From Microbacterium esteraromaticum (lineage in GTDB: Bacteria; Actinomycetota; Actinomycetes; Actinomycetales; Microbacteriaceae), in contig NZ_CP118100.1 of NCBI RefSeq assembly GCF_028747645.1, positions 1,488,001 through 1,552,000 of the forward strand: 64,000 bases of DNA, written 5' to 3'. A program made the translations under genes and the position numbers. Position 1 is the first letter of the stretch, and each line of letters opens with the position of its first letter. Shown in pieces: positions 1 through 64,000 of this stretch. The notes below the pieces were generated by a model. That model made no database searches, was not told where the DNA came from, and was given only the letters and a program-made list of their open reading frames with translations.

Positions 1-646
1 GCTCTGCCTGCTGAGCCATCGGATCGGCTTTGAGCACCCAGTCGCCGTCCGGCGTGAGGATCTCGTACTTGTACCGGCTGCCGACTCCGACGCCGGGGAT
101 GAACAGCTCCCAGATGCCGCTCGCCCCCATCGACCGCATGGCGTGGCCTTCACCGTTCCACTCGTTCCAGTCGCCGCACACGCGCACGGCCTGCGCGTTG
201 GGCGCCCAGACGGCGAAGTCGACGCCGGTGTCACCGTCGAACACCCGCGGATGGGCGCCGAGCACCTCCCAGAGCCGTTCGTGGCGGCCTTCGGCGATCA
301 GGTGCAGGTCGAGGTCGCCGATCGCCGGCAGGTGGCGATAGGGATCGCCGGCGAGGGCCTCGTCATGCCCGGCGTAGGTGGTGGCGATGCGGTACGGCAC
401 AGGCGGGCCTGGGTGGGTTCCCTCCCAGATGCCGTGCGCCGTGTGGCTGAGATCCATGCGATCTCCGTCGGCGAACACCACGGTGACCGATTCGGCGAGC
501 GGCCGTCGGGTGCGGATCACCGTGCTGGTTCGCCCGACGGCGTCGGTCATCGGATGAGCGCCCAGCAGTCGATGCGGATCGTGGTGCGTGCCGCCGGCGG
601 CCTTTCGCCACTCGTCGGAAACGGAGACGCTGTCGGTGTGACTCAT
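1..646 (-). CDS. glgB: 1,4-alpha-glucan branching enzyme GlgB, N-terminal part (cut by window edge)
   Basis: GlgB makes alpha-1,6 branches in glycogen-type alpha-glucan in the cytoplasm. Only the first 215 or so codons are present; the catalytic GH13 barrel lies outside the window. The visible N-terminal region has the family's HxLLGAHP signature near residues 27-32 (HRLLGAHP), and the CBM48 module with VRVCGDWNEWNG followed by an SGIWELFIPG stretch. The ATG at 646 follows a good ribosome site (AAGGAG) and overlaps the glgE stop as ATGA, so the two genes are translationally coupled. The reading frame is open to base 1. Identification is firm; length and activity cannot be judged from the fragment. 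Confidence 0.93.
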   Translation of the reverse strand, partial: MSHTDSVSVSDEWRKAAGGTHHDPHRLLGAHPMTDAVGRTSTVIRTRRPLAESVTVVFADGDRMDLSHTAHGIWEGTHPGPPVPYRIATTYAGHDEALAGDPYRHLPAIGDLDLHLIAEGRHERLWEVLGAHPRVFDGDTGVDFAVWAPNAQAVRVCGDWNEWNGEGHAMRSMGASGIWELFIPGVGVGSRYKYEILTPDGDWVLKADPMAQQAE

Positions 647-2712
647 GATCGCTCCTTCACCTTCAGGATGTGCACCGGCTCGGCGAAGGCGTCGAGCCGC
701 ACATAGTTGTGGTCGTTCCAGGTCCAGACCGCTCCGGTCAACAGGTCTTCGACCTCATAGTCGTCACCGGGCTCGATTCCCCAGATGCGGGTGTCGAGGT
801 GCACGGTCGTCTCGCGCACCGAGTGTGGGTCGACGTTGGCGACGATGATCAGGGTGTCCGCGGTGCCGGTGCCGGTGAAAGCGGCATCCAGGTGCTTGGA
901 GTAGACGAGCACGGCATCGTCGTCGCTCCAGTGCATCGACAGGTTGCGCAGCTGCCCGAGCGCCGGGTGCGCGTGACGGATCGCGTTGAGCCTGCGCAGC
1001 AGCGGCGCGAGTGACTCGCCGCGTTGTTCGGCGCCGTCCCAGTCGCGGAACTTGTATTCGTACTTCTCGTTGTCGATGTTCTCTTCAGAGCCGGGGCGCG
1101 CCACGTTCTCGATGAGCTCGTACCCGGCATACACGCCCCAGACGGGTCCTGCCGTTGCGGCGATGCATGCGCGGATGCGGTAGGCGGCGCGACCGCCGAA
1201 CTGCAGGTATTCGGTCAGGATGTCGTGCGTGTTCACGAACAGGTTCGGGCGCATGTAGTCGCTGGTCTCGTGCGAGACCGAGGTGAGGAACTCCTCGAGC
1301 TCGGGCTTGGTGTTGCGCCAGGTGAAGTACGAGTAGCTCTGTTGGAACCCGATCGCGGCGAGCGCGCGCATGACCGCGGGGCGGGTGAACGCCTCGGCGA
1401 GGAAGATGACGTCGGGGTCGCGTCGGCCCACCTCGGCGATCAACCACTCCCAGAACTGCAGTGGCTTGGTGTGCGGGTTGTCGACGCGGAAGACCTTCAC
1501 TCCGAGATCGACCCAGTGCATGACGACGCGCAGCATCTCGGCGTAGATCCCGGCGGGATCGTTGTCGAAGTTGAGCGGGTAGATGTCCTGGTACTTCTTC
1601 GGCGGGTTCTCGGCGTACGCGATCGTGCCGTCGGGAAGGGTCGTGAACCACTCGGGGTGCTCGGTGACCCAGGGGTGGTCGGGGGAGGCCTGCAGGGCAA
1701 GATCGAGGGCGACCTCGAGGCCGGCGGTGCGCGCCGCGCGCACGAATGCCCGGAAGTCCTTCTCGGTGCCAAGGTCGGGGTGGATCGCGTCGTGTCCGCC
1801 GTCGGCTGAGCCGATGGCGTACGGTGATCCGGGGTCGCCCGGCTCTGTGGTGAGCGTGTTGTTGCGCCCCTTGCGGTTGGTCGTGCCGATCGGGTGGATC
1901 GGCACGAGGTAGATGACGTCGAATCCCATGTCGGCGACGGCGGGCAGCCGCTTGGCGGCCGTGCGCAGGGTGCCGCTGCGTACCGATCCGTCCTTGCGGC
2001 GCACAGCGCCTTCAGAGCGGGGGAAGAACTCGTACCACGCGCTGACGCCCGCGAGCTCGCGGTCGACGCGAAGCGTCAGCCACTCGGTGTGCGATCCGAG
2101 CGACGCGTGCGGTCGGGCGGCGAACGCGGATGCCAGTCGCTGGTCGATCGCCGCGGCGTGCAGGGCGTCGGCATCCGCTGTGGAGAGGGCGCGAGCGGCC
2201 TTCTTCAGCATCCGGCGTTCGGCGTCGGGACGGTCGGTCTCGGATGCCGCAGCGGTGAGCAGCGCGGTGCCCAGCTGGCTCATCACGGTGACGTCGATGC
2301 CCGCCTCGGCCTTGACGGCGGCGTCGTGCGCCCAGGTCGCGAAGTCGTCGGCGAAGGACTCGAAGCGATACTGCCAGTCGCCCTGTCGGTCCAGGGCGAT
2401 CCGGGTTCGCCAGCGGTCGGTCCCATCGGCCAACGCCGTCAGCCGGTGCAGCGTCTCGTTGCCGGCAGGATCGGTCAACCGCAGGTGCACGCCAATCCGG
2501 TCGTGCCCTTCGCGGAAGGCGACCACATCGAACGGCACCACCTCGCCCACGAAGGCCTTGGCCGGGTGACCGTGGGGCACGCGCGGTGCGGGGTCGAACA
2601 GGGGCAGTCGGCCGACCGTGCCGCCGATCACCGGAGTGTCGACCGCAGGGCGTGCGGGGATGAGTGCGGGGCTTCTCAGCCCCGCGGATTCTTGAGCCGT
2701 CGGTGCCGCCAC
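643..2712 (-). CDS. glgE: Alpha-1,4-glucan:maltose-1-phosphate maltosyltransferase GlgE
   Basis: GlgE extends alpha-1,4-glucans with maltose units from maltose-1-phosphate, the actinobacterial GlgE route. The 689-residue product has the GH13_3 catalytic set: nucleophile D411 in KVFRVDNPH, acid/base E440 in IFLAEAF, and D497 in VNTHD. I chose the GTG at 2712 rather than an in-frame ATG at 2748, because a TACATT hexamer ends 6 nt before that GTG, as for neighbouring genes, and the extra 12 residues are not family-like. It lies between glgX (75 nt upstream) and glgB (ATGA overlap). No treS, pep2 or glgM gene is visible here, so the maltose-1-phosphate source must lie elsewhere. Function is well supported; only the start is inferred. 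Confidence 0.95.
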   Translation of the reverse strand: MAAPTAQESAGLRSPALIPARPAVDTPVIGGTVGRLPLFDPAPRVPHGHPAKAFVGEVVPFDVVAFREGHDRIGVHLRLTDPAGNETLHRLTALADGTDRWRTRIALDRQGDWQYRFESFADDFATWAHDAAVKAEAGIDVTVMSQLGTALLTAAASETDRPDAERRMLKKAARALSTADADALHAAAIDQRLASAFAARPHASLGSHTEWLTLRVDRELAGVSAWYEFFPRSEGAVRRKDGSVRSGTLRTAAKRLPAVADMGFDVIYLVPIHPIGTTNRKGRNNTLTTEPGDPGSPYAIGSADGGHDAIHPDLGTEKDFRAFVRAARTAGLEVALDLALQASPDHPWVTEHPEWFTTLPDGTIAYAENPPKKYQDIYPLNFDNDPAGIYAEMLRVVMHWVDLGVKVFRVDNPHTKPLQFWEWLIAEVGRRDPDVIFLAEAFTRPAVMRALAAIGFQQSYSYFTWRNTKPELEEFLTSVSHETSDYMRPNLFVNTHDILTEYLQFGGRAAYRIRACIAATAGPVWGVYAGYELIENVARPGSEENIDNEKYEYKFRDWDGAEQRGESLAPLLRRLNAIRHAHPALGQLRNLSMHWSDDDAVLVYSKHLDAAFTGTGTADTLIIVANVDPHSVRETTVHLDTRIWGIEPGDDYEVEDLLTGAVWTWNDHNYVRLDAFAEPVHILKVKERS

Positions 2713-2718
2713 ACTGAG

Positions 2719-2724
2719 AATGTA
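2719..2724 (-). promoter_or_regulatory. -10 box of glgE (leaderless)
   Basis: TACATT on the minus strand, six bases before the GTG start at 2712. It places the transcription start at or next to the start codon and decides between the two candidate GlgE starts. Confidence 0.6.
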
Positions 2725-2787
2725 CCGCGCTCCGGGGCGGGATTGCACCGCGCCGTTACGCGGGCCGCGTTCCGGGGCCAGACAGGG

Positions 2788-4857
2788 TCACTCCACGCGG
2801 AACAGCTGCATCGACGTGCCGGTGATCGGCAGCACGTCACCGGGTGCATACCGGTGCTCCGCGTCGGTCGGTGACTCGTCTGCGCTCGACCACAGCGAGA
2901 CGAACGAGGTGGCGTTGTCGATGTTGTCGGGCAGGCGCACGTCGATCGGCGCTTCATTGCCGTGCACGATCAACAGGATCCGGTTGCTCTCACCGTCGTG
3001 AGGCACGCTGGCGGCGACGTACTGCAGTGTGCGGTGCCGCGGATCGTTCCACTGCTCCGCGGCCATCGTCTGGCCGTTCTGGTCGTACCAGTCCATCTCG
3101 GACGCCTCGGGCACGTGCTCGCCGAGTCGGGCGTACCGTGCGGGACGCAGCGCCGGATTCTCGGCGCGCAGCCGGGTCAGGAGTGAGATGTGCGCGTGCA
3201 GATCCTGTTGCCAGGGTTCGTGCTCCCAGCTCAGCCACGTGAGCGCGGAATCGTGACAATAGGCGTTGTTGTTGCCGCGCTGGGTGCGGCCGAACTCATC
3301 GCCGGCCGTGATCATCGGAATACCCGCCGACAACAGCAGGGTTCCCATGAGATTGCGCATGGCCTTGCGGCGTGCGGCGAGCACGTTCGGACGGTCGGTC
3401 TCGCCCTCGACGCCGTGGTTGAAGGAACGGTTCACGTCGGCGCCGTCCCGGTTGTGCTCGCCGTTGGCGTCGTTGTGCTTCACGTCGTACGAGACGAGGT
3501 CGTGCAGGGTGAACCCGTCGTGTGCCGTGACGAAGTTGATGCTCGCCAGCGGGCCGCGTTCTTCGCTGTACGTGTTCGCCGAACCTGCGAGGCGGTTGGC
3601 GAAGCCGCCGACGCCGACCGGCGCCGAGGCCCGGCGGGCGTAGTCGATGTCGCTGAGCCAGAAGTTGCGCGCGCGGTCGCGGTAGCGGTCGTTCCATTCG
3701 CTCCAGCCGGGCGGGAAGTTGCCGGTCTGCCAGCCGCCCATTCCGACGTCCCAGGGCTCGGCGATGAGCTTGACGTCCTGTAGCGCGGGGTCGTCGCGGA
3801 TGGCGAGCAACAAGGGGTGCTGCGGGTCGTACTCGTGCGAGGCATTGCGCCCGAGCGCTGCGGCGAGATCGAAGCGGAAGCCGTCGATCTGCATCTCGTT
3901 GGCCCAGTAGCGCAGCGAGTCGAGCACCAGTCGGGCTGCGGCGTCGGTGGCCGTGTTGACCGTGTTGCCGACGCCCGTGGTGTCGATGTACGCGCCGTCT
4001 GCCTGCTGGCGGTAGTAGCCGGCGTTGTCGATGCCGCGCAGGCTGGAGCGTGGCCCCCCGATGCCTTCTTCGCTGGTGTGGTTGTAGACGACGTCCAGGA
4101 TCACCTCGAGGCCGGCCTCGTGCAGCCGTTTGACCATGCCCTTGAACTCGGCGAGTACGGCTTCGGGGCCCGCGTTGCGGCTGGCCTCGGTGGCGTAGGC
4201 GGTGTGCGGTGTGAAGAAGTTCAGGGTGTTGTAGCCCCAATAGTTGGTCAGGCCGCGTTCGAGCAGTCGTGGTTCGGGTACGAACGCCTGCACGGGGAGC
4301 AGCTCGACGGCGGTGACGCCCAGGTCGCGCAGATAGTCGACCATCACGGGGTGCGCGAGTCCTGCGTAGGTGCCGTGCAACGCGGCGGGCACTTCGGGAT
4401 GGCGCTTCGTGAGGCCCTTCAGATGCCCCTCGTAGATGACGGTCTCTTCGAGCGGCGTGCGCGGTTTGCCGACGCCCTCCCAATCGAACCCGTCGGCGAT
4501 GACCACGGAGCGCCACTCCTGGTATCCGGAACCCTCGGCGAGGCCGCGCGCGTAGGGATCGAGAAGCAGTGTCTCGGGGTTGAAGACGTTGCCGGGCCCG
4601 TGGGGGCCGTCCACCCGGAGGGCGTAGCGAGCGCCCGGCTGCAGCAGTTCGGTGGTGGCCTCCCACACCCCGCCGGCGCGACGGACGAGGGGCAGGGTCG
4701 CCGTCTCCCAGTCCAGGTCGTACTCATCGAAGAGGACGAGCTCGATGGATGACGCGTTCTGCGACCACACCCGGAGGGTGCCGACGCCGTCGTGCAGGCG
4801 CACGCCGAGGTCGTCGAGGGTGGGACCGCTGAAGGAGGGCGTGCGGGTCGCGGGCAT
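2788..4857 (-). CDS. glgX: Glycogen debranching enzyme GlgX
   Basis: GlgX is a GH13_11 isoamylase-type enzyme that hydrolyses alpha-1,6 branch points, mainly of short branches left after phosphorylase action. The 689-residue protein has an N-terminal CBM48-like domain (about 1-150) and the catalytic barrel. Expected catalytic residues are in place: D330 (GFRFD), E367 (LIAEPWD) and D447 (TAHDG), plus the NYWGYN and DVVYNH signatures. Length is normal for the family. The ATG at 4857 has TAGGCT seven bases upstream. It is transcribed ahead of glgE and glgB in the same direction, so building and trimming of the glucan are encoded together. High confidence. Confidence 0.95.
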   Translation of the reverse strand: MPATRTPSFSGPTLDDLGVRLHDGVGTLRVWSQNASSIELVLFDEYDLDWETATLPLVRRAGGVWEATTELLQPGARYALRVDGPHGPGNVFNPETLLLDPYARGLAEGSGYQEWRSVVIADGFDWEGVGKPRTPLEETVIYEGHLKGLTKRHPEVPAALHGTYAGLAHPVMVDYLRDLGVTAVELLPVQAFVPEPRLLERGLTNYWGYNTLNFFTPHTAYATEASRNAGPEAVLAEFKGMVKRLHEAGLEVILDVVYNHTSEEGIGGPRSSLRGIDNAGYYRQQADGAYIDTTGVGNTVNTATDAAARLVLDSLRYWANEMQIDGFRFDLAAALGRNASHEYDPQHPLLLAIRDDPALQDVKLIAEPWDVGMGGWQTGNFPPGWSEWNDRYRDRARNFWLSDIDYARRASAPVGVGGFANRLAGSANTYSEERGPLASINFVTAHDGFTLHDLVSYDVKHNDANGEHNRDGADVNRSFNHGVEGETDRPNVLAARRKAMRNLMGTLLLSAGIPMITAGDEFGRTQRGNNNAYCHDSALTWLSWEHEPWQQDLHAHISLLTRLRAENPALRPARYARLGEHVPEASEMDWYDQNGQTMAAEQWNDPRHRTLQYVAASVPHDGESNRILLIVHGNEAPIDVRLPDNIDNATSFVSLWSSADESPTDAEHRYAPGDVLPITGTSMQLFRVE

Positions 4858-4864
4858 GGGGAAC

Positions 4865-4870
4865 AGCCTA
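4865..4870 (-). promoter_or_regulatory. -10 box of glgX (leaderless)
   Basis: TAGGCT on the minus strand, seven bases before the ATG at 4857. The 97-bp gap to the divergent cysteine desulfurase holds both promoters and nothing else recognisable. Confidence 0.6.
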
Positions 4871-4942
4871 GAGGCGCCGGGTGCACGGCGGTGAATCCCC
4901 TTGGGGGCTCCGGTGAACCGCTCGCGACGGTGGACGCGGTGG

Positions 4943-4948
4943 AAGAAT
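4943..4948 (+). promoter_or_regulatory. Probable -10 box of cysteine desulfurase gene
   Basis: AAGAAT, six bases before the GTG at 4955. It fits the local leaderless spacing but has A rather than T at the first position. Confidence 0.45.
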
Positions 4949-4954
4949 GAGAGG

Positions 4955-6133
4955 GTGCGGTACTACCTGGATCATGCGGCCACCACTCCGCTGCGCCAAG
5001 AGGCGCGCGACGCTTGGCTGAGCGCGACCGAGGTCGTCGGCAATGCGGCGTCCACGCACGCCGCCGGTCAGGACGCCAGGCGGTTGCTGGAGGAGTCGCG
5101 CGAGCGCGCCGCGGCCGTGCTCGGCTGCGAACCGATCGAGATCGTGTTCACCTCAGGGGGCACCGAGTCGATCAACACGGCGCTGCACGGCCTGTGGCGT
5201 TCGCGTGCGCCAGGATCGGATGCCATCGTGCTGCCTGATGGCGAGCATCACGCCACCATGGACACGGTTGCCGCGCTGGCGGCGGGGGATGCCGCCGATT
5301 CGGCGGTGGTGCGCAGCACCCCGATTGATGAGCTCGGACGCATTCGCCTCGACGCATTCGCGCAGGCGCTACCTGGCGCCGCGCTGGCGACGGCGCTGGT
5401 CGCGAACAACGAGGTCGGCACCGTCAATGATGCGTCCGCTCTGGCCGCCGCCGCGGGAGCTGCGCACGTGCCGCTGCATCTGGATGCCGTGGCCGCCTGC
5501 GGCCACCTGCCGCTGTCGTTTCGCGGGCTGCGCGGGAATGCTCCGCCCGGGGCTGGCCTGGTGGCCATGAGCGTCGCAGGCCACAAGATCGGCGCACCGG
5601 TCGGCACGGGCGCGCTCACGGTCGCGCGCAGCGCGCGCATCGCGCCGCTGCTGCACGGCGGCGGTCAACAGCGCGGGCTGCGTGCCGGGACGCAGGACGT
5701 CGCCGGAGCCGCCGCGTTCGCGGAGGCGCTCGAGGCGGCGGAGCGCGAACGCGTTGACGAGCACGCACGGCTGAGCGCTCTGCGCGACCGACTGGTCACG
5801 GGCATCCGCTCCGTCGTGCCGTCGTCGGTGCTGCTCGGCGATGCGGACGACCGACTCCCCGGCAACGCGCATCTGCTCTTTCCCGGCGCGGTGGGCGAGA
5901 GCCTGCTGTTCCTTCTCGATATGGCCGGCATCTCGGCATCCACGGGGTCGGCGTGCCAGGCCGGCGTGGCCGAGCCGTCGCACGTCGTGATGGCGATGGG
6001 GCGCGGCGAGTCCGACGCGCGCAGCGTGCTGCGCTTCACGCTGGGGCGATCCTCGACGGACGCCGACGTCGATGCGGTTCTCGCCGTGATCGCCGATTCC
6101 GTTCACCGCGCCTCTCCAGCCGGCCGCTCGTAG
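4955..6133 (+). CDS. Cysteine desulfurase (NifS/IscS type)
   Basis: A PLP-dependent enzyme that removes sulfur from cysteine as an enzyme-bound persulfide for thiolation and Fe-S assembly. The 392-residue product starts [12 protein letters not shown], the usual family N-terminus, which supports the GTG at 4955 over an in-frame ATG at 4901 that would add an unrelated basic leader. PLP-lysine is K211 (AGHKIGAP); the sulfur-accepting cysteine is C334 in STGSACQAG. Ten bases downstream is mnmA, the tRNA 2-thiouridylase that needs such sulfur, so this enzyme probably serves tRNA thiolation, perhaps among other sulfur uses. It is not in an iscU or suf cluster here. Confidence 0.93.
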
Positions 6134-6136
6134 ACT
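6131..6136 (+). promoter_or_regulatory. -10 box of mnmA (leaderless)
   Basis: TAGACT, seven bases before the mnmA ATG at 6144. It overlaps the stop codon of the cysteine desulfurase gene, so mnmA may have its own start even though the two genes are adjacent. Confidence 0.6.
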
Positions 6137-6143
6137 GGAGACC

Positions 6144-7241
6144 ATGCGAGTTCTGGCGGCGATGAGCGGTGGAGTCGACTCCGCGGTGGCGGCGGCGCGC
6201 GCCGTCGACGCCGGACATGACGTCGTGGGTGTGCATCTGGCACTGTCACGCGCCGGGGGCACGTTGCGCACCGGCAGTCGCGGATGCTGCACGATCGAGG
6301 ATGCGATGGATGCCCGCCGTACCGCCGATCTGCTGGGCATCCCGTTCTACGTGTGGGACTTCTCAGAGCGCTTCCGCGAGGACGTCATCGAGGACTTCAT
6401 CTCGGAGTACCAGGCCGGACGCACCCCCAACCCGTGCCTGCGGTGCAACGAGAAGATCAAGTTCGCCGCGCTGCTCGAACGGGCGATCGAACTGGGCTTC
6501 GACGCTGTCTGCACCGGGCACTACGCCACCCTGATCGAGGGGGAGGACGGCCTGCAGCTGCATCGGGCCTCCGACGCCGCGAAGGACCAGTCGTATGTGC
6601 TGGGTGTGCTCAACGCCGAGCAGATTGCGCACACGTACTTCCCGTTGGGCGACACGCCGTCGAAGGCGCTCGTGCGCGCGGAGGCTGCCGAGCGCGGCAT
6701 CAGCGTGGCGCAGAAGCCCGACAGCCACGACATCTGTTTCATCCCCGACGGCGACACCCGCGGCTGGCTCGCCGAGAAGGTCGGTACGGCCACCGGCGAC
6801 GTCGTCGACCGCACCGGTGCCGTGGTCGGCACGCACGAGGGCGCGCACGCGTTCACGGTGGGACAGCGGCGCGGACTGCGTCTGGGCGTGCCCGCCGACG
6901 ACGGCAAGCCGCGTTTCGTGCTCGAAGTGCGACCGGTGTCGAACACCGTCGTCGTGGGGCCGAAGGAGGCGCTTGCGATCGCCGAGATCGCGGGCGAGCG
7001 CTTCTCGTGGGCGGGAGCCGCGCCGATGGCATCCGAGTTCGCGTGTGAAGTGCAGATCCGCGCGCACGCCGACCCCGTGCCGGCCCGCGCGTTCGTGTCG
7101 GATGCCGGTGTGCGCGTCGTGCCCGATTCGCCGCTCGACGGAGTCGCGCCGGGTCAGAGCGCCGTGATCTACGTGGGCACGCGGGTACTCGGCCAGTTCA
7201 CGATCGATACGACGGTCTCGGCGGTTCCCATCGAAGCCTGA
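6144..7241 (+). CDS. mnmA: tRNA-specific 2-thiouridylase MnmA
   Basis: MnmA adenylates and thiolates U34 of the Lys, Glu and Gln tRNAs. The 365-residue protein has the PP-loop SGGVDS at residues 8-13, the catalytic nucleophile C98 in NPCLRC and the persulfide cysteine C198 in [10 protein letters not shown], followed by the GQRRGL region and C-terminal beta-barrel. Its neighbour is a cysteine desulfurase, the matching sulfur donor. Start ATG 6144 agrees with the family N-terminus ([10 protein letters not shown]) and with a TAGACT box seven bases upstream. All key residues are present. Confidence 0.97.
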
Positions 7242-7299
7242 GCCCTGAGCCTTGAGCCCCGGGGATCGGCTTCGGGCGAGGGATGTCGTACCCGGCTCG

Positions 7300-9681
<2,382 letters not shown>

Positions 9682-9723
9682 TCCGCTGATCGTCGTCTGA
9701 CGAGACCCGCCACGCACTACCCC

Positions 9724-9729
9724 TAGGCT
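9724..9729 (+). promoter_or_regulatory. -10 box of GNAT gene (leaderless)
   Basis: TAGGCT, six bases before the ATG at 9736. Confidence 0.55.
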
Positions 9730-9735
9730 CGGGGC

Positions 9736-10182
9736 ATGACTGAGAACGCTGCTGACGTGACCCTGGTGGATCTCACGACGGGCGATGCCCGTTGGGCGCA
9801 GGCGCTGCCTGTGCTGCAGGAGTTGCGTCCGCATCTCACTGCGGAGCTGCTCGCACAGGTGCTCCGCGAGGGGGAGCCGCAGGGGTTGCGTTTCACCGCC
9901 GTGTTCACCGAAGATCGGTGCGTCGCTGTGGCTGGATGGCGGGTCATCGCCAACACCAGCGCGATCCGCAAGCTCTACATTGACGACCTCTCGACCGCGG
10001 CATCGGAGCGCTCGCGCGGGTATGGAGCGCTGCTGCTCCGCGAACTGCGCAACCGCGCCGCCGCTGCCGGATGCCGGGTGCTCGATCTCGACTCCGGGGT
10101 GCAGCGCTTCGACGCGCACCGGTTCTATTTGCGCGAGCGGATGGACATCGTCTCGCATCACTTCGCGCAACGGCTCGGCTGA
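9736..10182 (+). CDS. GNAT-family N-acetyltransferase
   Basis: A 148-residue protein of the Gcn5-related acetyltransferase fold. The acetyl-CoA pyrophosphate loop is seen as RSRGYGALLL, after the beta-4 strand KLYIDDL, with the later DLDSGVQRFDAHRFYLRERM segment typical of small GNATs (Y in the FYLR motif is the usual proton donor position). The acceptor substrate cannot be read from sequence. It stands alone between ligA and the DUF222 gene, with its own promoter-like hexamer. Confidence 0.85.
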   Translation: MTENAADVTLVDLTTGDARWAQALPVLQELRPHLTAELLAQVLREGEPQGLRFTAVFTEDRCVAVAGWRVIANTSAIRKLYIDDLSTAASERSRGYGALLLRELRNRAAAAGCRVLDLDSGVQRFDAHRFYLRERMDIVSHHFAQRLG

Positions 10183-10257
10183 GACCTCTCGTCCGGGCAC
10201 GCCGTCTGATACCCGCGTGCCGTTCTGTATAGAAGTTCGAATGTCGGTGGTCGCTGG

Positions 10258-10263
10258 TGTACT
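10258..10263 (+). promoter_or_regulatory. Possible -10 box of DUF222/HNH gene
   Basis: TGTACT, six bases before the ATG at 10270. It matches the local spacing but not the TA start of the usual hexamer. Confidence 0.4.
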
Positions 10264-10269
10264 AGAGGC

Positions 10270-11817
10270 ATGACGGCGGTGATGGATGTGACGGTGGAGC
10301 AGGTGACCACGCTCGATGAGCTGGTCGAGCTCGCGCAGTCCATCGAGCAGTCGATCAGCAGCATGCAGGCGGCACGTGACGGAGTGCTCGCACTGGCCAG
10401 CCGTTGGGCGCTGGACGCGGCGGGTGAGGTCGACGAGGCCGACCTCACGTTGCGGACGGTGGCAGCTGAGCTCGGCGCGGCGCTGGGTGTCAGCGACCGA
10501 ACAGTGCAACGGCGCATGCTCGCTGCAGAACAGGTTGTCGAACGCTTTCCGCGCGTGTGGGCGGCTCAGGCCGCCGGCGCGATCAGCGCCGGGCACACCA
10601 GGGTGATCGTCGAGGCGGGGGAGCACATCGACGATGCGGAGTCACGTGACCGATACGCCGCGCGCGTGCTGGAGGTCGCGAGCGGTGAGTCGCCGAATCG
10701 CACACGGCCCATCGCCGAGCGGTTGGCTCAGCAGCACCAGCCGAAGTCGCTCGACGAACGGCATGAGGATGCCCGTGAACTCCGCGGCGCGTGGGTCAGC
10801 GACCACCCGGACGCCATGGCGGAACTGCACGTGTTCGGACCGTCCGTTCTTGTGCACGGCGCATTCGACAGGCTCACGTCGAAGGCGAAGACCAACACCC
10901 GTGCGGTGGCCAGCGGTCCGCATCGGCAGGCTGAGGCGTTATCTGAACCGCTGCCCGGCACTGCGTTCGGCCCGGCGGCGACACACGACGCCCACGTCGC
11001 GATAGCTGAGGATGTCCGCACGCTCGCGCAGCGACGCTTCGACCTGGCCATGTACCTGCTGCTGACCGGCGCACCGGCCGGGCACGACACGGACGACGGG
11101 CTGCTCGCCGCCATCCGGCCGCGGGTCAGCGTGACGATCCCGTTCCTTACGCTGATGGGCCGCGACGCCACTGACCTTCACCATCTGCGCGGCAAGGTTC
11201 GTTGCGACGTCGTTGGCGGCGGATGCGCTGACGCCGGTGGTGGCGCTAGTGACAACAACGCCCGTACTGGTGACGCCGCGGTCATCGGCGTGCGCGGAGG
11301 CGTCAACGCAGAACTGGACGGGCACGGCCCGATCGACACGCATTCCGCGCGCGTACTCGCCGGCGCCGCGTCGGGATGGAACCGACTGCTCACCCACCCG
11401 ATCACGGGGATGCTGCTCGCCGTCGACCGGTACCGGCCCAGCGAGCAGCTTCGCCGTCATCTGCGAGCCAGAGACCAACGATGCCGGTTCCCCACGTGCG
11501 GTATGCCGGCCATAGACAGCGATGTCGACCACACACAGGACGCCGCCTTCGGCGGCGCCACCGAGGAGAGCAACCTCGGGGCGCTGTGCCGCCGACATCA
11601 TGTGCTGAAACACCATTCCCCATGGATGGTGGAGCAACGGGAGAGCGGAATCCTCGAGTGGCACAGCCCCACGGGTCGGGTCTATGTCGACCGGCCACCT
11701 CCGCAGAACACTGTCACCTTCACCGAGACCGCGCTGACCGAAGCTGATACGCAGCGCAACGACAGCGGCGGCGACGGCGCGAATCCATCACCGGCACGAT
11801 CCGCCGCCCCGTTCTGA
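10270..11817 (+). CDS. DUF222 (13E12 repeat) protein with C-terminal HNH nuclease domain
   Basis: A 515-residue actinobacterial family member. The N-terminal DUF222 region includes a helix-turn-helix-like stretch (LGAALGVSDRTVQRRM) and the conserved AAGAISAGHTRVI segment. The C-terminal HNH domain is intact: CRFPTCG zinc cysteines, DVDH, the N in ESNLGALC and the final RRHH. The role of the family is unknown; members are often multicopy and can sit in mobile contexts. Between positions 11200 and 11340 the coding sequence has a G/A/D-rich linker that looks unconstrained. It is convergent with the DEAD-box helicase gene. Confidence 0.85.
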   Translation: MTAVMDVTVEQVTTLDELVELAQSIEQSISSMQAARDGVLALASRWALDAAGEVDEADLTLRTVAAELGAALGVSDRTVQRRMLAAEQVVERFPRVWAAQAAGAISAGHTRVIVEAGEHIDDAESRDRYAARVLEVASGESPNRTRPIAERLAQQHQPKSLDERHEDARELRGAWVSDHPDAMAELHVFGPSVLVHGAFDRLTSKAKTNTRAVASGPHRQAEALSEPLPGTAFGPAATHDAHVAIAEDVRTLAQRRFDLAMYLLLTGAPAGHDTDDGLLAAIRPRVSVTIPFLTLMGRDATDLHHLRGKVRCDVVGGGCADAGGGASDNNARTGDAAVIGVRGGVNAELDGHGPIDTHSARVLAGAASGWNRLLTHPITGMLLAVDRYRPSEQLRRHLRARDQRCRFPTCGMPAIDSDVDHTQDAAFGGATEESNLGALCRRHHVLKHHSPWMVEQRESGILEWHSPTGRVYVDRPPPQNTVTFTETALTEADTQRNDSGGDGANPSPARSAAPF

Positions 11818-12059
11818 CCTGACCTGCCGGGGCCAGTCAATCGTTGCCCCGCCCCGCGCCGCGCCGCCGGGCCGCTCGGGCATGGCACTACGCGGATGCC
11901 GTCCGCCAGGTCATCCTGAAGTGACGGCACGCGTGGCGGCTCGCCCCGTCACTCACGTGACGGCGTGCAGACGCCCGTATCCGAGCGCCGGCGTGCAAGC
12001 GCCCTCATCCGAGCGCCGGCGCGCATGCCTCAGCACCCACGCGCCGGCGCCGCGACAGA
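11818..12059. repeat. Convergent intergenic region with inverted and direct repeats
   Basis: A 242-bp gap between converging genes with no coding sequence. It holds a 7-bp inverted repeat with a 4-nt loop (CCGTCAC at 11946-11952, GTGACGG at 11957-11963) and two imperfect copies of a roughly 30-bp unit around 11966-12025 sharing TCCGAGCGCCGGCG. It has hairpin potential for two-way transcription end, but no T-run follows. Confidence 0.5.
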
Positions 12060-14018
12060 TCAGTCCTTCTTGTGGCGCGGCTTGCGGGTGCCGCCTTCAT
12101 CGCGGAAGTCGCGACCGCGCCCGCCACGGTCGTCCCGCTGGTATCCGCGGTCGTCGCGCCCGCCACGGTCGTCCCGCTGGTATCCGCGGTCGTCGCGCCC
12201 GCTGCGGTCGTCCCGCTGGTAGCCCCCACGATCACGCGATCCCTGGTAGCCGCCGCGGCGGTCGTCGCGCGGCGCACGCCGGCTCGGCACTCCGCGGTCG
12301 GGCTTGATCTCGATCAGCTTCCCCGAGATACGGGTGTCGCGCAGCTTGTCCAGCACAGCGGGGCTCATCGTCACAGGAAGTTCAACAATTGAGAAGTCGG
12401 GCTTGATCGCAATGGCACCGAAGTCATCGCGTCCCAGGCCGCCCTCGTTCGCGAGTGCTCCGACGATCTGTCGCGGCTCCACCCGGTGGCGGCGCCCGAC
12501 CTCGATGCGGTACGGCGTGTAGTCGCCCCGCCCGCGACGCTCACGTGGAGCACGGTCCGAACGCTCCTGCCGTTCACGCGGAGGACGGTTGTCCCGTTCA
12601 ACCGACTTCGCCAGTGCGTCGTCGGCCGGATCCAGGAGCAACGGCGTTTCGCCCTGTGCCACGACGGCGAGAGCCGCAGCCACATCAGCCTCGGGCACAT
12701 CGTTATTGCGCACATAGTGCGCGATGATGTCGCGGAAGCCTTCGATACGCGCCGTCTCGCCGAGCGCAGCAGTGATCGCATCATCGAAGCGGGCCAGGCG
12801 TGTGGTGTTGACGTCTTCGGTCGTTGGCAGTTGCATCTGGGCGGGCTGCTGACGGGTCGCCTTCTCAATGTGCTTGAGCAGATAGCGTTCACGCGGCGTG
12901 ATGAAGCTGATCGCATCACCCGACCGGCCGGCACGGCCAGTGCGTCCGATGCGGTGCACGTACGACTCGGTGTCGGTGGGAATGTCGAAGTTCACCACAT
13001 GGCTGATGCGCTCCACGTCAAGACCACGGGCCGCGACGTCAGTGGCGACGAGAATGTCGAGCTTGCCGTCCTTGAGCTGGTTCACCGAACGCTCGCGCTG
13101 CACCTGCGGAACGTCGCCGTTGATGGCCGCCGCCGAATACCCGCGGGCACGCAGCTTCTCAGCGAGCGTCTCGGTCTCGTTCTTGGTGCGGACGAACACG
13201 ATCATGCCGTCGAAGTTCTCGACCTCGAGGATGCGCGTGAGGGCATCCACCTTCTGCGCGTACGACACCACCAGGTAGCGCTGCGTGATGTTCTGGTTCG
13301 TGCTGGTCTTGCCCTTGATGGCAACTTCTTCGGGCGCGTTGAGGTACTGCTGAGCGAGTCGGCGGATCGCCGGAGGCATCGTCGCCGAGAACAGCGCGAC
13401 CTGCTTATCGCTCGGGGTCTGCGCGAGGATCTGCTCGACGTCTTCGGCAAAGCCCATCTTGAGCATCTCGTCGGCTTCGTCGAGCACCAGGTACTTCAGC
13501 TCCGACAGGTCGAGCGTTCCCTTGGCCTGGTGATCCATGATGCGCCCAGGAGTGCCGACGACGATGTGGACGCCGCGACGCAAGGCCGACAACTGCACGC
13601 CGTAACCCTGACCGCCGTACACCGGCAGCACATGAACGCCCTTCATGCGGGACGCGTACGACTCGAACGCCTCACACACCTGCAGCGCCAGTTCTCGCGT
13701 GGGTGCGAGCACCAGCGCCTGCGGGGTCTTCTGCGCCAGATCGAGGTTCTCGAGCACAGGTAGTGCGAACGCGGCCGTCTTGCCGGTGCCGGTCTGCGCG
13801 GTGCCGAGCACGTCGCGGCCCTGCAACAGCAGCGGAATCGTCGCCGCCTGAATGGGAGAGGGCGTCTCATAGCCCAGTTCGCGGATGGCGCCGAGCACCG
13901 GGCCACTGATGCCGAGGTCATCGAAGCCGGGCGTCGACGACTGCTCGGCGACGGCCTCTCCGGAGTCGGTGGAGGAGTCGGGGGCAGGCACAGCGGCGGC
14001 ATTCTCGTCAGCAGTCAC
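12060..14018 (-). CDS. DEAD-box ATP-dependent RNA helicase (DeaD/CsdA type)
   Basis: A 652-residue RNA helicase likely to act in ribosome assembly and RNA turnover, especially in cold. Motif I AQTGTGKT (74-81), DEAD (180-183), SAT (211-213) and the HRIGRTGRAGR motif VI are all intact. After the helicase core comes a DbpA/CsdA-like RNA-binding domain (about 500-575, YRIEVGRRHRVEPRQIVGAL region) and an arginine/aspartate/glycine-rich tail made of three 13-residue repeats, likely disordered and RNA-binding. The GTG start at 14018 has TATCGT six bases upstream. Substrates cannot be derived from sequence. Confidence 0.93.
   Translation of the reverse strand: MTADENAAAVPAPDSSTDSGEAVAEQSSTPGFDDLGISGPVLGAIRELGYETPSPIQAATIPLLLQGRDVLGTAQTGTGKTAAFALPVLENLDLAQKTPQALVLAPTRELALQVCEAFESYASRMKGVHVLPVYGGQGYGVQLSALRRGVHIVVGTPGRIMDHQAKGTLDLSELKYLVLDEADEMLKMGFAEDVEQILAQTPSDKQVALFSATMPPAIRRLAQQYLNAPEEVAIKGKTSTNQNITQRYLVVSYAQKVDALTRILEVENFDGMIVFVRTKNETETLAEKLRARGYSAAAINGDVPQVQRERSVNQLKDGKLDILVATDVAARGLDVERISHVVNFDIPTDTESYVHRIGRTGRAGRSGDAISFITPRERYLLKHIEKATRQQPAQMQLPTTEDVNTTRLARFDDAITAALGETARIEGFRDIIAHYVRNNDVPEADVAAALAVVAQGETPLLLDPADDALAKSVERDNRPPRERQERSDRAPRERRGRGDYTPYRIEVGRRHRVEPRQIVGALANEGGLGRDDFGAIAIKPDFSIVELPVTMSPAVLDKLRDTRISGKLIEIKPDRGVPSRRAPRDDRRGGYQGSRDRGGYQRDDRSGRDDRGYQRDDRGGRDDRGYQRDDRGGRGRDFRDEGGTRKPRHKKD
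12124..12237. repeat. 39-bp in-frame tandem repeat (about 2.9 copies)
   Basis: Nearly identical copies start at 12124, 12163 and 12202. Each encodes 13 residues (GYQRDDR-S/G-GRDDR) of the helicase tail. The near identity points to recent copy-number change. Confidence 0.85.
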
Positions 14019-14024
14019 CTACCA

Positions 14025-14030
14025 ACGATA
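14025..14030 (-). promoter_or_regulatory. -10 box of DEAD-box helicase gene (leaderless)
   Basis: TATCGT on the minus strand, six bases before the GTG at 14018. Confidence 0.55.
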
Positions 14031-14091
14031 GTGCCTCCGGATGTGAGAGTGCTGGCGGTCGCAGCAGGGCGCGATGCTCAGCGGCGTGTCG

Positions 14092-15798
14092 TCACCGCTG
14101 TCCGCCGCCGGTCAGCTCCAGAAGACGCTCCTTCACCTGGCGGCGCAGCACCTTGCCGATCAGTGAACGAGGCAGCTCATCGACGACGAACAGCCGTCGC
14201 GGCACCTTGTAGGGCGTGAGAATTCCGCGCGCGAACTCACGGATCGACTCGATGTCGGGGTCGACACCGGCATCCACCACGATCGCGGCGACCACCTCCT
14301 CGCCGGAGTGTTCGCTCGGCAGACCGACGACCGCCGCATCCACGACATCGGGGTGCTGACGCAGCGCGCCCTCCACCTCGGTGGGGGCGACGTTGAACCC
14401 GCCCGTGATGATGAGCTCTTTGATGCGATCTACGATTCGCACGAAGCCCTTCTCATCGATCGTCACGATGTCGCCGGTGCGGAACCAGCCGTCGACGAAG
14501 ACCGCCTCGGTGGCTTCCGGCTTGCCGTAGTAGCCGGAGAACACCTGGGGGCCGCGCACGATCAGCTCTCCGGGCGACCCGGCTGGCACATCTACGGTGG
14601 GATTCTCGGGGTCGACCACGCGGCACTCGGTGCCGGGCAGGGGCAGCCCGATCGTGCCGGCGACACGGTGCTCGGCCACCGGGTTCGCCATCAGCACGGG
14701 CGAGCACTCGCTCAGGCCATAGCCCTCCACCAGGTATCCACCGCTGGCCTCCTCGAAGGGCACGACCAGCTCGTGGGGAAGCGCCATGGCCCCAGAGATC
14801 GCCACTTCGGTGCCCGCGAGCGAGACGCCCTTCTCTTTCGCGGCCGCCAGCAGACGCTCGGCGATCGGCGGCACGAGCGGCAGGAACGTCGCCGGGTGCT
14901 TCTTCGCGACCTCCAGCACCATGTCGGGGTCGAACTTGGGGAACAGCACGAGCCGCGCACCCATCGACATCGCGAACGTCAGGCACAGCGTCAGTCCGTA
15001 TGCGTGGAACATCGGCAGCACCGCGTAGACGACGCAGCCGTCGCCGCGCGTGATCGAGGGTACCCAGACCCGGGCCTGCGCGGCATTGGCGAGCAGGTTG
15101 CGGTGCGTCAGCGATGCGCCCTTGGGGGTGCCTGTCGTTCCCGAGGTGTACTGGATGATCGCGAGGTCATCGGTCTGCGGACGCGGGTGCGACGCGGGCA
15201 GCGGAGCGGATGCCACCAGCTGATCCCAGCTGATCGCGCCGCGCACCTTGGCCGTCAGCGCCTGGCGCGACTCGCGGGCCTTCGCGATCGGCAGCTTCAG
15301 AGCGAGTCGCGTCATGAAGGGCATAGCCGTGGTGACATCGACCGAGATCAGGTTCGTCACCTTCAGATCGTCGGGGAACTGCTGCACGGTCTCGACGACC
15401 TTGCTCCAGACGATCGCGTGCGGGGCTCCGTGGTCCTCGAACTGCTTGCGCAGCTCGCGAGCGGTGTACAGCGGGTTGTGCTCGACGACCACCGCGCCGA
15501 GGCGCAGCACCGCGTAGAAGGCGATGATGTGCTGCGGGCAGTTGGGCAGCACGATGGCGACGGGGTCGCCGGGGCCGACGCCGAGATCGCGCAGACCGGC
15601 TGCGGCGCGCTCGATCGCGTCCTGCATGTCGCGGTAGGTGGTCTCGCGCCCGAAGAACTGCAGGGCCGGGGCATCCGGGTAGTCGCGCACCGACGCTTCC
15701 ACGATGTCGATGAGAGACCCGGTCACCGGGGGAAGATCCTCGGGAACGCTGTCTGCGTAGCTGGCGGTCCAGGGGCGCGGGGGATCGAACGTCGTCAC
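14092..15798 (-). CDS. Long-chain acyl-CoA synthetase (FadD-type AMP-forming ligase)
   Basis: A 568-residue member of the ANL superfamily that activates fatty acids to acyl-CoA through an acyl-adenylate. The P-loop YTSGTTGTPKGASLTHRN, the YGLSECSP motif, the hinge region FRTGDIVTIDEKGF/ RIKELIITGG and the C-terminal catalytic lysine region (LPRSLIGKVLRR) are all present, so it should be active. The exact chain length is not readable. It is divergent from gatC with only 47 bp between the start codons; the GTG at 15798 has TAAGCT six bases upstream. There are no beta-oxidation genes nearby. Confidence 0.92.
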   Translation of the reverse strand: MTTFDPPRPWTASYADSVPEDLPPVTGSLIDIVEASVRDYPDAPALQFFGRETTYRDMQDAIERAAAGLRDLGVGPGDPVAIVLPNCPQHIIAFYAVLRLGAVVVEHNPLYTARELRKQFEDHGAPHAIVWSKVVETVQQFPDDLKVTNLISVDVTTAMPFMTRLALKLPIAKARESRQALTAKVRGAISWDQLVASAPLPASHPRPQTDDLAIIQYTSGTTGTPKGASLTHRNLLANAAQARVWVPSITRGDGCVVYAVLPMFHAYGLTLCLTFAMSMGARLVLFPKFDPDMVLEVAKKHPATFLPLVPPIAERLLAAAKEKGVSLAGTEVAISGAMALPHELVVPFEEASGGYLVEGYGLSECSPVLMANPVAEHRVAGTIGLPLPGTECRVVDPENPTVDVPAGSPGELIVRGPQVFSGYYGKPEATEAVFVDGWFRTGDIVTIDEKGFVRIVDRIKELIITGGFNVAPTEVEGALRQHPDVVDAAVVGLPSEHSGEEVVAAIVVDAGVDPDIESIREFARGILTPYKVPRRLFVVDELPRSLIGKVLRRQVKERLLELTGGGQR

Positions 15799-15804
15799 GG
15801 GTTC

Positions 15805-15810
15805 AGCTTA
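15805..15810 (-). promoter_or_regulatory. -10 box of acyl-CoA synthetase gene (leaderless)
   Basis: TAAGCT on the minus strand, six bases before the GTG at 15798, within the short divergent region shared with gatC. Confidence 0.6.
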
Positions 15811-15833
15811 CGTGTGCAGGGCCGGGGCTCTCG

Positions 15834-15839
15834 TAGACT
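15834..15839 (+). promoter_or_regulatory. -10 box of gatCAB operon (leaderless)
   Basis: TAGACT, six bases before the second of two adjacent GTG codons (15846). It favours that codon as the gatC start. Confidence 0.6.
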
Positions 15840-15845
15840 GGCGTG

Positions 15846-16145
15846 GTGTCAGAAATCACCCCCGATCTCGTGCGCCATCTCGGCGTGCTCGCGCGCATCA
15901 AGCTCACCGACGACGAGGTGACCCAGCTGACCGGTCAGCTGGACGCCATCGTCGACAACATCGCCAAGGTGTCGGAGGTGGCGACGCCCGATGTGGCGGC
16001 CACCAGCCATCCGATCCCGCTGAGCAACGTCTTCCGCCCCGATGAGGTCGGCCTGACGCTCACGCCCGAGCAGACCCTGCAGAACGCACCGGATGCCGCC
16101 GACGGCCGCTTCCGCGTCACGGCCATCCTGGGAGAAGAGCAGTGA
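15846..16145 (+). CDS. gatC: Asp-tRNA(Asn)/Glu-tRNA(Gln) amidotransferase subunit GatC
   Basis: The small 99-residue subunit that wraps around GatA and holds the GatCAB complex together. The family pattern is clear: [31 protein letters not shown] and the [10 protein letters not shown] segment. I chose GTG 15846 over GTG 15843 because the upstream TAGACT box lies exactly six bases before it. First gene of the gatCAB operon; its stop overlaps the gatA GTG as GTGA. Confidence 0.93.
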
Positions 16146-17656
16146 GCGACATCATCCGCATGACCGCCGCGGAACTCGGCGACAAGCTGAGCGCCGGCGA
16201 GATCTCCAGCGTCGAGGCCACCCAGGCGCACCTCGACCGCATCGCCGCCGTCGACGGCGATGTGCACGCGTTCCTGCATGTCAACGAGCACGCCCTTGCG
16301 GCCGCCGCCGAGGTCGATGCCCGGCGCGCCGCGGGTGAGCAGCTCGGCCCGATCGCCGGTGTGCCGCTGGCCATCAAGGACGTCCTGGTCACCACCGATC
16401 AGCCCTCCACGAGTGGTTCGAAGATCCTCGAGGGCTACATGTCGCCGTTCGACGCGACCGTCGTCGCACGCTCACGTGCTGCGGGACTGGTGCCGCTCGG
16501 CAAGACCAACATGGACGAGTTCGCAATGGGCTCGTCGACGGAGCACTCCGCGTACGGCCCCACCCGCAACCCCTGGGATCTGGACCGCATCCCCGGCGGA
16601 TCCGGCGGCGGCTCGGCGGCGGCAGTCGCTGCCTTCGAGGCTCCGCTCGCGCTCGGTTCCGACACCGGTGGGTCGATCCGTCAGCCCGCGCATGTCACCG
16701 GCACCGTGGGCATCAAGCCGACCTATGGCGGGGTCAGCCGCTACGGCGCGATCGCCCTGGCATCCAGCCTCGACCAGGTGGGCCCCGTCACGCGCACCGT
16801 GCTCGACGCGGGCCTGCTGCACGATGTCATCGGTGGCCACGACGCCAATGACTCCACCTCGCTCGACGAGCAGTGGCCGTCGTTCGCCGAGGCCGCACGT
16901 GAGGGCGCGACCGGTCAGGTGTTGAAGGGCCTGAAGGTCGGTGTCGTCAAGGAACTGCCCGACTCGGGATTCCAGCCCGGCGTCGCCGCCTCGTTCCGCG
17001 AGTCGCTCGCCCTCATGGAGGCGCAGGGCGCGGAGATCGTTGAGATCTCGGCCCCGCACTTCGAGTACGGCGTCGCCGCGTACTATCTGATCCTCCCGGC
17101 CGAGGCCTCCAGCAACCTCGCCAAGTTCGACTCGGTCCGCTTCGGGCTCCGCGTCACGCCAGAGGGCAACTCCACGGTCGAGGACGTCATGTCCGCCACT
17201 CGTGAGGCCGGTTTCGGCCCCGAGGTCAAGCGACGCGTCATCCTCGGCACGTACGCGCTGTCGGCCGGCTACTACGACGCCTACTACGGCAGCGCCCAGA
17301 AGGTGCGTACGCTCATCCAGCGCGACTTCGATGAGGCGTTCGCGCAGGTCGACGTGATCGCGACGCCCTCGGCACCGACCACAGCGTTCAAGATCGGTGA
17401 GAAGATCGACGACCCGCTGCAGATGTACCTCAACGACCTGACGACGATTCCCGCCAACCTCGCCGGCGTGCCGGGCATCTCGATCCCGTCGGGGCTCGCA
17501 TCCGAGGACGGGCTGCCCGTCGGCATCCAGTTCCTCGCCCCCGCGCGTCAGGACGCGCGTCTGTACCGCGTCGGCGCCGCTCTCGAAGCCGCGCTGCTGG
17601 ACTCCTGGGGAGCACCCCTCCTGGAGAAGGCCCCCACCCTGGGAGGAACCCGCTGA
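16142..17656 (+). CDS. gatA: Glu-tRNA(Gln) amidotransferase subunit GatA
   Basis: The amidase subunit (504 residues) that releases ammonia from glutamine for transamidation of mischarged tRNA. The Ser-cisSer-Lys triad is complete at K79 (LAIKDV), S154 (PGGSGGGS) and S178 ([11 protein letters not shown]), at the same numbers as in well-studied GatA proteins. Start GTG overlaps gatC; its stop overlaps the gatB ATG by one base (TGATG), so the three subunits are translated together. Presence of gatCAB implies that Gln-tRNA, and perhaps Asn-tRNA, is made indirectly. Confidence 0.97.
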
Positions 17657-19173
17657 TGGCCACCGCAAAGCTCATGGACTACGACAAGGCCCTCGAGCTG
17701 TTCGAGCCGGTGCTCGGATTCGAGGTGCACGTCGAGCTGAACACGCGCACGAAGATGTTCTCGGGCGCACCCAACCCCGCGCACGAAGAGTTCCACGCCG
17801 CCGAGCCGAACACGCTGATCGCGCCGGTCGACCTCGGGCTTCCGGGTTCGCTCCCGGTGGTCAACGCCACCGCGGTGCGCTCGTCGATCAGCCTGGGCCT
17901 GGCGCTCGGATGCTCGATCGCCGAATCGAGCCGCTTCGCGCGCAAGAACTACTTCTACCCTGACCTGGGTAAGAACTATCAGATCTCGCAGTACGACGAG
18001 CCGATCGCCTTCGAGGGCTCGGTCGAGGTCGAGCTGGAGGACGGCACGCTGGTGACCATCCCGATCGAGCGCGCCCACATGGAGGAGGACGCCGGAAAGC
18101 TCACCCACATGGGTGGTGCCACCGGTCGCATCCAGGGTGCGGAGTACTCGCTGGTCGACTACAACCGTGCGGGTGTGCCGCTCGTCGAGATCGTCACCAA
18201 GCCGATCTTCGGTGCCGAGCACCGTGCGCCTGAGATCGCCAAGGCGTACATCGCGGCCATCCGCGACATCGTGCGCGGACTCGGTATCTCTGAGGCGCGC
18301 ATGGAGCGCGGCAACCTCCGCTGCGACGCCAACGTGTCGCTGCGTCCCCGCGGGCAGGAGAAGCTCGGAACGCGCACCGAGACGAAGAACGTCAACTCGA
18401 TGCGCTCGGTCGAGCGTGCCGTGCGCTACGAGATCCAGCGCCAGGCGCAGATCCTCGCCGACGGCGGCGTCATCATCCAGGAGACGCGCCACTGGCACGA
18501 GGACACCGGCACGACCTCGCCGGGGCGTCCGAAGTCGGATGCTGACGACTACCGCTACTTCCCGGAGCCCGACCTGCTGCCGGTCGAACCGGCGCGAGAG
18601 CTGGTCGAGGAGCTGCGTGCTGCTCTTCCCGAGCAGCCGATCGCCCGCCGTCGCCGGCTGAAGGCCGACTGGGGCTTCACCGACCTGGAGTTCCAGGACG
18701 TGCGCAACGGCGGTCTGATCGATGTCGTCGCCGCGACAATCGACGCCGGATCGACGCCGGCTGCGGCCCGCAAGTGGTGGACCGGCGAGATCACGCGCGT
18801 CGCGAACGCGCAGGAGCGCGACGTCGCCGATCTCGTCAGCCCGCAGAACGTCGCCGCGCTGCAGCAGCTCGTCGACGCGGGAACGCTGACCGACAAGCTG
18901 GCCCGCCAGGTGCTCGAGGGCGTCATCGCCGGCGAGGGGACGCCGCAGGAGGTCGTGGATGCCCGCGGACTGGCCGTCGTCTCGGATGACGGTGCGCTGA
19001 TCGCAGCGATCGATGACGCCTTCGCCGCGCAGCCCGATGTGCTCGCCAAGATCAAGGACGGCAAGGTGCAGGCGGCCGGTGCCGTGATCGGCGCCGTGAT
19101 GAAGGCGATGAAGGGACAGGCCGACGCCGCACGCGTGCGAGAGCTGATCCTGGAACGGGCCGCGCAGGACTGA
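17656..19173 (+). CDS. gatB: Glu-tRNA(Gln) amidotransferase subunit GatB
   Basis: The kinase and tRNA-binding subunit (505 residues) that activates Glu on tRNA(Gln) with ATP. The N-terminal [15 protein letters not shown] motif, the [11 protein letters not shown] segment, [14 protein letters not shown] and the [15 protein letters not shown] signature are present. The C-terminal YqeY-like helical domain (about 410-505) that recognises the tRNA elbow is complete. Last gene of the operon. A perfect 11-bp inverted repeat follows 10 bases after the stop and might end the transcript. Confidence 0.97.
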
Positions 19174-19183
19174 CCGTGATGTC

Positions 19184-19211
19184 CCATGCCTCCACGAGAA
19201 TGGAGGCATGG
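19184..19211. repeat. Perfect 11-bp inverted repeat over the dinB start
   Basis: CCATGCCTCCA (19184-19194), a 6-nt loop, and TGGAGGCATGG (19201-19211). The right arm contains the dinB ATG and the loop contains most of its -10-like box. It may be an operator or a hairpin that ends gatB transcription; no T-run follows. Confidence 0.6.
19196..19201 (+). promoter_or_regulatory. Possible -10 box of dinB
   Basis: GAGAAT, six bases before the ATG at 19208, lying in the loop of the inverted repeat. Confidence 0.4.
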
Positions 19212-20452
19212 GACGCGGTGACGGATCGGGACGACTGGTCTCGCCCGAAGGGGCGGACGACAGCGGCACCGGCATCCTGCATGTCGACATGGATGCGTTC
19301 TACGCCGCTGTCGAAGTGTTGCACGATCCTTCGCTGCGGGGGCTGCCCCTGATCATCGGTGGACGCGAAGGGCGCTCAGTCGTGTCCAGCGCATCGTACG
19401 AGGCGCGCCGATACGGTGTGCGCAGCGCGATGCCGGTGGGGCAGGCGCTCCGTCTGTGCCCGACGGCGCGGGTCGTCCCACCCGATTTCGAACGTTATCG
19501 TGCGGTGTCCGCACAGGTGATGGCGATCTTCGAGAGCATCACCCCGCTGGTCGAACCGCTGTCGATCGACGAGGCGTTCCTCGATGTGCGAGGCGCACGC
19601 CGGCTGTGGGGGAGTCCCGGCCGTATTGCCGTGCTCATCCGCCGCCGTGTGCAGGACGAGGTGGGCATCACGTGCAGCGTCGGAGTGGCCGCGACCAAGC
19701 ACGTCGCGAAGATGGCCTCGACCGTCTCCAAGCCCGATGGCATGCTGATCGTTCCTGCCGCCCGTACGCAGGAGTTCCTCGACCCGCGCCCGGTGGGTGC
19801 GATGTGGGGTGTCGGCCCGAAGGCGGCGGATGCCCTCGCCCGCCGCGGCATCCGCCTCATCAGCGATGTGCGCACGTCGCCTCCCGAGACGTTGGAGCGC
19901 GCGCTCGGTCCGGCGCTGGGACAGCGGATCCGTGCGCTCGCGACGGGGCAGGACGCCCGCACCGTCGAGACCGAGCGGATCGAGAAGAGCATCGGACATG
20001 AAGAGACCTTCGACCGCGATGTCGAGGACCGCGAGCTGCTCCGCTCCGAGCTGCGACGCCTTGCCGATCGGGTGGGGGCCCGCCTGCGCGCCTCGGGCTG
20101 GCATGCCGGCGGTGTGGCGATCAAGATCCGCTTCGCCGATTTCACCACGGTCAACCGGTCGGTGTCGCTTGCCGAGGCGACCGATGTCGGACAGCGGCTG
20201 GGCGAGACCGCACTGTCGCTGTTCGAGCAGATCGACCGGCGTGATCCCGTGCGTCTGGTCGGCGTCCGCGCAGAGCGCCTTCGCCCGGCGGCTGCGGGCG
20301 CGCTGGCACTGTGGGACGACGACGAGGACCAGCGCCGGCTGGAGGGCACGCTCGACGATGCGCGGGCGCGATTCGGTGTCGGCATGATCACCCGTGCGCG
20401 CCACATGAGTCGAGGGGAGAGCCGGTCGCCGGGGCATCCGCCGGTGGACTAG
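19208..20452 (+). CDS. dinB: DNA polymerase IV (DinB, Y family)
   Basis: A translesion polymerase (414 residues) used in damage tolerance. Catalytic carboxylates are visible as HVDMD (D27) and SIDEAFLDV (D121, E122); the palm motif YEARRYGVRSAMP and the helix-hairpin-helix region WGVGPKAADALARRGI are present, followed by the little-finger domain. I do not see a clear C-terminal clamp-binding motif; the tail ends GESRSPGHPPVD. The start is fixed by the ATG within the inverted repeat. No LexA-type box is recognisable upstream, so SOS control is not evident. Its stop codon overlaps the -10 box of the next gene. Confidence 0.93.
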   Translation: MGRGDGSGRLVSPEGADDSGTGILHVDMDAFYAAVEVLHDPSLRGLPLIIGGREGRSVVSSASYEARRYGVRSAMPVGQALRLCPTARVVPPDFERYRAVSAQVMAIFESITPLVEPLSIDEAFLDVRGARRLWGSPGRIAVLIRRRVQDEVGITCSVGVAATKHVAKMASTVSKPDGMLIVPAARTQEFLDPRPVGAMWGVGPKAADALARRGIRLISDVRTSPPETLERALGPALGQRIRALATGQDARTVETERIEKSIGHEETFDRDVEDRELLRSELRRLADRVGARLRASGWHAGGVAIKIRFADFTTVNRSVSLAEATDVGQRLGETALSLFEQIDRRDPVRLVGVRAERLRPAAAGALALWDDDEDQRRLEGTLDDARARFGVGMITRARHMSRGESRSPGHPPVD

Positions 20453-20455
20453 CGT
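20450..20455 (+). promoter_or_regulatory. -10 box of YtfJ-like gene (leaderless)
   Basis: TAGCGT, six bases before the ATG at 20462. Its first three bases are the dinB stop codon. Confidence 0.55.
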
Positions 20456-20461
20456 GGGGTC

Positions 20462-20782
20462 ATGCCGAACATTGCACTGGAACTGGGAAAGCAGGCCGCC
20501 TCTCTCGGGGTCAAGAGCGCTTACGGTGAAACGGTCGACGTCGATGGAGTCGGCGTCACCCCGGTGGCGCTCGCGATCACATGCTTCGCCGGCGGCGAAG
20601 TCGAACAGCAGGGCGACGGCGGCGCAGGCGGCGGAATGGCTGTGCCGCTCGGCGTTTACGTGCGCCGTGAGGAAGGTCTGCGCTTCGAGCCGAACCTGAT
20701 CACGTTGCTCGCTGTGGCCGTGCCCTTCGTCTGGGTGTCCGGACGCGCCATCACGCGCATCATCCGTGCCCTCAAGAAGTAG
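20462..20782 (+). CDS. Small GerW/YtfJ-like protein
   Basis: A 106-residue protein. The middle resembles the YtfJ (GerW) family: an alternating strand VDVDGVGVTPVALAITCFAGG followed by a glycine-rich turn DGGAGGGMAVPLGVYVR. The end is a hydrophobic stretch (LITLLAVAVPFVWVSG) with a basic tail RALKK, so it may be membrane attached. The family's role outside spore formers is unknown. It overlaps the next gene by 17 bases. The family call is tentative. Confidence 0.55.
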   Translation: MPNIALELGKQAASLGVKSAYGETVDVDGVGVTPVALAITCFAGGEVEQQGDGGAGGGMAVPLGVYVRREEGLRFEPNLITLLAVAVPFVWVSGRAITRIIRALKK

Positions 20783-21347
20783 CGACCCTCTGGACGCGGT
20801 GCTCACCGGCGCCACCGAGCAGATCTGCTCGGCTGTCGCCGGGCTCGGTGTGCCCAACCCGGTGGTCGTCATCGACGGGCGCAGCGGAGCAGGAAAGACC
20901 AGCCTCGCCGCGCGACTGGTGCGTGCCTGGCCGTTGCCGCAGCCCGTGCAACTGCTCGCGCTGGACTCGGTCTACCCGGGGTGGGACGGGCTGGCGCGGG
21001 GCTCCGAGATCGCGCGCCAAGGCGGCCTGCTCCCACACAGCCGTCAGCGGATCGGTCGCTGGCACCGCTGGGACTGGCAGCATGACGAGCCCGCCGAAGC
21101 GCACGCGGTCGACCCCGATCTCGGGCTGTTCGTCGAGGGGTGCGGTGCACTGACACGGGCATCCGCTCCTCTGGCGCACGTGGCGGTATGGGTCGACGGC
21201 CCCGCCTCAGCGCGGCGCAGCCGCGCGCTGGAACGGGACGGCGACGTGTTCCGCGACCACTGGGACATGTGGGCAGCGCAGGAGGATGCGCACATCGCTC
21301 GCGAACACCCGGCACAGTTGGCGACGATGGTCTTCACGACACCCTGA
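20766..21347 (+). CDS. P-loop kinase-like ATPase
   Basis: A 193-residue protein with a Walker A motif DGRSGAGKTS at residues 37-46, similar in plan to small uridine/cytidine-kinase-like proteins found in actinobacteria: LLALDSVYPGWDGL after the P-loop, HRWDWQ in the middle and a late arginine-rich RRSRALERDGD lid. The substrate is not known. The start may be GTG 20766 (overlapping the previous gene) or GTG 20799; both keep the P-loop. It is probably co-transcribed with the upstream YtfJ-like gene. Confidence 0.7.
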   Translation: MPSRSSDPLDAVLTGATEQICSAVAGLGVPNPVVVIDGRSGAGKTSLAARLVRAWPLPQPVQLLALDSVYPGWDGLARGSEIARQGGLLPHSRQRIGRWHRWDWQHDEPAEAHAVDPDLGLFVEGCGALTRASAPLAHVAVWVDGPASARRSRALERDGDVFRDHWDMWAAQEDAHIAREHPAQLATMVFTTP

Positions 21348-21353
21348 GGCGTG

Positions 21354-21848
21354 TCACCCCGCGTCGTGCTCGTCCGCGAGCATCACCAGCTGGTCGAGCC
21401 GGTATCCGAGCCAGTCGTAGACGTGGAAGCGTTCGTCGCCGGGCTCGTGGGTGTCGGCGGTGTCGATGCCGAGTCGCGCGGCGACGACCAATCGCACCGC
21501 TGCCAGGGTTCTCAGCCAGGCGTCTACGTGCTCCGGTGGGATCCGTATCGTCCGTTGCCGCATGGCTGCGCGCGTCGACGGAGCTGAGCCGCCCTCGAGG
21601 GGTGCGCCGAGATCGGAACGCACATCGAGGGCATCCGCCGTCCGCCGATCGAACAGGCCATCGCGTGTGGCGGCGCGGAACTCGGCTGCCGCTGCGGGGT
21701 CATCGGCATAGGCAGCCGGTGCGATGCGGCTCAGACCGGGGTCGTCTGTCACTTTGCCGTCGGCGATGACGTCGAGGAACTCGTCGATGAGCCGCTGCAG
21801 GTTCTGCACCTCGATCGTCGCGAGTGAGAGCGATAGATCCGTCGTCAC
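21354..21848 (-). CDS. DUF2017 family protein
   Basis: A 164-residue mainly helical protein of an uncharacterised actinobacterial family usually encoded beside clpS. I placed the start at GTG 21848, whose GTGA overlap with the clpS stop indicates translational coupling; a frame-open start 27 bases further upstream would overlap clpS more. Conserved-looking features are the LQRLIDEFLDVI helix and the C-terminal YDWLGYRLDQLVMLAD segment. No catalytic motif is seen. The linkage with clpS suggests, but does not prove, a role in regulated proteolysis. Confidence 0.75.
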   Translation of the reverse strand: MTTDLSLSLATIEVQNLQRLIDEFLDVIADGKVTDDPGLSRIAPAAYADDPAAAAEFRAATRDGLFDRRTADALDVRSDLGAPLEGGSAPSTRAAMRQRTIRIPPEHVDAWLRTLAAVRLVVAARLGIDTADTHEPGDERFHVYDWLGYRLDQLVMLADEHDAG

Positions 21849-22135
21849 TGAGGCGCCCGCCTCACCGTCGCCCACAAGCCGAAGTCGTGCATTGCATGCG
21901 CATGGGCCTCCATCGTCTCGCGCGGACCGGTCGCCACCACGGCGTGCCCCTCGTGGTGAACGGCGAGCATCAACCTGTTGGCGTGCTCGGCCGGATATCC
22001 GAAGTACGTGCGGAAGATGCGTGCCACGTAGCTCATCAGGTTCACGGGGTCATCCCACACGACGAGCTGCCACGGCACCAGAGGCGCCGCCGTCAGCTGC
22101 TCATCGAGAACCGGCGTCGAGGACGGTGTGCTCAT
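21845..22135 (-). CDS. clpS: ClpS, adaptor for N-degron delivery to ClpAP/ClpCP
   Basis: A 96-residue adaptor that binds proteins with destabilising N-terminal residues and hands them to the Clp ATPase. The core signature PWQLVVWDDPVNLMSYV is intact, including the D-D-P and N that bind the substrate amino group, with the later VHHEGHAVVATG helix-turn and the MEAHAHAMHDFGLWATV segment. The flexible N-terminus is about 20 residues. ATG 22135 overlaps the upstream stop as ATGA and its own stop overlaps DUF2017 as GTGA: a tightly coupled trio. Confidence 0.95.
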   Translation of the reverse strand: MSTPSSTPVLDEQLTAAPLVPWQLVVWDDPVNLMSYVARIFRTYFGYPAEHANRLMLAVHHEGHAVVATGPRETMEAHAHAMHDFGLWATVRRAPQ

Positions 22136-22989
22136 GCCCACCCCAGTTCGTGCAGTTGCTCGTCGTCGATGCCGTAGAAGTGCGCGATCTCGTGCACCAA
22201 CGTCGTGTGTACCTCCGCGCGCAGCGCGGCCTCATCCGCACACGCGGCGAGATGCGTCTCGCGGAAGACGATGATGCGGTCGGGCAGCTCGCCCATCCCG
22301 TATTGGCCGCGCTCGGTCAGCGCGAACCCCTCGTACAGGCCGAACAACTCCTCGCCGGTCTCCGCGCGGTCCTCAACGACGAACACGACGTTGTCCAGGC
22401 CATCGACCATGTCGTCGGGCAGCTTGTCGAGTTCGTCGATCACGAGGGCCTCGAAGGCATCGGCATCCATCTCCATCCCGGCGCCGAGGTCGAGGCTCAT
22501 GTGCACGCGCGGGCCGACGTCGGAGAGCCCAGTGCGCTGCTCGGCGTCGAGGAGAGCCGCGGTGAAGCTGTCCGAGGGCGTCGGGACCTCAGCGAAACCG
22601 AGGGACGCGTAGAACGGTGCGTTCCAGGGGATCTCGGCGAAGGTGCGCAACGTGATCTGTTTCGCCCCGCGCGCACGTGCCTCGTCGAGTGCGGCGTGCA
22701 CAAGGGCCGTGCCGTGGCCGAGCCGGGCATGCTCCGGCAGCACCGACAGCTGCTCCAGGTGCGCCGCATCAGCGTGCGTGATGACGTGGACGAAACCGAC
22801 GGGCGGACCGGCCTCATCGTCTGCGGCCACGAGAACGAACCCCGGATGCTGACAGCGATCCTGTCCGGACGGGGGAGAGCCCCACGCGGTACGGTCTGCG
22901 ATCGCGTCGAATGCGGTGTCGGCTGCGGCCTCGATCCTCGCGATCGATGGCAGATCGGAGTCTGTTGCGATACGGACGTGCGAGGCCAT
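22132..22989 (-). CDS. Fusion of GNAT acetyltransferase and zincin-like metallopeptidase
   Basis: A 285-residue two-domain protein. The N-terminal part (about 1-160) is a GNAT domain: LEQLSVLPEHARLGHGTALVHAAL acetyl-CoA loop (split here as LPEHARLGHGTAL) and ITLRTFAEIPWNAPFYASLGF. The C-terminal part (about 180-285) is a minimal zincin with HEIAH at 266-270 and the extended pattern HExxHxxGxxD ending at D276. The ATG at 22989 has TACGAT six bases upstream; 21 codons of open frame before it are not used. First gene of the clpS trio. Stand-alone versions of both domains are known; the fusion and its clpS linkage suggest protein modification or processing, which is inference. Confidence 0.85.
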   Translation of the reverse strand: MASHVRIATDSDLPSIARIEAAADTAFDAIADRTAWGSPPSGQDRCQHPGFVLVAADDEAGPPVGFVHVITHADAAHLEQLSVLPEHARLGHGTALVHAALDEARARGAKQITLRTFAEIPWNAPFYASLGFAEVPTPSDSFTAALLDAEQRTGLSDVGPRVHMSLDLGAGMEMDADAFEALVIDELDKLPDDMVDGLDNVVFVVEDRAETGEELFGLYEGFALTERGQYGMGELPDRIIVFRETHLAACADEAALRAEVHTTLVHEIAHFYGIDDEQLHELGWA

Positions 22990-22995
22990 GCATCG

Positions 22996-23001
22996 ATCGT
23001 A
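22996..23001 (-). promoter_or_regulatory. -10 box of GNAT-metallopeptidase/clpS operon (leaderless)
   Basis: TACGAT on the minus strand, six bases before the ATG at 22989. Confidence 0.6.
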
Positions 23002-23058
23002 TCGAGTCGTACTGATCGCGGCCCTCGTCGAAAGCGCCGACGCGTTCCACAAGGGCTG

Positions 23059-23086
23059 TTGCGGGCGATCCTTGCGTTGCTAGCAT
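23059..23086 (+). promoter_or_regulatory. Promoter of CPBP protease gene (leadered)
   Basis: TTGCGG (23059-23064), a 16-bp spacer and TAGCAT (23081-23086), followed by a leader of about 35 nt with the Shine-Dalgarno AGAAGGAGA before ATG 23127. It is the one clearly leadered chromosomal promoter in the window. Confidence 0.55.
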
Positions 23087-23126
23087 CACTCGCAAAACAC
23101 AGAGACGGTTCTCAGAAGGAGAACAC

Positions 23127-24020
23127 ATGGCCGAGTCAGCAGTGGTGCAAACATCGAAGTGGCGTAGTTTCTGGAACAACGGCGGATGGTGGAAGGCCCT
23201 GCTGCTAGTCGTCTTCTACTGGGTGCTCTACCAGGGCGTCGCGTGGCTCATTCACACTCTCTTCGCCGGGATGATGACGCCGGGTGGCACGTTCGCCTCC
23301 GCGCAGAACGTCCTGATCGGTCAGACGCTGTCGATCCTCGTCACCGGGCTGTTGATGCTCGCACTCGCCTGGTCGTTCGGCTGGTTGAAAGAGCTGTTCG
23401 GGCCACAGCCGATCCGCGGCAGCTGGTGGATGTGGCTGGCGGTCGTCGTCGTGCTGGGCTTCAACGCGGTGCGGTACGTGGCCGTCGACTATCAAGCGGT
23501 CGGGGTCGGGGTGACGCTGATGACACTGTTCCTCGGACTGTGCATCGGATTCACCGAGGAGCTCGTGTGCCGTGGCTTCGCGGTGCAACTGCTGCGCCGC
23601 GGCGGATACAGCGAGTGGGTCGTCGCCGCGCTATCGTCGCTGCTGTTCGGCATCCTGCACGCCGGGAACTTCATCGGCACGACGGATCTGCTTCCCGTCA
23701 TCGTGCTGGTGGCGTACACGTTCACGTTCGGCGTGCTGATGTACCTCTCGATGCGCGTCAGCGGCACGCTGATCCTGGCGATCCTGCTGCACGCCTCGAC
23801 CGATCCGAGCCAGTTCCTGATCACCGGCGCCATCGGCGAGCAGGGACAGGTGGGAGAGGTGAGCGCGCTGCTGCCGATCGCGAACCTCGCGAACCCCGTT
23901 GTGATCATCGTCGGACTTGTGCTGCTGATCTTCATCCGCGGGCGTGTCGGCCGCGCGCACTACGGTCTCGGCGATCGCGTGGGCTATAGGCCAAAAGGAG
24001 TGGATGGGTTCTTGATCTAG
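23127..24020 (+). CDS. CPBP (CAAX protease/bacteriocin-processing) membrane protease, C-terminus replaced by an IS
   Basis: A 297-residue multi-pass membrane protein of the CPBP glutamic protease family. Motif 1 is EELVCRGF with E144, E145 and R149; motif 2 has H178 (FGILHAG); motif 3 has H222 (LLHAS). About eight hydrophobic segments are seen. An IS element begins after codon 284 plus two bases, so the last 12 residues (GYRPKGVDGFLI) come from the IS end. Joining the two flanks through one copy of the 8-bp duplication restores D-R-V-E-K and a TAA stop, giving an original 287-residue protein. All catalytic residues lie before the break, so function is probably kept. Confidence 0.9.
   Translation: MAESAVVQTSKWRSFWNNGGWWKALLLVVFYWVLYQGVAWLIHTLFAGMMTPGGTFASAQNVLIGQTLSILVTGLLMLALAWSFGWLKELFGPQPIRGSWWMWLAVVVVLGFNAVRYVAVDYQAVGVGVTLMTLFLGLCIGFTEELVCRGFAVQLLRRGGYSEWVVAALSSLLFGILHAGNFIGTTDLLPVIVLVAYTFTFGVLMYLSMRVSGTLILAILLHASTDPSQFLITGAIGEQGQVGEVSALLPIANLANPVVIIVGLVLLIFIRGRVGRAHYGLGDRVGYRPKGVDGFLI
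23973..23980. repeat. Left copy of 8-bp target-site duplication
   Basis: GATCGCGT directly left of the IS; the identical copy is at 25240-25247. Confidence 0.95.
23981..24007. repeat. Left terminal inverted repeat of the IS
   Basis: 27 bp beginning GGGCTATAGGCCAAAAGG; one mismatch to the right end. Confidence 0.95.
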
Positions 24021-24072
24021 GCGCGTGTTTCCGGGGTGATTCGGGGATCATCATGGTCGGCGACGCTTAGTC

Positions 24073-25201
24073 GTGACCCTTCCCTCGAATTCGACGACGT
24101 GCGTGCTATGCGGTTCACAGCTGGTGAAGAACGGCCGCCACCGCTCGGGAACGCAACGCTGGCGGTGCAAGAGCTGCGGGGCATCTGCAGTACGCCGGCG
24201 CCCGGATGTGACCCGTCGTGAGCAGCTGCGTCGGTTCGTGGTCTGGCTGACGGGCAAGCAGACCCAGGCCGAGATCGACGGCACCCGCACCGGACGCTCG
24301 TTTCGTCGAGACACCGCCTGGTGCTGGGACATCCAGCCGTACCGCGAACCGACTGAGACCATCCACCATGCGGTGCTCGTCGATGGAGTCTGGATCGGGT
24401 CCTGGTGCCTGCTGATCGCGATCAGCGACAAGGGCGACCTGCTGGCCTGGCAATGGTGCGGCCGCGAGACCACCGCCGCCTGGACCGCACTGCTGGAGCA
24501 GGTCCCCGCGCCCGGGGTGATCGTCTCCGACGGCGGCTCCGGGCTTCCCTCGGCACTTGCGGGCGTGCTGGCCGGAGACGAAGCATCAGCGGTGCATCTT
24601 CCACCTGCAGATGAACACCACCCGGCACCTGACCCGCAACCCCCGCACCGCCGCAGGCAAAGCGTTGCGCGAACTCGTGATGAACCTCAGCAACATCGAC
24701 GACGAAGACGCCGCGATCGCCTGGCAGCTGCAGCTTGAGCAGTGGTGGCAGACGTTCGGACACCTCACCCGCGAGCGGACCATGTTCCGCAACGGCCAGT
24801 GGGGCTTCACCCACGACCGACTCCGCAAAGCCTGGCTCCTGATCCGAAAAGTCACCCGAGACGGGGTCTTGTTCACCTGGATCACCTACGGCAACCCCCG
24901 CACCACCAGCCCACTGGAAGGCGGATACAACAGCCCCATCCGCGAGCTCCTGCGCCGCCACCGCGGAATGAGCGAGGTCCACCGCCGCCGCGCCATCGAA
25001 TGGCTCCTCACCCTGCGGCAGATACCGCTCGAGCAAGCACTCACCCTCACCCTCACCCTCACACCAGCACCAGCCCCTGAGCCCAACCAGCACGACCAGG
25101 AAGACCAAGCCGAAGACATCGGCGGCCCATCCCTCTACGACACCGGCCTAGACGCCACCGAAGGCCTCTGGGAACGAACCGGATGGGCAGGACGCGGATG
25201 A
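24073..25201 (+). pseudogene. IS1249-type transposase, frameshifted
   Basis: The first frame (24073 to about 24558) encodes an N-terminal zinc ribbon (C10, C13, C32, C35), then D104 (VLVDGVW) and D153 (VSDGGSGLP) of the DDE triad. The reading then moves to the next frame, which runs RACWPETKHQRC, continuous with the expected protein, and carries the C-terminal part with the catalytic glutamate region TSPLEGGYN. A single extra base in CTTGCGGGCG near 24556-24560 explains the break. The rest is undamaged. It is most simply a recently inactivated copy; a sequencing error or a +1 frameshift are alternatives. Confidence 0.85.
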
Positions 25202-25212
25202 CACACCCGACG

Positions 25213-25239
25213 CCATCCACTCCTTTTGGCCTATAACCC
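25213..25239. repeat. Right terminal inverted repeat of the IS
   Basis: 27 bp, complement of the left end with one mismatch. Confidence 0.95.
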
Positions 25240-25247
25240 GATCGCGT
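25240..25247. repeat. Right copy of 8-bp target-site duplication
   Basis: GATCGCGT; the following CGAGAAGTAA supplies the original last codons and stop of the CPBP protease. Confidence 0.95.
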
Positions 25248-25270
25248 CGAGAAGTAACGGGCAACGGAAA

Positions 25271-25311
25271 AGGTCAGGCCCGGACTCCTTGGAGGAGTTC
25301 GGGCCTGACCT
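25271..25311 (-). terminator. Rho-independent terminator after tRNA-His
   Basis: An 18-bp stem (25271-25288 with 25294-25311, one G-T pair) with loop TTGGA. Read on the minus strand it is followed by TTTTCC, so it ends the tRNA-His transcript; it also faces the original end of the CPBP gene and may work in both directions. Confidence 0.85.
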
Positions 25312-25314
25312 GAT

Positions 25315-25390
25315 TGGGGTGAGTAACGGGGCTTGAACCCGCGACCCCCGCGACCACAACGCGGTGCTCTACCAGCTGAGCTATACCCAC
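25315..25390 (-). tRNA. tRNA-His (anticodon GTG)
   Basis: On the minus strand the acceptor stem GTGGGTA pairs with TACTCAC (one G-T pair), the D arm is AGCTCAGCTGGTAGAGC, the anticodon loop TTGTGGT carries GTG, and the T arm is CGGGTTCAAGCCCCG. A G at -1 (base 25391) faces C73, the tRNA-His identity pair, and CCA is encoded (25315-25317). Confidence 0.96.
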
Positions 25391-25426
25391 CATGTGCCCG
25401 CCTCAGCGGGCAACCCTTAGAGTCTA

Positions 25427-26053
25427 TTACATGTTTTGAGTGAACGATGACACGGTGCGACTCGAGATGTCTTTGGCCTCGTCGGAAGAGGGTCCGGGCT
25501 CGGCTACGAAGACCGCTTCACGGTAGTAGTGCAGCTCGCGGATGGACTCCAGAATGTCGGCCAACGCACGGTGTCCGCCGTTCTTCTCAGGGGCCAGGAA
25601 GAACACCCGCGGGTACCAGCGGCGCGAGAGCTCCTTGATGCTGGAGACGTCGACGTTGCGGTAGTGCAGGTGCCCGTCGACACCGGGCATGTACTTGGAC
25701 AGGAACATCCGGTCGGTGCCGATCGTGTTGCCCGCCAGCGGCGCCTTGCGCTCCATCGGAACGAAGCGCTTGATGTACGCGAGGGTCTGCGCCTCGGCCT
25801 CGGCCAGCGACACGCCGTGCGGGATCTCGTCGATCAACCCCGACGTGCGGTGCATCTCGGTCACGAAATCGCCCATATTGGCCAGCGCGGCATCGCTCGG
25901 CTTGATGACGACCTGGAACCCGGGGTCGATCACCCGCAACTCGAAGTCCGTGATGACGACGGCGATCTCGACCAGTTCATCGACGGCGAGGTCGAGTCCC
26001 GTCATCTCGCAGTCGATCCACACCAGCCGGTCGTTCTCAGACGCAGAAACCAT
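25427..26053 (-). CDS. orn: Oligoribonuclease Orn
   Basis: A 3'-5' exonuclease of the DEDDh group that clears very short RNAs, mainly pGpG-like dinucleotides. The 208-residue protein has D14 and E16 in DCEMTGLD, the GNTIGTDRMFL motif with the third acid, and H/D in GGHRALADILESI. The C-terminal tail of about 25 residues (SSDEAKDISSRTVSSFTQNM) is longer than in E. coli. ATG 26053 has TAGGAT six bases upstream. It lies between tRNA-His and the tRNA-Arg used as phage attachment site. Confidence 0.96.
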   Translation of the reverse strand: MVSASENDRLVWIDCEMTGLDLAVDELVEIAVVITDFELRVIDPGFQVVIKPSDAALANMGDFVTEMHRTSGLIDEIPHGVSLAEAEAQTLAYIKRFVPMERKAPLAGNTIGTDRMFLSKYMPGVDGHLHYRNVDVSSIKELSRRWYPRVFFLAPEKNGGHRALADILESIRELHYYREAVFVAEPGPSSDEAKDISSRTVSSFTQNM

Positions 26054-26059
26054 CCCTTG

Positions 26060-26065
26060 ATCCTA
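26060..26065 (-). promoter_or_regulatory. -10 box of orn (leaderless)
   Basis: TAGGAT on the minus strand, six bases before the ATG at 26053. Confidence 0.6.
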
Positions 26066-26100
26066 GCGGCGGGCCCGGACACGGTACCGTAGACGTACAC

Positions 26101-26157
26101 GCCTCCTTAGCTCAGTGGATAGAGCAGCAGCCTTCTAATCTGAAGGCGGCAGGTTCG
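26101..26157 (+). pseudogene. 5' part of tRNA-Arg (anticodon TCT), cut at the prophage junction (attL)
   Basis: Bases 26101-26157 follow tRNA numbering 1-57: acceptor strand GCCTCCT, a paired D arm (GCTC with GAGC), anticodon loop CTTCTAA at 32-38 with TCT at 26134-26136, and T54-T55-C56-G57 at the right spacing. After position 57 the T stem cannot close and no AGGAGGC acceptor strand follows. The anticodon stem also has two mismatches (31-39, 27-43), as if the 3' side were a phage-carried imperfect copy. The missing 3' end should be at the far prophage junction, outside the window. Confidence 0.75.
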
Positions 26158-26413
26158 GGCCGTTCTGATCGGTCTCGCCCACGAGGTAGGCGACTGTCGT
26201 GTTGAGGGCTTCGGCAAGAGAGACGAGCTCGGCGATTGCCCAGCCTCGCTGACCCTTCAGCTTGAGGCCCAGCGAGCCGGAGCTCATACCGATCTGCGCC
26301 GCGACGTCGCCCTGCTTGCGCCGCTCGCTCCAGATGAGCATGTGAGCACGCTGCCCGATCTCGCTGTCGATAGCGAGGCTCGGAGTCTTCCGGGTCTTCT
26401 TCGCTGTTTCCAT
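26135..26413 (-). CDS. Phage repressor, single XRE helix-turn-helix domain, ends inside attL
   Basis: A 92-residue protein with one XRE-type domain (about 18-77; QGDVAAQIGMSSGSLGLKLKG is the helix-turn-helix area, continued by AIAELVSLAEALNTTVAYLVG). There is no C-terminal peptidase domain, so RecA-driven self-cleavage is not expected. The ATG at 26413 lies six bases after GATACT and 23 after TTGCGA, making the transcript leaderless; nine upstream codons belong to the promoter. The last six codons (NLPPSD) and the TAG stop are complementary to the tRNA-Arg part, the stop lying in its anticodon loop. Integration therefore sets the protein's C-terminus or nearly so. Confidence 0.85.
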   Translation of the reverse strand: METAKKTRKTPSLAIDSEIGQRAHMLIWSERRKQGDVAAQIGMSSGSLGLKLKGQRGWAIAELVSLAEALNTTVAYLVGETDQNGPNLPPSD

Positions 26414-26419
26414 GTTCCC

Positions 26420-26492
26420 AGTATCGGACAAATCGGACACTTTCGCAAGTTGATGTGTCGAACTTGCGAAAGTTGCTTATTTGTCTGATACC
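26420..26492. promoter_or_regulatory. Divergent, near-symmetrical immunity promoters and operator
   Basis: Leftward promoter: TTGCGA, 17-bp spacer, GATACT (26420-26425). Rightward promoter: TTGCGA, 17-bp spacer, GATACC (26487-26492). Their -35 regions lie in a perfect inverted repeat with 12-bp arms, CTTTCGCAAGTT (26440-26451) and AACTTGCGAAAG (26461-26472), 9 bp apart. Both spacers also share ATTTGTC(C/T)GATAC, and the left one has a 9-bp direct repeat of TGTCCGATT type. These are the likely repressor sites. Confidence 0.75.
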
Positions 26493-26501
26493 GTCCCAGT
26501 C

Positions 26502-26699
26502 ATGACGACGACAGATAAGGAACTTCTTCCCGAGGAAGAAACCTTGCTCACCCCCGGTGAAGCTGCGCGTCGCCTCCACGTCACAACCCGCACCCTACAG
26601 CGGATGGCGCTTCGCGGAGACGTTGAAGCGATTGTCCTTCCGAGCGGGCACCGCCGGTACAAGGCGGATGCGATCGCCGCGATTCGGGGTGTCGCATGA
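26502..26699 (+). CDS. MerR/excisionase-type DNA-binding protein (Cro or Xis role)
   Basis: A 65-residue protein with a winged helix-turn-helix of the excisionase/BldC type: LTPGEAARRLHVTTRTLQRM, then the wing AIVLPSGHRRYKADAIAAI. It is the first gene of the rightward early operon, divergent from the repressor, where Cro or a recombination directionality factor would be expected; sequence alone does not separate the two. I chose ATG 26502; an in-frame TTG at 26481 falls within the promoter. Its stop overlaps the next ATG. Confidence 0.8.
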   Translation: MTTTDKELLPEEETLLTPGEAARRLHVTTRTLQRMALRGDVEAIVLPSGHRRYKADAIAAIRGVA

Positions 26700-27439
26700 C
26701 CGCCCTCGATGTCTTCACCTACGAGGGCACGCGCGTTCGGGTAGTGGTTGTGGACGGCGACCCGTGGTTCGTGCTGGGGGACCTGACCCGCGTGCTCGGA
26801 CTGACCCAGTTCCGGACCGACCGGCTCGATGGTGACGTGATTCGGAATCACCCCATCGCCGACAGCACCGGGCGCTCCCAGATGACGAACATCGTCTCCG
26901 AAGCGGGGATGTATGAGGTCGTCATTCGTTCCGACAAGCCGGAGGCTGTCGCGTTCCGACGGTGGATCACGCACGAGGTCGTGCCGAGCATCCGCCGGAC
27001 CGGTTCGTACGCCGTCCCGGAGACGCGCGAGCAGCTGCTCGCCCGTGCCGTGATCGAGGCGAACACCGCGATCAGCGAGGCACACCAGCAGATCGAAGCG
27101 CTGACCCCGCGCGCCGAGGCATGGGACGAGTTCGCCGACGCCGGCACCGACTACGCCGTCGCGGACGCCGCAGCGCTACTGAACCGCGCCGGCATCCAGA
27201 CCGGCCGCGATCGCCTGTTCGCGAAGCTCGCCGAGATCCGCTGGATCTACCGCGGCGAGAAACGCCGCTGGCGCCCGTACGCCTCAGCAGTCGATGCGGG
27301 CTACCTCACCGAGCGGGCACAGCCACCGCACCGTGACGCCGACGGCGTGCTCGTCCCTTCACCACCGCAGGTGCGGATCACCGCCCGCGGCGTCGAGCGC
27401 CTCCGGGTGCGCCTCGGCGTGCTCGCACTCACCCACTGA
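26696..27439 (+). CDS. Phage antirepressor (BRO-N plus C-terminal KilAC-like domain)
   Basis: A 247-residue protein. Residues 1-110 are a BRO/Ant N-terminal domain (VDGDPWFVLGDLTRVLGL, IVSEAGMYEVVIRSDKPEAV, FRRWITHEVVPSIRRTGSY). The C-terminal part (about 140-245) resembles KilAC/ANT with FADAGTDYAVADAAALLNRAG and TARGVERLRVRLG. Such proteins counteract repressors or bind DNA in the early lytic phase. Start ATG 26696 overlaps the upstream stop as ATGA. Confidence 0.88.
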   Translation: MTALDVFTYEGTRVRVVVVDGDPWFVLGDLTRVLGLTQFRTDRLDGDVIRNHPIADSTGRSQMTNIVSEAGMYEVVIRSDKPEAVAFRRWITHEVVPSIRRTGSYAVPETREQLLARAVIEANTAISEAHQQIEALTPRAEAWDEFADAGTDYAVADAAALLNRAGIQTGRDRLFAKLAEIRWIYRGEKRRWRPYASAVDAGYLTERAQPPHRDADGVLVPSPPQVRITARGVERLRVRLGVLALTH

Positions 27440-27456
27440 CCCCACAGACGAAAGCA

Positions 27457-27480
27457 GGGCGCCCGTTGCACCGGACGCCC
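27457..27480 (+). terminator. Hairpin after the antirepressor (terminator or attenuator)
   Basis: Nine-bp arms with one mismatch (GGGCGCCCG and CGGACGCCC) and loop TTGCAC. There is no T-run, so it may only partly end transcription before the next operon. Confidence 0.45.
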
Positions 27481-27503
27481 CACCAAAGAGAAAGGCCAAG
27501 CAC

Positions 27504-27746
27504 ATGGCCCTCAACGAAAATCCTACGGCCCTGGTGGTCGAAACGCGCGACGGCCGCGCGACGCTCGCCGGGAAGCGCCGCCTCCTCGACGACGTCACCG
27601 AAGCCGCCGAGGTCGCCGACGAGTTCGACGGGCAGGTCTTCGCGATCGAACCGGTCGAGGTCACCCCGCCGTTCTCCCCGATGCCGGCACTGCGTCACGT
27701 CCGCGTCACCGATGAGCTCATCGCTGCGCTCCCGGAGATGGTCTGA
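27504..27746 (+). CDS. Small phage protein, function unknown
   Basis: 80 residues, acidic, no recognised domain; mainly beta and helix (ALVVETRDGRATLAGKRRLL, then FAIEPVEVTPPF). The ATG at 27504 follows AAAGAGAAAGG, a good ribosome site. First gene after the hairpin, with its stop overlapping the next ATG (TGATG). Confidence 0.75.
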   Translation: MALNENPTALVVETRDGRATLAGKRRLLDDVTEAAEVADEFDGQVFAIEPVEVTPPFSPMPALRHVRVTDELIAALPEMV

Positions 27747-27937
27747 TGCGCCGCCCCGCTAAGACCGCACCGCTCGCCCCGTGGCGGGCCATGTTCATCG
27801 CCGCCGCGCTCGTCGTCGCCGCGATCTGCGGCATCCCCGCCGCGAACCCCGTCTTCAACGGCGCCGACCTCGGCGTCTTCATCGCCCTGGCGCTCTTCAT
27901 CGCCGCATTCACCTACCCCGGAAGGGATCAGTCATGA
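27746..27937 (+). CDS. Small two-helix membrane protein
   Basis: 63 residues with two hydrophobic helices (MFIAAALVVAAICGIPAA and LGVFIALALFIAAFTY) and a basic N-terminus (MRRPAK). Its place in the early region argues against holin; superinfection exclusion is one possibility but not shown. It overlaps genes on both sides by one and four bases. Confidence 0.7.
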   Translation: MRRPAKTAPLAPWRAMFIAAALVVAAICGIPAANPVFNGADLGVFIALALFIAAFTYPGRDQS

Positions 27938-28413
27938 CCGTGAAACGGATCGTCGTGTTCGGGTCACTCGCCAAACGGCTCGCTGCCCACACTGATCGAT
28001 CGGGAGACTGCTGGCTCTGGACCGGAGCGCGTGGCTCGACCGGGTACGGCGTCATGCGGGTGAAGGGCAAGCTCACGGGGCCGCACCGCATCGCTTACGA
28101 GGATGCCCACGGGCCGATCCCCTCGGGGTTCGTCATCGACCACAAATGCCACACCCGCTTGTGCGTAAACCCCGACCACCTGCAGGCCGTCACGCCGGAT
28201 CAGAACGCGCAGAACGTGCCCGCTCGTAGCCGTTCCGGCATTCGCGGCGTCACCTTCCACGAGCCGAGTGGGATGTGGAGAGCACGAGTACGGAAAGCCG
28301 GCGTCGACATTCACCTCGGGCTCTTTACCGACATCAAGGACGCTGAGCGCGCCGTGGTCGCGAAGCGCAACGAGGTATTCACGAACAACCTTGCTGATCG
28401 GAGCGCATCATGA
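27934..28413 (+). CDS. HNH endonuclease with C-terminal AP2 DNA-binding domain
   Basis: 159 residues. HNH part: [42 protein letters not shown] (the HNH histidines and asparagine). C-terminal AP2-like part: [19 protein letters not shown] followed by [14 protein letters not shown]. This plan is that of free-standing homing endonucleases. A related gene lies at 49426-50004 in the opposite direction; both end in VF(S/T)NN..DRS. ATG 27934 overlaps the previous stop as ATGA, so it is built into the operon. Confidence 0.88.
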
Positions 28414-29060
28414 CTGTCAAGCTGTCCGCCGCACTGCCTAAGGACTATGACGCGAACGGCATGGAGCGGCTGCATGCGCAGCTGGTCCAGCACCCGGAGC
28501 GCCGCCACCTGGTCGTGATGGTGATCGATACCGCGAAGAAGCAGATCGACTACACCGCCGGCGGAGAGGTCACTCCCGTGGCCGGTGTGCTGTTCATCGA
28601 ACCGATCCAGGACCCCGAGGACCGCGACGTCGTCTCCGAGATCATGTCCCGCATCCGCGCCGAGCGCACCGGTGACGGCACCCTCGAGTTCGACTTCGGC
28701 CTCGGCGACCCCCTCGGCGACACCCTGCGGAAGATGCGAGACGAGGGGTACACGTTCCAGACGACGTCGAGCGAGCCAGAGCCAGCCGCGGACGCCGGAG
28801 GCGACACGGGCACGCGTGACGACATCGAATTGCTGGTCCAGGCGGCCGAGCTCGTCGTGACGAGCCAGTTCGCCTCGACATCAATGCTGCAGCGCAAGCT
28901 CCGAATCGGGCTGGCCAAAGCGATGCACCTGATGGACCGCCTCGAAGGTCACGGCGTCGTCGGCGAAGCCGAGGGGACGAAGGCGCGCGACGTGCTCGTC
29001 ACCCAGCAGGAGCTCTTCGATGTGCTCGTGCGGATGCGCAACGCGGAGGCGGCATCGTGA
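28410..29060 (+). CDS. Phage protein with a lone FtsK gamma (winged-helix) domain
   Basis: 216 residues. The C-terminal 75 or so ([58 protein letters not shown]) match the FtsK/SpoIIIE gamma domain that reads polar DNA motifs. No RecA-type motor is present. The N-terminal part (1-130) is acidic and unrecognised. In the host, FtsK gamma guides chromosome translocation and activates XerCD; a lone copy in a phage could bind the same sites, which is inference. ATGA overlap with the upstream gene. Confidence 0.8.
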
Positions 29061-29413
29061 GCAAGCTCGACGTCATCGAGGCTCTCGTCGCCGAGGGCAT
29101 CCGGAAGAACCTCGACGCGAATCGGAAGTACCTCGCCCCGCGCGAGCGCACCACCGTCGCCGCCGACTCCGCCGCCGTCGCGATCGCCGTGCTGATCGAC
29201 ATGACCGGCGGGCACCACCACATCGTGCAGGCCGACGGCGAGACCTTCACCCTGCAGCACCCGCTCATCGAACGCCTCACCGGCGACCTCTTCGACTGCT
29301 CCATCCACGCGCGCATCGCCGCGGGGGAGCCGTTGGAGAAGGGCCGCTACCGCGTCTTGATGAACGACGACCCCACCGATTTCGACCTGATCCCGCTCAA
29401 GGAGTTCGCATGA
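29057..29413 (+). CDS. Phage early protein, possibly DUF6085-like
   Basis: 118 residues. The segment [20 protein letters not shown] and FDCSIHARI recalls small actinophage proteins grouped as DUF6085; this match is from memory and weak. No catalytic motif. ATGA-type overlaps on both sides place it in the tightly packed early operon. Confidence 0.65.
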
Positions 29414-29553
29414 GAGGCCGCGCGTACGTGATGAAGTCCACCCTCCCGGTGCCCGAAGAGGACCAGGACGCCGCACGCCGACTGGTCGCTCGCCGCGCCA
29501 CCGACGACGCCGAGCGCACCGAGTTCGAGCAGATGCTGGGGCTGGCATCATGA
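29410..29553 (+). CDS. Small phage protein, function unknown
   Basis: 47 residues, mostly charged helix (EEDQDAARRLVARRATDDAE). ATG 29410 overlaps the upstream stop as ATGA and its own stop overlaps the exonuclease ATG. Confidence 0.6.
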   Translation: MRGRAYVMKSTLPVPEEDQDAARRLVARRATDDAERTEFEQMLGLAS

Positions 29554-30518
29554 CCCCGCAGATCACTGCCCGCATCGTGGTCCCCGAGGACGCCCCGCGC
29601 ACCGTGTGGATGCTCGAACGCGGCGAAGGCGTCACCGCTTCCCGCGCATGGGCGATCGCCCGCGGCGGCATCAAGACATGGCGCCGCGAGCTTGAGCAGA
29701 TGATGAACGGCTCGACGTTCCGCGGGACGAAGGCCACCAAGGCCGGTTCGGCCCGTGAGGCCGCGATGCTCGATGAGGCCGCCGACCAGCTGCACACCGT
29801 CACCCCGAACGCGGCACTGTGGGCGTCCGCCGCCAACGACCTGCACCGCGCGACGCCCGACGGCATCGGCCGCAACAGCGACGGCACGATCGTCGCCGTC
29901 GAGGTGAAGTCCCACGAGCACGGGTACGAGGACAAGGGCATTCCCGCCGATCACCTCGCGCAGCTGCAGTGGCAGATGCACGTGCTCGGCGCCGTCTCCG
30001 GCCTGTACGGGTACGAGATCCGCGACGAGGACGACATGCCCCCGGCCGACGGCGCGACCTGGATCGACGTGCCCCGCGACGACGAGATGATCGCCTACCT
30101 GATCTACCGCGCCGATCTGTTCCTCGCGTGGCGCGACGCCGGCTGCCCCGACGTCGACGAGCTCCCCTCGGATGTCCAGGCCGCGCTCGATGCGTGGGCA
30201 CCGCTCAAGTCGAAGCTCGACAGCGTCGCGGCCGACGAGAAGGAGGCCGCCGCGGCGCTCAAGAAGGCGATCCGGACGAGCATCCCGCACGCTGAGCGCT
30301 TCGGCGCCGTCGCGATGGGCGAGCACGGCGGGTACCAGCTCGGCGTCTCCGAGTCGACGGCGATCGACGAGGACGCATGGGAAGAGGACAACCCTGCGGT
30401 GTACGGGTCGGTACGGCGGATGCGTGAGCGCATCGCAGCGCGCGAGGACACGGCGAAGCGCATGTATCCGAAGATCACACGGCGCGAGTCGCTGCGATTC
30501 CAGGAGGTCGGGAAGTGA
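29550..30518 (+). CDS. YqaJ-type viral recombinase / lambda-like 5'-3' exonuclease
   Basis: 322 residues. The nuclease core shows the early GSAREAAMLDEAADQL helix, a D-x-x-G segment (ATPDGIGR), the E-x-K motif VAVEVKSHEHG and HLAQLQWQMHVLG with its conserved glutamine, as in YqaJ/RecE-family exonucleases. The C-terminal third is a coiled, alanine-rich arm. It is followed by a RecT-like gene, the usual partner, forming a phage two-gene recombination system that resects ends and anneals strands. Confidence 0.88.
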   Translation: MTPQITARIVVPEDAPRTVWMLERGEGVTASRAWAIARGGIKTWRRELEQMMNGSTFRGTKATKAGSAREAAMLDEAADQLHTVTPNAALWASAANDLHRATPDGIGRNSDGTIVAVEVKSHEHGYEDKGIPADHLAQLQWQMHVLGAVSGLYGYEIRDEDDMPPADGATWIDVPRDDEMIAYLIYRADLFLAWRDAGCPDVDELPSDVQAALDAWAPLKSKLDSVAADEKEAAAALKKAIRTSIPHAERFGAVAMGEHGGYQLGVSESTAIDEDAWEEDNPAVYGSVRRMRERIAAREDTAKRMYPKITRRESLRFQEVGK

Positions 30519-31285
30519 GCGAGCTGGTAGAGGTCAAGCAGATCGGCGAGGTCGAGCACATCGTGCACGCATCCGGTCAGTGGGATGGCACGGGCCCGGT
30601 CGAGTTCTCGAACGACGGCCAGGAGTGGACGACCGCATGGGCGCCGTCCGAAGAGCACCCGCACCCGGAGTACTCGCGCGTGAGCGTGTACCGCAAGGAC
30701 GTCCGCATCCCGACTGAGGTCACGATCCGATGGGACGAGCAGTATCCCGCGGCGTCCGAGGAATGGTCCGGCATGTGGGACCGCTCGCCGACGCGACACT
30801 TCGGCCGCACGGCGCGGATGGTCGGCTTCCGGCAGACGTTCCGCGACCTGCTCAGCAACATCGTCATCGAGGACGAGGGTGACGACCGGGCAACACCGAC
30901 CGCACAGCACGTCGAGAACGCGGAGGCCGCCGCGCCCGCCCCGCGGGACTGGGCTGCCGAGATCGCAGCAGCGGAGTCCGCCGAGATGCTCGATGCGATC
31001 GAGAAGGACGGCCGCGCCGTCCGAATCTTCACCGCTGACGGCCCCGGTACCGAACTGTGGCGGTCACTCCGCGCGCGCCGCCGCGAGATCGAGAAGAAGT
31101 GGGCGGACGTCGAGAGCGCTTGGGAAGAACCGGCGATCGCGGATGCAGCCGACGTCCCCGTCGTCGCGGCCGACGAGGTGACCGATTCGCCCGCGCCGAA
31201 GCCGGGCGCACCGCGCGACTACCTCCCGCCGATGAATCGGGCCGCGCGCCGCAAGGCCGCACGCAAGAAAGGCGGGAAGCGATGA
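30515..31285 (+). CDS. RecT-like single-strand annealing protein (tentative)
   Basis: 256 residues. The block RKDVRIPTEVTIRWDEQYP, then SGMWDRSPTRHFGRTARMVG with FRQTFRDLL, resembles the RecT core (WxxxPxxMLxxxAxxxAxRxAF). It directly follows the YqaJ exonuclease with an ATGA-type overlap, as such pairs do. The C-terminal half is acidic and ends in a strongly basic tail (RRKAARKKGGKR). It is shorter than typical RecT and the match is by eye only. Confidence 0.6.
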   Translation: MSELVEVKQIGEVEHIVHASGQWDGTGPVEFSNDGQEWTTAWAPSEEHPHPEYSRVSVYRKDVRIPTEVTIRWDEQYPAASEEWSGMWDRSPTRHFGRTARMVGFRQTFRDLLSNIVIEDEGDDRATPTAQHVENAEAAAPAPRDWAAEIAAAESAEMLDAIEKDGRAVRIFTADGPGTELWRSLRARRREIEKKWADVESAWEEPAIADAADVPVVAADEVTDSPAPKPGAPRDYLPPMNRAARRKAARKKGGKR

Positions 31286-31743
31286 ACGTCGACCCGATCA
31301 CCGGCGAGGTCGACGAGGTCGACGAGGATCCGGGCGTCGAGCTGGTCCCGCTCAACCTCGCGGCGCTGTCCGAAGACGAGCTGCTCGCCATGTTCCCGAC
31401 GCCCATCCAGTGCGCCGGGGCGCTGATCCGCGCGCGCGCCATGGTCGCCCGCGCACCGCGTGTGCTCAACGAGTACCGGACAGCGCTCGCGACCGCCGAC
31501 CGTGACCTGACGATCGCTGTCGCCAAGGGCGCCCGCGACCTGCTGTCGGAGTACCCGCGGATGCCGATGACGGAGCGCCGCGACCTCGCACGCGCCACCG
31601 ACGACCGGGTGCTGAAAGCGCAAGAGGCCCGCGACGATGCATGGTTGTTGCTGCAGTTCGCGAAGGACAAGAAGGATGCGCTCTTCGAGGACGTCGGCAT
31701 TCTCCGGTCGCTGAACGCCAACTTCAGAGGAGAGCACCGATGA
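31282..31743 (+). CDS. Phage early protein, helical, function unknown
   Basis: 153 residues. Acidic N-terminus (DPITGEVDEVDEDPG), then long amphipathic helices with repeated charged residues (RVLNEYRTALATADRD; KAQEARDDAWLLLQFAKDKK), likely a coiled coil. ATGA overlaps on both sides. Position between recombination and helicase genes suggests DNA metabolism, no more. Confidence 0.7.
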   Translation: MNVDPITGEVDEVDEDPGVELVPLNLAALSEDELLAMFPTPIQCAGALIRARAMVARAPRVLNEYRTALATADRDLTIAVAKGARDLLSEYPRMPMTERRDLARATDDRVLKAQEARDDAWLLLQFAKDKKDALFEDVGILRSLNANFRGEHR

Positions 31744-34376
31744 GCGCTCTACTGACTCTGAACACGGGCAACGACGGCACGCTCGCGTACGACGACTTCC
31801 TGCGTGAGAAGGTGGCGTTCGACCGCACTTTCGGGTTCGACGTGCGTGACGAGTGGCTGTCGCCGATCATGCGCCCCGGCCACGAGCACTTCAAGCCGCA
31901 CCAGGCGGACATCGTGAAGTGGGCGGTCAAGGGCGGTCGGCGTGCGATCTTCGCCCGCTACGGGCTGGGTAAGTCGGTCATGCAGTTGGAGATCCTGCGG
32001 CTGATCGTGCAGCACGGGCCCGCGCTCGGCGGCCCCCGTGACGCGTTCGGCGTCGAGACGCGCCGCGGCCTGATCGTCGCGCCTCTCGGTGTGCGCTTCG
32101 ACATCATCGCCGACGGCCGCGACCTGCTCGACACGGAGGTGCGGTTCGTCCGGTCGACCGCCGACGTCGACCCGGCATGGTCGGGCCTGTACGTCACGAA
32201 CTACGAGTCGGTGCGCGACGGGAAGCTCGACCTGTCGAAGTTCATCGCAGCATCGCTCGACGAGGCAGCCGTGCTGCGCTCGTTCGGTTCGGAGACGTAC
32301 CAGCGGTTCCTGCCGCTGTTCGACGCGGTGCCGTACCGGTTCGTCGCGACCGCCACGCCGGCACCGAACCGGCACAAGGAGCTCATCCACTACGCCGGGT
32401 TCCTCGGGATCATGGACACCGGTCAGGCCCTGACCCGGTTCTTCAAGCGGGATTCCTCGAAGGCGGGGAACCTCAAGATCCACCCGCACAAGCGCCGCGA
32501 GTTCATGCTGTGGCTGAATACGTGGGCGTGCTTCATCCAACGGCCCTCTGATCTCGGCTACTCCGATGACGGGTACGACCTCCCACCGCTGGACGTGGTG
32601 TGGGAAGAGGTCGAGGTCGAGTTGCTGTCCGACCAGGTCGAGAAGGACGGGCAGGGCATCCTCGTCCGCGCCGGCGCGAAGTCGGCCGTGGAGTCCGCGC
32701 GCGAGAAGCGCCACACGCTCGCCGCGCGCGTGGCGAAGGCAATGCGGATCATTGCTGCGCACTGGGCTGACCCCGACGAGCGCGGGCAGGTCATCCTTTG
32801 GTGTGACCTGAACGACGAGCAGGACGCACTCGAGGCTGGCCTGCGCGACCTCGGCCTGTCGTTCTCATCGATCCGTGGTGCGCAGTCCGATGAAGAGGTC
32901 GAAGAGCAGCTGCGCGCGTGGCTGGCCGGTGAGACGTACGCGCTGATCGGGAAGCCGATGATGCTCGGCCGTGGCCTGAACCTGCAGCAGTGCTCGACGG
33001 CCGTGTTCGTCGGCGTCACGCACAAGTACGAGCAGACCGTCCAGGCGATCCACCGCATCCACCGGTTCGGCCAGACCAACGCCTGCACCGTGCACCTGCT
33101 GTACGGCGAGTCCGAGACCGACGTCCGCGACAACCTGCTGACGAAGTGGCAGGAAGATGATGCGCTCACCGACACGATGAGCGACATCCTCCGCGAGTTC
33201 GGTCTGAATGCGACGGCTGTGTCGGCCGAGCTTGCCCGCGCGATGGGCATCGACCGGGAGACATGGCAGGGGCAGGACTGGCAGATCGTCCTCAACGATT
33301 CGGTGATCGAGTGGCGCGATCACGTCGCCGCCGAGTCGATGGGCCTGATCGTCACGTCGATCCCGTTCGGCGGGAAGTACGAGTACTCGGCGAACTACGC
33401 CGACTTCGGCCACGTCGACGACAACGCCCAGTTCTGGTGGCAGATGGACTACCTGACCCCGTCGCTGTACCGGGCGCTGATGCCGGGCCGGATCCTCGCG
33501 ATCCACGTCAAGGACTTCCCCCTGTACGGGTCGGTCACCGGGAAGGGCGTCTACACGTTCGACACGATGCACGCCGAAGCGATCGCGCACTACACCGGCC
33601 ACGGTTTCGACTACTTCGGGATGATCACCGTCACCACCGACGTCGTCCGCGAGAACAACCAGACCTACCGGCTGTCGTACTCGGAGATGGCGAAGGACCA
33701 CTCGAAGATGGGCGTCGGCTCCCCGGAGTACGTGTTGCTGTTCCACAAGCCGCAGAGCAACCGCACCCGCGGGTACGCCGACCTGCCCGTGACGAAGGAC
33801 AAGGCCGACTACTCCGTGGGTCGGTGGCAGATCGACGCCGCCGCGGAGTGGCGCACCGGCGGCGACCGGCTGCTGAGCGTTGACGAGCTCGCGCAGCTGG
33901 AGGTGGGTGTGCGGGCGAAGCTGTTCACCGCGCAGTCCGAGCGCACCGTGTACGACTATGACGCGCACGTCGCGCTCGCTGACAGCCTCGCCGCGCGCAA
34001 CGCGCTACCGGGCACGTTCGCGTCGCTGGTGCCCGGCTCTTGGCGCGCCGACGTGTGGACGGACGTGCTGCGCATCGACACGCTCAACAGCGAGCAGCGC
34101 AAGCGTGAGGTCGAAGCGCACATCTGCCCGTTCCCGCTCGAAATTCCCCGCCGCATCATCACGATGTTCTCCAACCCTGGAGAACTCGTCGGCGACCCGT
34201 TCAGCGGCCTCGGCTCCACCGTCCTCGAAGCAGTCCGCCAGGGCCGCCGCGGATTCGGATCCGAACTCAACCCGGTGAGCACGGCCGACTCGGTCGTCTA
34301 CCTCACCCGCCACGACAACGAGGCGAACGCACCCACGCTGTTCGACCTCCTCGACATCGAAGGGAGCGCGGCGTGA
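31740..34376 (+). CDS. SNF2-type helicase fused to a DNA N4/N6 methyltransferase
   Basis: 878 residues. Helicase half: RYGLGKS (73-79), DEAA (174-177), TATPAPN (204-210) and the SNF2 motif VI QAIHRIHRFGQ (435-445). Methyltransferase half (about 530-878): IPFG at 541-544 in the motif IV place (usually SPPY or DPPY), then DPFSGLGST at 819-827 as motif I; motif IV before I is the beta-class order. The fusion could track along DNA while methylating it, for example against host restriction; this is inferred. IPFG instead of (S/D)PP(Y/F) leaves activity open. Confidence 0.85.
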   Translation: MSALLTLNTGNDGTLAYDDFLREKVAFDRTFGFDVRDEWLSPIMRPGHEHFKPHQADIVKWAVKGGRRAIFARYGLGKSVMQLEILRLIVQHGPALGGPRDAFGVETRRGLIVAPLGVRFDIIADGRDLLDTEVRFVRSTADVDPAWSGLYVTNYESVRDGKLDLSKFIAASLDEAAVLRSFGSETYQRFLPLFDAVPYRFVATATPAPNRHKELIHYAGFLGIMDTGQALTRFFKRDSSKAGNLKIHPHKRREFMLWLNTWACFIQRPSDLGYSDDGYDLPPLDVVWEEVEVELLSDQVEKDGQGILVRAGAKSAVESAREKRHTLAARVAKAMRIIAAHWADPDERGQVILWCDLNDEQDALEAGLRDLGLSFSSIRGAQSDEEVEEQLRAWLAGETYALIGKPMMLGRGLNLQQCSTAVFVGVTHKYEQTVQAIHRIHRFGQTNACTVHLLYGESETDVRDNLLTKWQEDDALTDTMSDILREFGLNATAVSAELARAMGIDRETWQGQDWQIVLNDSVIEWRDHVAAESMGLIVTSIPFGGKYEYSANYADFGHVDDNAQFWWQMDYLTPSLYRALMPGRILAIHVKDFPLYGSVTGKGVYTFDTMHAEAIAHYTGHGFDYFGMITVTTDVVRENNQTYRLSYSEMAKDHSKMGVGSPEYVLLFHKPQSNRTRGYADLPVTKDKADYSVGRWQIDAAAEWRTGGDRLLSVDELAQLEVGVRAKLFTAQSERTVYDYDAHVALADSLAARNALPGTFASLVPGSWRADVWTDVLRIDTLNSEQRKREVEAHICPFPLEIPRRIITMFSNPGELVGDPFSGLGSTVLEAVRQGRRGFGSELNPVSTADSVVYLTRHDNEANAPTLFDLLDIEGSAA

Positions 34377-34499
34377 ACGGCGTCGGCTATCAGCATCCCG
34401 AGGTCGCATGGAACGGCCTCACCGTCACGGACCTCTTCTGCGGTGCTGGCGGATCGAGCAGCGGCCTCATCGAAGCCGGGGTGAACCCCCCGGGGAATG
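34373..34499 (+). pseudogene. N-terminal remnant of a C5 cytosine methyltransferase
   Basis: From GTG 34373 (GTGA overlap with the previous stop) the frame encodes LTVTDLFCGAGGSSSGLIEAG, a clear C5-methyltransferase motif I, then loses similarity at about 34485. The frame stays open to 34960 but only as out-of-frame sequence of the endonuclease VII gene. A second, complete methyltransferase with its own motif I starts at 34957. The remnant is best explained by replacement of the rest of this gene. Confidence 0.75.
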
Positions 34500-34524
34500 T
34501 CGGTGCTTCGCGAGAGGATGAGTC

Positions 34525-34929
34525 ATGGCAGAAGAACGACGATTGCGGCGGACGCACTGCGGCACGTGCGGGGTCAAGCTCACAGACGAGACTGGTGCCC
34601 GTAAGAGCGGCCGTGAACGCGGCTGGCACACAGAGTGCAAGTCGTGCCGGGCTGTCACTCGCCGTGCGAAGCACGACGAGGCCGAAGATATCCGCCGGAC
34701 GATGGTCACTCGCCAGTTCTGCGACATCTGCAAGCAGCCGGAGCGCGCGATGCGCAACGGCGTCGTCAAGTTGCTCGCTCTCGACCACGACCACGCGACC
34801 GGCGCATGGCGCGGTGTGCTCTGCCAGAGGTGCAACCAGGCGATCGGAATGTTCCGCGACAACCCGCAGCTGCTCAGGCTCGCGGCCGACTACGTCGAGA
34901 ATCCGCCGGGGCTTCTCATCCTCGAGTAG
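34525..34929 (+). CDS. Recombination endonuclease VII-like HNH nuclease
   Basis: 134 residues. Zinc cysteines CGTCG and CKSC, CDICKQPE, then the endonuclease VII core LALDHDHATGAWRGVLCQRC followed by NQAIGMFRDNPQLLRLAADY. Proteins of this type often act as free-standing homing nucleases in phages. It lies directly after a truncated methyltransferase start, which is evidence for invasion. SD-like GAGAGGATG precedes ATG 34525; its stop is two bases before a strong hairpin. Confidence 0.88.
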   Translation: MAEERRLRRTHCGTCGVKLTDETGARKSGRERGWHTECKSCRAVTRRAKHDEAEDIRRTMVTRQFCDICKQPERAMRNGVVKLLALDHDHATGAWRGVLCQRCNQAIGMFRDNPQLLRLAADYVENPPGLLILE

Positions 34930-34930
34930 A

Positions 34931-34960
34931 TCATCGCGCACCCTCGGGGGTGCGCGATGA
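34931..34960 (+). promoter_or_regulatory. Hairpin covering the ribosome site and start codon of the C5 methyltransferase
   Basis: Perfect 12-bp arms TCATCGCGCACC (34931-34942) and GGTGCGCGATGA (34949-34960), loop CTCGGG. The right arm contains the methyltransferase ATG (34957-34959) and, with the loop, the G-rich ribosome site. A ribosome finishing endonuclease VII (stop at 34927-34929) would reach into it. Confidence 0.7.
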
Positions 34961-36375
34961 GGTCGGGCGAGCTGTTCGCTGGGGCTGGTGGCCTCGGCAT
35001 GGCCGTCGATGAAGTGTTCGGGACGTCGCCGGCATGGTTCTGTGAGTTCGACGCCGCCCCGTCCAAGGTGCTGGCGCATCATCACCCGGATGTCCCGAAC
35101 TTCGGGGACGTCACGAAGGTCGACTTCCGCACCGTCGAACACACGCAGGTTCGTAAGGGTGGCTTCCCGTGCCAGGACGTGTCCCTCGCGGGACGCCGGC
35201 GAGGCATGTCCGGCGGTACACGATCCGGCCTGTGGTCGGAGTTCGCCAGATCAATCGAGGAAGACCGCCCCGACTGGGTGGTCATCGAGAACGTGAGGGG
35301 GCTGCTCAGTGCAGACGCAAGCAACGGCGACATGGAACCCTGCCCGCTCTGTGTGGGAGACAACCCAGGGCATGTTCTGCGGGCACTTGGAGCTGTACTC
35401 GGAGACTTGGCCGACCTCGGGTTCGATGCGGAATGGACAGGCATTCGAGCGTCCGACATCGGCGCACCGCATGGACGGTTCCGGATCTTCATCCTCGCCT
35501 GGCCGAGAGAGCGCACTACTCAGGACGCCGGTAGCGGACGAGGACGGCGGGGGGCCGTTGCATCCGGACGTAGCGAGGGAGCGCGGGCAGACGCTCCGGT
35601 TGACGGGGCAGATCCTCGCCATGACCGGGCACCTGAAGCCGCCGGCCTGAGATTGCTCTCGACGCCTGACACGGTGCCCGAAGCACCGAACACCGGGTCG
35701 AACTCGCACAAGGCGGGGAACATCGTCGGGCTCGGCAACCAGGTGATGTCGCTGTTGCCGACGCCGACTGTGGGTAACGCGACGGGTGGCAATGCCCAGC
35801 GTGGCGGTGCGAGAGGTGACGAGCGCCTGTTGCCCGGTCTGGCCGTAGATGCAGCAGAAGGCAGACTCCTTCCGACGCCAACAGCCTCGGAGGGCGAGAA
35901 GGGCGGGCCGAATCAGGCATACGGATCGGGTGGTGCGACGCTCTCAGGCACTGTCCCGCATCTGTTCCCTACGCCGCGCGCATCGCGTGGCGGCTCCGCA
36001 ACGGAAACGATGTACGGCCTCGGCGCGGAGCGCGTGGACGACGAGCGCGCTCAAGGGCAGGTCGTCGGTGACGTCACCGATTGGGGGCCGTACGCCGCAG
36101 CGATCCGACGCTGGGAAGCCATCATCGGGCGCCCCGCACCTGCACCGGTCAGGTTCGACGGGAAGGGCGGGAAGCCCCGCCTGAACCCCGAACTCACCGA
36201 GTGGATGATGGGCTGGCCTGCCGGTCACGTCACCAACCCGGACATCGGTCTGACCCGCGCTGAGCAGTTGAAGGCGTGCGGGAATGGTGTCGTGCCTCAG
36301 CAGGCAGCTGCCGCGTTGCGGGAGATGCTTGGCCGGCCCGGGGTGCCACCGATCGAACACGAGGTGGCGGCATGA
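34957..36375 (+). CDS. C5 cytosine DNA methyltransferase (complete)
   Basis: 472 residues. Motif I ELFAGAGGLGMA, catalytic C72 in GGFPCQDVS (motif IV), ENV at 111-113 (motif VI), the arginine motif HGRFRIFILAW (VIII) and GNGVVPQQAAAAL (X) are all present. The variable region between VIII and IX has phage-typical repeats LLPTPT / LFPTPRASRGG. No restriction enzyme is seen nearby apart from HNH proteins, so self-protection against host restriction is likely. The start lies in a hairpin. Its stop overlaps the next HNH gene (ATGA). Confidence 0.93.
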   Translation: MRSGELFAGAGGLGMAVDEVFGTSPAWFCEFDAAPSKVLAHHHPDVPNFGDVTKVDFRTVEHTQVRKGGFPCQDVSLAGRRRGMSGGTRSGLWSEFARSIEEDRPDWVVIENVRGLLSADASNGDMEPCPLCVGDNPGHVLRALGAVLGDLADLGFDAEWTGIRASDIGAPHGRFRIFILAWPRERTTQDAGSGRGRRGAVASGRSEGARADAPVDGADPRHDRAPEAAGLRLLSTPDTVPEAPNTGSNSHKAGNIVGLGNQVMSLLPTPTVGNATGGNAQRGGARGDERLLPGLAVDAAEGRLLPTPTASEGEKGGPNQAYGSGGATLSGTVPHLFPTPRASRGGSATETMYGLGAERVDDERAQGQVVGDVTDWGPYAAAIRRWEAIIGRPAPAPVRFDGKGGKPRLNPELTEWMMGWPAGHVTNPDIGLTRAEQLKACGNGVVPQQAAAALREMLGRPGVPPIEHEVAA

Positions 36376-36800
36376 GCGCTCCGACGAAGCAAACACGTCA
36401 GGACGTGTACGTGCGCGACGGGTACCGCTGTGTGATGTGCTGTGCGACGGATCCGCTGACGTTCCAGCATCGCCGCGCGGTCGGGATGGGTGGGTCGAAG
36501 ATCCTCCCGCCGCCGGTGGACGGGCTCACCTTGTGCGCGTCCTGCAACCAGCGGTGTGAGGCAGACCTGCAGGATGCGGCGCTCGCTCATGGGTGGAAGG
36601 TGCGCCGGTGGGTGCGCTCACCCGAACGGGTGCCGGTGTTCTTCCCTGCCGAGCTGGCCTGGTACCGCCTCGAGGGGACTCGCCGTGTGCGGATCTCGGC
36701 GGCCGTGGCGATGGAGATGGGGTGCGCCGTGTATGGCGACGAGTGGATGAGGTGGCGTGCGCACGCATTGTTCGGCGCCGACGGAAGGGGAACACGATGA
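36372..36800 (+). CDS. HNH endonuclease domain protein
   Basis: 142 residues. HNH features: YVRDGYRCVMCCATDPLTFQ, HRRAVGMGG and GLTLCASCNQRC. The C-terminal half (VPVFFPAELAWYRLEG) is unrecognised. ATGA overlaps on both sides. It could be a homing nuclease or a partner of the methyltransferase; no evidence decides. Confidence 0.82.
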   Translation: MSAPTKQTRQDVYVRDGYRCVMCCATDPLTFQHRRAVGMGGSKILPPPVDGLTLCASCNQRCEADLQDAALAHGWKVRRWVRSPERVPVFFPAELAWYRLEGTRRVRISAAVAMEMGCAVYGDEWMRWRAHALFGADGRGTR

Positions 36801-37162
36801 ACGAGACCGTCAAGCGCACACAGGAGGAGCTCGTCGACGAGCTGCGTGCACGGTTCGGCGACGAGCAGAAAGACTGGGCGTTCATCTGCCCGGCGTGCAG
36901 TGACGTCGCGAGTCTTCAGGATTTCCGGGACGCTCTCGCCGCGACGGGCAGTGATGACCACCCGATGCGGCACCTTGGCCAGATCTGCATCGGCCGTGTT
37001 CTCGGTGCGCTCAAACGCGATCAGCCGACGGGGCGCTACGACGGCCGTGGATGTGACTGGGCGGCTTTCGGCCTCTTCCAGGGGCCCGAGTTCGTGGTCA
37101 TGCCCGACGGTCGCGAGGTGCCGAGCTTCGCGATCGCACCGATCGAGGCGGCGGTCGCATGA
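36797..37162 (+). CDS. Conserved phage protein, possibly VVA0879-like
   Basis: 121 residues with CPACSD, the CIGR motif (GQICIGRVLG) and a C-terminal CDWAAFGLFQGP segment, recalling the small VVA0879 family found in phages of many hosts. Likely a zinc-binding structural fold. The family link is from memory. ATGA overlap upstream and downstream. Confidence 0.65.
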   Translation: MNETVKRTQEELVDELRARFGDEQKDWAFICPACSDVASLQDFRDALAATGSDDHPMRHLGQICIGRVLGALKRDQPTGRYDGRGCDWAAFGLFQGPEFVVMPDGREVPSFAIAPIEAAVA

Positions 37163-37344
37163 AGCGCTGGATCGTCGTCGAGTGGAACCAGGCATCCGGT
37201 CAGCCTCGGGTCGCCGACGGTGGCGAGATGTTCTGGACCGAGGGCGAGGCGGAGAGCGTCGCGCAGGCACAGCGTGAGTCCACGGCATCCGTCGGCCGCC
37301 GTGAGCGGTTCACCGTGCACGAGATCGACTTGGAGGACGCATGA
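37159..37344 (+). CDS. Small phage protein, function unknown
   Basis: 61 residues (MKRWIVVEWNQASGQPRVAD start), alpha-beta in character, acidic. Short overlaps with both neighbours keep it in the operon. Confidence 0.65.
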   Translation: MKRWIVVEWNQASGQPRVADGGEMFWTEGEAESVAQAQRESTASVGRRERFTVHEIDLEDA

Positions 37345-38333
37345 GCATGCCGACCTATGCGATGACGTACGTCGTCTACTGGCCCGAGCAGGGCGTGTTG
37401 AAGGTGGGCCGCGCGTGGCGCTTCCACCGCGTGCAGATGATGGTCCGCTCCGGCGGCCGCATCGTCGTCCTCGCCCGCGGCACCGACTGGACGTGGGAGG
37501 CCGAGGCGCTGCGCACTCTGCGCGCATGGTTCCCGCAGGCGTTCCGCAACGACGACGAGGCGCGAGACCTGCTGTTCATGGGCCGCGGGTGGACGGAGTG
37601 CTTCCAGGTAGGTGAGCACCACCTGCAGCTCGCCGTCGACCTGTGTTTCGAGGGATTCGCGAGAGGGAACGAGCAAGGTGTCAACGAAGAACGTGCAACG
37701 GAAGATCAGCGCGACGGATCTGCAGTTCCCGGGGTACCTGCGGGCACCGATGATCGCGAAGCCGACAGCGATCGGCCTGTGGCTGCACACGGACGGGCTG
37801 GGGCGCCGCGAGGTGGTGCCGGAGCTGATCGCAGCGGCGATCTACCCGGGCGAAGCAGCGACCGACATGGTGCTCGACCACCTGCTGATGCTCGACGAGG
37901 CCGGGTTCCTGGACTTCTACCGCGCCGACGGGACGGAGTGGCTACAGCTGCGGCGACCGTTGAAGGTCGACGCCCGGCTCGCCTGGTCGAACTGCCCGAC
38001 GCCGCCGGATCGCGAACCTTCGCGAACGTTCGCGGCTGTGGGGGGAGCGCGCGAGCGGGCGGGGGAGCGGGTGCGGGCCGAGCAGGCGGCGCGGGCTGGG
38101 CAGTGGGCGGCGTGGGCGGACGAGCACGAGCGCACGACCCAGCCGCCGGCACGACCCCTGCTGTTGGATGCTCCGCCTATCGGTTGCCCGGAGCACCCCC
38201 ACGGCAGGTTCGCAGACTGCGGCCCCTGCGGCACCGCCCGCCGACGTCACGACCGTTGGGTCCAGGAAGCCCGCTACGGCGAGCAGGTCACCAAGCACGA
38301 GCAGCAGAGCACACGCGAGGAGGAGTGGGATGA
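37341..38333 (+). CDS. T5orf172/GIY-YIG-like protein with an over-long C-terminal frame
   Basis: The first 110 residues look real: YVVYWPEQGVLKVGRAWRFH, VQMMVRSGGRIVVLARGTDW, then WEAEALRTLRAWFPQAFR, a pattern of the T5orf172 branch of GIY-YIG nucleases (Y...Y, KVGR, E in AEAL). After about 37670 the frame stays open for 220 more codons, but the product is R/G/A/P-rich and overlaps the next gene almost completely in another frame. The true gene may have lost its stop, or the tail may be translated as junk. Confidence 0.6.
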   Translation: MSMPTYAMTYVVYWPEQGVLKVGRAWRFHRVQMMVRSGGRIVVLARGTDWTWEAEALRTLRAWFPQAFRNDDEARDLLFMGRGWTECFQVGEHHLQLAVDLCFEGFARGNEQGVNEERATEDQRDGSAVPGVPAGTDDREADSDRPVAAHGRAGAPRGGAGADRSGDLPGRSSDRHGARPPADARRGRVPGLLPRRRDGVATAAATVEGRRPARLVELPDAAGSRTFANVRGCGGSARAGGGAGAGRAGGAGWAVGGVGGRARAHDPAAGTTPAVGCSAYRLPGAPPRQVRRLRPLRHRPPTSRPLGPGSPLRRAGHQARAAEHTRGGVG

Positions 38334-38346
38334 CGGGGTCTTCTGA
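37678..38346 (+). CDS. Phage protein of replication region, function unknown
   Basis: 222 residues from GTG 37678. The first 110 residues (ATDLQFPGYLRAPMIAKPTA, VLDHLLMLDEAGFLDFYRAD) look like a folded winged-helix-type domain as found in phage replication organisers, then a charged linker and a C-terminal CPEHPHGRFADCGPC zinc-like motif. It lies upstream of ssb, which fits replication. The overlap with the previous open frame is 656 bp; codon and residue use favour this frame. Confidence 0.65.
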   Translation: MSTKNVQRKISATDLQFPGYLRAPMIAKPTAIGLWLHTDGLGRREVVPELIAAAIYPGEAATDMVLDHLLMLDEAGFLDFYRADGTEWLQLRRPLKVDARLAWSNCPTPPDREPSRTFAAVGGARERAGERVRAEQAARAGQWAAWADEHERTTQPPARPLLLDAPPIGCPEHPHGRFADCGPCGTARRRHDRWVQEARYGEQVTKHEQQSTREEEWDDGVF

Positions 38347-38503
38347 CGGCCTGGCGGACTTCATCGAGATGACGGTTCTGCGGTTCGAGAAGGACCACAG
38401 GTTCAGGCTTCGGCTGCTGGCTGAGGCGGATGAGACACCACGAGAGACAGCACAACGGGTGAGGCGCGAGGCGTTCGTGACTGCCCAGAGGAGGACAGCG
38501 TAA
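38330..38503 (+). CDS. Small phage protein, function unknown
   Basis: 57 residues, helical and charged ([20 protein letters not shown]). It overlaps the previous gene by 17 bases; its TAA stop shares one base with the ssb ATG. Confidence 0.6.
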
Positions 38504-38976
38504 TGGCCGGCGAAACGATCATCACAGTGGTGGGCAACCTCACCGCTGACCCCGAGCTTCGGTACACGCAGAACGGCTTGCCGGTGGCGAACTTCACCAT
38601 CGCGTCGACCCCGCGCTCGTTCGACAGGCAGGCGAACGAGTGGAAGGACGGTGACGCGCTGTTCCTGCGTGCGTCGTGCTGGCGGGAGTTCGCCGAGCAC
38701 GTCGCCGGATCGCTCACGAAGGGCATGCGGGTGGTCGCTCAGGGGCGTCTCCGTCAGCGGTCGTATCAGGACCGCGACGGCAACAACCGCACGGCGGTCG
38801 AGCTGGAGGTCGATGAGATCGGCCCGAGTCTGCGGTACGCGACGGCGCAGGTCACTCGTGCTGCCCGGTCGGCTGACGCGCAGAAGGGGCCGGCGGCGCA
38901 GCCGGCAGAGCAGCCGTGGCCGGAGCCGTCCGCCGGGGAGCAGTGGGGAGCGTTCGGTGATGACACGCCGTTCTGA
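38503..38976 (+). CDS. ssb: Single-stranded DNA-binding protein
   Basis: 157 residues. The OB fold is clear: [66 protein letters not shown]. An acidic tail ends GDDTPF, the SSB protein-interaction tip (the host form is usually DDIPF). It coats single strands during phage replication and RecT-type recombination. The gene ends with a 17-base overlap into the next. Confidence 0.95.
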
Positions 38977-39262
38977 GCCGAAGCCGGACTGCCGTATCTG
39001 TCAGGGGCACGGGTTCTTCATGGTGTCCCGTGATCCTGACATCGATGCCGAGTGCGTGTGCACGGAGCCTGTTGAGCGGACGGCCGCGGAGCGGGTGGAT
39101 GCGTTCGCCCGGAGTATTGGGGTGGATCTGATGCCGTGGCAGCGTGAGCTCGCGACGAGGCTCCTGGCCGGTGAGCACGCCACGCTCTCGGTGCTCGCCG
39201 TCGGCTGCCGTGGCGGCATGCGCACGGTCCGTCGAGTCGTTGAGGGGGCGCGCTATGTCTGA
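38960..39262 (+). CDS. Small phage protein with zinc-ribbon-like cysteines
   Basis: 100 residues. [19 protein letters not shown] then CVC resemble half of a DnaJ-type zinc knuckle. The second half is helical ([20 protein letters not shown]). I preferred ATG 38960 over the adjacent GTG. Overlaps ssb and the next gene. Function unknown. Confidence 0.6.
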
Positions 39263-40112
39263 TCGGGTGTGCATCCGCGGGTGCAAGCAGCGCGGCGTCC
39301 ACTATGCGACGTGCGCTTGGTTCGGCATCGAGGATGGCCTGGTGTCGACGGTCGAGGCGTTGCCGAACGCGCCGGAGAAGTGCACGGGGTGTGCGGAGCG
39401 TCCGGCCCGTGACCAGGTGTTGATCTGTGATGGCTGCTACGGCCGCCTGCGGGGTCTGCTGTATGACGCGCCGGATCTGATCGGCCGGTTGCGGTCGTTG
39501 GCTGATCCGATGCGGGCGACCCCGTTGGATCAGCAGCCGTCGGGTCGGGGCGGTGCGGTGGAGCCGCCGGCGCCGGTCGATGCCGAGCTGTTAGATGCGC
39601 TCGATGATCTGGTCACGACGTGGGGTGCCTGGCAGGCGTTCACGCACCCGGACACGCTGGCCGGTGCGGTCGACCGGCTGTTGAACGATCACCAGCATGT
39701 GGAGGACCTCGGCGTCGGGTTCATGGATCGGCACGAGCTTGTCGATGGGATCCGTGAGTTCTGGTCGTTCGCGGATGCGCGGGCGAAGTGGGGTGCGGAG
39801 CGTCGGACGAAGGACGAGCCCGAGTGGGCTGACCCGGACGACTTGCTCGACCCGGTCTCGGATGCGCCGAGGCCGGTCGCTGAGCTGTCGGATCCGTTGC
39901 TGACCCGCCTGCAGGCGGAAGAGGTCGCGGGGACGGCTCGGACGTTGCAGCGGTGGCGGCAGAAGAACCTGGTCGCGCCGGTGCGGACGGTGACGATCGC
40001 GGGTGTGCGTACGGCGATGTTCCGGTTGTCGGATCTGGCGCGGGTGCGTGACGAGATGAAGACGAAGGTTGGGCGGCCGAGGTCGCTCGAGAAAGGTGCG
40101 ACCGATGACTGA
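39255..40112 (+). CDS. Phage protein with zinc cysteines and a MerR-like C-terminus
   Basis: 285 residues. The N-terminal CTGCAERPARDQVLICDGCY is a four-cysteine zinc site; a helical middle follows (LLDALDDLVTTWGAWQAF). The C-terminus TARTLQRWRQKNLVAPVRTV then AGVRTAMFRLSDLARV looks like a helix-turn-helix with wing, so DNA binding is likely. Located late in the early operon; it might control late genes, which is a guess. Confidence 0.65.
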   Translation: MSDRVCIRGCKQRGVHYATCAWFGIEDGLVSTVEALPNAPEKCTGCAERPARDQVLICDGCYGRLRGLLYDAPDLIGRLRSLADPMRATPLDQQPSGRGGAVEPPAPVDAELLDALDDLVTTWGAWQAFTHPDTLAGAVDRLLNDHQHVEDLGVGFMDRHELVDGIREFWSFADARAKWGAERRTKDEPEWADPDDLLDPVSDAPRPVAELSDPLLTRLQAEEVAGTARTLQRWRQKNLVAPVRTVTIAGVRTAMFRLSDLARVRDEMKTKVGRPRSLEKGATDD

Positions 40113-40482
40113 CGAGCGGGCGCGCATCGTCGCAGAACTACGGTGGCTGGCCGACGCGCGCCAGGAGTATGTGACGGACACCTTCCCGCAGATCGAGCAG
40201 GAGGTCCGGACGGCCCGGCACCTCGCCGACATTCTCGAACGCAAGACACCGGTCGCAGACGGCGGGCAGGGCTTCGGGTGGCTGCCGTCCTGGCGCTGGG
40301 GCGAGTGGGATCAGATGGCGCTCCGTCGCCCCGTACAGGCCGAACCGACCGACGCGCAGGTGGAGGCCGCTTTGTGCGCCGCGATCGATGCGACCGAGCA
40401 TCGTGACGACGGGATCACCTTCACCGCGATGCGCGCCGCTCTCAAGGCCGCGTTCACAACCAACCAGGACGAGATCCGATGA
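40105..40482 (+). CDS. Phage protein, function unknown
   Basis: 125 residues, helical (RIVAELRWLADARQEYVTDT). The segment GFGWLPSWRWGEWDQMALRR is tryptophan-rich. Overlaps its upstream neighbour by 8 bases and the next by 4. Confidence 0.6.
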   Translation: MTDERARIVAELRWLADARQEYVTDTFPQIEQEVRTARHLADILERKTPVADGGQGFGWLPSWRWGEWDQMALRRPVQAEPTDAQVEAALCAAIDATEHRDDGITFTAMRAALKAAFTTNQDEIR

Positions 40483-40625
40483 ACGATGACCTGATGCGCC
40501 GAATGCGCGGGCACGTCGGATACGACCCCAAGCAGGTGCTCGCCAACCCGGAGAAGTACAACCGGGCTGAGCGCCGTGCGGCTGCGCGCGTGCTCGCGGA
40601 GAACGGACGGAAGGCGATCCAGTGA
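40479..40625 (+). CDS. Very small phage protein
   Basis: 48 residues, basic, starting MNDDLMRRMRGHVGYDPKQV and ending ENGRKAIQ. ATGA and GTGA overlaps with both neighbours support it as a real gene. The RAERRAAARVLAENG helix resembles tails of other phage proteins. Function unknown. Confidence 0.6.
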   Translation: MNDDLMRRMRGHVGYDPKQVLANPEKYNRAERRAAARVLAENGRKAIQ

Positions 40626-40936
40626 GCGACTACACGCCAACGACCCGTGAGGTTCGTGCTGCATTCGGGGCGATCTTCATCGAAGCGCGCCGGGAGCAGG
40701 CATACGCCGAGTTCGATCGCTGGCTTGCCGAGTACACCGCGGAGAAGCGCGCCGAGTGGGAAGCCGAACGCGAGACGGAGCCGAGCGAACAGGTCAATGC
40801 CGCGTTGGAGTTCCTACGGGTGGCGATCAACCAGCAGGGCATCGACAACATGGTCGGCCTGGCTGATTGGGAGCTTGTCGAGCTGATCGCGCAGGCGCCG
40901 TGCTTCGGGCTCACAGACCCCGAAAGCGAGGACTGA
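40622..40936 (+). CDS. Phage protein, function unknown
   Basis: 104 residues, acidic and helical (ARREQAYAEFDRWLAEYTAE), with a C-terminal LVELIAQAPCFGLTDPES segment. GTG start overlaps the upstream stop as GTGA. Confidence 0.6.
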   Translation: MSDYTPTTREVRAAFGAIFIEARREQAYAEFDRWLAEYTAEKRAEWEAERETEPSEQVNAALEFLRVAINQQGIDNMVGLADWELVELIAQAPCFGLTDPESED

Positions 40937-40939
40937 ACG

Positions 40940-41074
40940 ATGAGCTACGAGCCGGACTGGTACGACACCCACTGCCCGACGTGTGATGCGCCCGAGCCGA
41001 CACACACGCCGACGTGCGCGGTCGTGCGCATCGGCACAGACCGCGAGGTTGGTTCCGGGGACACGCCGGGCTGA
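40940..41074 (+). CDS. Very small cysteine-containing phage protein
   Basis: 44 residues with CPTCDAPEPTHTPTCAVV, three cysteines and two histidines spaced like a zinc knuckle. Last gene of the early operon, 3 bases after the previous stop. Confidence 0.55.
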   Translation: MSYEPDWYDTHCPTCDAPEPTHTPTCAVVRIGTDREVGSGDTPG

Positions 41075-41101
41075 CCTGCTGGAAACGTGTCGCTAGTTCT
41101 T

Positions 41102-41109
41102 GGTACGAT
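41102..41109 (+). promoter_or_regulatory. Possible extended -10 promoter
   Basis: TGGTACGAT carries a TG-N-TACGAT extended -10, with no good -35. It lies just before a strong terminator, so it would give a transcript of only about 45-50 nt unless read-through occurs. Confidence 0.3.
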
Positions 41110-41131
41110 TGCATCGCACCTGAACTGGGCC

Positions 41132-41159
41132 AAAGCCTCGCCGCTACCGGCGGGGCTTT
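41132..41159 (+). terminator. Rho-independent terminator ending the early operon
   Basis: A 12-bp stem (AAAGCCTCGCCG with CGGCGGGGCTTT, one T-G pair) and loop CTAC, ending in TTTC. It separates the early genes from the HNH/terminase block. Confidence 0.85.
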
Positions 41160-41195
41160 CGTCGTTGGTGGGGGAGCCTCAGAGCGGAGGCGGTC

Positions 41196-41330
41196 ATGTT
41201 CCGATGCCGGGAGTGTGGTCAGGAGTGGCCGTCAGAGCTTGTGGCTGAGGACTGCGGAGATCAGGACATCCTCGAAGCCGATGACCGTGCGAACGGGCGG
41301 CTGTTCCGATCGAACCGGGATATGTCGTGA
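41196..41330 (+). CDS. Very small phage protein
   Basis: 44 residues starting MFRCRECGQEWPSEL, with one CxxC pair. ATG 41196 follows GGAGGCGGTC, a good ribosome site. The stop overlaps the next GTG (GTGA). Confidence 0.55.
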   Translation: MFRCRECGQEWPSELVAEDCGDQDILEADDRANGRLFRSNRDMS

Positions 41331-41500
41331 GACTTGCCGCCGGCGTCGTGCTCGGCGCGACCGTGATGGTGCTGATGCATATCCTCGGCTGGCCGCTGAT
41401 GGGTTGGCTGCTGACTCGCGTCCCGCCGCCTACTCACCCGGATAGCCGCCCGCGTTTCCGTAGGTGGGTGAACGGTGTCCCTGTCGAGAGCGGAGAGTGA
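41327..41500 (+). CDS. Small membrane protein
   Basis: 57 residues with one hydrophobic helix (VVLGATVMVLMHILGWPLMG) and a basic C-terminal part (RPRFRRWVNG). GTGA overlap with the upstream gene. Function unknown. Confidence 0.55.
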   Translation: MRLAAGVVLGATVMVLMHILGWPLMGWLLTRVPPPTHPDSRPRFRRWVNGVPVESGE

Positions 41501-41502
41501 CG

Positions 41503-41688
41503 ATGCCGAAGACGGTCACCATCCTCGTTCACGTTCTCACGGAGCCGGTCGCCGGTGAGTGCCCGGCTTGCTTGTTCGATGCGCTGCGCCGGGCTCACGG
41601 CTACCGGCTGAGCGTGCACGGTGTCACTCAGGTGTTCGATCGCATCTATTGCGGTCGGTGTGAGGGTGACCGGCGGCGGGAACCGTGA
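41503..41688 (+). CDS. Small phage protein with two CxxC motifs
   Basis: 61 residues; CPAC and CGRC about 34 residues apart suggest one zinc ion. ATG 41503 is preceded by AGAGCGGAGAG. Overlaps the next gene by four bases. Confidence 0.55.
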   Translation: MPKTVTILVHVLTEPVAGECPACLFDALRRAHGYRLSVHGVTQVFDRIYCGRCEGDRRREP

Positions 41689-42005
41689 GCAAGCGCAAGC
41701 GCGGGAGCGTGGCGCACCGCGACAGGACCGAGTTCTTCGAAGAGGGCAAGCGGCTCGATGCCGACCCGGACACACGCGAACTCGCTAACTGCTGGCTGTG
41801 CCGGACGCGTATCGACTACGAGATGCCCGCCAACACGACATCGGACTCGCACAACCTCGATCACTACTTCCCAGTGTCCACGCACCCCGAGCTGCAGGAC
41901 GACCCAGACAACTGGCGTCACTCGCACGCCTCGTGCAACCAATCGCGCGGCAAGGGTGATGCGAACGAGAACGGACTCGGGGAACCGATGCCTGAATGGT
42001 GGTGA
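41685..42005 (+). CDS. HNH endonuclease (first of two before terminase)
   Basis: 106 residues. CWLCRTRID, then NLDHYFPVSTHPE and WRHSHASCNQSRGKGD give the HNH fold with D-H, N and the final S-H-x3-N pattern. HNH proteins next to terminase genes aid DNA packaging in HK97-like phages, and this is a candidate. It overlaps the next HNH gene. Confidence 0.85.
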   Translation: MSKRKRGSVAHRDRTEFFEEGKRLDADPDTRELANCWLCRTRIDYEMPANTTSDSHNLDHYFPVSTHPELQDDPDNWRHSHASCNQSRGKGDANENGLGEPMPEWW

Positions 42006-42559
42006 GCGCGATGCCTGAGACGGAAGCCGAGCGTAGCGCCCGCCGCTATTCCGAGGGCGCGTGGGCGAACTCGCCACATGGGAGCGCGAGCAGGTACAAC
42101 AAGGGCGGATGCCGCTGCGAGCATTGTCGCACTGAGGCGAATCGACGAAAGCGCGAACAGTACGCGCGGAGGCGCGCAGCTGGCGGTCAGTCGCAACCAG
42201 GGACGATTGCATGCGTTTGCCGCACATGCGGGACCGAGTTCAAATCGCGGAAGGCGCGATCATACTGCTCGCGAGAGTGCTACCGGAACGCGGTGGGGAC
42301 CGCACCCGAGCACGACTGGTACATAAGCCGCGGATGGCGCCTGTTCATCTACGACCGCGACGGATGGCGATGCCAGTTGTGTGGTGACCCCGTCGACATG
42401 ACTGCCGACACGCACGCGCCGACAGCGCCCACCCTCGACCACATCACGCCCCGCTCCCGTGGCGGCTCCGATGACCCAAAGAACCTGCGCCTGGCACACC
42501 GAGGGTGCAACGCCCGACGACAGTCCGCAGTGGACGAGTACGTTCCCTCACAGAGCTGA
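42002..42559 (+). CDS. HNH endonuclease (second, adjacent to terminase)
   Basis: 185 residues from GTG 42002 (GTGA overlap); ATG 42011 is an alternative. The N-terminal region has GGCRCEHCR and a CRTCGTEFKSRKARSYCSREC zinc ribbon (given here in part as CRTCGTEF and YCSREC). The C-terminal HNH has YDRDGWRCQLCG, LDHITPRSRGG and NLRLAHRGCNARR. Being next to the small terminase gene, it is the better candidate for the packaging-associated HNH protein. Confidence 0.87.
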   Translation: MSAMPETEAERSARRYSEGAWANSPHGSASRYNKGGCRCEHCRTEANRRKREQYARRRAAGGQSQPGTIACVCRTCGTEFKSRKARSYCSRECYRNAVGTAPEHDWYISRGWRLFIYDRDGWRCQLCGDPVDMTADTHAPTAPTLDHITPRSRGGSDDPKNLRLAHRGCNARRQSAVDEYVPSQS

Positions 42560-42661
42560 CCAGCGTGGGCGGCGGCGTCGAGCCCGACGGCATCCCCAGT
42601 GCTTGCGATCCGCTGCCGCCCGCGCCCAATCACCCCCACCCCCTTCCAAAATCCAGGAAAC

Positions 42662-42684
42662 GGGCGGGGGGCTGGACACCGCCC
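42662..42684. other. Candidate cos region upstream of terminase
   Basis: The 190-bp gap before the small terminase gene holds a G-rich stretch with a short inverted repeat GGGCGG (42662-42667) / CCGCCC (42679-42684). cos sites usually lie here in such phages. No overhang can be defined from sequence; the rest of the gap shows only GC-rich non-coding sequence and the ribosome site AGGAGG at 42739. Confidence 0.25.
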
Positions 42685-42750
42685 GGGGGAGTGTCGCTCC
42701 GTCCCCGCTAATTCGGCGACCTGGGGGTCGCGCGCGCGAGGAGGTGTGTG

Positions 42751-43131
42751 GTGACGCAGTTCGAGCAGCAGGGTGTGGTCGAGGCGCTGGAGCGGTCGAT
42801 CAAGAACTCGAAGCATCTGCGTGCCCGGCATTCGGCGGCGATCGCTGCTGCGAGGGCGCTTGCTCGGAAGATCGACGCGTGGGATGTGATCGTCGAGTGG
42901 GCGCTTGATGATGCCGCGCAGTCGAAGGGTCGGCCTGCCGTGCCGGCGAACGACAACGTGTCGATCGCGAGCTTCTTGAAGTACCTGGATGCGCTCGGCT
43001 TGATGCCCGAGGACGAGGAGCCTGCCGCGACTCGTGGTCGCCCGGCGTCGCGCCCTCCGGCGGCTGGGTCGGTTCCTGCGCCGTCGTCGAACAAGGTTCT
43101 CGCGTTTCGGAAGAAGGCCGCGTCGGGGTAG
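42751..43131 (+). CDS. Terminase small subunit
   Basis: 126 residues from GTG 42751, which sits at a better distance from AGGAGG than the adjacent GTG 42748. The helical N-terminal domain (QQGVVEALERSIKNSKHLRA) and the C-terminal basic, proline-rich tail fit small terminase subunits of actinophages that bind DNA near cos. It lies 16 bp before the large subunit gene. Confidence 0.8.
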   Translation: MTQFEQQGVVEALERSIKNSKHLRARHSAAIAAARALARKIDAWDVIVEWALDDAAQSKGRPAVPANDNVSIASFLKYLDALGLMPEDEEPAATRGRPASRPPAAGSVPAPSSNKVLAFRKKAASG

Positions 43132-43147
43132 CTCGGAGGGGTGAGGC

Positions 43148-44827
43148 ATGGCGCGTGCGAAGTCTCTCCTGGGTCCCGCGTATCGGGCGGCGGTGGGCGC
43201 GGTGGTGCCGGCTGACGGTGTTCCGCAGTACGGGTTCACTGAACCGAGGATCGTCACGACGCCGCTGTGTGAGCTGACCCCGGAGACGTCGCGTGGGTTC
43301 GAGGTGATCGACTTCGCCCATGACGTGCTGAACGTGGTGTTGTTCCCGTGGGAGCGGGCGCTTCTGATTCGGATGCTGGAGCTCGACGCGTTCGGGCTGC
43401 TGCGGTTCCGGAAGGCGCTGGTCATAGTTGGCCGGCAGAACGGCAAGACGTTGATGGCCGCGGTGCTCGCCGCGTACTGGTTGTACGTCGATGCGGGTCG
43501 TTGGCCTCAGCAGCTTCCCGAGCAGAACTTCATCGTGGTCGGCGCGGCGCAGAAGCTCGACATCGCGATGAAGCCGTGGAAGCAGGTGCGCCGGTGGGGC
43601 GCGCCGGACGACCTCAAGGTCGGAATCGCGATCGATCGAGTGCCTGACCTGCAGGAGATCACATACCCGCCGCGGACGACGAACGGTGAGACCGAGCTGC
43701 GCACGCACAACGGCGCGGCCTACCTGCCTCGAACCTTCGATGGTGCGCGTGGCCAGTCGTCGGCTCGGCTGATCCTCGACGAGCTGCGCGAGCAGTACGA
43801 CTATGAGGGCTGGTCGGCGATCGAGAAGTCCGCGAACGCGATGTACGACTCGCTGCTCGTGGCGTTCTCGAACGCCGGCACGAAGCGGTCGAAGGTGCTC
43901 AAGGGTGTGCGGGAGACGGCGCATGCCGGTGTCGATGATCCCGAGACGCAGTGGTTTGTCGCGGAGTGGTCGGCGGAGCAGGATGCGCCGCTGGATGACC
44001 CGCGGGCGTTCGCGCAGGCGAATCCGTCGGCCGGGTACCTGCCGGGCATGACGATCGCCGGGCTGATGCGCGCGGCCGCTGAGGCGCCGGAGAAGAACGT
44101 CGAACGGATCGAGGTTCTCGGCCAGTGGGTGACCGCGACGGTCGACAACTACATCGACACGGCAACGTGGAAGTCCCGGCACATGACGCCGGCGGACGTG
44201 CTGGCGATGATCCCGAAGGGCGCACGGACGGTCTGGTCGATCGACACGAGCCACGACAGGAAACGCAACTGGCTGGCCGCGGCGGTCTTCACCGAGAGCG
44301 GGAAGCCGTTCGTCACGATCCGGGTGAAGCGCCCCGGCTGGGCATGGGTGATTCCGTTCCTGATCGAGCTGGCGCAGCAGTCCGGACACCGCGAGGTTGC
44401 GCTGCAGTCCAAGGGTGTCCCCGCGTTGGACTTCCTCAAGCCGTTGCAGGATGCCGAGTTCGACGTCGATGGGCGGATGGAGAAGTTCATCGTGCACGCC
44501 GTCGACTGGTCGGCGTTCGCGCTCGCAACCGGGCGGATCAGTGACCGGGTGCGCGACGGCGACATCGTGCTGATCGAGCAGCCTGACGTCGACAAGGCCA
44601 TCGAGGGCGCCGTCGTTCGGTCGTACGCCGAGAACATCGGCTGGTCGCGAGAGAAGTCACTTCCCGTGGATATCTCCGGTGTGTGCGCGATGACGCTCGC
44701 GCTCTACGCGCTGGAAGTGCTCGAACCCGAGCCTGACCCGGAGCCGGTGAAGCCACCGCCTGCGGCGGCTGTCGCGCGTGCTGACGCGGCGCCGTCTGAG
44801 CAGAACATCGCCCGCGTCGCATTCTGA
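43148..44827 (+). CDS. terL: Terminase large subunit
   Basis: The packaging motor (559 residues). ATPase: Walker A GRQNGKT at 95-101 with upstream RKALVIV, Walker B LILDE at 208-212. Nuclease part: VWSIDTSHDRKRNWLAA gives the first metal-binding aspartate and a later DKAIEGAVVRS segment another. Full length for the HK97/T4-like family. It drives DNA into proheads through the portal encoded next. Confidence 0.95.
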   Translation: MARAKSLLGPAYRAAVGAVVPADGVPQYGFTEPRIVTTPLCELTPETSRGFEVIDFAHDVLNVVLFPWERALLIRMLELDAFGLLRFRKALVIVGRQNGKTLMAAVLAAYWLYVDAGRWPQQLPEQNFIVVGAAQKLDIAMKPWKQVRRWGAPDDLKVGIAIDRVPDLQEITYPPRTTNGETELRTHNGAAYLPRTFDGARGQSSARLILDELREQYDYEGWSAIEKSANAMYDSLLVAFSNAGTKRSKVLKGVRETAHAGVDDPETQWFVAEWSAEQDAPLDDPRAFAQANPSAGYLPGMTIAGLMRAAAEAPEKNVERIEVLGQWVTATVDNYIDTATWKSRHMTPADVLAMIPKGARTVWSIDTSHDRKRNWLAAAVFTESGKPFVTIRVKRPGWAWVIPFLIELAQQSGHREVALQSKGVPALDFLKPLQDAEFDVDGRMEKFIVHAVDWSAFALATGRISDRVRDGDIVLIEQPDVDKAIEGAVVRSYAENIGWSREKSLPVDISGVCAMTLALYALEVLEPEPDPEPVKPPPAAAVARADAAPSEQNIARVAF

Positions 44828-44840
44828 GAGGAGGCCGCTC

Positions 44841-46241
44841 GTGCCAGACGAGATCGGATACGTGAAGGGCTCCCTGCCGGGGTGGAGCGACATCGCCGAC
44901 GAGGCGCACGAGAAGAACCCGGATCTGCAGTGGCCGTTCTCGATCGAGAAGTACGACCAGATGCGTCGGGAGGACGCTCAGGTCGGGTCGGTGCTTCGCG
45001 CCGTGACCATGCCGATCCGTTCGGCGCGGTGGGAGCTCGACCCGGCGGGGGCACGCGACGAGGTCGTGAAGCAGATCGCTGAGGACCTCGGCCTGCCCGT
45101 GAAGGGTCAGGAGGAATCACCGCGCCCGCGCCGTGACCGCGGCAAGTTCTCGTGGGATGAGTTCCTGCGCCTCGCGCTGCTGGAGCTTGTGTTCGGGCAC
45201 TCGGTGTTCGAGCAGGTGTATCGCATGGAGGGTGGTCGGGCCCGGCTCGGCAAGCTCGCCTGGCGGCCACCTCGCACGATCTCGAAGTTCGATGTCGCGA
45301 AGGACGGCGGGCTGGTCGCGATCGAGCAGCACGGCGCTTTCGGGCACACCAAGGTGCGCATCCCGGTCGACCGACTGGTGGTGTTCGTCAACGATCGCGA
45401 GGGCGCGAACTGGGTTGGACAGTCCCTGCTCCGGCAGGCGTACAAGCCGTGGCTGCTGAAAGACAAGCTGCTGCGCATCGAGGCGATGGTCGCCGAACGC
45501 AACGGACTCGGCGTGCCCGTCTACGAGGGCGCACCGCTACCGGACGCGATCGCGAAGGACACGGCCAAGGCCGAGAAGTGGCTTGCTGATCAGCGCGACG
45601 AGGGCCTCAAGCTGGCGAAGGACTTCCGCGCCGGGGAGGCTTCCGGTGCGTACCTTCCGCACGGGGCGAAGCTCACGTTGCAGGGAGTGCAGGGCAAGCT
45701 GCCCGACCTGAACACTCCGATCCGCCGGCACGATGAGCAGATCGCGCGCGCAGTGCTCGCGAACTTCCTCACCCTCGGCGGCGACGACTCGACCGGTTCC
45801 TACGCCCTCGGCGACACCTTCGTCGACTTCTTCACCGGCGCGCTGAACGCGATCTCGAAGCAGTTCGGGGACGTCACCCAGCAGCACGTCATCGAGGATC
45901 TCGTCGATCTGAACTGGGGACCGGATGAGCCGGCCCCGCGCCTGGTGCCCCCGCAGCTCGGCAAGGACGCACCGCTGACCGCGGAGGGCATCCGCGCGCT
46001 GATCGACTGCGGTGCGTTCAAGGCTGATGCCGAGCTCGAGAAGTACCTGCGGGCGCGGTTCGGCTTGCCGGCCCCTGCCTCCGGTCCCGGCGACGAGCCG
46101 ACGGAAGACGACGCCGCCTCGGCGCGCAATGCCGCCGAGCTGACCAACGACGAGGCACGCGACCTCATCCGCCGAGCGGGAGCACACCTGGAGGGCAACG
46201 GCCCACCGCCAACACCCAAGGAAACCGAGGAGGCCGCATGA
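44841..46241 (+). CDS. Portal protein (DUF935/Mu gp29-like)
   Basis: 466 residues. Start GTG 44841 after GAGAGGAGG; an earlier in-frame ATG would overlap terL by 50 bases and adds no family sequence. The N-terminal MRREDAQVGSVLRAVTMPIR and the SVFEQVYRMEGGR blocks are typical of this portal type. The ring-forming portal is the channel for DNA and the nucleus for head assembly. The stop overlaps the protease ATG. Confidence 0.9.
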   Translation: MPDEIGYVKGSLPGWSDIADEAHEKNPDLQWPFSIEKYDQMRREDAQVGSVLRAVTMPIRSARWELDPAGARDEVVKQIAEDLGLPVKGQEESPRPRRDRGKFSWDEFLRLALLELVFGHSVFEQVYRMEGGRARLGKLAWRPPRTISKFDVAKDGGLVAIEQHGAFGHTKVRIPVDRLVVFVNDREGANWVGQSLLRQAYKPWLLKDKLLRIEAMVAERNGLGVPVYEGAPLPDAIAKDTAKAEKWLADQRDEGLKLAKDFRAGEASGAYLPHGAKLTLQGVQGKLPDLNTPIRRHDEQIARAVLANFLTLGGDDSTGSYALGDTFVDFFTGALNAISKQFGDVTQQHVIEDLVDLNWGPDEPAPRLVPPQLGKDAPLTAEGIRALIDCGAFKADAELEKYLRARFGLPAPASGPGDEPTEDDAASARNAAELTNDEARDLIRRAGAHLEGNGPPPTPKETEEAA

Positions 46242-47437
46242 ACCACATGCCCAAGGCGCTCGCCGCTGCACCGAAGGAGTGGTTTCGGTTCGCGGCCGTC
46301 GCGCAAGCAGCCGATGGGGCCACCAGCGCGGACGTCTACATCTACGACCAGATCGGTGAGAACTGGTGGGGAGGTGGCGTCTCGGCGAAGAAGTTCGCTG
46401 AGCAGATCGACGCGCTCGACGTCGACACGATCCGCCTGTTCCTGAACTCGCCCGGTGGTGCCGCCTGGGAAGGCCTGACGATCATGAACGCGCTCCGCCG
46501 ACACCGGGCGCGCGTCGAGGTCACCGTCGACGGCCTGGCCGCGTCGGCGGCCTCGGTGATCACCATGGCAGGCGATCACATCACCATGAACCGCGGATCG
46601 ATGCTCATGATCCACGACGCATGGGGCTTCGCGATCGGCAACGCCACCGACATGGAAGAGACCGCGGGGATCCTCGGCAAGCTCTCCGACTCGTACGCCG
46701 ACTCATACGCGGCGCGCGCCGGTCACGATCGCGCGCACTGGCGAGAGCTGATGAAAGCCGAGACGTGGTTCTCCGCTGAGGAGGCCGTCGACGCCGGCCT
46801 CGCTGACACCTGGGACGACGCCGACGACGCCGCTGATGCGGCGGCACGGTTCGATCTCTCGACGTTCGGCTTCGCGTACGCGGGCCGTGCACATGCGCCG
46901 GCGCCGCCGGTTGCTGTCATCAAGACCCCCGACTCGACCGAGCCGGGCGGAACCAACCGAAAGGAGAACGTCGTGGCAAACGACGACTTCAAGGCTGGCC
47001 TCATCGAGCGGCTCGGCATGACCGATGCCGACGCTTCGGACGAGGCGGTCCTGGCCGCTCTCGACGAGACGCTCGCCGAGCAGGCCGATCCCACCCCCGC
47101 CGCACAGCTGCCGGAGGGCGTCGTCGCGATCGACGCGACCGCGCTCGCTGAGCTGCGGTCCCAGGCTGCGCAGGGCGTTCAGGCGCTCGCTGCGCAGACG
47201 AAGGACCGCCGCGAGCGCATCATCAGCGACGCGCTGGCCAGTGGCCGCATCACGCCGGCCTCCAAGGACGGTTTCCGTGAGCTGCTCGATGCCGACGAGG
47301 AGCGTACCGTGAAGGCGCTCGCCGCGATGGTGCCCAACACCGTTCCGGTCGCCGAGGTCGGACACGCCGTCGGCGAGGTGTCGGCGGATGACGCGCTCTA
47401 CGCGGCCGCGTGGGGCACCGACGAGAAGGAGGCCTGA
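46238..47437 (+). CDS. Head maturation protease (ClpP-like, S14) fused to scaffold
   Basis: 399 residues. The protease half (1-215) has the ClpP fold with LFLNSPGGAAWEGL, nucleophile S103 in GLAASAASV and H126 in MIHDAWG; the third residue is likely the D in VDAGLAD. The second half (about 246-399) is helical and acidic, as capsid scaffolds are. It should direct and then trim the prohead. A second, internal ribosome site and GTG start at 46973 allow separate production of the scaffold part. Confidence 0.92.
   Translation: MNHMPKALAAAPKEWFRFAAVAQAADGATSADVYIYDQIGENWWGGGVSAKKFAEQIDALDVDTIRLFLNSPGGAAWEGLTIMNALRRHRARVEVTVDGLAASAASVITMAGDHITMNRGSMLMIHDAWGFAIGNATDMEETAGILGKLSDSYADSYAARAGHDRAHWRELMKAETWFSAEEAVDAGLADTWDDADDAADAAARFDLSTFGFAYAGRAHAPAPPVAVIKTPDSTEPGGTNRKENVVANDDFKAGLIERLGMTDADASDEAVLAALDETLAEQADPTPAAQLPEGVVAIDATALAELRSQAAQGVQALAAQTKDRRERIISDALASGRITPASKDGFRELLDADEERTVKALAAMVPNTVPVAEVGHAVGEVSADDALYAAAWGTDEKEA
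46973..47437 (+). CDS. Nested scaffold protein from an internal start
   Basis: An in-frame GTG at 46973 (codon 246 of the protease gene) is preceded by AAAGGAGAACGTC, the strongest type of ribosome site in this region. It would give a 154-residue protein starting (M)ANDDFKAGLIERLGMTDA, the protease's helical C-terminal half alone. This is the same arrangement as lambda C/Nu3, where the free scaffold is made in excess over the protease. Confidence 0.75.
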   Translation: MANDDFKAGLIERLGMTDADASDEAVLAALDETLAEQADPTPAAQLPEGVVAIDATALAELRSQAAQGVQALAAQTKDRRERIISDALASGRITPASKDGFRELLDADEERTVKALAAMVPNTVPVAEVGHAVGEVSADDALYAAAWGTDEKEA

Positions 47438-47438
47438 G

Positions 47439-47807
47439 ATGGCTGACTACCTGCCCAAGTTCAAGCCCGGCCAGGCTGTGACCCTCACCGCTGGTGCGAC
47501 CGCCGTCGTCGGTGGCCGACTCGTCGAGGTGTCCACCGCGAGTGCGGTGATCCCGGCGACCGCCGATTCCGCGAAGGTAGTCGGCGTCGCCGGCTTCGAC
47601 GCGGCAACCGGCGAGTCCGTCACCGTCTACACCCGCCCGAGCGGCGTTCACCGTCTGGTGGCGTCCGCCGCGATCGCTGTCGGCGCGAAGGTCATCGCCG
47701 CCGCCGACGGCAAGGTCGCGACCATCGGCGCGGGCACCAACCCGGTGGGCATCGCACTCACCGCCGCAACCGACGACCTGGACGTCATCGACGTCCTGTT
47801 CATCTGA
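47439..47807 (+). CDS. Capsid decoration protein (DUF2190-like)
   Basis: 122 residues, beta-rich, starting MADYLPKFKPGQAVTLTAGA, with the GGRLVEVSTASAVIPA and KVVGVAGFDAATGESVTVYT strands seen in DUF2190-type head decoration proteins. Gene place between scaffold and major capsid is the usual one. SD AGAAGGAGG precedes ATG 47439. Confidence 0.8.
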   Translation: MADYLPKFKPGQAVTLTAGATAVVGGRLVEVSTASAVIPATADSAKVVGVAGFDAATGESVTVYTRPSGVHRLVASAAIAVGAKVIAAADGKVATIGAGTNPVGIALTAATDDLDVIDVLFI

Positions 47808-47823
47808 AAGGAGTGACGAGCAC

Positions 47824-48744
47824 ATGGCTTCGTACACGTACCCGGTGAAGCACCCCGAGGGGACGCTCTCCACCGAGCAGCTGCACACGCTGCTCGCCAA
47901 CCCGCGTCTGATCGCCAAGCGCCTGCACGACCTGACGCAGATGAAGTTCATCGCGGACTTCCTGCTGCAGGCACGGTTCGACGCGTCCGGCGGCGGCATC
48001 TTCTACGAGTCGGGCGAAGAGGCGTTCGCCGCCGACGACCCCGAGTCGATCACACCGCTCGGCGAGTACCCGAAGGTCGTCCTCGAATCGGGCGAGGTCG
48101 TGTCGGCCCGCACCGTGAAGTGGGGCCTTGACACGATCATCTCGGACGAGAAGATCAAGCGTCAGGGCATCTCGTTCGTGAACAAGGGCATGACCCGCCT
48201 CGGCAACACGATCGTGCGTCACGTGGACTCCGTCGCGATGGCTGTCATCGCCGCGAAGGTCACCAGCACCTTCGCCTCGCCGTCCACCTGGACGACCGCG
48301 GGCAAGGCTGTCGAGGCGGTCATGTCGATCCAGGCGACGCGCGCGGCGCTCGGCCTCGGCATCGACCTGTCGACGATCGTGCTCACGCCGGCGCAGTACG
48401 CCAAGGTCATCGGTCTGCTGATCGATGACAAGGCGCTGCCGCGTGAGTCCGGCGCGACGGCCGTGCAGGGCAACATCCCGGTCGACGCGCTCGGCCTGAC
48501 CTGGGCGGCTTCGCCGAACTACACCGGGACCAGCCCGCTCCTGGTCGACCGTGAGCAGCTCGGCGGCATGGCCGACGAGCCCCTCGGTGGCCCCGGCTAC
48601 GTCGGCGCCGGCAAGGTCGGTATCGAGGCGAAGTCGATCCGCAACGACGACGACGACAGCTACACGCTGCGTGGCCGTCGCGTGACGGTTCCCGTCGTCA
48701 CCGAGCCGCTCGCCGGTGTCCAGCTGACGAACACGGGGCTGTGA
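47824..48744 (+). CDS. Major capsid protein (HK97 fold)
   Basis: 306 residues, starting MASYTYPVKHPEGTLSTEQL. The pattern of an N-terminal arm, a long helix region (AGKAVEAVMSIQATRAALGL) and the late LLVDREQLGGMADEPLGGPG segment fits HK97-fold capsids of actinophages. No N-terminal delta domain is visible, consistent with a separate scaffold. SD AAAGGAG. The gene position confirms the call. Confidence 0.92.
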   Translation: MASYTYPVKHPEGTLSTEQLHTLLANPRLIAKRLHDLTQMKFIADFLLQARFDASGGGIFYESGEEAFAADDPESITPLGEYPKVVLESGEVVSARTVKWGLDTIISDEKIKRQGISFVNKGMTRLGNTIVRHVDSVAMAVIAAKVTSTFASPSTWTTAGKAVEAVMSIQATRAALGLGIDLSTIVLTPAQYAKVIGLLIDDKALPRESGATAVQGNIPVDALGLTWAASPNYTGTSPLLVDREQLGGMADEPLGGPGYVGAGKVGIEAKSIRNDDDDSYTLRGRRVTVPVVTEPLAGVQLTNTGL

Positions 48745-49046
48745 TGACTGCCGAGCAGACCGCCGAGCAGAAGGCCGCCGCCGCGAAGGCAGCGGAAGAG
48801 CAGGCGGCAGCCGAGCAGGCCAAGAAGGACGCCGAGGCGAAGGCCGCCGCCGAGGCGAAGGCCAAGGCCGCGCAGAAGCCGGCCGCGAAGCCGAACGGCC
48901 TCAAGGTCGTCGGAGCCGCGGTCGTGCTGCGCGCCGACGACGGCAGCGAACGGTACCTGTACCGTGGCGCAACCGTCGACGCGGCCGCGTTCTCGAAGGA
49001 CAGCATCAAGCACGCCATCGCGGTCGGTCTGATCGCGAAGGCCTGA
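48744..49046 (+). CDS. Alanine/lysine-rich head protein
   Basis: 100 residues. The first 50 form a charged alanine-rich helix (EQKAAAAKAAEEQAAAEQAK), then a small beta domain (VVGAAVVLRADDGSERYLY). Position after major capsid suggests a head accessory protein. ATG 48744 shares its first base with the capsid stop; GTG 48741 is an alternative. Confidence 0.65.
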   Translation: MTAEQTAEQKAAAAKAAEEQAAAEQAKKDAEAKAAAEAKAKAAQKPAAKPNGLKVVGAAVVLRADDGSERYLYRGATVDAAAFSKDSIKHAIAVGLIAKA

Positions 49047-49057
49047 GACAGGGGGCG

Positions 49058-49429
49058 ATGGATATGCCGATCACACCAGCCGATATCGGCGGCGACGAGG
49101 ATACAGCTCGGCGGCTCCTCGTGCTGGCGCGATCCATCGCCCCCTGCATCGACTCGTTCGCCGACAACAGCGAACCGAAGAAGGATGCGGTAGCAGTCCT
49201 GCGAGGCGTGCTCGCTGAGCAGCCTGCCGCGGGCTCGCGTCGCACCCGGTCGGTGTCCCGCAACGGCACGTCGATGAGCTTCGCCGACGTCGAGTCCGCG
49301 TTCGATACGGATGCTCGGCAGGCTTTGCGGTCGCTGTGCGGTTCGGCGTCGTCGGGCGGGCACCCGGTGGGGAGCTTCCCCACGGCCCGCCCGTTCGCGA
49401 ACGTCTGGCCGGAAGGTGAATATACCTAG
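49058..49429 (+). CDS. Head-tail connector (adaptor) protein
   Basis: 123 residues, helical (DTARRLLVLARSIAPCIDSF, DAVAVLRGVLAEQ), with an RSVSRNGTSMSFADVESAFD segment. By size and place it is the HK97 gp6-like adaptor under the portal. Its stop overlaps by four bases the end of the antisense HNH gene, which has been inserted directly behind it. Confidence 0.75.
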   Translation: MDMPITPADIGGDEDTARRLLVLARSIAPCIDSFADNSEPKKDAVAVLRGVLAEQPAAGSRRTRSVSRNGTSMSFADVESAFDTDARQALRSLCGSASSGGHPVGSFPTARPFANVWPEGEYT

Positions 49430-50004
49430 GAGCGGTCGCCGACGTTGTTCGAGAACACGCGATTGCGCGCTTCGATGATCGCCGAGGCCGCTTGATCGAT
49501 CGTGTCGAACCGGCCTACGTGGATAGTTCGACCTTCGTGGGTGAGCTTCGCGCGCCAGCGCGAGGTCTGGGAGTCCCACGTGACGCCCCGGACACCAGAA
49601 GAGTTCCCGCTGTAGCCGGATCTCGCGAGGTTCTCCATGTTCTGCTTGTTCGTGGTCGGGACGAGGTGATCTGGCCGGACGCACGCCCGATTGCGGCAGT
49701 GGTGGTCAAGCATCACGCTGTCGGCGAGGTTGCCGTATTCGAGTTCATACGCGAGGCGGTGAGCTCGAACCACGCGGTCACCTACGCGGATCTGTCCGTA
49801 GCCGTTGCGCGTAGAGCCCGTCCAGAACCAGCAATCTGTGGTGCGGCTCGTGTAGGCCTCCAGGCGTTCTGCTGGTGTGCCACTCGTGAGGCGTCGTATC
49901 GGTGTTAGCTGCCCGTTTCGACGCTGCTGGGCGTAGTGCGAATCGCACAGCCCGAGAGACCTCATCGGGCGATCACACGAAGAGAAAGAGCAGGTGGCCT
50001 TCAT
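49426..50004 (-). CDS. HNH-AP2 homing endonuclease inserted antisense in the head-tail operon
   Basis: 192 residues. Zinc cysteines (CSFSSCDRP), then HNH: CWFWTGSTRNGYG, HRLAYELEYG, VMLDHHCRNRACVRPDHL, NKQNMENLARSG; C-terminal AP2 domain SSGVRGVTWDSQTSRWRAKL. It is the only minus-strand gene in the late region and sits between two connector genes, so it looks like a mobile free-standing endonuclease. Related by plan to the gene at 27934. A possible own promoter lies just upstream (GATAAC area near 50012-50020). Confidence 0.88.
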   Translation of the reverse strand: MKATCSFSSCDRPMRSLGLCDSHYAQQRRNGQLTPIRRLTSGTPAERLEAYTSRTTDCWFWTGSTRNGYGQIRVGDRVVRAHRLAYELEYGNLADSVMLDHHCRNRACVRPDHLVPTTNKQNMENLARSGYSGNSSGVRGVTWDSQTSRWRAKLTHEGRTIHVGRFDTIDQAASAIIEARNRVFSNNVGDRS

Positions 50005-50037
50005 GGATACATGTTATCAACCGGTAGGTGGTTCCTC

Positions 50038-50367
50038 GTGAGCTTCCCGGAGTTGCTCTTCTTCCCGAACACGGTCAAGGTGCGCGACTACCGGGCCGGC
50101 GGTGGCCTGGGCGGCAGCTACGGCGAGCCGCGCACACTGCCCGCCGAGGTGATCGACGTGCAGGAGCTCGTCCGCAACGCGGCCGGGCAGGAGGTCGTTT
50201 CCTCCACTCGGGTCACGGTGCATCTGGATGCGAACGTGCCGCTCGGGTCGCTCGTGACCGTCTGGTCGCAGCAGCTCGGGGCGGAGCGTGAGGCCGAGGT
50301 GCTTCGGGTCGGGCGGGACGAGAACCCGCCACCGTTGCCGTCTCACCTGATCCTCTGGCTCAAGTAG
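50038..50367 (+). CDS. Head closure / stopper protein
   Basis: 109 residues from GTG 50038 (SD-like TAGGTGG). Sequence LFFPNTVKVRDYRAGGGLGG then VIDVQELVRNAAGQEVVSST is typical of the small beta-barrel head closure proteins between connector and tail completion genes. The reading frame is open further upstream but only into the inserted endonuclease gene. Confidence 0.75.
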   Translation: MSFPELLFFPNTVKVRDYRAGGGLGGSYGEPRTLPAEVIDVQELVRNAAGQEVVSSTRVTVHLDANVPLGSLVTVWSQQLGAEREAEVLRVGRDENPPPLPSHLILWLK

Positions 50368-50377
50368 GGAGGTCACT

Positions 50378-50698
50378 GTGGCTGAACTCAAGCCGATCCT
50401 GTCGATGGTCGAGAAGGCCGCGCAGGATGCCATGCGGAAGTCGGCCCGGAAGGTGCTGAAGCGGTCGAATGAACTCGCTCCGCGCGACGACGGCGACCTG
50501 ATCAAGTCGGGCCGTGTGCGGGTCGATGACCTGTCGGTGACGTTGCAGTACACGGCACCGCATGCCGCGCTGCAGCACGAGCGCCTCGACTGGGCGCACG
50601 CTGACGGCGGGGGAGCGAAGTTCCTGGAGCTGGCATCCGACGAGATCGACATCGCCGCCGACGTCGCCGACGCGGTGAGGCGGGCTCTTGATGGATGA
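50378..50698 (+). CDS. HK97 gp10-like tail completion protein
   Basis: 106 residues. KSARKVLKRSNELAPRDDGDLIKSGRVRV and QYTAPHAALQHERLDW (cited here in parts) match the gp10 family: a charged N-terminal helix, the APRDDGDLIKS turn and the Y-x-x-x-x-x-x-x-H-E motif. GTG 50378 starts 10 bp after the previous gene. Confidence 0.85.
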   Translation: MAELKPILSMVEKAAQDAMRKSARKVLKRSNELAPRDDGDLIKSGRVRVDDLSVTLQYTAPHAALQHERLDWAHADGGGAKFLELASDEIDIAADVADAVRRALDG

Positions 50699-51104
50699 CG
50701 AGACACTGACCCGGCGTCTGTGCGCGATCGTCGGCGCTGTGCCGTCGTTCGCGTGGCACCCGGACGGGACGCCCTATCCGGCATCCGCGATAGGGGTCTT
50801 CTACGGCGCGGTCGGGGATACCCCGGATCGCGCTGTCGGCATCCGCGTCTACAACGCGATCGACGCCCCTGACCTGCTGTCCCGGCGGGTGCAGTTTCAC
50901 ATCCGCGGTGGCCGGCGTCAGCCGTTCGGCGCGGACCGCATCGCGAACGTCCTGTTCGCCGTGCTGCATGGCCGTGTCCGCGGTGACGGGCTGGCCACGG
51001 TTCAACGCACATCTGCCGCGCCGCTTGGTGCGGACAGCAACGGCCGCGAAGAGCGGACCGACAGCTACCTCATCACTCTCGACAACCTGGAGGCTCAATC
51101 ATGA
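50691..51104 (+). CDS. Tail terminator protein
   Basis: 137 residues. Position between gp10-like and tail tube genes, size and alpha-beta content (AVGIRVYNAIDAPDLLSRRV, ADRIANVLFAVLHGR) fit the tail terminator that caps the tail tube and joins the head. ATG 50691 overlaps the previous gene by 8 bases. Confidence 0.75.
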   Translation: MDDETLTRRLCAIVGAVPSFAWHPDGTPYPASAIGVFYGAVGDTPDRAVGIRVYNAIDAPDLLSRRVQFHIRGGRRQPFGADRIANVLFAVLHGRVRGDGLATVQRTSAAPLGADSNGREERTDSYLITLDNLEAQS

Positions 51105-51859
51105 GTAACCGCGTCCCTCTTCCCGCTGGCACTGTCCTGGGGAAGTCCTACGAGTACGGTCTCGACGTCAACCTCGGAACGTACGCGAACCCCGATTGGC
51201 AGAGCGTGCGCCGCATGAGCGCATGGCAGCCGTCCTACCCCGGAACGACCACCGATGTGTCGACCTACGACGACCTCGGGTCGGCGAACGAAGACGTCAC
51301 CGGTCGCAGCTTCGCCGCGTCCCTCACCGTTCAGGGCAACCGTGCCCTGTCCACGGGCCTGTACTTGCCCGAGCTGGAGGCGATGGTCGCCGCGGCCAAG
51401 GGCAAGGGCGAGGGCGCCGTCCTCGACGTGCGCTGGTACCACAAGCCCGAACTCGGCACCCCGAACCCGGACGACGCCGGCCGCTCGTACGTGACGGTGG
51501 AGATCACCCGATCGAACACCGACAACACCGGCATCGAGGTCAAGTCGATCACGCTGACCGGCAAGGGCGAGTTCGAGCAGATCCCCAACCCGTTCCAGGG
51601 CTGGGGCGCGACGGCGCCGACCATCCAGGGCATCACCCCGTCGGGTGCGATCTCGGGCGAGATGGTCACGATCAACGGCGCCGGGTTCCTCGACGCATCG
51701 TCGGTCACCTTCGACGCAATCGAAGCTGGCGACTTCCAGGTCATCAACGGGGCGACGATCGTCGCGCTGCTGCCGACCGACACCGCCGGCGAGGTGCCTG
51801 TCGTCGTCAGCACGCCCGGTGGCGTCTCGGCCGCGTACACCTACACGCGCGGGGCGTGA
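51101..51859 (+). CDS. Major tail (tube) protein with C-terminal Ig-like IPT/TIG domain
   Basis: 252 residues. The N-terminal 165 form the tail tube domain (VLGKSYEYGLDVNLGTYANP, TGRSFAASLTVQGNRALSTG). The last 85 (PTIQGITPSGAISGEMVTIN, GAGFLDASSVTFDAIEAGDF, VVVSTPGGVSAAYTYT) are an IPT/TIG-type immunoglobulin fold, a common surface decoration of siphovirus tubes that may bind cell-wall glycans weakly. ATGA overlap upstream. Confidence 0.9.
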   Translation: MSNRVPLPAGTVLGKSYEYGLDVNLGTYANPDWQSVRRMSAWQPSYPGTTTDVSTYDDLGSANEDVTGRSFAASLTVQGNRALSTGLYLPELEAMVAAAKGKGEGAVLDVRWYHKPELGTPNPDDAGRSYVTVEITRSNTDNTGIEVKSITLTGKGEFEQIPNPFQGWGATAPTIQGITPSGAISGEMVTINGAGFLDASSVTFDAIEAGDFQVINGATIVALLPTDTAGEVPVVVSTPGGVSAAYTYTRGA

Positions 51860-51862
51860 CTG

Positions 51863-52279
51863 GTGGGTACCGCACCTGACTTCGCGGCGTGGGCGGTGCC
51901 CGATCTCGTCATCCCGCTGGGTGGCCGGACCTACACGGTCCAGCCGCCCAGCGTGGGCGACATGGGGAAGCTGCTCGCGTGCGCGGTGCGTGGCGAGGTG
52001 AACCTGAAGCTCGTGAAGGGGCCGATCCCCGACGAGGTGCAGGAGATCCTCGACACGATCGGCCCGGGCGAGCACCCGGCTCTGGGGGATACCTACGCGC
52101 AGATGGTTGCCGACGGGCTGCACCCGACCACCATCGACCGGATGGCGTACTACGCGATCTTCTACTGGGCCCGCGGCAAGGAGTACGCCGACGCGCTCGC
52201 GACGCTGCTTTTCACGCCGCGTGACCTCGACGCCGACTCTGACGAGAGCGAGGGGGAGCCCGACCCAAAAGGCTCGTGA
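51863..52279 (+). CDS. Tail assembly chaperone G
   Basis: 138 residues from GTG 51863. Analogue of lambda gpG: acidic, helical (DMGKLLACAVRGEVNLKLVK) and placed directly before the tape measure region. Its last codons contain the slippery sequence that lets ribosomes move to the T frame and make a G-T fusion of about 244 residues. Both forms are needed to coat the tape measure in lambda. Confidence 0.88.
   Translation: MGTAPDFAAWAVPDLVIPLGGRTYTVQPPSVGDMGKLLACAVRGEVNLKLVKGPIPDEVQEILDTIGPGEHPALGDTYAQMVADGLHPTTIDRMAYYAIFYWARGKEYADALATLLFTPRDLDADSDESEGEPDPKGS
52264..52270 (+). promoter_or_regulatory. -1 programmed frameshift site (slippery heptamer)
   Basis: C CCA AAA in the zero frame of chaperone G, a perfect X-XXY-YYZ heptamer, seven bases before the G stop codon at 52277. 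A -1 slip continues as AGG CTC GTG into the T frame. Confidence 0.92.
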
Positions 52280-52596
52280 CGGCCGCCGACTACGCCCGCT
52301 GGGGCATCGGTGAGCCGGATGAGGACGGCTGGTACCCCGATTACCGGCCGATCCCGCAGAACCTCAAGCCCGCCCACGACGGCCCGTCCGCGCCGTCGGA
52401 GGCGCCGCAGGTGGATACGTCGTGGCTGGCGATCGTGGAGCACTGGCGGATTGTCGTCGCCGACCTCGCTCGCGAGTTCCACGTCGACGTGTACGACGCC
52501 GCCGTGCGGGCGCGCCCGTGGCCGGGCGTGCGCACGATGATCTTCGCTCTCCTCGAATCGCCGACCAGGCTGCGGGAGGCGCTCACCCGGAGGTGA
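52276..52596 (+). CDS. Tail assembly chaperone T part (made by -1 frameshift)
   Basis: 106 residues if started at GTG 52276, but chiefly expected as the C-terminal part of the G-T fusion read from 51863. Tail-chaperone-like W-rich segment (TSWLAIVEHWRIVVADLARE) and YDAAVRARPWPGVRTMIFAL. It directly precedes the tape measure gene. The GTG at its head overlaps the G stop (GTGA), so independent starts are possible. Confidence 0.85.
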   Translation: MTAADYARWGIGEPDEDGWYPDYRPIPQNLKPAHDGPSAPSEAPQVDTSWLAIVEHWRIVVADLAREFHVDVYDAAVRARPWPGVRTMIFALLESPTRLREALTRR

Positions 52597-52602
52597 CACC
52601 AC

Positions 52603-55365
52603 ATGGCGCTCAAGGTCGCTGAGCTGGAGATGCTCTTCACCGCCAACACCGACCCGGTGGCGAAGGCGGAAAAGCAGGTCATCGCGACGGCGAAGAAGAT
52701 CGAGTCGAAGCCGGTGAAGATCGACGCCGACGCCAAGCCCGCACTCGACGGGATGGATCGCGTCGAGAACGCCGCGAAGCAGCTCGTGTCGAAGGACACC
52801 GCGCTCAAGCTTGACGCCGACATCTCCCGTGCCGAGAAGAGCCTGGAGCGCACGAAGCAGCGTCTCGAAGACCTGCAGGTGCGTGCGCTCGGTGGCCTCG
52901 ACGTGACCGCCGATGTGAAGCGTGCTGAGGCGCAGCTGAACCGCACCCAGCGGACGCTGGACGGACTCGTCAAGGCGCGCAACGTCATCGAGGTGCAGGC
53001 CGACACGTCGGATGCCGAGAGCGCGCTCGATGGTGTCTCCGATGCCGCGGGGGAAGCCGGTGAGGATTCTGGCGAGGAGTTCGGCAAGAGCGTCCTCGCA
53101 GCGCTCGCGACGATCCCGATCGCGGGTGCCGTGATCGGGATTGGTGTCGCTGCGGGCAAGGCGCTGATCGACGGACTCAACGACGGCTTGCAGATCGAGG
53201 TCGGATTCGACCGCCTCGAGGCGCTCACCGGGATCAGTGAGGCCGCCGCGTTGCGGCTGGGCCGCGCGGCCGGTGAGTCGTACGCGAACAACTTCGGCGA
53301 CTCGATCGAGTCGAACATGGACACGACCAGACTCGCCCTGCAGTTCGACATCATCGACGAGAAGGCCACGACCCGCGACGCGCAGAAGGTCGTCGAGGGA
53401 CTGTCGGGAATCGCCGACGTTCTCGGCGAGGACGTGCAGCCGGTCGCGCGGGCCGTGACGACGATGCTCCGCACGGGGCTCGCGAAGTCCGCCGATGAGG
53501 CGTTCGACATTCTCGCGGCCGGCGCCCGCAACGGTGTGAACGTCGCAGAGGACCTCCTCGACACGCTCACCGAGTACCCGACCCACTTCCGCGACCTTGG
53601 CCTGTCCGGCGAGGAAGCGCTCGGCCTGCTGAATCAGGGCCTCAACGCCGGCGCCCGCGACTCGGACAAGGTCGCTGACGCGCTCAAGGAACTCACCGTC
53701 CGGGTGAAGGACGTCGGCGACGAAGCATCGAACGGTGCACTCGCTGAGCTCGGCCTCGACGCCGAGGAGATGGCGCGCGCGTTCGCCGAGGGCGGTCCTG
53801 CAGCTCGGGAAGGTCTGGAGCACATCCTGACCGGGTTGCAGGACGTCGAGGATCCGGCAGAGCGGAGCCGGCTGGCTCTGGCGCTGTTCGGGACGCAGTC
53901 GGAGGACATGGCTCAGGCGCTCGGTGCGCTGGACCTGTCGACGGCCGTCGCGCAGCTCGACGGGGTGGAGGGCGCCGCGCAGCGGATGTTCGACACTCTC
54001 ACGGACAACGACGCATCGAAGATCCAGCGCGCGCAGCGGAACATCGAGGTCGCTATGGACGGCATCAAGGGTGCGCTCGCGGGTGCGTTCTCGGAGCCGC
54101 TCGGTGACCTTGCGGACTGGGTGTCCAGTAACCGTGGCCCGCTGTTGCAGTTCTTCTCTGACCTGGTCAATGGCGCGATCGACTTCGGCATCACCGCCAA
54201 CGAGTCGTTCGGGTCGTTTGTCTCGGGTCCGCTGGCCGACATCGTCGACGGCATGAAGCACGTCATCAAGATCATGAATCCGTTCGCTGACACCTCCGAT
54301 CTTGAGAACTTCATCGATGGCATGCGCGATTTCGAGGAACAGACCGACGTGGTCACCGAGGGACTCGAAGGGATGCGCGACAAGTTCAACGGCTTCGCCG
54401 AGGGGCAGATCGCGCTCGGGCACCTCAATGATGCGTCGCTGCGCACGGTCGATGCGATCTCCAAGGTGGGGGTCGCCGCTGACGGCACGAAGCTGTCTCT
54501 GTCGGGCGTGGACACGGCGAATCTCGCCGCGTCGGAGTCCGGTGCGCAGCTGAAGGCGCAGCTTGATGCGTCGGTGCAGGCGTTCGAGTCGGAGATCGAG
54601 ACCGCACGCATCGCGGGGGAGTCGCAGGAGAACCTCACCGATCGGTACAACTCCACGCGGGATGCGCTCATCGAGCAGATGACCGCGATGGGGTTGACCG
54701 AGGAGCAGGCTCAGTCGCTCATCGACACGGTGCTGACGACGCCGGAGGAGATGGAGACGGAGTTCTCATCCAACGCGAACTCTGAACGCGCGAAGGTCGA
54801 GCGGCTCGGGTACAAGATCGAGACGCTGCCGGATGGAAGCTCGGTGATCACCGCGCACACATCCGGTGCGCAGCGCGCCGTCGACAGCTTCATCATCCGC
54901 AACAACGGGCGCGAGATCCGGGTGCGGGTCGCCGCTGACGGCGGGTCGATCAACATGGGCTCGTACCGGGTGGATCAGGCCGCGGGCGGGCTCGTCGAGT
55001 TCATGGCGGCCGGGGGACTGCGCGGTCTGAACCCGATGGCGCCGCTCGCTCAGACCGTGCCGCCGAACACCTGGCGGGTGGTCGGTGATCGGTCTGACGT
55101 GCCCGAGGCGTACATCCCGTTGGACGGGTCGGCGCGGTCGATGGCGATTCTCATGGAGACGATCCGCCGGATGCCGGGGCTGATGCCGATGGCCGACGGT
55201 GGCGTCTTGGGCAGTGGCTCGGCGCCGTCGCCGCAGTTTGTAGGGCTACAGATCGGTGGCCGGTTGGCGCTAGATGCTGACGGTTTCGTGCGGCTGATTG
55301 GTGAAGTGCTGAGCACCGAGCTGCCGTCAGCCGGTCAGGTGGCTTCCGAGCTGCCGTTCCACTAG
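52603..55365 (+). CDS. Tail tape measure protein
   Basis: 920 residues. Long helical protein that sets tail length and enters the cell envelope during DNA injection. The N-terminal 140 are coiled coil (DADISRAEKSLERTKQRLED), then the conserved tape-measure core (VARAVTTMLRTGLAKSADEA, LLDTLTEYPTHFRDLGLSGE), hydrophobic segments (ALATIPIAGAVIGIGVAAGK) and a C-terminal globular part. By the usual rule of about 1.5 angstrom per residue the tail would be near 135-140 nm, an estimate. Confidence 0.93.
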   Translation: MALKVAELEMLFTANTDPVAKAEKQVIATAKKIESKPVKIDADAKPALDGMDRVENAAKQLVSKDTALKLDADISRAEKSLERTKQRLEDLQVRALGGLDVTADVKRAEAQLNRTQRTLDGLVKARNVIEVQADTSDAESALDGVSDAAGEAGEDSGEEFGKSVLAALATIPIAGAVIGIGVAAGKALIDGLNDGLQIEVGFDRLEALTGISEAAALRLGRAAGESYANNFGDSIESNMDTTRLALQFDIIDEKATTRDAQKVVEGLSGIADVLGEDVQPVARAVTTMLRTGLAKSADEAFDILAAGARNGVNVAEDLLDTLTEYPTHFRDLGLSGEEALGLLNQGLNAGARDSDKVADALKELTVRVKDVGDEASNGALAELGLDAEEMARAFAEGGPAAREGLEHILTGLQDVEDPAERSRLALALFGTQSEDMAQALGALDLSTAVAQLDGVEGAAQRMFDTLTDNDASKIQRAQRNIEVAMDGIKGALAGAFSEPLGDLADWVSSNRGPLLQFFSDLVNGAIDFGITANESFGSFVSGPLADIVDGMKHVIKIMNPFADTSDLENFIDGMRDFEEQTDVVTEGLEGMRDKFNGFAEGQIALGHLNDASLRTVDAISKVGVAADGTKLSLSGVDTANLAASESGAQLKAQLDASVQAFESEIETARIAGESQENLTDRYNSTRDALIEQMTAMGLTEEQAQSLIDTVLTTPEEMETEFSSNANSERAKVERLGYKIETLPDGSSVITAHTSGAQRAVDSFIIRNNGREIRVRVAADGGSINMGSYRVDQAAGGLVEFMAAGGLRGLNPMAPLAQTVPPNTWRVVGDRSDVPEAYIPLDGSARSMAILMETIRRMPGLMPMADGGVLGSGSAPSPQFVGLQIGGRLALDADGFVRLIGEVLSTELPSAGQVASELPFH

Positions 55366-55379
55366 CCCGCTTGTTCGTA

Positions 55380-55410
55380 GGGGGTCAGCCCATCAGGGCT
55401 GGCCCCCTTT
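55380..55410 (+). terminator. Terminator after the tape measure gene
   Basis: 12-bp stem (GGGGGTCAGCCC with GGGCTGGCCCCC, one T-G pair), loop ATCA, then TTT. It splits the head-tail operon from the minor tail genes and may allow partial read-through. Confidence 0.85.
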
Positions 55411-55446
55411 GTCGTCCCCGCGTGCCGGGGAGTTTGGAGGTGCACG

Positions 55447-57087
55447 ATGGCGACGAACAACGGCACGAAGACTGACGCATACTCGGGGCGGTCAGCGTTC
55501 TACCTGCGCCTGTACGTGTGGCGGTCGTCGCTGGATATCGCGAACAACCGGTCGCGGTACTCGTGGTGGTTGCGGGCGTACAACTCGTCGGGGTCGTCGC
55601 TGACGTACCGTCTGGACAATGACCCGTGGGCGGTGAATGTCGAGGGCTCCACCTGGTCTGGTGGGCATCACCTGGACTTCCGGGGTGGGCAGGCGTACAT
55701 CGAGATCGCGTCGGGTACGACGGGGTGGAAGTCGCATTCGTCGTCGGGTGAGTTGCAGGTCAACTATTCCGCGTCGCATGGTCCGGCTGGTGTGTTCGGT
55801 TCGGCGGCACTGTCGGGCAGCTTCTACACGGATACGATCCCGATTCCGCCGTCGGGGTTGACGGTGACGCGTGTGTCGGACACGCAGCACACGTTGCAGT
55901 GGTCACGGCATTCGACGTATACGAAGGTTGGGATCAACCGTCGTACGGACGGCGGACCGTGGCAGCGGATCGCGACACCGTCGGGCAACCTGTGGACGTT
56001 CACGGATACGACGACGTCGGCTGAGCACGAGTACGAGTATGCGGTGCGTGGTATTGCTGCTGCGGGCGAGTCGGCTCAGTCGAACAGTGTGACGGTGCGG
56101 ACGACACCGAAGGCTCCGTCTACACCGACCGCGGTCCGCACGTCCGGTGATGACATTCGCGTGGCAGCGTCGATGGGCGGATACGGGACGCATCTGGACC
56201 TTCAGGATGACGGCGCCACGGTCGTCTCGGCGCTACCTGAGTCGAGCCTGCCGTGGGACCACGTGGCGCCGAACCCGGCGATCCCGCACAAGTACCGCGC
56301 ACGGGCCCGGGTCGCTTCGGGCGGCGCTGGTTCGACGACGCTGTACTCGGCGTGGTCGGGGTACTCCAACGTCATCCAGTTGATCTCGCCTCCGAACGCG
56401 CCCGTGTCGCTGTCCCCGAACGGTGGCACTGCGCCGTCGGATGAGGACGTGGTGCTGTCGTGGGTGCACAACCCTGTCGACTCCAGCCCGCAGTCCGCAT
56501 TCGAGGCGCGTCACCGCCCGGTGGGTGGTGTGTGGACGACGATCAGCGGGACGACTGCGGACAGTGTGACCGTGGCCCTGGCGACTGACCATTTCGAGTG
56601 GGAAGTGCGGACGAAGGGTGCGCACCCGGACTGGTCGCCGTGGTCAGCGACCGCGGTGTTCGAGGTCATCGACCCGCCCGGCGTTGCGGTGATTCAACCG
56701 GCCACGATCTGGGATGCGTCGACGCTGCCCGTGGAGTGGACGTTCTTTCAGGCGCAAGCGCACCCGCAGTCGTCGTGGGAGCTCGAACTGCTCTCTGAGG
56801 GTGACGTCATCGAGTCCCGTCAGGGTGACGGTGCTGCCACGTCGATCACGCTGACATCTCGTCTTCCAGAAGGGTTCTACGAGGTGCGGGTGCGTGCCGC
56901 GGCTGGGGACGTGCTCTCGGCGTGGACGACGGTCGCGTTTGAGGTCGCGTTCATCCCGCCCGGCCCGCCGGTGATCACTGGTGTCTGGGATGAGTCGCAG
57001 GGTGGCGTGGTGCTGTCTGTTGCGGCTGAGGAATATGGCGGTGCTGTCTTCGAGGGCGGCGCCTGGTACACGGAAGTAGGAGTCTGA
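55447..57087 (+). CDS. Minor tail protein with fibronectin type III domains (probably 5' part of a split gene)
   Basis: 546 residues. The N-terminal 130 form a beta-rich surface module, followed by repeated fibronectin type III units (PPSGLTVTRVSDTQHTLQWS, PSTPTAVRTSGDDIRVAAS, PPNAPVSLSPNG, then PPGPPVITGVWDESQGGVVL). It stops abruptly within the last unit (GGAWYTEVGV), where related proteins continue into a C-terminal tail-tip domain that is encoded separately at 59533. SD GGAGG before ATG 55447. Confidence 0.82.
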   Translation: MATNNGTKTDAYSGRSAFYLRLYVWRSSLDIANNRSRYSWWLRAYNSSGSSLTYRLDNDPWAVNVEGSTWSGGHHLDFRGGQAYIEIASGTTGWKSHSSSGELQVNYSASHGPAGVFGSAALSGSFYTDTIPIPPSGLTVTRVSDTQHTLQWSRHSTYTKVGINRRTDGGPWQRIATPSGNLWTFTDTTTSAEHEYEYAVRGIAAAGESAQSNSVTVRTTPKAPSTPTAVRTSGDDIRVAASMGGYGTHLDLQDDGATVVSALPESSLPWDHVAPNPAIPHKYRARARVASGGAGSTTLYSAWSGYSNVIQLISPPNAPVSLSPNGGTAPSDEDVVLSWVHNPVDSSPQSAFEARHRPVGGVWTTISGTTADSVTVALATDHFEWEVRTKGAHPDWSPWSATAVFEVIDPPGVAVIQPATIWDASTLPVEWTFFQAQAHPQSSWELELLSEGDVIESRQGDGAATSITLTSRLPEGFYEVRVRAAAGDVLSAWTTVAFEVAFIPPGPPVITGVWDESQGGVVLSVAAEEYGGAVFEGGAWYTEVGV

Positions 57088-57088
57088 G

Positions 57089-58306
57089 ATGGCGCGTAGT
57101 GAGATCGTGACGACGGGGTTGCATCAGCAGACCGTTGCGGGGGCTGTGACGTTGGGGGTGCAGCACGAGCACGTGTACGAGCTCACCGGGGGGGCGTCGC
57201 CTGTGGTGACGCTGGACGGGTACCCGGGCGCGCAGGTCGCGATCGTCTGGGCTGGGACGGCGGGCACGGTTGAGGGTCAGCCGGTTGCTGATGGTGAGAC
57301 GTGGGTGGCGGTGCGGTTGTCGTCCGGGTGGCGACTGTACGCGGTCAGCAATCCGGTGCCGGGTGACGAGACTGCTCCTACCGCTGGCACGCTGTCGGCT
57401 TCTTCGATCAGCGATGCGGGGTTCACGTTGACGGTCACGGGGGCGTCGGATGATGTGGCGTTGCACGCGTCTCCGTTCCGTTTCTCGACCGACAACGGGG
57501 TGACTTGGTCGGCGTGGCAGGCGTCTCCGCAGTTGGTGGTGTCGGGCCTGTCGGCGTCTACGACGTATCAGTGCCAGCATGAGGTGCGCGACTCGTCGGG
57601 GAAGACCTCGGCGGGGGCGGTCGTGCCGGTGACGACGACGGGTGTGGTTGTGCCGTTGCGTGACAGGTTGCTGTCCTACGCTCCCCAGTACCTTGCGGTG
57701 TTGGATGACTCTGCGGGTGCGACGACGGTGCCGAATATCGGCACGGCGGGCGGGACGCTGACGGTCAACGGTACCCCGACGTTTGGACGCCCCGGCATGG
57801 CGGATGCCCCTTCTTCGATGGCTTCCTCGACCAGCAACTACGTGAACCTCCCCAACACCACCATTGAAGGGCAGACTCAGGCAACCGTGATGATCCTGGT
57901 TCGACGGGTCGACAACACCGTTGCCAGCCCTACGCTTTTGGGGAAGAACCTGGGATGGGGCGTGAAGATGGCCCCGTCCGCGGACGATCTCAGTCACGCC
58001 GCCGCCGCGACTCTCTCCGGCACGCATCAGGGCGGATTCGTCCCCTTCGACACCGACCCGCATCTTGTCGGGTTCACCTTCGACAACGGAACGGTAACCG
58101 TCTACCTCGATGGGGCACCGGTGAAGACTGCCAGCGGGCTGGCGTCCCCGATCGCTGACCCGCAGCCGACCTGGAAGGCGGCTATCGGCGTCTCGTACGG
58201 AAACGCGGGCGACAACGCCGATGTCAACTACGGGTTCGTGCTCGCGGGCACCGCACTCACGGCGGGGCAGATGATGGACGCAGCAGTCTCGGCGGGGGTG
58301 GCGTGA
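57089..58306 (+). CDS. Tail fibre-like protein with fibronectin III and LamG-like domains
   Basis: 405 residues. N-terminal beta region (HQQTVAGAVTLGVQHEHVYE), a fibronectin-like unit (DETAPTAGTLSASSISDAGF, WSAWQASPQLVVSGLSAST), and a C-terminal concanavalin/LamG-like domain (DAPSSMASSTSNYVNLPNTT, LVGFTFDNGTVTVYLDG). LamG-like domains bind sugars, so host recognition is likely. It starts one base after the preceding stop and overlaps the hydrolase gene. Confidence 0.78.
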   Translation: MARSEIVTTGLHQQTVAGAVTLGVQHEHVYELTGGASPVVTLDGYPGAQVAIVWAGTAGTVEGQPVADGETWVAVRLSSGWRLYAVSNPVPGDETAPTAGTLSASSISDAGFTLTVTGASDDVALHASPFRFSTDNGVTWSAWQASPQLVVSGLSASTTYQCQHEVRDSSGKTSAGAVVPVTTTGVVVPLRDRLLSYAPQYLAVLDDSAGATTVPNIGTAGGTLTVNGTPTFGRPGMADAPSSMASSTSNYVNLPNTTIEGQTQATVMILVRRVDNTVASPTLLGKNLGWGVKMAPSADDLSHAAAATLSGTHQGGFVPFDTDPHLVGFTFDNGTVTVYLDGAPVKTASGLASPIADPQPTWKAAIGVSYGNAGDNADVNYGFVLAGTALTAGQMMDAAVSAGVA

Positions 58307-59514
58307 TGTTGCTGTTGCTCGCCGCGACCGAGGGTACCGCGCCCGACCCGGAGCCGACTGGGCCTTTGCGGAACGTTGCGACGATGCTCAGCACGACCGA
58401 CCGGCCAGGCAATGTCTCGGCAGGGGGAACCACTGTTGGCACGAAGCACACGGTCGTCTCGGCAGTGGAGAGCCCTGTCGTGCGTTGGGTGCTGTCGAAG
58501 CCCGCACTCGGCGGCACTGTCACCTCCACAGCCACCGTTCGCGCGGCTATCCGTGTCGGGGCTGGCGCATTCGTCCCGGTGACCTTCGACGGCCAACCGG
58601 AAACGTCGTTCCCGATCACCGCATCCGGGGAAGTCGTCATCATTGAATCCGATCCGATCCCCGTCACCATCCCGGCGGGGAGCGAGGTAACGGTGAACGT
58701 GTGGGGCAACTCCGACACCGGAGGGGCAGTGCAAGTGTCACCGAATACCTGGATCAGCGGCGTTGACCCGGGGTACATCCTCGGCGGTCAAGCGACTGTC
58801 GTGGACTCCACGTACTCCACCGGCCTTTTGAAGCCTTCCATGCGACCCGCGGCTATCCTCGGGCCAGGAACTTTCCCATCATGGGTGCTCACAGGTGACT
58901 CAATCACCATGACCTCGAACAGCCACCTCGAACGGTGGGCGCGAGGAACGGTGCGGGCCGCGGTGAAGTCCGCAATGGGCGGGGAAGGCTGGTACCACTA
59001 CCCGGCAGTGTTCAACCAACGGCTCGGGCAGGTTCTCCCGTTCGGCACCCACGTGCTGTCGGCAATGGGCGTCAACGACGTGAATACCTCCGCGGCCACA
59101 GCCATGCAGAACGCTGTGAGCTACTGGCAACAGATCCGATCCTTCGACGAGATCGAGCAACTGATCGCCTGCACGATCACACCGTGCTTCGTCTCGTCAA
59201 CGGATGGATTCACGACGCTCGAAGGGCAGACCCCAGCCACGAACAACAGGCCGGAGGTGAACGCCTGGCTGCGTGACGGCGCACCTTTGCTGTCTGGCGT
59301 ACCGTCTCCCGGTTCGACAGACCCGGCCACGGTGCGCATCGGCCAGGCGGGACACCCGGTCGACCTGCTCGCCGACACGTCATCGGTGATCCAGGACGCC
59401 GACGACACTGGGCGGTTCCGGGTGGACGTCGGGCCACTCGGGGGCGACGGGACGCACTTCAACAGTGCGGCGCACGACCTGATCAGCGGGTATCTCGCGT
59501 CCATCCTGCCGTAG
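58306..59514 (+). CDS. Tail-associated SGNH/GDSL hydrolase
   Basis: 402 residues (403 if GTG 58303 is used). After an N-terminal beta domain (1-190) comes an SGNH esterase fold: LTGDS with nucleophile S200, MGVND with N258, and DGTHFNSAAH with D382 and H385. The oxyanion glycine position of block II is not obvious. Such enzymes remove acetyl groups from cell-surface polysaccharide; on a phage tail this would aid adsorption or penetration. Its place next to a LamG-like fibre gene supports that role. Confidence 0.83.
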   Translation: MLLLLAATEGTAPDPEPTGPLRNVATMLSTTDRPGNVSAGGTTVGTKHTVVSAVESPVVRWVLSKPALGGTVTSTATVRAAIRVGAGAFVPVTFDGQPETSFPITASGEVVIIESDPIPVTIPAGSEVTVNVWGNSDTGGAVQVSPNTWISGVDPGYILGGQATVVDSTYSTGLLKPSMRPAAILGPGTFPSWVLTGDSITMTSNSHLERWARGTVRAAVKSAMGGEGWYHYPAVFNQRLGQVLPFGTHVLSAMGVNDVNTSAATAMQNAVSYWQQIRSFDEIEQLIACTITPCFVSSTDGFTTLEGQTPATNNRPEVNAWLRDGAPLLSGVPSPGSTDPATVRIGQAGHPVDLLADTSSVIQDADDTGRFRVDVGPLGGDGTHFNSAAHDLISGYLASILP

Positions 59515-59532
59515 CGCTGAAAGGGGACAGTC

Positions 59533-60264
59533 ATGCCAACGAACATCGGTTTTGACGAGCACGACCGGCCCTACGTCGAGACGGGCGCCGACGAGGGCCG
59601 CATCGTGGAGGTCGGAGACAGGCTCGCAGTCGAGCCCATCCCGACCAGCCCCACCCACTTCACCCTCGAACGCTCCATCGACGGGCAGACGTGGGAGAGC
59701 GTGCTCGGCGACACCCCGTCACCTGACGGCGTCACCCTCATCGACTGGGAATCCCTCTCCTACGGGGACACCCTGTACCGTGCCATCGCAACAACGGTGG
59801 AGGGTGCGACAGCGGTCACGGAGATCACCGTCGAGGCAAGGTCGATCGCGATCTGGCTGTCCGGCGGTGTCGGGTTCGGCGAAACATGCCGACTGCCGAT
59901 GAACCCGGACATCTCCCGCGCCCCTGGCCGGGGTCGCGCTCTGAAGCACTACGCAGGGAGCGAAGAACCCACCGCCTACAGCAGCGAGAGACTCACCCGT
60001 GTCTGGCAAGTTGGCGGCCGTGTCACCGACCGCACGTTCATCGAGGAGTGCGCCACTCCGGATGAGCTTGTCGAGCTGATCGAGAATCCCGAGGCGCTGT
60101 TCCTGCTGCGCACCCCGGATGGGCACCGCCGCTACGGGGCCCCCAAGGACCCGCAGCTGCACCGCCAGCACGCGGGCACTTACGACCCGGGCGAGTTCCG
60201 GCCGTGGAACGCGTTCTGGGGATTCAGCTTCCAGTTCACGGAGGCGAAGAAAGAGGGAGCCTGA
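59533..60264 (+). CDS. Minor tail protein (probable 3' part of the split gene)
   Basis: 243 residues. Begins with a fibronectin-like unit (VEPIPTSPTHFTLERSIDGQ, YGDTLYRAIATTVEGATAVT) followed by a domain with WLSGGVGFGETCRLPMNPDI, LKHYAGSEEPTAYSSERLTR and HRRYGAPKD. In related actinophages this kind of domain forms the end of the large fibronectin-type minor tail protein. SD AAAGGGG precedes ATG 59533. Confidence 0.75.
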   Translation: MPTNIGFDEHDRPYVETGADEGRIVEVGDRLAVEPIPTSPTHFTLERSIDGQTWESVLGDTPSPDGVTLIDWESLSYGDTLYRAIATTVEGATAVTEITVEARSIAIWLSGGVGFGETCRLPMNPDISRAPGRGRALKHYAGSEEPTAYSSERLTRVWQVGGRVTDRTFIEECATPDELVELIENPEALFLLRTPDGHRRYGAPKDPQLHRQHAGTYDPGEFRPWNAFWGFSFQFTEAKKEGA

Positions 60265-60265
60265 G

Positions 60266-61312
60266 ATGCTGGTGCGTTGGTCGTTCGAGCTGCTCGACTC
60301 CCAGGACCGCAAGAAGGACATGTTGCGGGGTGTGACCGGCGGGCACGCGGAGATCGTCGCACAGTCACCATTGGGCGGCTCAGGAGCGTTGAGCTTCGAT
60401 GCTTCTGACCCGTCCAAGGTGCCGGACTTCATGTCCAACCGGGTGCGCGCCACCTTCCACAAGGGCGCCGAATCGTGGCCGTTCGGGGTGTTCCTGTTCT
60501 CCCAGCCGAAGGAACGCCACTCCGAGTTCGGGGTCGTCGGGTACGACATCACCCTGCTGACGAAGATGAACGTCGTCCAGGAGGACGCCCTCGACGCCCG
60601 CCTGACCCTCCCGGCCGGGACACCGGTCGTTCAGGCGGCCGTCGACCTACTCACCTCCACCGGGGAGACACGCATCGCGGCGACCCCGTCGTCGTCGGTG
60701 CTCGCTGGTCCGCTGACGTTCGAGGCGGCGACGTCGAAGCTGGAGGTCATCAACACGCTGCTCACGTCCATCGGCTACTGGTCGCTGCGGTGCGACCGCA
60801 GCGGGCTCTTCCGGATCGAGCCGTACACGCGACCCGAGGACCGACCCCCGGCACACGAGTTCGAGCACGGTGAAACGTCCCTGCACTTCCCGGACTGGGC
60901 GCGGGAGCAGGACCTCACGTCGGTGCCGAACAAGGTCATCCTGATCGGGTCCGCCGCCTCCGATGAGGTGCCGCTGGTCGGCATCGCCCGTGACACCGAT
61001 CCGACCTCGCCGTTCAGCTACCAGAACCGGGCGAAGGGCTCCCAGCCGGGCCGGTGGATTCCCCACAAGGAAACCGGCGTCGAGGCGGAGTCGCAGGCGG
61101 TGATCGACCAGCTCGCCGAGCGGAAGCTGCGCGACCTTCGAGACCGCGTCGCGACGTTGAAGCTCGACCACGCGATGCTCCCACTCGAGGCGCATGACCT
61201 GGTCGGGTTCACCCCGGAGGACGGGCGCCGCCGGTTGGCGACGGTGCAGCGGATGCGGTTCACCTTCGACGAGTTCACCGACGTGCAAGCCGAGTGGAGG
61301 GAAGTCGGATGA
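60266..61312 (+). CDS. Minor tail protein (tail tip/baseplate type)
   Basis: 348 residues. Beta-rich tail hub-like protein: WSFELLDSQDRKKDMLRGVT, WPFGVFLFSQPKERHSEFGV, a central helical part and a C-terminal LDHAMLPLEAHDLVGFTPED domain, similar in plan to the gp27/Dit-associated hub proteins. It is probably part of the tail tip that contacts the cell. ATG 60266 comes two bases after the upstream stop; ATGA overlap downstream. Confidence 0.75.
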   Translation: MLVRWSFELLDSQDRKKDMLRGVTGGHAEIVAQSPLGGSGALSFDASDPSKVPDFMSNRVRATFHKGAESWPFGVFLFSQPKERHSEFGVVGYDITLLTKMNVVQEDALDARLTLPAGTPVVQAAVDLLTSTGETRIAATPSSSVLAGPLTFEAATSKLEVINTLLTSIGYWSLRCDRSGLFRIEPYTRPEDRPPAHEFEHGETSLHFPDWAREQDLTSVPNKVILIGSAASDEVPLVGIARDTDPTSPFSYQNRAKGSQPGRWIPHKETGVEAESQAVIDQLAERKLRDLRDRVATLKLDHAMLPLEAHDLVGFTPEDGRRRLATVQRMRFTFDEFTDVQAEWREVG

Positions 61313-61560
61313 ACGCTGGTCTGGCCGAGCTGATCCGTAAGGTGCGGGTGCTGTGGCGGTACTACACCCTCATGCCGAAGCTGATGGCCGGGACGGTCGC
61401 GTCCGTGTCGCCGCTGACGGTGTACCTCGACGGTGATCTTGACGACGACGACAACCCGATCGCGACGCCGGCCGTGTCGATGACGGGCACGCTCACCCTC
61501 GGCGCAGCAGTGTTCTGCGCGGAGAAGGACAACCGGATCACCGTCATCGCATCCTCGTAG
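61309..61560 (+). CDS. Small tail protein
   Basis: 83 residues: a basic helix (LAELIRKVRVLWRYYTLMPK) then beta strands (VASVSPLTVYLDGDLDDDDN), reminiscent of small baseplate OB-like proteins. Function not established. Last gene of the tail block. Confidence 0.65.
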   Translation: MNAGLAELIRKVRVLWRYYTLMPKLMAGTVASVSPLTVYLDGDLDDDDNPIATPAVSMTGTLTLGAAVFCAEKDNRITVIASS

Positions 61561-61586
61561 CTTCACGCCCCCCACTCAGACACCTC

Positions 61587-61610
61587 AGGCCCCGCCGTTG
61601 CGTGGGGCCT
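61587..61610 (+). terminator. Hairpin between tail and lysis genes
   Basis: AGGCCCC (61587-61593) pairs with GGGGCCT (61604-61610), extended by two inner pairs, loop CGTTGC. Only TCGTCG follows, so termination may be weak. Confidence 0.5.
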
Positions 61611-61637
61611 TCGTCGTACCCGGAAGGAAACCCCATC

Positions 61638-63119
61638 ATGTCCAAGCTCCCGATGCCGTTCGGCAACCCGGCCACCTACGCCGGCCACAGCGGGGTCGAC
61701 TTCGCGCAGCGGGAGGGCACTCCGATCCCCGCGTCCGGCGACGGCGTCGTCTACCACCGCAACTGGAAGATCAACGGTGGCTTTCAGATCTGGGTGCGCT
61801 ACGACCTCAACGGCAAGGAAGTCGGCTACGCCCACATGCCGTCGCACGCTCAGTGCCCGCCTGTTGGGACGCGCGTGCGCGCGGGGACGAAGATCGGTGT
61901 CGTCGGCAACACGGGCCGCTCGACCGGCCCGCACCTGCACATCGAGATCAACGGTGACGCGACCACCGCCGGCGTATGGCGTGCATTCACGCGTGACGCG
62001 GTCGTGGGTGGCTCTGTCGCCGGCGGCATCACATCCGGCGGGTGGAACCAGACTTCCCGGCCGACGAAGGACATTCAGCGTCTCATTGGTGCGGAGCCCG
62101 ACGGCATCCACGGCCCGGACACGGACCGCAAGATCAAGGCCTGGCAGAAGGCGAACCGTCTCACCGCCGACGGCATCTGGGGTGTGCTCTCCGACGCGGT
62201 CGGCTTCCCGATCACGGAGGACGGCGACCCGGGCGTGCGAACGATCGCGAAGCTACAGCACGCGGTCGGCGCGAACATCGACGGCGTCGACGGCCCGGAC
62301 ACGAACCGCCACCTGCAGGAGCAGCTCGGCGTCGTCGTCGATGGCATCCGCGGTGCGGGCACGATCCGTGCACTGCAGGCTGTCGTAGGCGCGAAAGTCG
62401 ACGGCGAGGAGGGGCCCGACACCTGGCGGAAGACACAGCGGCACCTCAACGCCGGCAGGTCGTTCCGTCCTGCCGCGCCGCCCAGCACACCGGAGGGATC
62501 GGTGCTCGACCCGGCCGCCCCGTGGAAGGACCAGCCGGTCGACTACAAGGACGCGAAGTGGGTCGGTTCGCCGAACTTCAACAACGGCCAGGCGCCGGCA
62601 CGGCGGAAGGACCACATCGACCTGCACTGGTTCGGCTCACCGTCGACCCTTGCGGGCACGGATGCGCATTTCCAGCAGCCGGGGACGATCAAGAACGGCC
62701 GCGGCACGGGCGCGTCGTCGCAGTACGGTATCGGCGCCGACGGCACCGTGCACCAGTACGTCCGCGAGGTCGACTACGCGCACACCAACGGTGACACGGA
62801 CGCGAACGCCACGGGCATCACGATCGAGCACGAGGGCGGCCCCGGCAAGCCGATCACCGACGCCACCTACGAGGCGTCCATCCGCCTGGTCGCGGATATC
62901 GCGCGGCGTATCGGGATCAAGCAGCTGGTGTGGGAGCGCAACATCTTCCCGCACCGTCACTACGTCGCCACCGAATGCCCCGGGACGCTCGACCATGAGC
63001 GCATCATCGCTGGCGCGAACGCACTGCTCGCGCCCGAGGATGTGCCGGGTGAGACGGTGACGGTGCCCCGGGCTGAGCTGGAAGCGCTGCGCGACGTCGT
63101 CGACGGGTGGCTGTCATGA
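61638..63119 (+). CDS. Two-enzyme endolysin: M23 peptidase, peptidoglycan-binding repeats, amidase
   Basis: 493 residues. N-terminal M23/LytM endopeptidase with H17 and D21 (AGHSGVDF) and H99/H101 (GPHLHIEI) as zinc and catalytic residues. Middle (about 144-270): three peptidoglycan-binding-like repeats, each with DG(I/V)xGPDT and a helix. C-terminal amidase_2 N-acetylmuramoyl-alanine amidase with H330 (IDLHWFG), H441 and C447 (HRHYVATECPG). It can thus cut both peptide cross-bridge and glycan-peptide bonds. No signal peptide, so it needs a holin. SD GGAAGGAAA. Confidence 0.93.
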   Translation: MSKLPMPFGNPATYAGHSGVDFAQREGTPIPASGDGVVYHRNWKINGGFQIWVRYDLNGKEVGYAHMPSHAQCPPVGTRVRAGTKIGVVGNTGRSTGPHLHIEINGDATTAGVWRAFTRDAVVGGSVAGGITSGGWNQTSRPTKDIQRLIGAEPDGIHGPDTDRKIKAWQKANRLTADGIWGVLSDAVGFPITEDGDPGVRTIAKLQHAVGANIDGVDGPDTNRHLQEQLGVVVDGIRGAGTIRALQAVVGAKVDGEEGPDTWRKTQRHLNAGRSFRPAAPPSTPEGSVLDPAAPWKDQPVDYKDAKWVGSPNFNNGQAPARRKDHIDLHWFGSPSTLAGTDAHFQQPGTIKNGRGTGASSQYGIGADGTVHQYVREVDYAHTNGDTDANATGITIEHEGGPGKPITDATYEASIRLVADIARRIGIKQLVWERNIFPHRHYVATECPGTLDHERIIAGANALLAPEDVPGETVTVPRAELEALRDVVDGWLS

Positions 63120-63256
63120 CCCGCCGCCGCAACATCCAGCATGGCCAGAAGCGACCCCGGATGTACGCGCGCGGTGAGTTCGTCGCTGGCGGTGTCCTGC
63201 TCGCGATCCTGATCGCCGCGATGCTCTCGCCGCTGTTGCCGGCGGTGATCGGGTGA
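63116..63256 (+). CDS. Small membrane protein of the lysis cassette
   Basis: 46 residues: basic N-terminus (MTRRRNIQHGQKRPRM) and one hydrophobic helix (VAGGVLLAILIAAMLSPLLP). ATGA overlap with endolysin and GTGA with the next gene. Likely a holin partner or antiholin; size alone cannot decide. Confidence 0.65.
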   Translation: MTRRRNIQHGQKRPRMYARGEFVAGGVLLAILIAAMLSPLLPAVIG

Positions 63257-63594
63257 CTGAAGGCGTACTGGTCACGATCATCACCGCCGGACAGGCGATC
63301 ATCCTCGCGCTGATCGGGCTGCTCGGCGTCCGGCTAGGGAAGGTGAAGCGCGACGTCAGCGCAGCACGGTGGCAGGTCGAGAACACCCACGACACGAACA
63401 TGCGAGAGGAGAACGATTCCCGCCACGCGGAGACGAAGCGGTGGATCGACGACCTCAGCGACAACTTCACCGACCAAATCAAGACTCTCGCCAAGGACCT
63501 CGGCGGCATGCGTGCCGAGATCCGCGGCGACCGAGAGACACATCGCGCACTCGCCGACCGTGTCACCCACCTCGAACGAAAGAAGGACTCATGA
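63253..63594 (+). CDS. Membrane-anchored coiled-coil protein (DUF2746-like)
   Basis: 113 residues. An N-terminal transmembrane helix (VTIITAGQAIILALIGLLGV) is followed by a long charged coiled coil (WIDDLSDNFTDQIKTLAKDL). This matches proteins common after actinophage endolysins (DUF2746-like). Probably part of the lysis timing or spanin-like system; not proven. GTG start overlaps the upstream stop. Confidence 0.72.
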   Translation: MTEGVLVTIITAGQAIILALIGLLGVRLGKVKRDVSAARWQVENTHDTNMREENDSRHAETKRWIDDLSDNFTDQIKTLAKDLGGMRAEIRGDRETHRALADRVTHLERKKDS

Positions 63595-63926
63595 CGTTCA
63601 CTCTCGATCCGGCACTGGTCATCCAGCTGCTGGTGTCCACCGTCCTCCCGCTGCTCGTCGGCCTGGTCACCAAGACCGTCACCAGCGGTGGTGTGAAGGC
63701 CGTCCTGCTGGCGCTGTTCGCGCTGGCGTCGTCGCTGCTCACCGAGCTCGGCGTCGCGATCAGCAACGGCACCGTCTACGACGTCGGCCAGGGGCTCCTG
63801 CTCGCCCTCCCGACGTTCCTCATCGCAGTCGGCCTCCACTACGGACTGTGGAAGCCGACCGGCACGTCTGCTCGTGCGCAGCAGATGTTCGATCGCAACA
63901 CGATCGTCATGCACGAACGACGCTGA
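63591..63926 (+). CDS. Probable holin
   Basis: 111 residues with about three hydrophobic helices (ALVIQLLVSTVLPLLVGLV, VKAVLLALFALASSLLTELG, GQGLLLALPTFLIAVGLHYG) and a polar C-terminal tail with two arginines at the end. Place after endolysin and helix number fit actinophage holins that release endolysin through the membrane. ATGA overlap with the previous gene. Confidence 0.78.
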   Translation: MTFTLDPALVIQLLVSTVLPLLVGLVTKTVTSGGVKAVLLALFALASSLLTELGVAISNGTVYDVGQGLLLALPTFLIAVGLHYGLWKPTGTSARAQQMFDRNTIVMHERR

Positions 63927-63954
63927 CGAGCGCCGTCATGCTCCGCGGAGCCGC

Positions 63955-63960
63955 TATGGT
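63955..63960 (+). promoter_or_regulatory. Possible -10 box of the last, truncated gene
   Basis: TATGGT, seven bases before the ATG at 63968, the same spacing as the leaderless chromosomal starts. Confidence 0.45.
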
Positions 63961-63967
63961 CGGCGGC

Positions 63968-64000
63968 ATGGACTTCACGCAACAGACCATGCTGCTCATC
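63968..64000 (+). CDS. Start of a further gene (cut by window edge)
   Basis: Eleven codons (MDFTQQTMLLI) after a promoter-like TATGGT. Too short to identify. A leaderless promoter inside the late end of a prophage is typical of genes expressed in the lysogen, so it may be a lysogenic-conversion gene; this is a guess. Confidence 0.4.
   Translation, partial: MDFTQQTMLLI

Follow-up and report, generated by a model that had tools for sequence, protein, structure and literature searches.

A Microbacterium prophage that by architecture joins integration-dependent immunity with tRNA-dependent lysogeny

Integration-dependent immunity was reportedly described by Broussard in 2013 for mycobacteriophage BPs and its relatives. 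According to the available text of PMC4557955, both forms of the BPs repressor bind DNA alike, and the difference between them in BPs is therefore one of stability. The accessible part of PMC10865867 contrasts tRNA-dependent lysogeny with integration-dependent immunity, as separate systems; there, attachment cores of about 10 bp are given, integrase mutants of Fionnbharth stay immune, and a tRNA-Arg site has no occurrence. The nearest described case to a combination of the two, judged from the available text, is that of the tandem T36-2 prophages (PMC9934374). Our literature searches on both lysogeny controls, Min1, Arthrobacter and Microbacterium yielded, in the portions of text available, no paper describing both controls in one phage. 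Here we describe a prophage in a 64,000-nucleotide stretch of Microbacterium esteraromaticum DNA (hereafter the window) that by architecture would have both integration-dependent immunity and tRNA-dependent lysogeny. The two controls are separately known; what is new is their combination and a repressor stop codon written by the host anticodon.

A first-pass annotation of the window had predicted that the integrase and the viral tail of the repressor lie beyond base 64000. Both were located there: a genome search placed the integrase 1.4 kb past the window, on the stretch designated L009, and the right prophage end lies 2.5 kb past it. The features are as follows.

26101..26142, plus strand: attL, the 5' portion of the host gene for tRNA-Arg(UCU), with the same letters as the intact tRNA of genome G091 up to 26142
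26135..26413, minus strand: repressor, prophage form, 92 aa, BetR-type HTH (joined phage form, 113 aa)
26135..26137, minus strand: repressor stop TAG (CTA on the plus strand), with host base 26135; the phage end at attR reads TAC
26136..26142, plus strand: common core TAATCTG, with a second copy at attR, L009 9545-9551, 2.5 kb past the window
26143..64000 and on to attR at L009 9541-9551, no strand: prophage body, about 40.4 kb in all
26439..26473, no strand: candidate operators: the near-palindrome ACTTTCGCAAGT, present twice in inverted orientation in the gap separating the divergent genes
26502..26699, plus strand: divergent HTH_17/MerR gene, excisionase-like
26696..27439, plus strand: antirepressor, Bro-N plus KilAC
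L009 8244-8319, minus strand: phage tRNA-Arg(TCT), adjoining the integrase
L009 8328-9284, minus strand: tyrosine integrase, right prophage end
L009 9242-9484, minus strand: 80-aa ORF between repressor tail and integrase
L009 9541-9551: attR, beyond the window edge

The repressor gene starts with an ATG at 26413 on the minus strand. Its product, a small HTH protein, matched the BetR domain in Pfam (PF08667, E 4.8e-07), and its PHROG matches were repressors; neither resource reported a cleavage domain, in agreement with the earlier description of a single XRE domain that lacks one. The last six codons and the stop had been read as the complement of the tRNA. This stands for the stop codon, for that of Asp and for two bases of the Ser codon, which are the whole of the host-identical part of the gene; the codons for NLPP are phage DNA that resembles the T arm of a tRNA, not host tRNA. 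Formation of the stop by the anticodon loop was confirmed, as base 26135 is host-supplied and occupies the middle of the tRNA-Arg(UCU) anticodon. Because this host base replaces the phage base of a TAC codon, the codon reads TAG.

Joining the prophage ends in silico at TAATCTG rebuilt an attP whose core sits inside the repressor reading frame. The phage frame runs on as GAT TAC AAG... to 113 aa and the prophage frame ends in GAT TAG, so that the prophage form is shorter (92 versus 113 aa) by way of a stop from host DNA, as had been anticipated. The attR side holds 21 in-frame leftover repressor codons, and the 21-residue tail that they encode ends in MKAAS. The last residues of the long form are thus KAAS; the BPs tag ends in two alanines. 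The TGA of the joined repressor overlaps the ATG of the 80-aa ORF.

On the minus strand of L009, reading inward from the host, a host epimerase gene is followed by the 3' part of the tRNA (attR), the repressor tail, the 80-aa ORF, the integrase and tRNA-Arg(TCT); the integrase is thus downstream of the repressor on one strand with the one ORF between them. The integrase stop and the phage tRNA-Arg are separated by eight bases on this strand (L009 8244-8328). The 80-aa ORF had no phage match in tblastn at E up to 1, the integrase had no plasmid match at 1e-30, and megablast of the tRNA/integrase stretch against phages returned one record, matching 55 bases inside the tRNA. At the other end, the divergent Cro/Xis gene named in the first-pass annotation corresponds to the excisionase-like gene. 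The window holds two sites for ACTTTCGCAAGT at two or fewer mismatches (four strand matches), a count matched in 21 of 100 shuffles, so the argument for operators is their position and not their number. Terminase, portal, head protease, major head, tape measure, tail and endolysin genes were matched in the prophage body (nine proteins submitted, one without a match). A 911-aa phage ORF at 31641-34376 appears by eye to be a helicase fused to a DNA methyltransferase.

A comparison of the attL region with the right end for exact same-strand repeats gave none over 12 bp, and the att site gave none at the 11-bp limit; the core is too short for this approach, and local alignment was needed. By local alignment attL and attR share a 7-bp core plus a T-arm-like patch, with a similarity score of 17 that none of 2,000 shuffles reached. 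The same-species genome G091 has an undivided empty site with both flanks present: identity on the left stops exactly at 26142, and the right flank follows next (97.7% over 1513 bp). Joining the host halves in silico at the core gave a tRNA-Arg(TCT) identical to an intact tRNA of the same species (L098 1582-1657). The attR half was at one point taken for tRNA-Thr, with TGT at the anticodon; the empty site shows that its G is phage DNA. All nine prophages in which attL was read carry the host base there, and the phage base stands at attR wherever attR was read, a pattern that puts strand exchange on one side of the middle anticodon base.

The core is also too short to rebuild the tRNA, and integration therefore breaks the host gene. 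ARAGORN called tRNA-His as the sole tRNA in the window, with none at 26101, and the 47 Rfam tRNA matches of the genome all lie elsewhere than at the prophage ends; the host tRNA-Arg(UCU) gene is thus really broken, and a functional tRNA is rebuilt at neither attL nor attR. To the left of tRNA-His, two overlapping plus-strand frames (24073-25201) resemble by eye a single transposase gene broken by a frameshift. ARAGORN on all 47 matches found the prophage copy to be the sole Arg(tct) in the genome, so that the host gene was non-redundant among the 47 tRNAs scanned. A left-flank query matched in 50 of 59 drawn genomes of the genus, and among 30 loci fetched an intact tRNA-Arg(TCT) was present in 29 of 29 from other genomes, with tRNA-His near each. 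Promoter consensus scans at both prophage ends found no promoter-like site. The start of the host tRNA and its upstream DNA are kept at attL (26101-26142), aimed antisense into the repressor gene; the consensus scan showed no promoter-like site there.

We consider it highly probable that integration-dependent immunity and tRNA-dependent lysogeny are joined here in one switch, with the repressor stop made by the host anticodon. In the joined phage, the repressor, 80-aa ORF, integrase and tRNA-Arg(TCT) lie on one strand and would be expressed from it. The integrase would recombine attP with the anticodon loop of the only tRNA-Arg(UCU) gene of the host at TAATCTG. At attL the host middle anticodon base turns TAC into TAG and so gives the 92-aa repressor without its tail. 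By analogy with BPs, the long form would be degraded and the short form stable, and immunity would begin with integration. The same event breaks the host tRNA gene and leaves the cell with a single copy, the phage tRNA-Arg(TCT) next to the integrase; this copy would then be needed for survival of the integrated cell.

Recurrence of this arrangement was assessed at 45 integrase loci, a census that includes the locus of this prophage and some duplicates and excludes L138 (20% match) and G180. tRNA-Arg(TCT) is present at 35 of the 45. Twelve loci have fewer than 900 bases upstream of the integrase and mostly cannot show a tail; among the 33 with at least 900 bases, the strict core GATTACAA was found at 22 and was missing at 11, four of which have a relaxed core. 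The relaxed-core loci (DYS or DYL: L126, L143, L145, L149) stand outside the tail count, in which a strict core with an open tail at 25 loci gave 22 distinct tails. For 19 of these 22 tails tRNA-Arg(TCT) was seen within the sequence examined; L129, L146 and L158 had no visible copy, L158 ending at the integrase and the L129 genome having a tRNA-like match cut by N. The 11 of 33 loci lacking the strict core count against the combined switch, as does G180, whose integrase is 75% identical with no adjoining tRNA and whose host tRNA-Arg is intact. G180 (L108) has two tyrosine recombinase genes in tandem, one of them the 75% match. The lineage is sparse: at 1e-50 it was matched in 4 of the 366 genomes searched in the genus, and at 1e-60 in 1 of the 396 searched in the order, its own genome included.

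The 5' half of the tRNA was searched in nine genomes; attL was readable in eight of them, the sequence of the ninth, G368, stopping at the core. An ORF ends at Asp-TAG in the tRNA in all eight (nine of nine with the present genome, G000), and Pfam found an HTH domain in each of the eight ORFs at E 0.01 or better, above the curated cut-off in five. An open frame to the TAG is weak evidence by itself, since intact phage tRNA copies also have open codons before the same stop (25 in L165, 87 in L174 and 125 in L175). Seven of the eight genomes, all but G369, showed an intact Arg(tct) tRNA in a similarity search that is not a full tRNA list and from which four weak matches were left out; the other tRNAs met were Arg ccg, acg and cct, Met and Thr.

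Free phages show the phage form unjoined. The integrase of Min1 is 74.6% identical over 93% of the query, and in Min1 a 115-aa repressor ending in DYKAAVSDLTAYRAAKAAG, its tail closing with KAAG, is followed by the integrase and then tRNA-Arg(TCT). This similar tail, together with the joined sequence, upheld the BPs-like layout that had been claimed for the window, with attP in the repressor gene. The HTH half of Min1 looks unlike that of this prophage and the tails are alike; the tail therefore seems to travel with att and the integrase. In the Min1 record (EF579802; L087 1-1100), tRNA-Arg(TCT) lies at 42-117 on the minus strand and is absent from the feature table, and the integrase is split over two reading frames near its N-terminus. 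In the available portion of PMC7302621, Table 1 lists Min1 with 0 tRNAs and as lytic, and the text calls it temperate.

In all eight Arthrobacter cluster FF phages examined the core is in frame in an HTH gene and tRNA-Arg(TCT) is present. Their tails end in RKAA (four), RKTA (two), RKVA and ETAA, and Zaheer and Popper share an identical 33-residue tail on different N-terminal parts. The repressor is inconsistently annotated in this cluster (Popper gp35 versus QuinnAvery gp43). In the Arthrobacter phages tRNA-Arg is on the strand opposite to the integrase, and a second tyrosine integrase lies beyond it in seven of eight (L206-L211, L090, L123), not in Elesar; the available text of PMC13097055 likewise gives FF phages a second integrase, Elesar excepted. 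That text reports QuinnAvery lysogens, and attP, attB, repressor, immunity, integration-dependent and tRNA-dependent are not among its terms.

The joined repressor matched 27 database proteins. On average the commonest residue has a share of 0.80 to 0.83 at residues 11-85 and of 0.41 in the tail: the HTH part is conserved and the tails differ. Their tail ends include RKAA, QAA, SAA, KAS, VAS and EEVA, with -AA, -AS or -VA in many. Several tails contain peptides such as AGIEPTTSTVE, ARLERATCGLQ or RLDSNQQPIGFKP, which look like antisense readings of tRNA 3' halves. Six homologues end in Asp at 77 to 109 aa (P0001, P0006, P0007, P0018, P0020 and P0027), as prophage forms would; P0001 matches the repressor of this prophage, and P0009 ends in Asp too but is long. 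A 39.7-kb viral contig (L113) encodes a 71% identical repressor that has a different core and ends in NRKAA; an integrase follows it, and no tRNA is visible nearby. L114 gave a 34% repressor match. As a yardstick for such ends, the host tmRNA tag AESKRNDFALAA (L115) ends in ALAA. Alanine is the last residue of 15 of the 22 distinct tails, and 7 close with AA; the corresponding counts for the 56 longest non-overlapping ORFs of the window are 7 and 3. Fisher's test gave p = 3e-06 (A) and 0.004 (AA), values that serve as a guide, the tails being related and the control mechanical. Codon-position differences were 6/8/31 and 17/15/47 in two Arthrobacter-type tail groups and 10/10/12, with no third-position excess, in the Microbacterium group. 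Many census integrases likewise end in -AA or -VA, and the available text of PMC4557955 reports a degradation signal on the integrase of BPs.

A broader reading, which we regard as fairly probable, is that of a double-locked switch in which the host Arg anticodon is a regulatory word and the C-terminal att-plus-degron end an exchangeable module. The middle anticodon base would write the stop that activates the repressor, and any host with tRNA-Arg(UCU) would supply that base. One integration event would also make the cell dependent on the phage tRNA, and the att-plus-degron end would move with the integrase among unrelated repressors and tRNA targets.

The rival explanations differ in how much of this they accept. 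Integration might truncate the repressor although the tail is no degron, both forms being similarly stable or the tail altering dimerisation or DNA binding; the switch would then be weaker than that of BPs or act via another tail property. The endings KAAS here and KAAG in Min1 favour this account, as do the Microbacterium tails with their lack of a third-position excess, and the equal DNA binding of both BPs forms makes stability the BPs difference (PMC4557955, available text). We nevertheless hold it unlikely: most tails close with alanine (15 of 22, 7 of them with AA), cluster FF tails end in RKAA, RKTA, RKVA or ETAA, homologues of this repressor end in RKAA, QAA, SAA, KAS or VAS, and the tag of the host tmRNA ends in ALAA. 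It is decidedly improbable that the phage has tRNA-dependent lysogeny alone, with the repressor change a by-product and immunity independent of integration. The tRNA part is indeed the better anchored half, since the sole tRNA-Arg(TCT) is that of the prophage, and Fionnbharth integrase mutants keep immunity (PMC10865867, accessible part); the position of attP within the repressor gene and the similar tails in relatives speak against it.

Still less is conceded by the proposal that this is a plain tRNA-targeting prophage in which the repressor end fell into the att site as an accident of packing with no regulatory meaning. In G+C-rich DNA an open frame often runs across a tRNA gene (the 87 and 125 codons above), but the arrangement recurs in all nine prophages whose attL could be read and also in free phages, where the core is in frame, and like tails sit on differing HTH domains, as in the 33-residue tail of Zaheer and Popper; we judge such an accident very unlikely. 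We found nothing in favour of the idea that the prophage is decayed and its ends functionless relics; it is scarcely credible, given open terminase, portal, head protease, capsid, tape measure, tail, endolysin and integrase genes in a cell that lacks any other tRNA-Arg(TCT).

With the combined switch as the preferred reading, two lysogeny controls described apart become testable within one phage. If it is true, immunity needs integration and survival of the integrated cell needs the phage tRNA, which offers a possible reason for the lone tRNA-Arg(TCT) in phages of this lineage, including QuinnAvery of cluster FF. It also yields a search rule: an HTH gene ending in Asp-TAG in tRNA-Arg, plus a DYK tail before an integrase.

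Compared with BPs as given in the available text of PMC4557955, this prophage likewise has attP in the repressor gene, a shorter prophage form, a same-strand integrase downstream and a divergent HTH gene. It differs in its 7-bp core, the unrebuilt tRNA, a stop made via one anticodon base, the phage tRNA that replaces that of the host and a tail ending in KAAS rather than -AA. The cores of Gordonia phages with integration-dependent immunity are 20-40 bp (PMC5559632, available part), unlike the core here. Arthrobacter phage Galaxy is likened to integration-dependent immunity in the accessible text of PMC5513430, with attP outside the repressor gene. Gordonia phage Bunker has a repressor (113 aa), an 83-aa ORF and an integrase in matching order and an att-like sequence in the repressor end, with no tRNA in the stretch examined. 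With Fionnbharth-type tRNA-dependent lysogeny (PMC10865867, accessible part) the locus shares a short anticodon-region core, a tRNA left unrebuilt and a cognate phage tRNA; unlike in those phages, attP lies inside the repressor gene. In prophiT36-2a and -2b of Mycobacterium abscessus both prophages have integration-dependent immunity, the attL tRNA-Thr is impaired and 2b carries a tRNA-Thr gene; these, in the available text of PMC9934374, are instead a tandem pair with 40-bp cores, a tRNA impaired by mismatches and the rescue tRNA in the second prophage. Min1 and the cluster FF phages share with this prophage a long repressor-type gene with the core in frame, a related integrase and tRNA-Arg(TCT).
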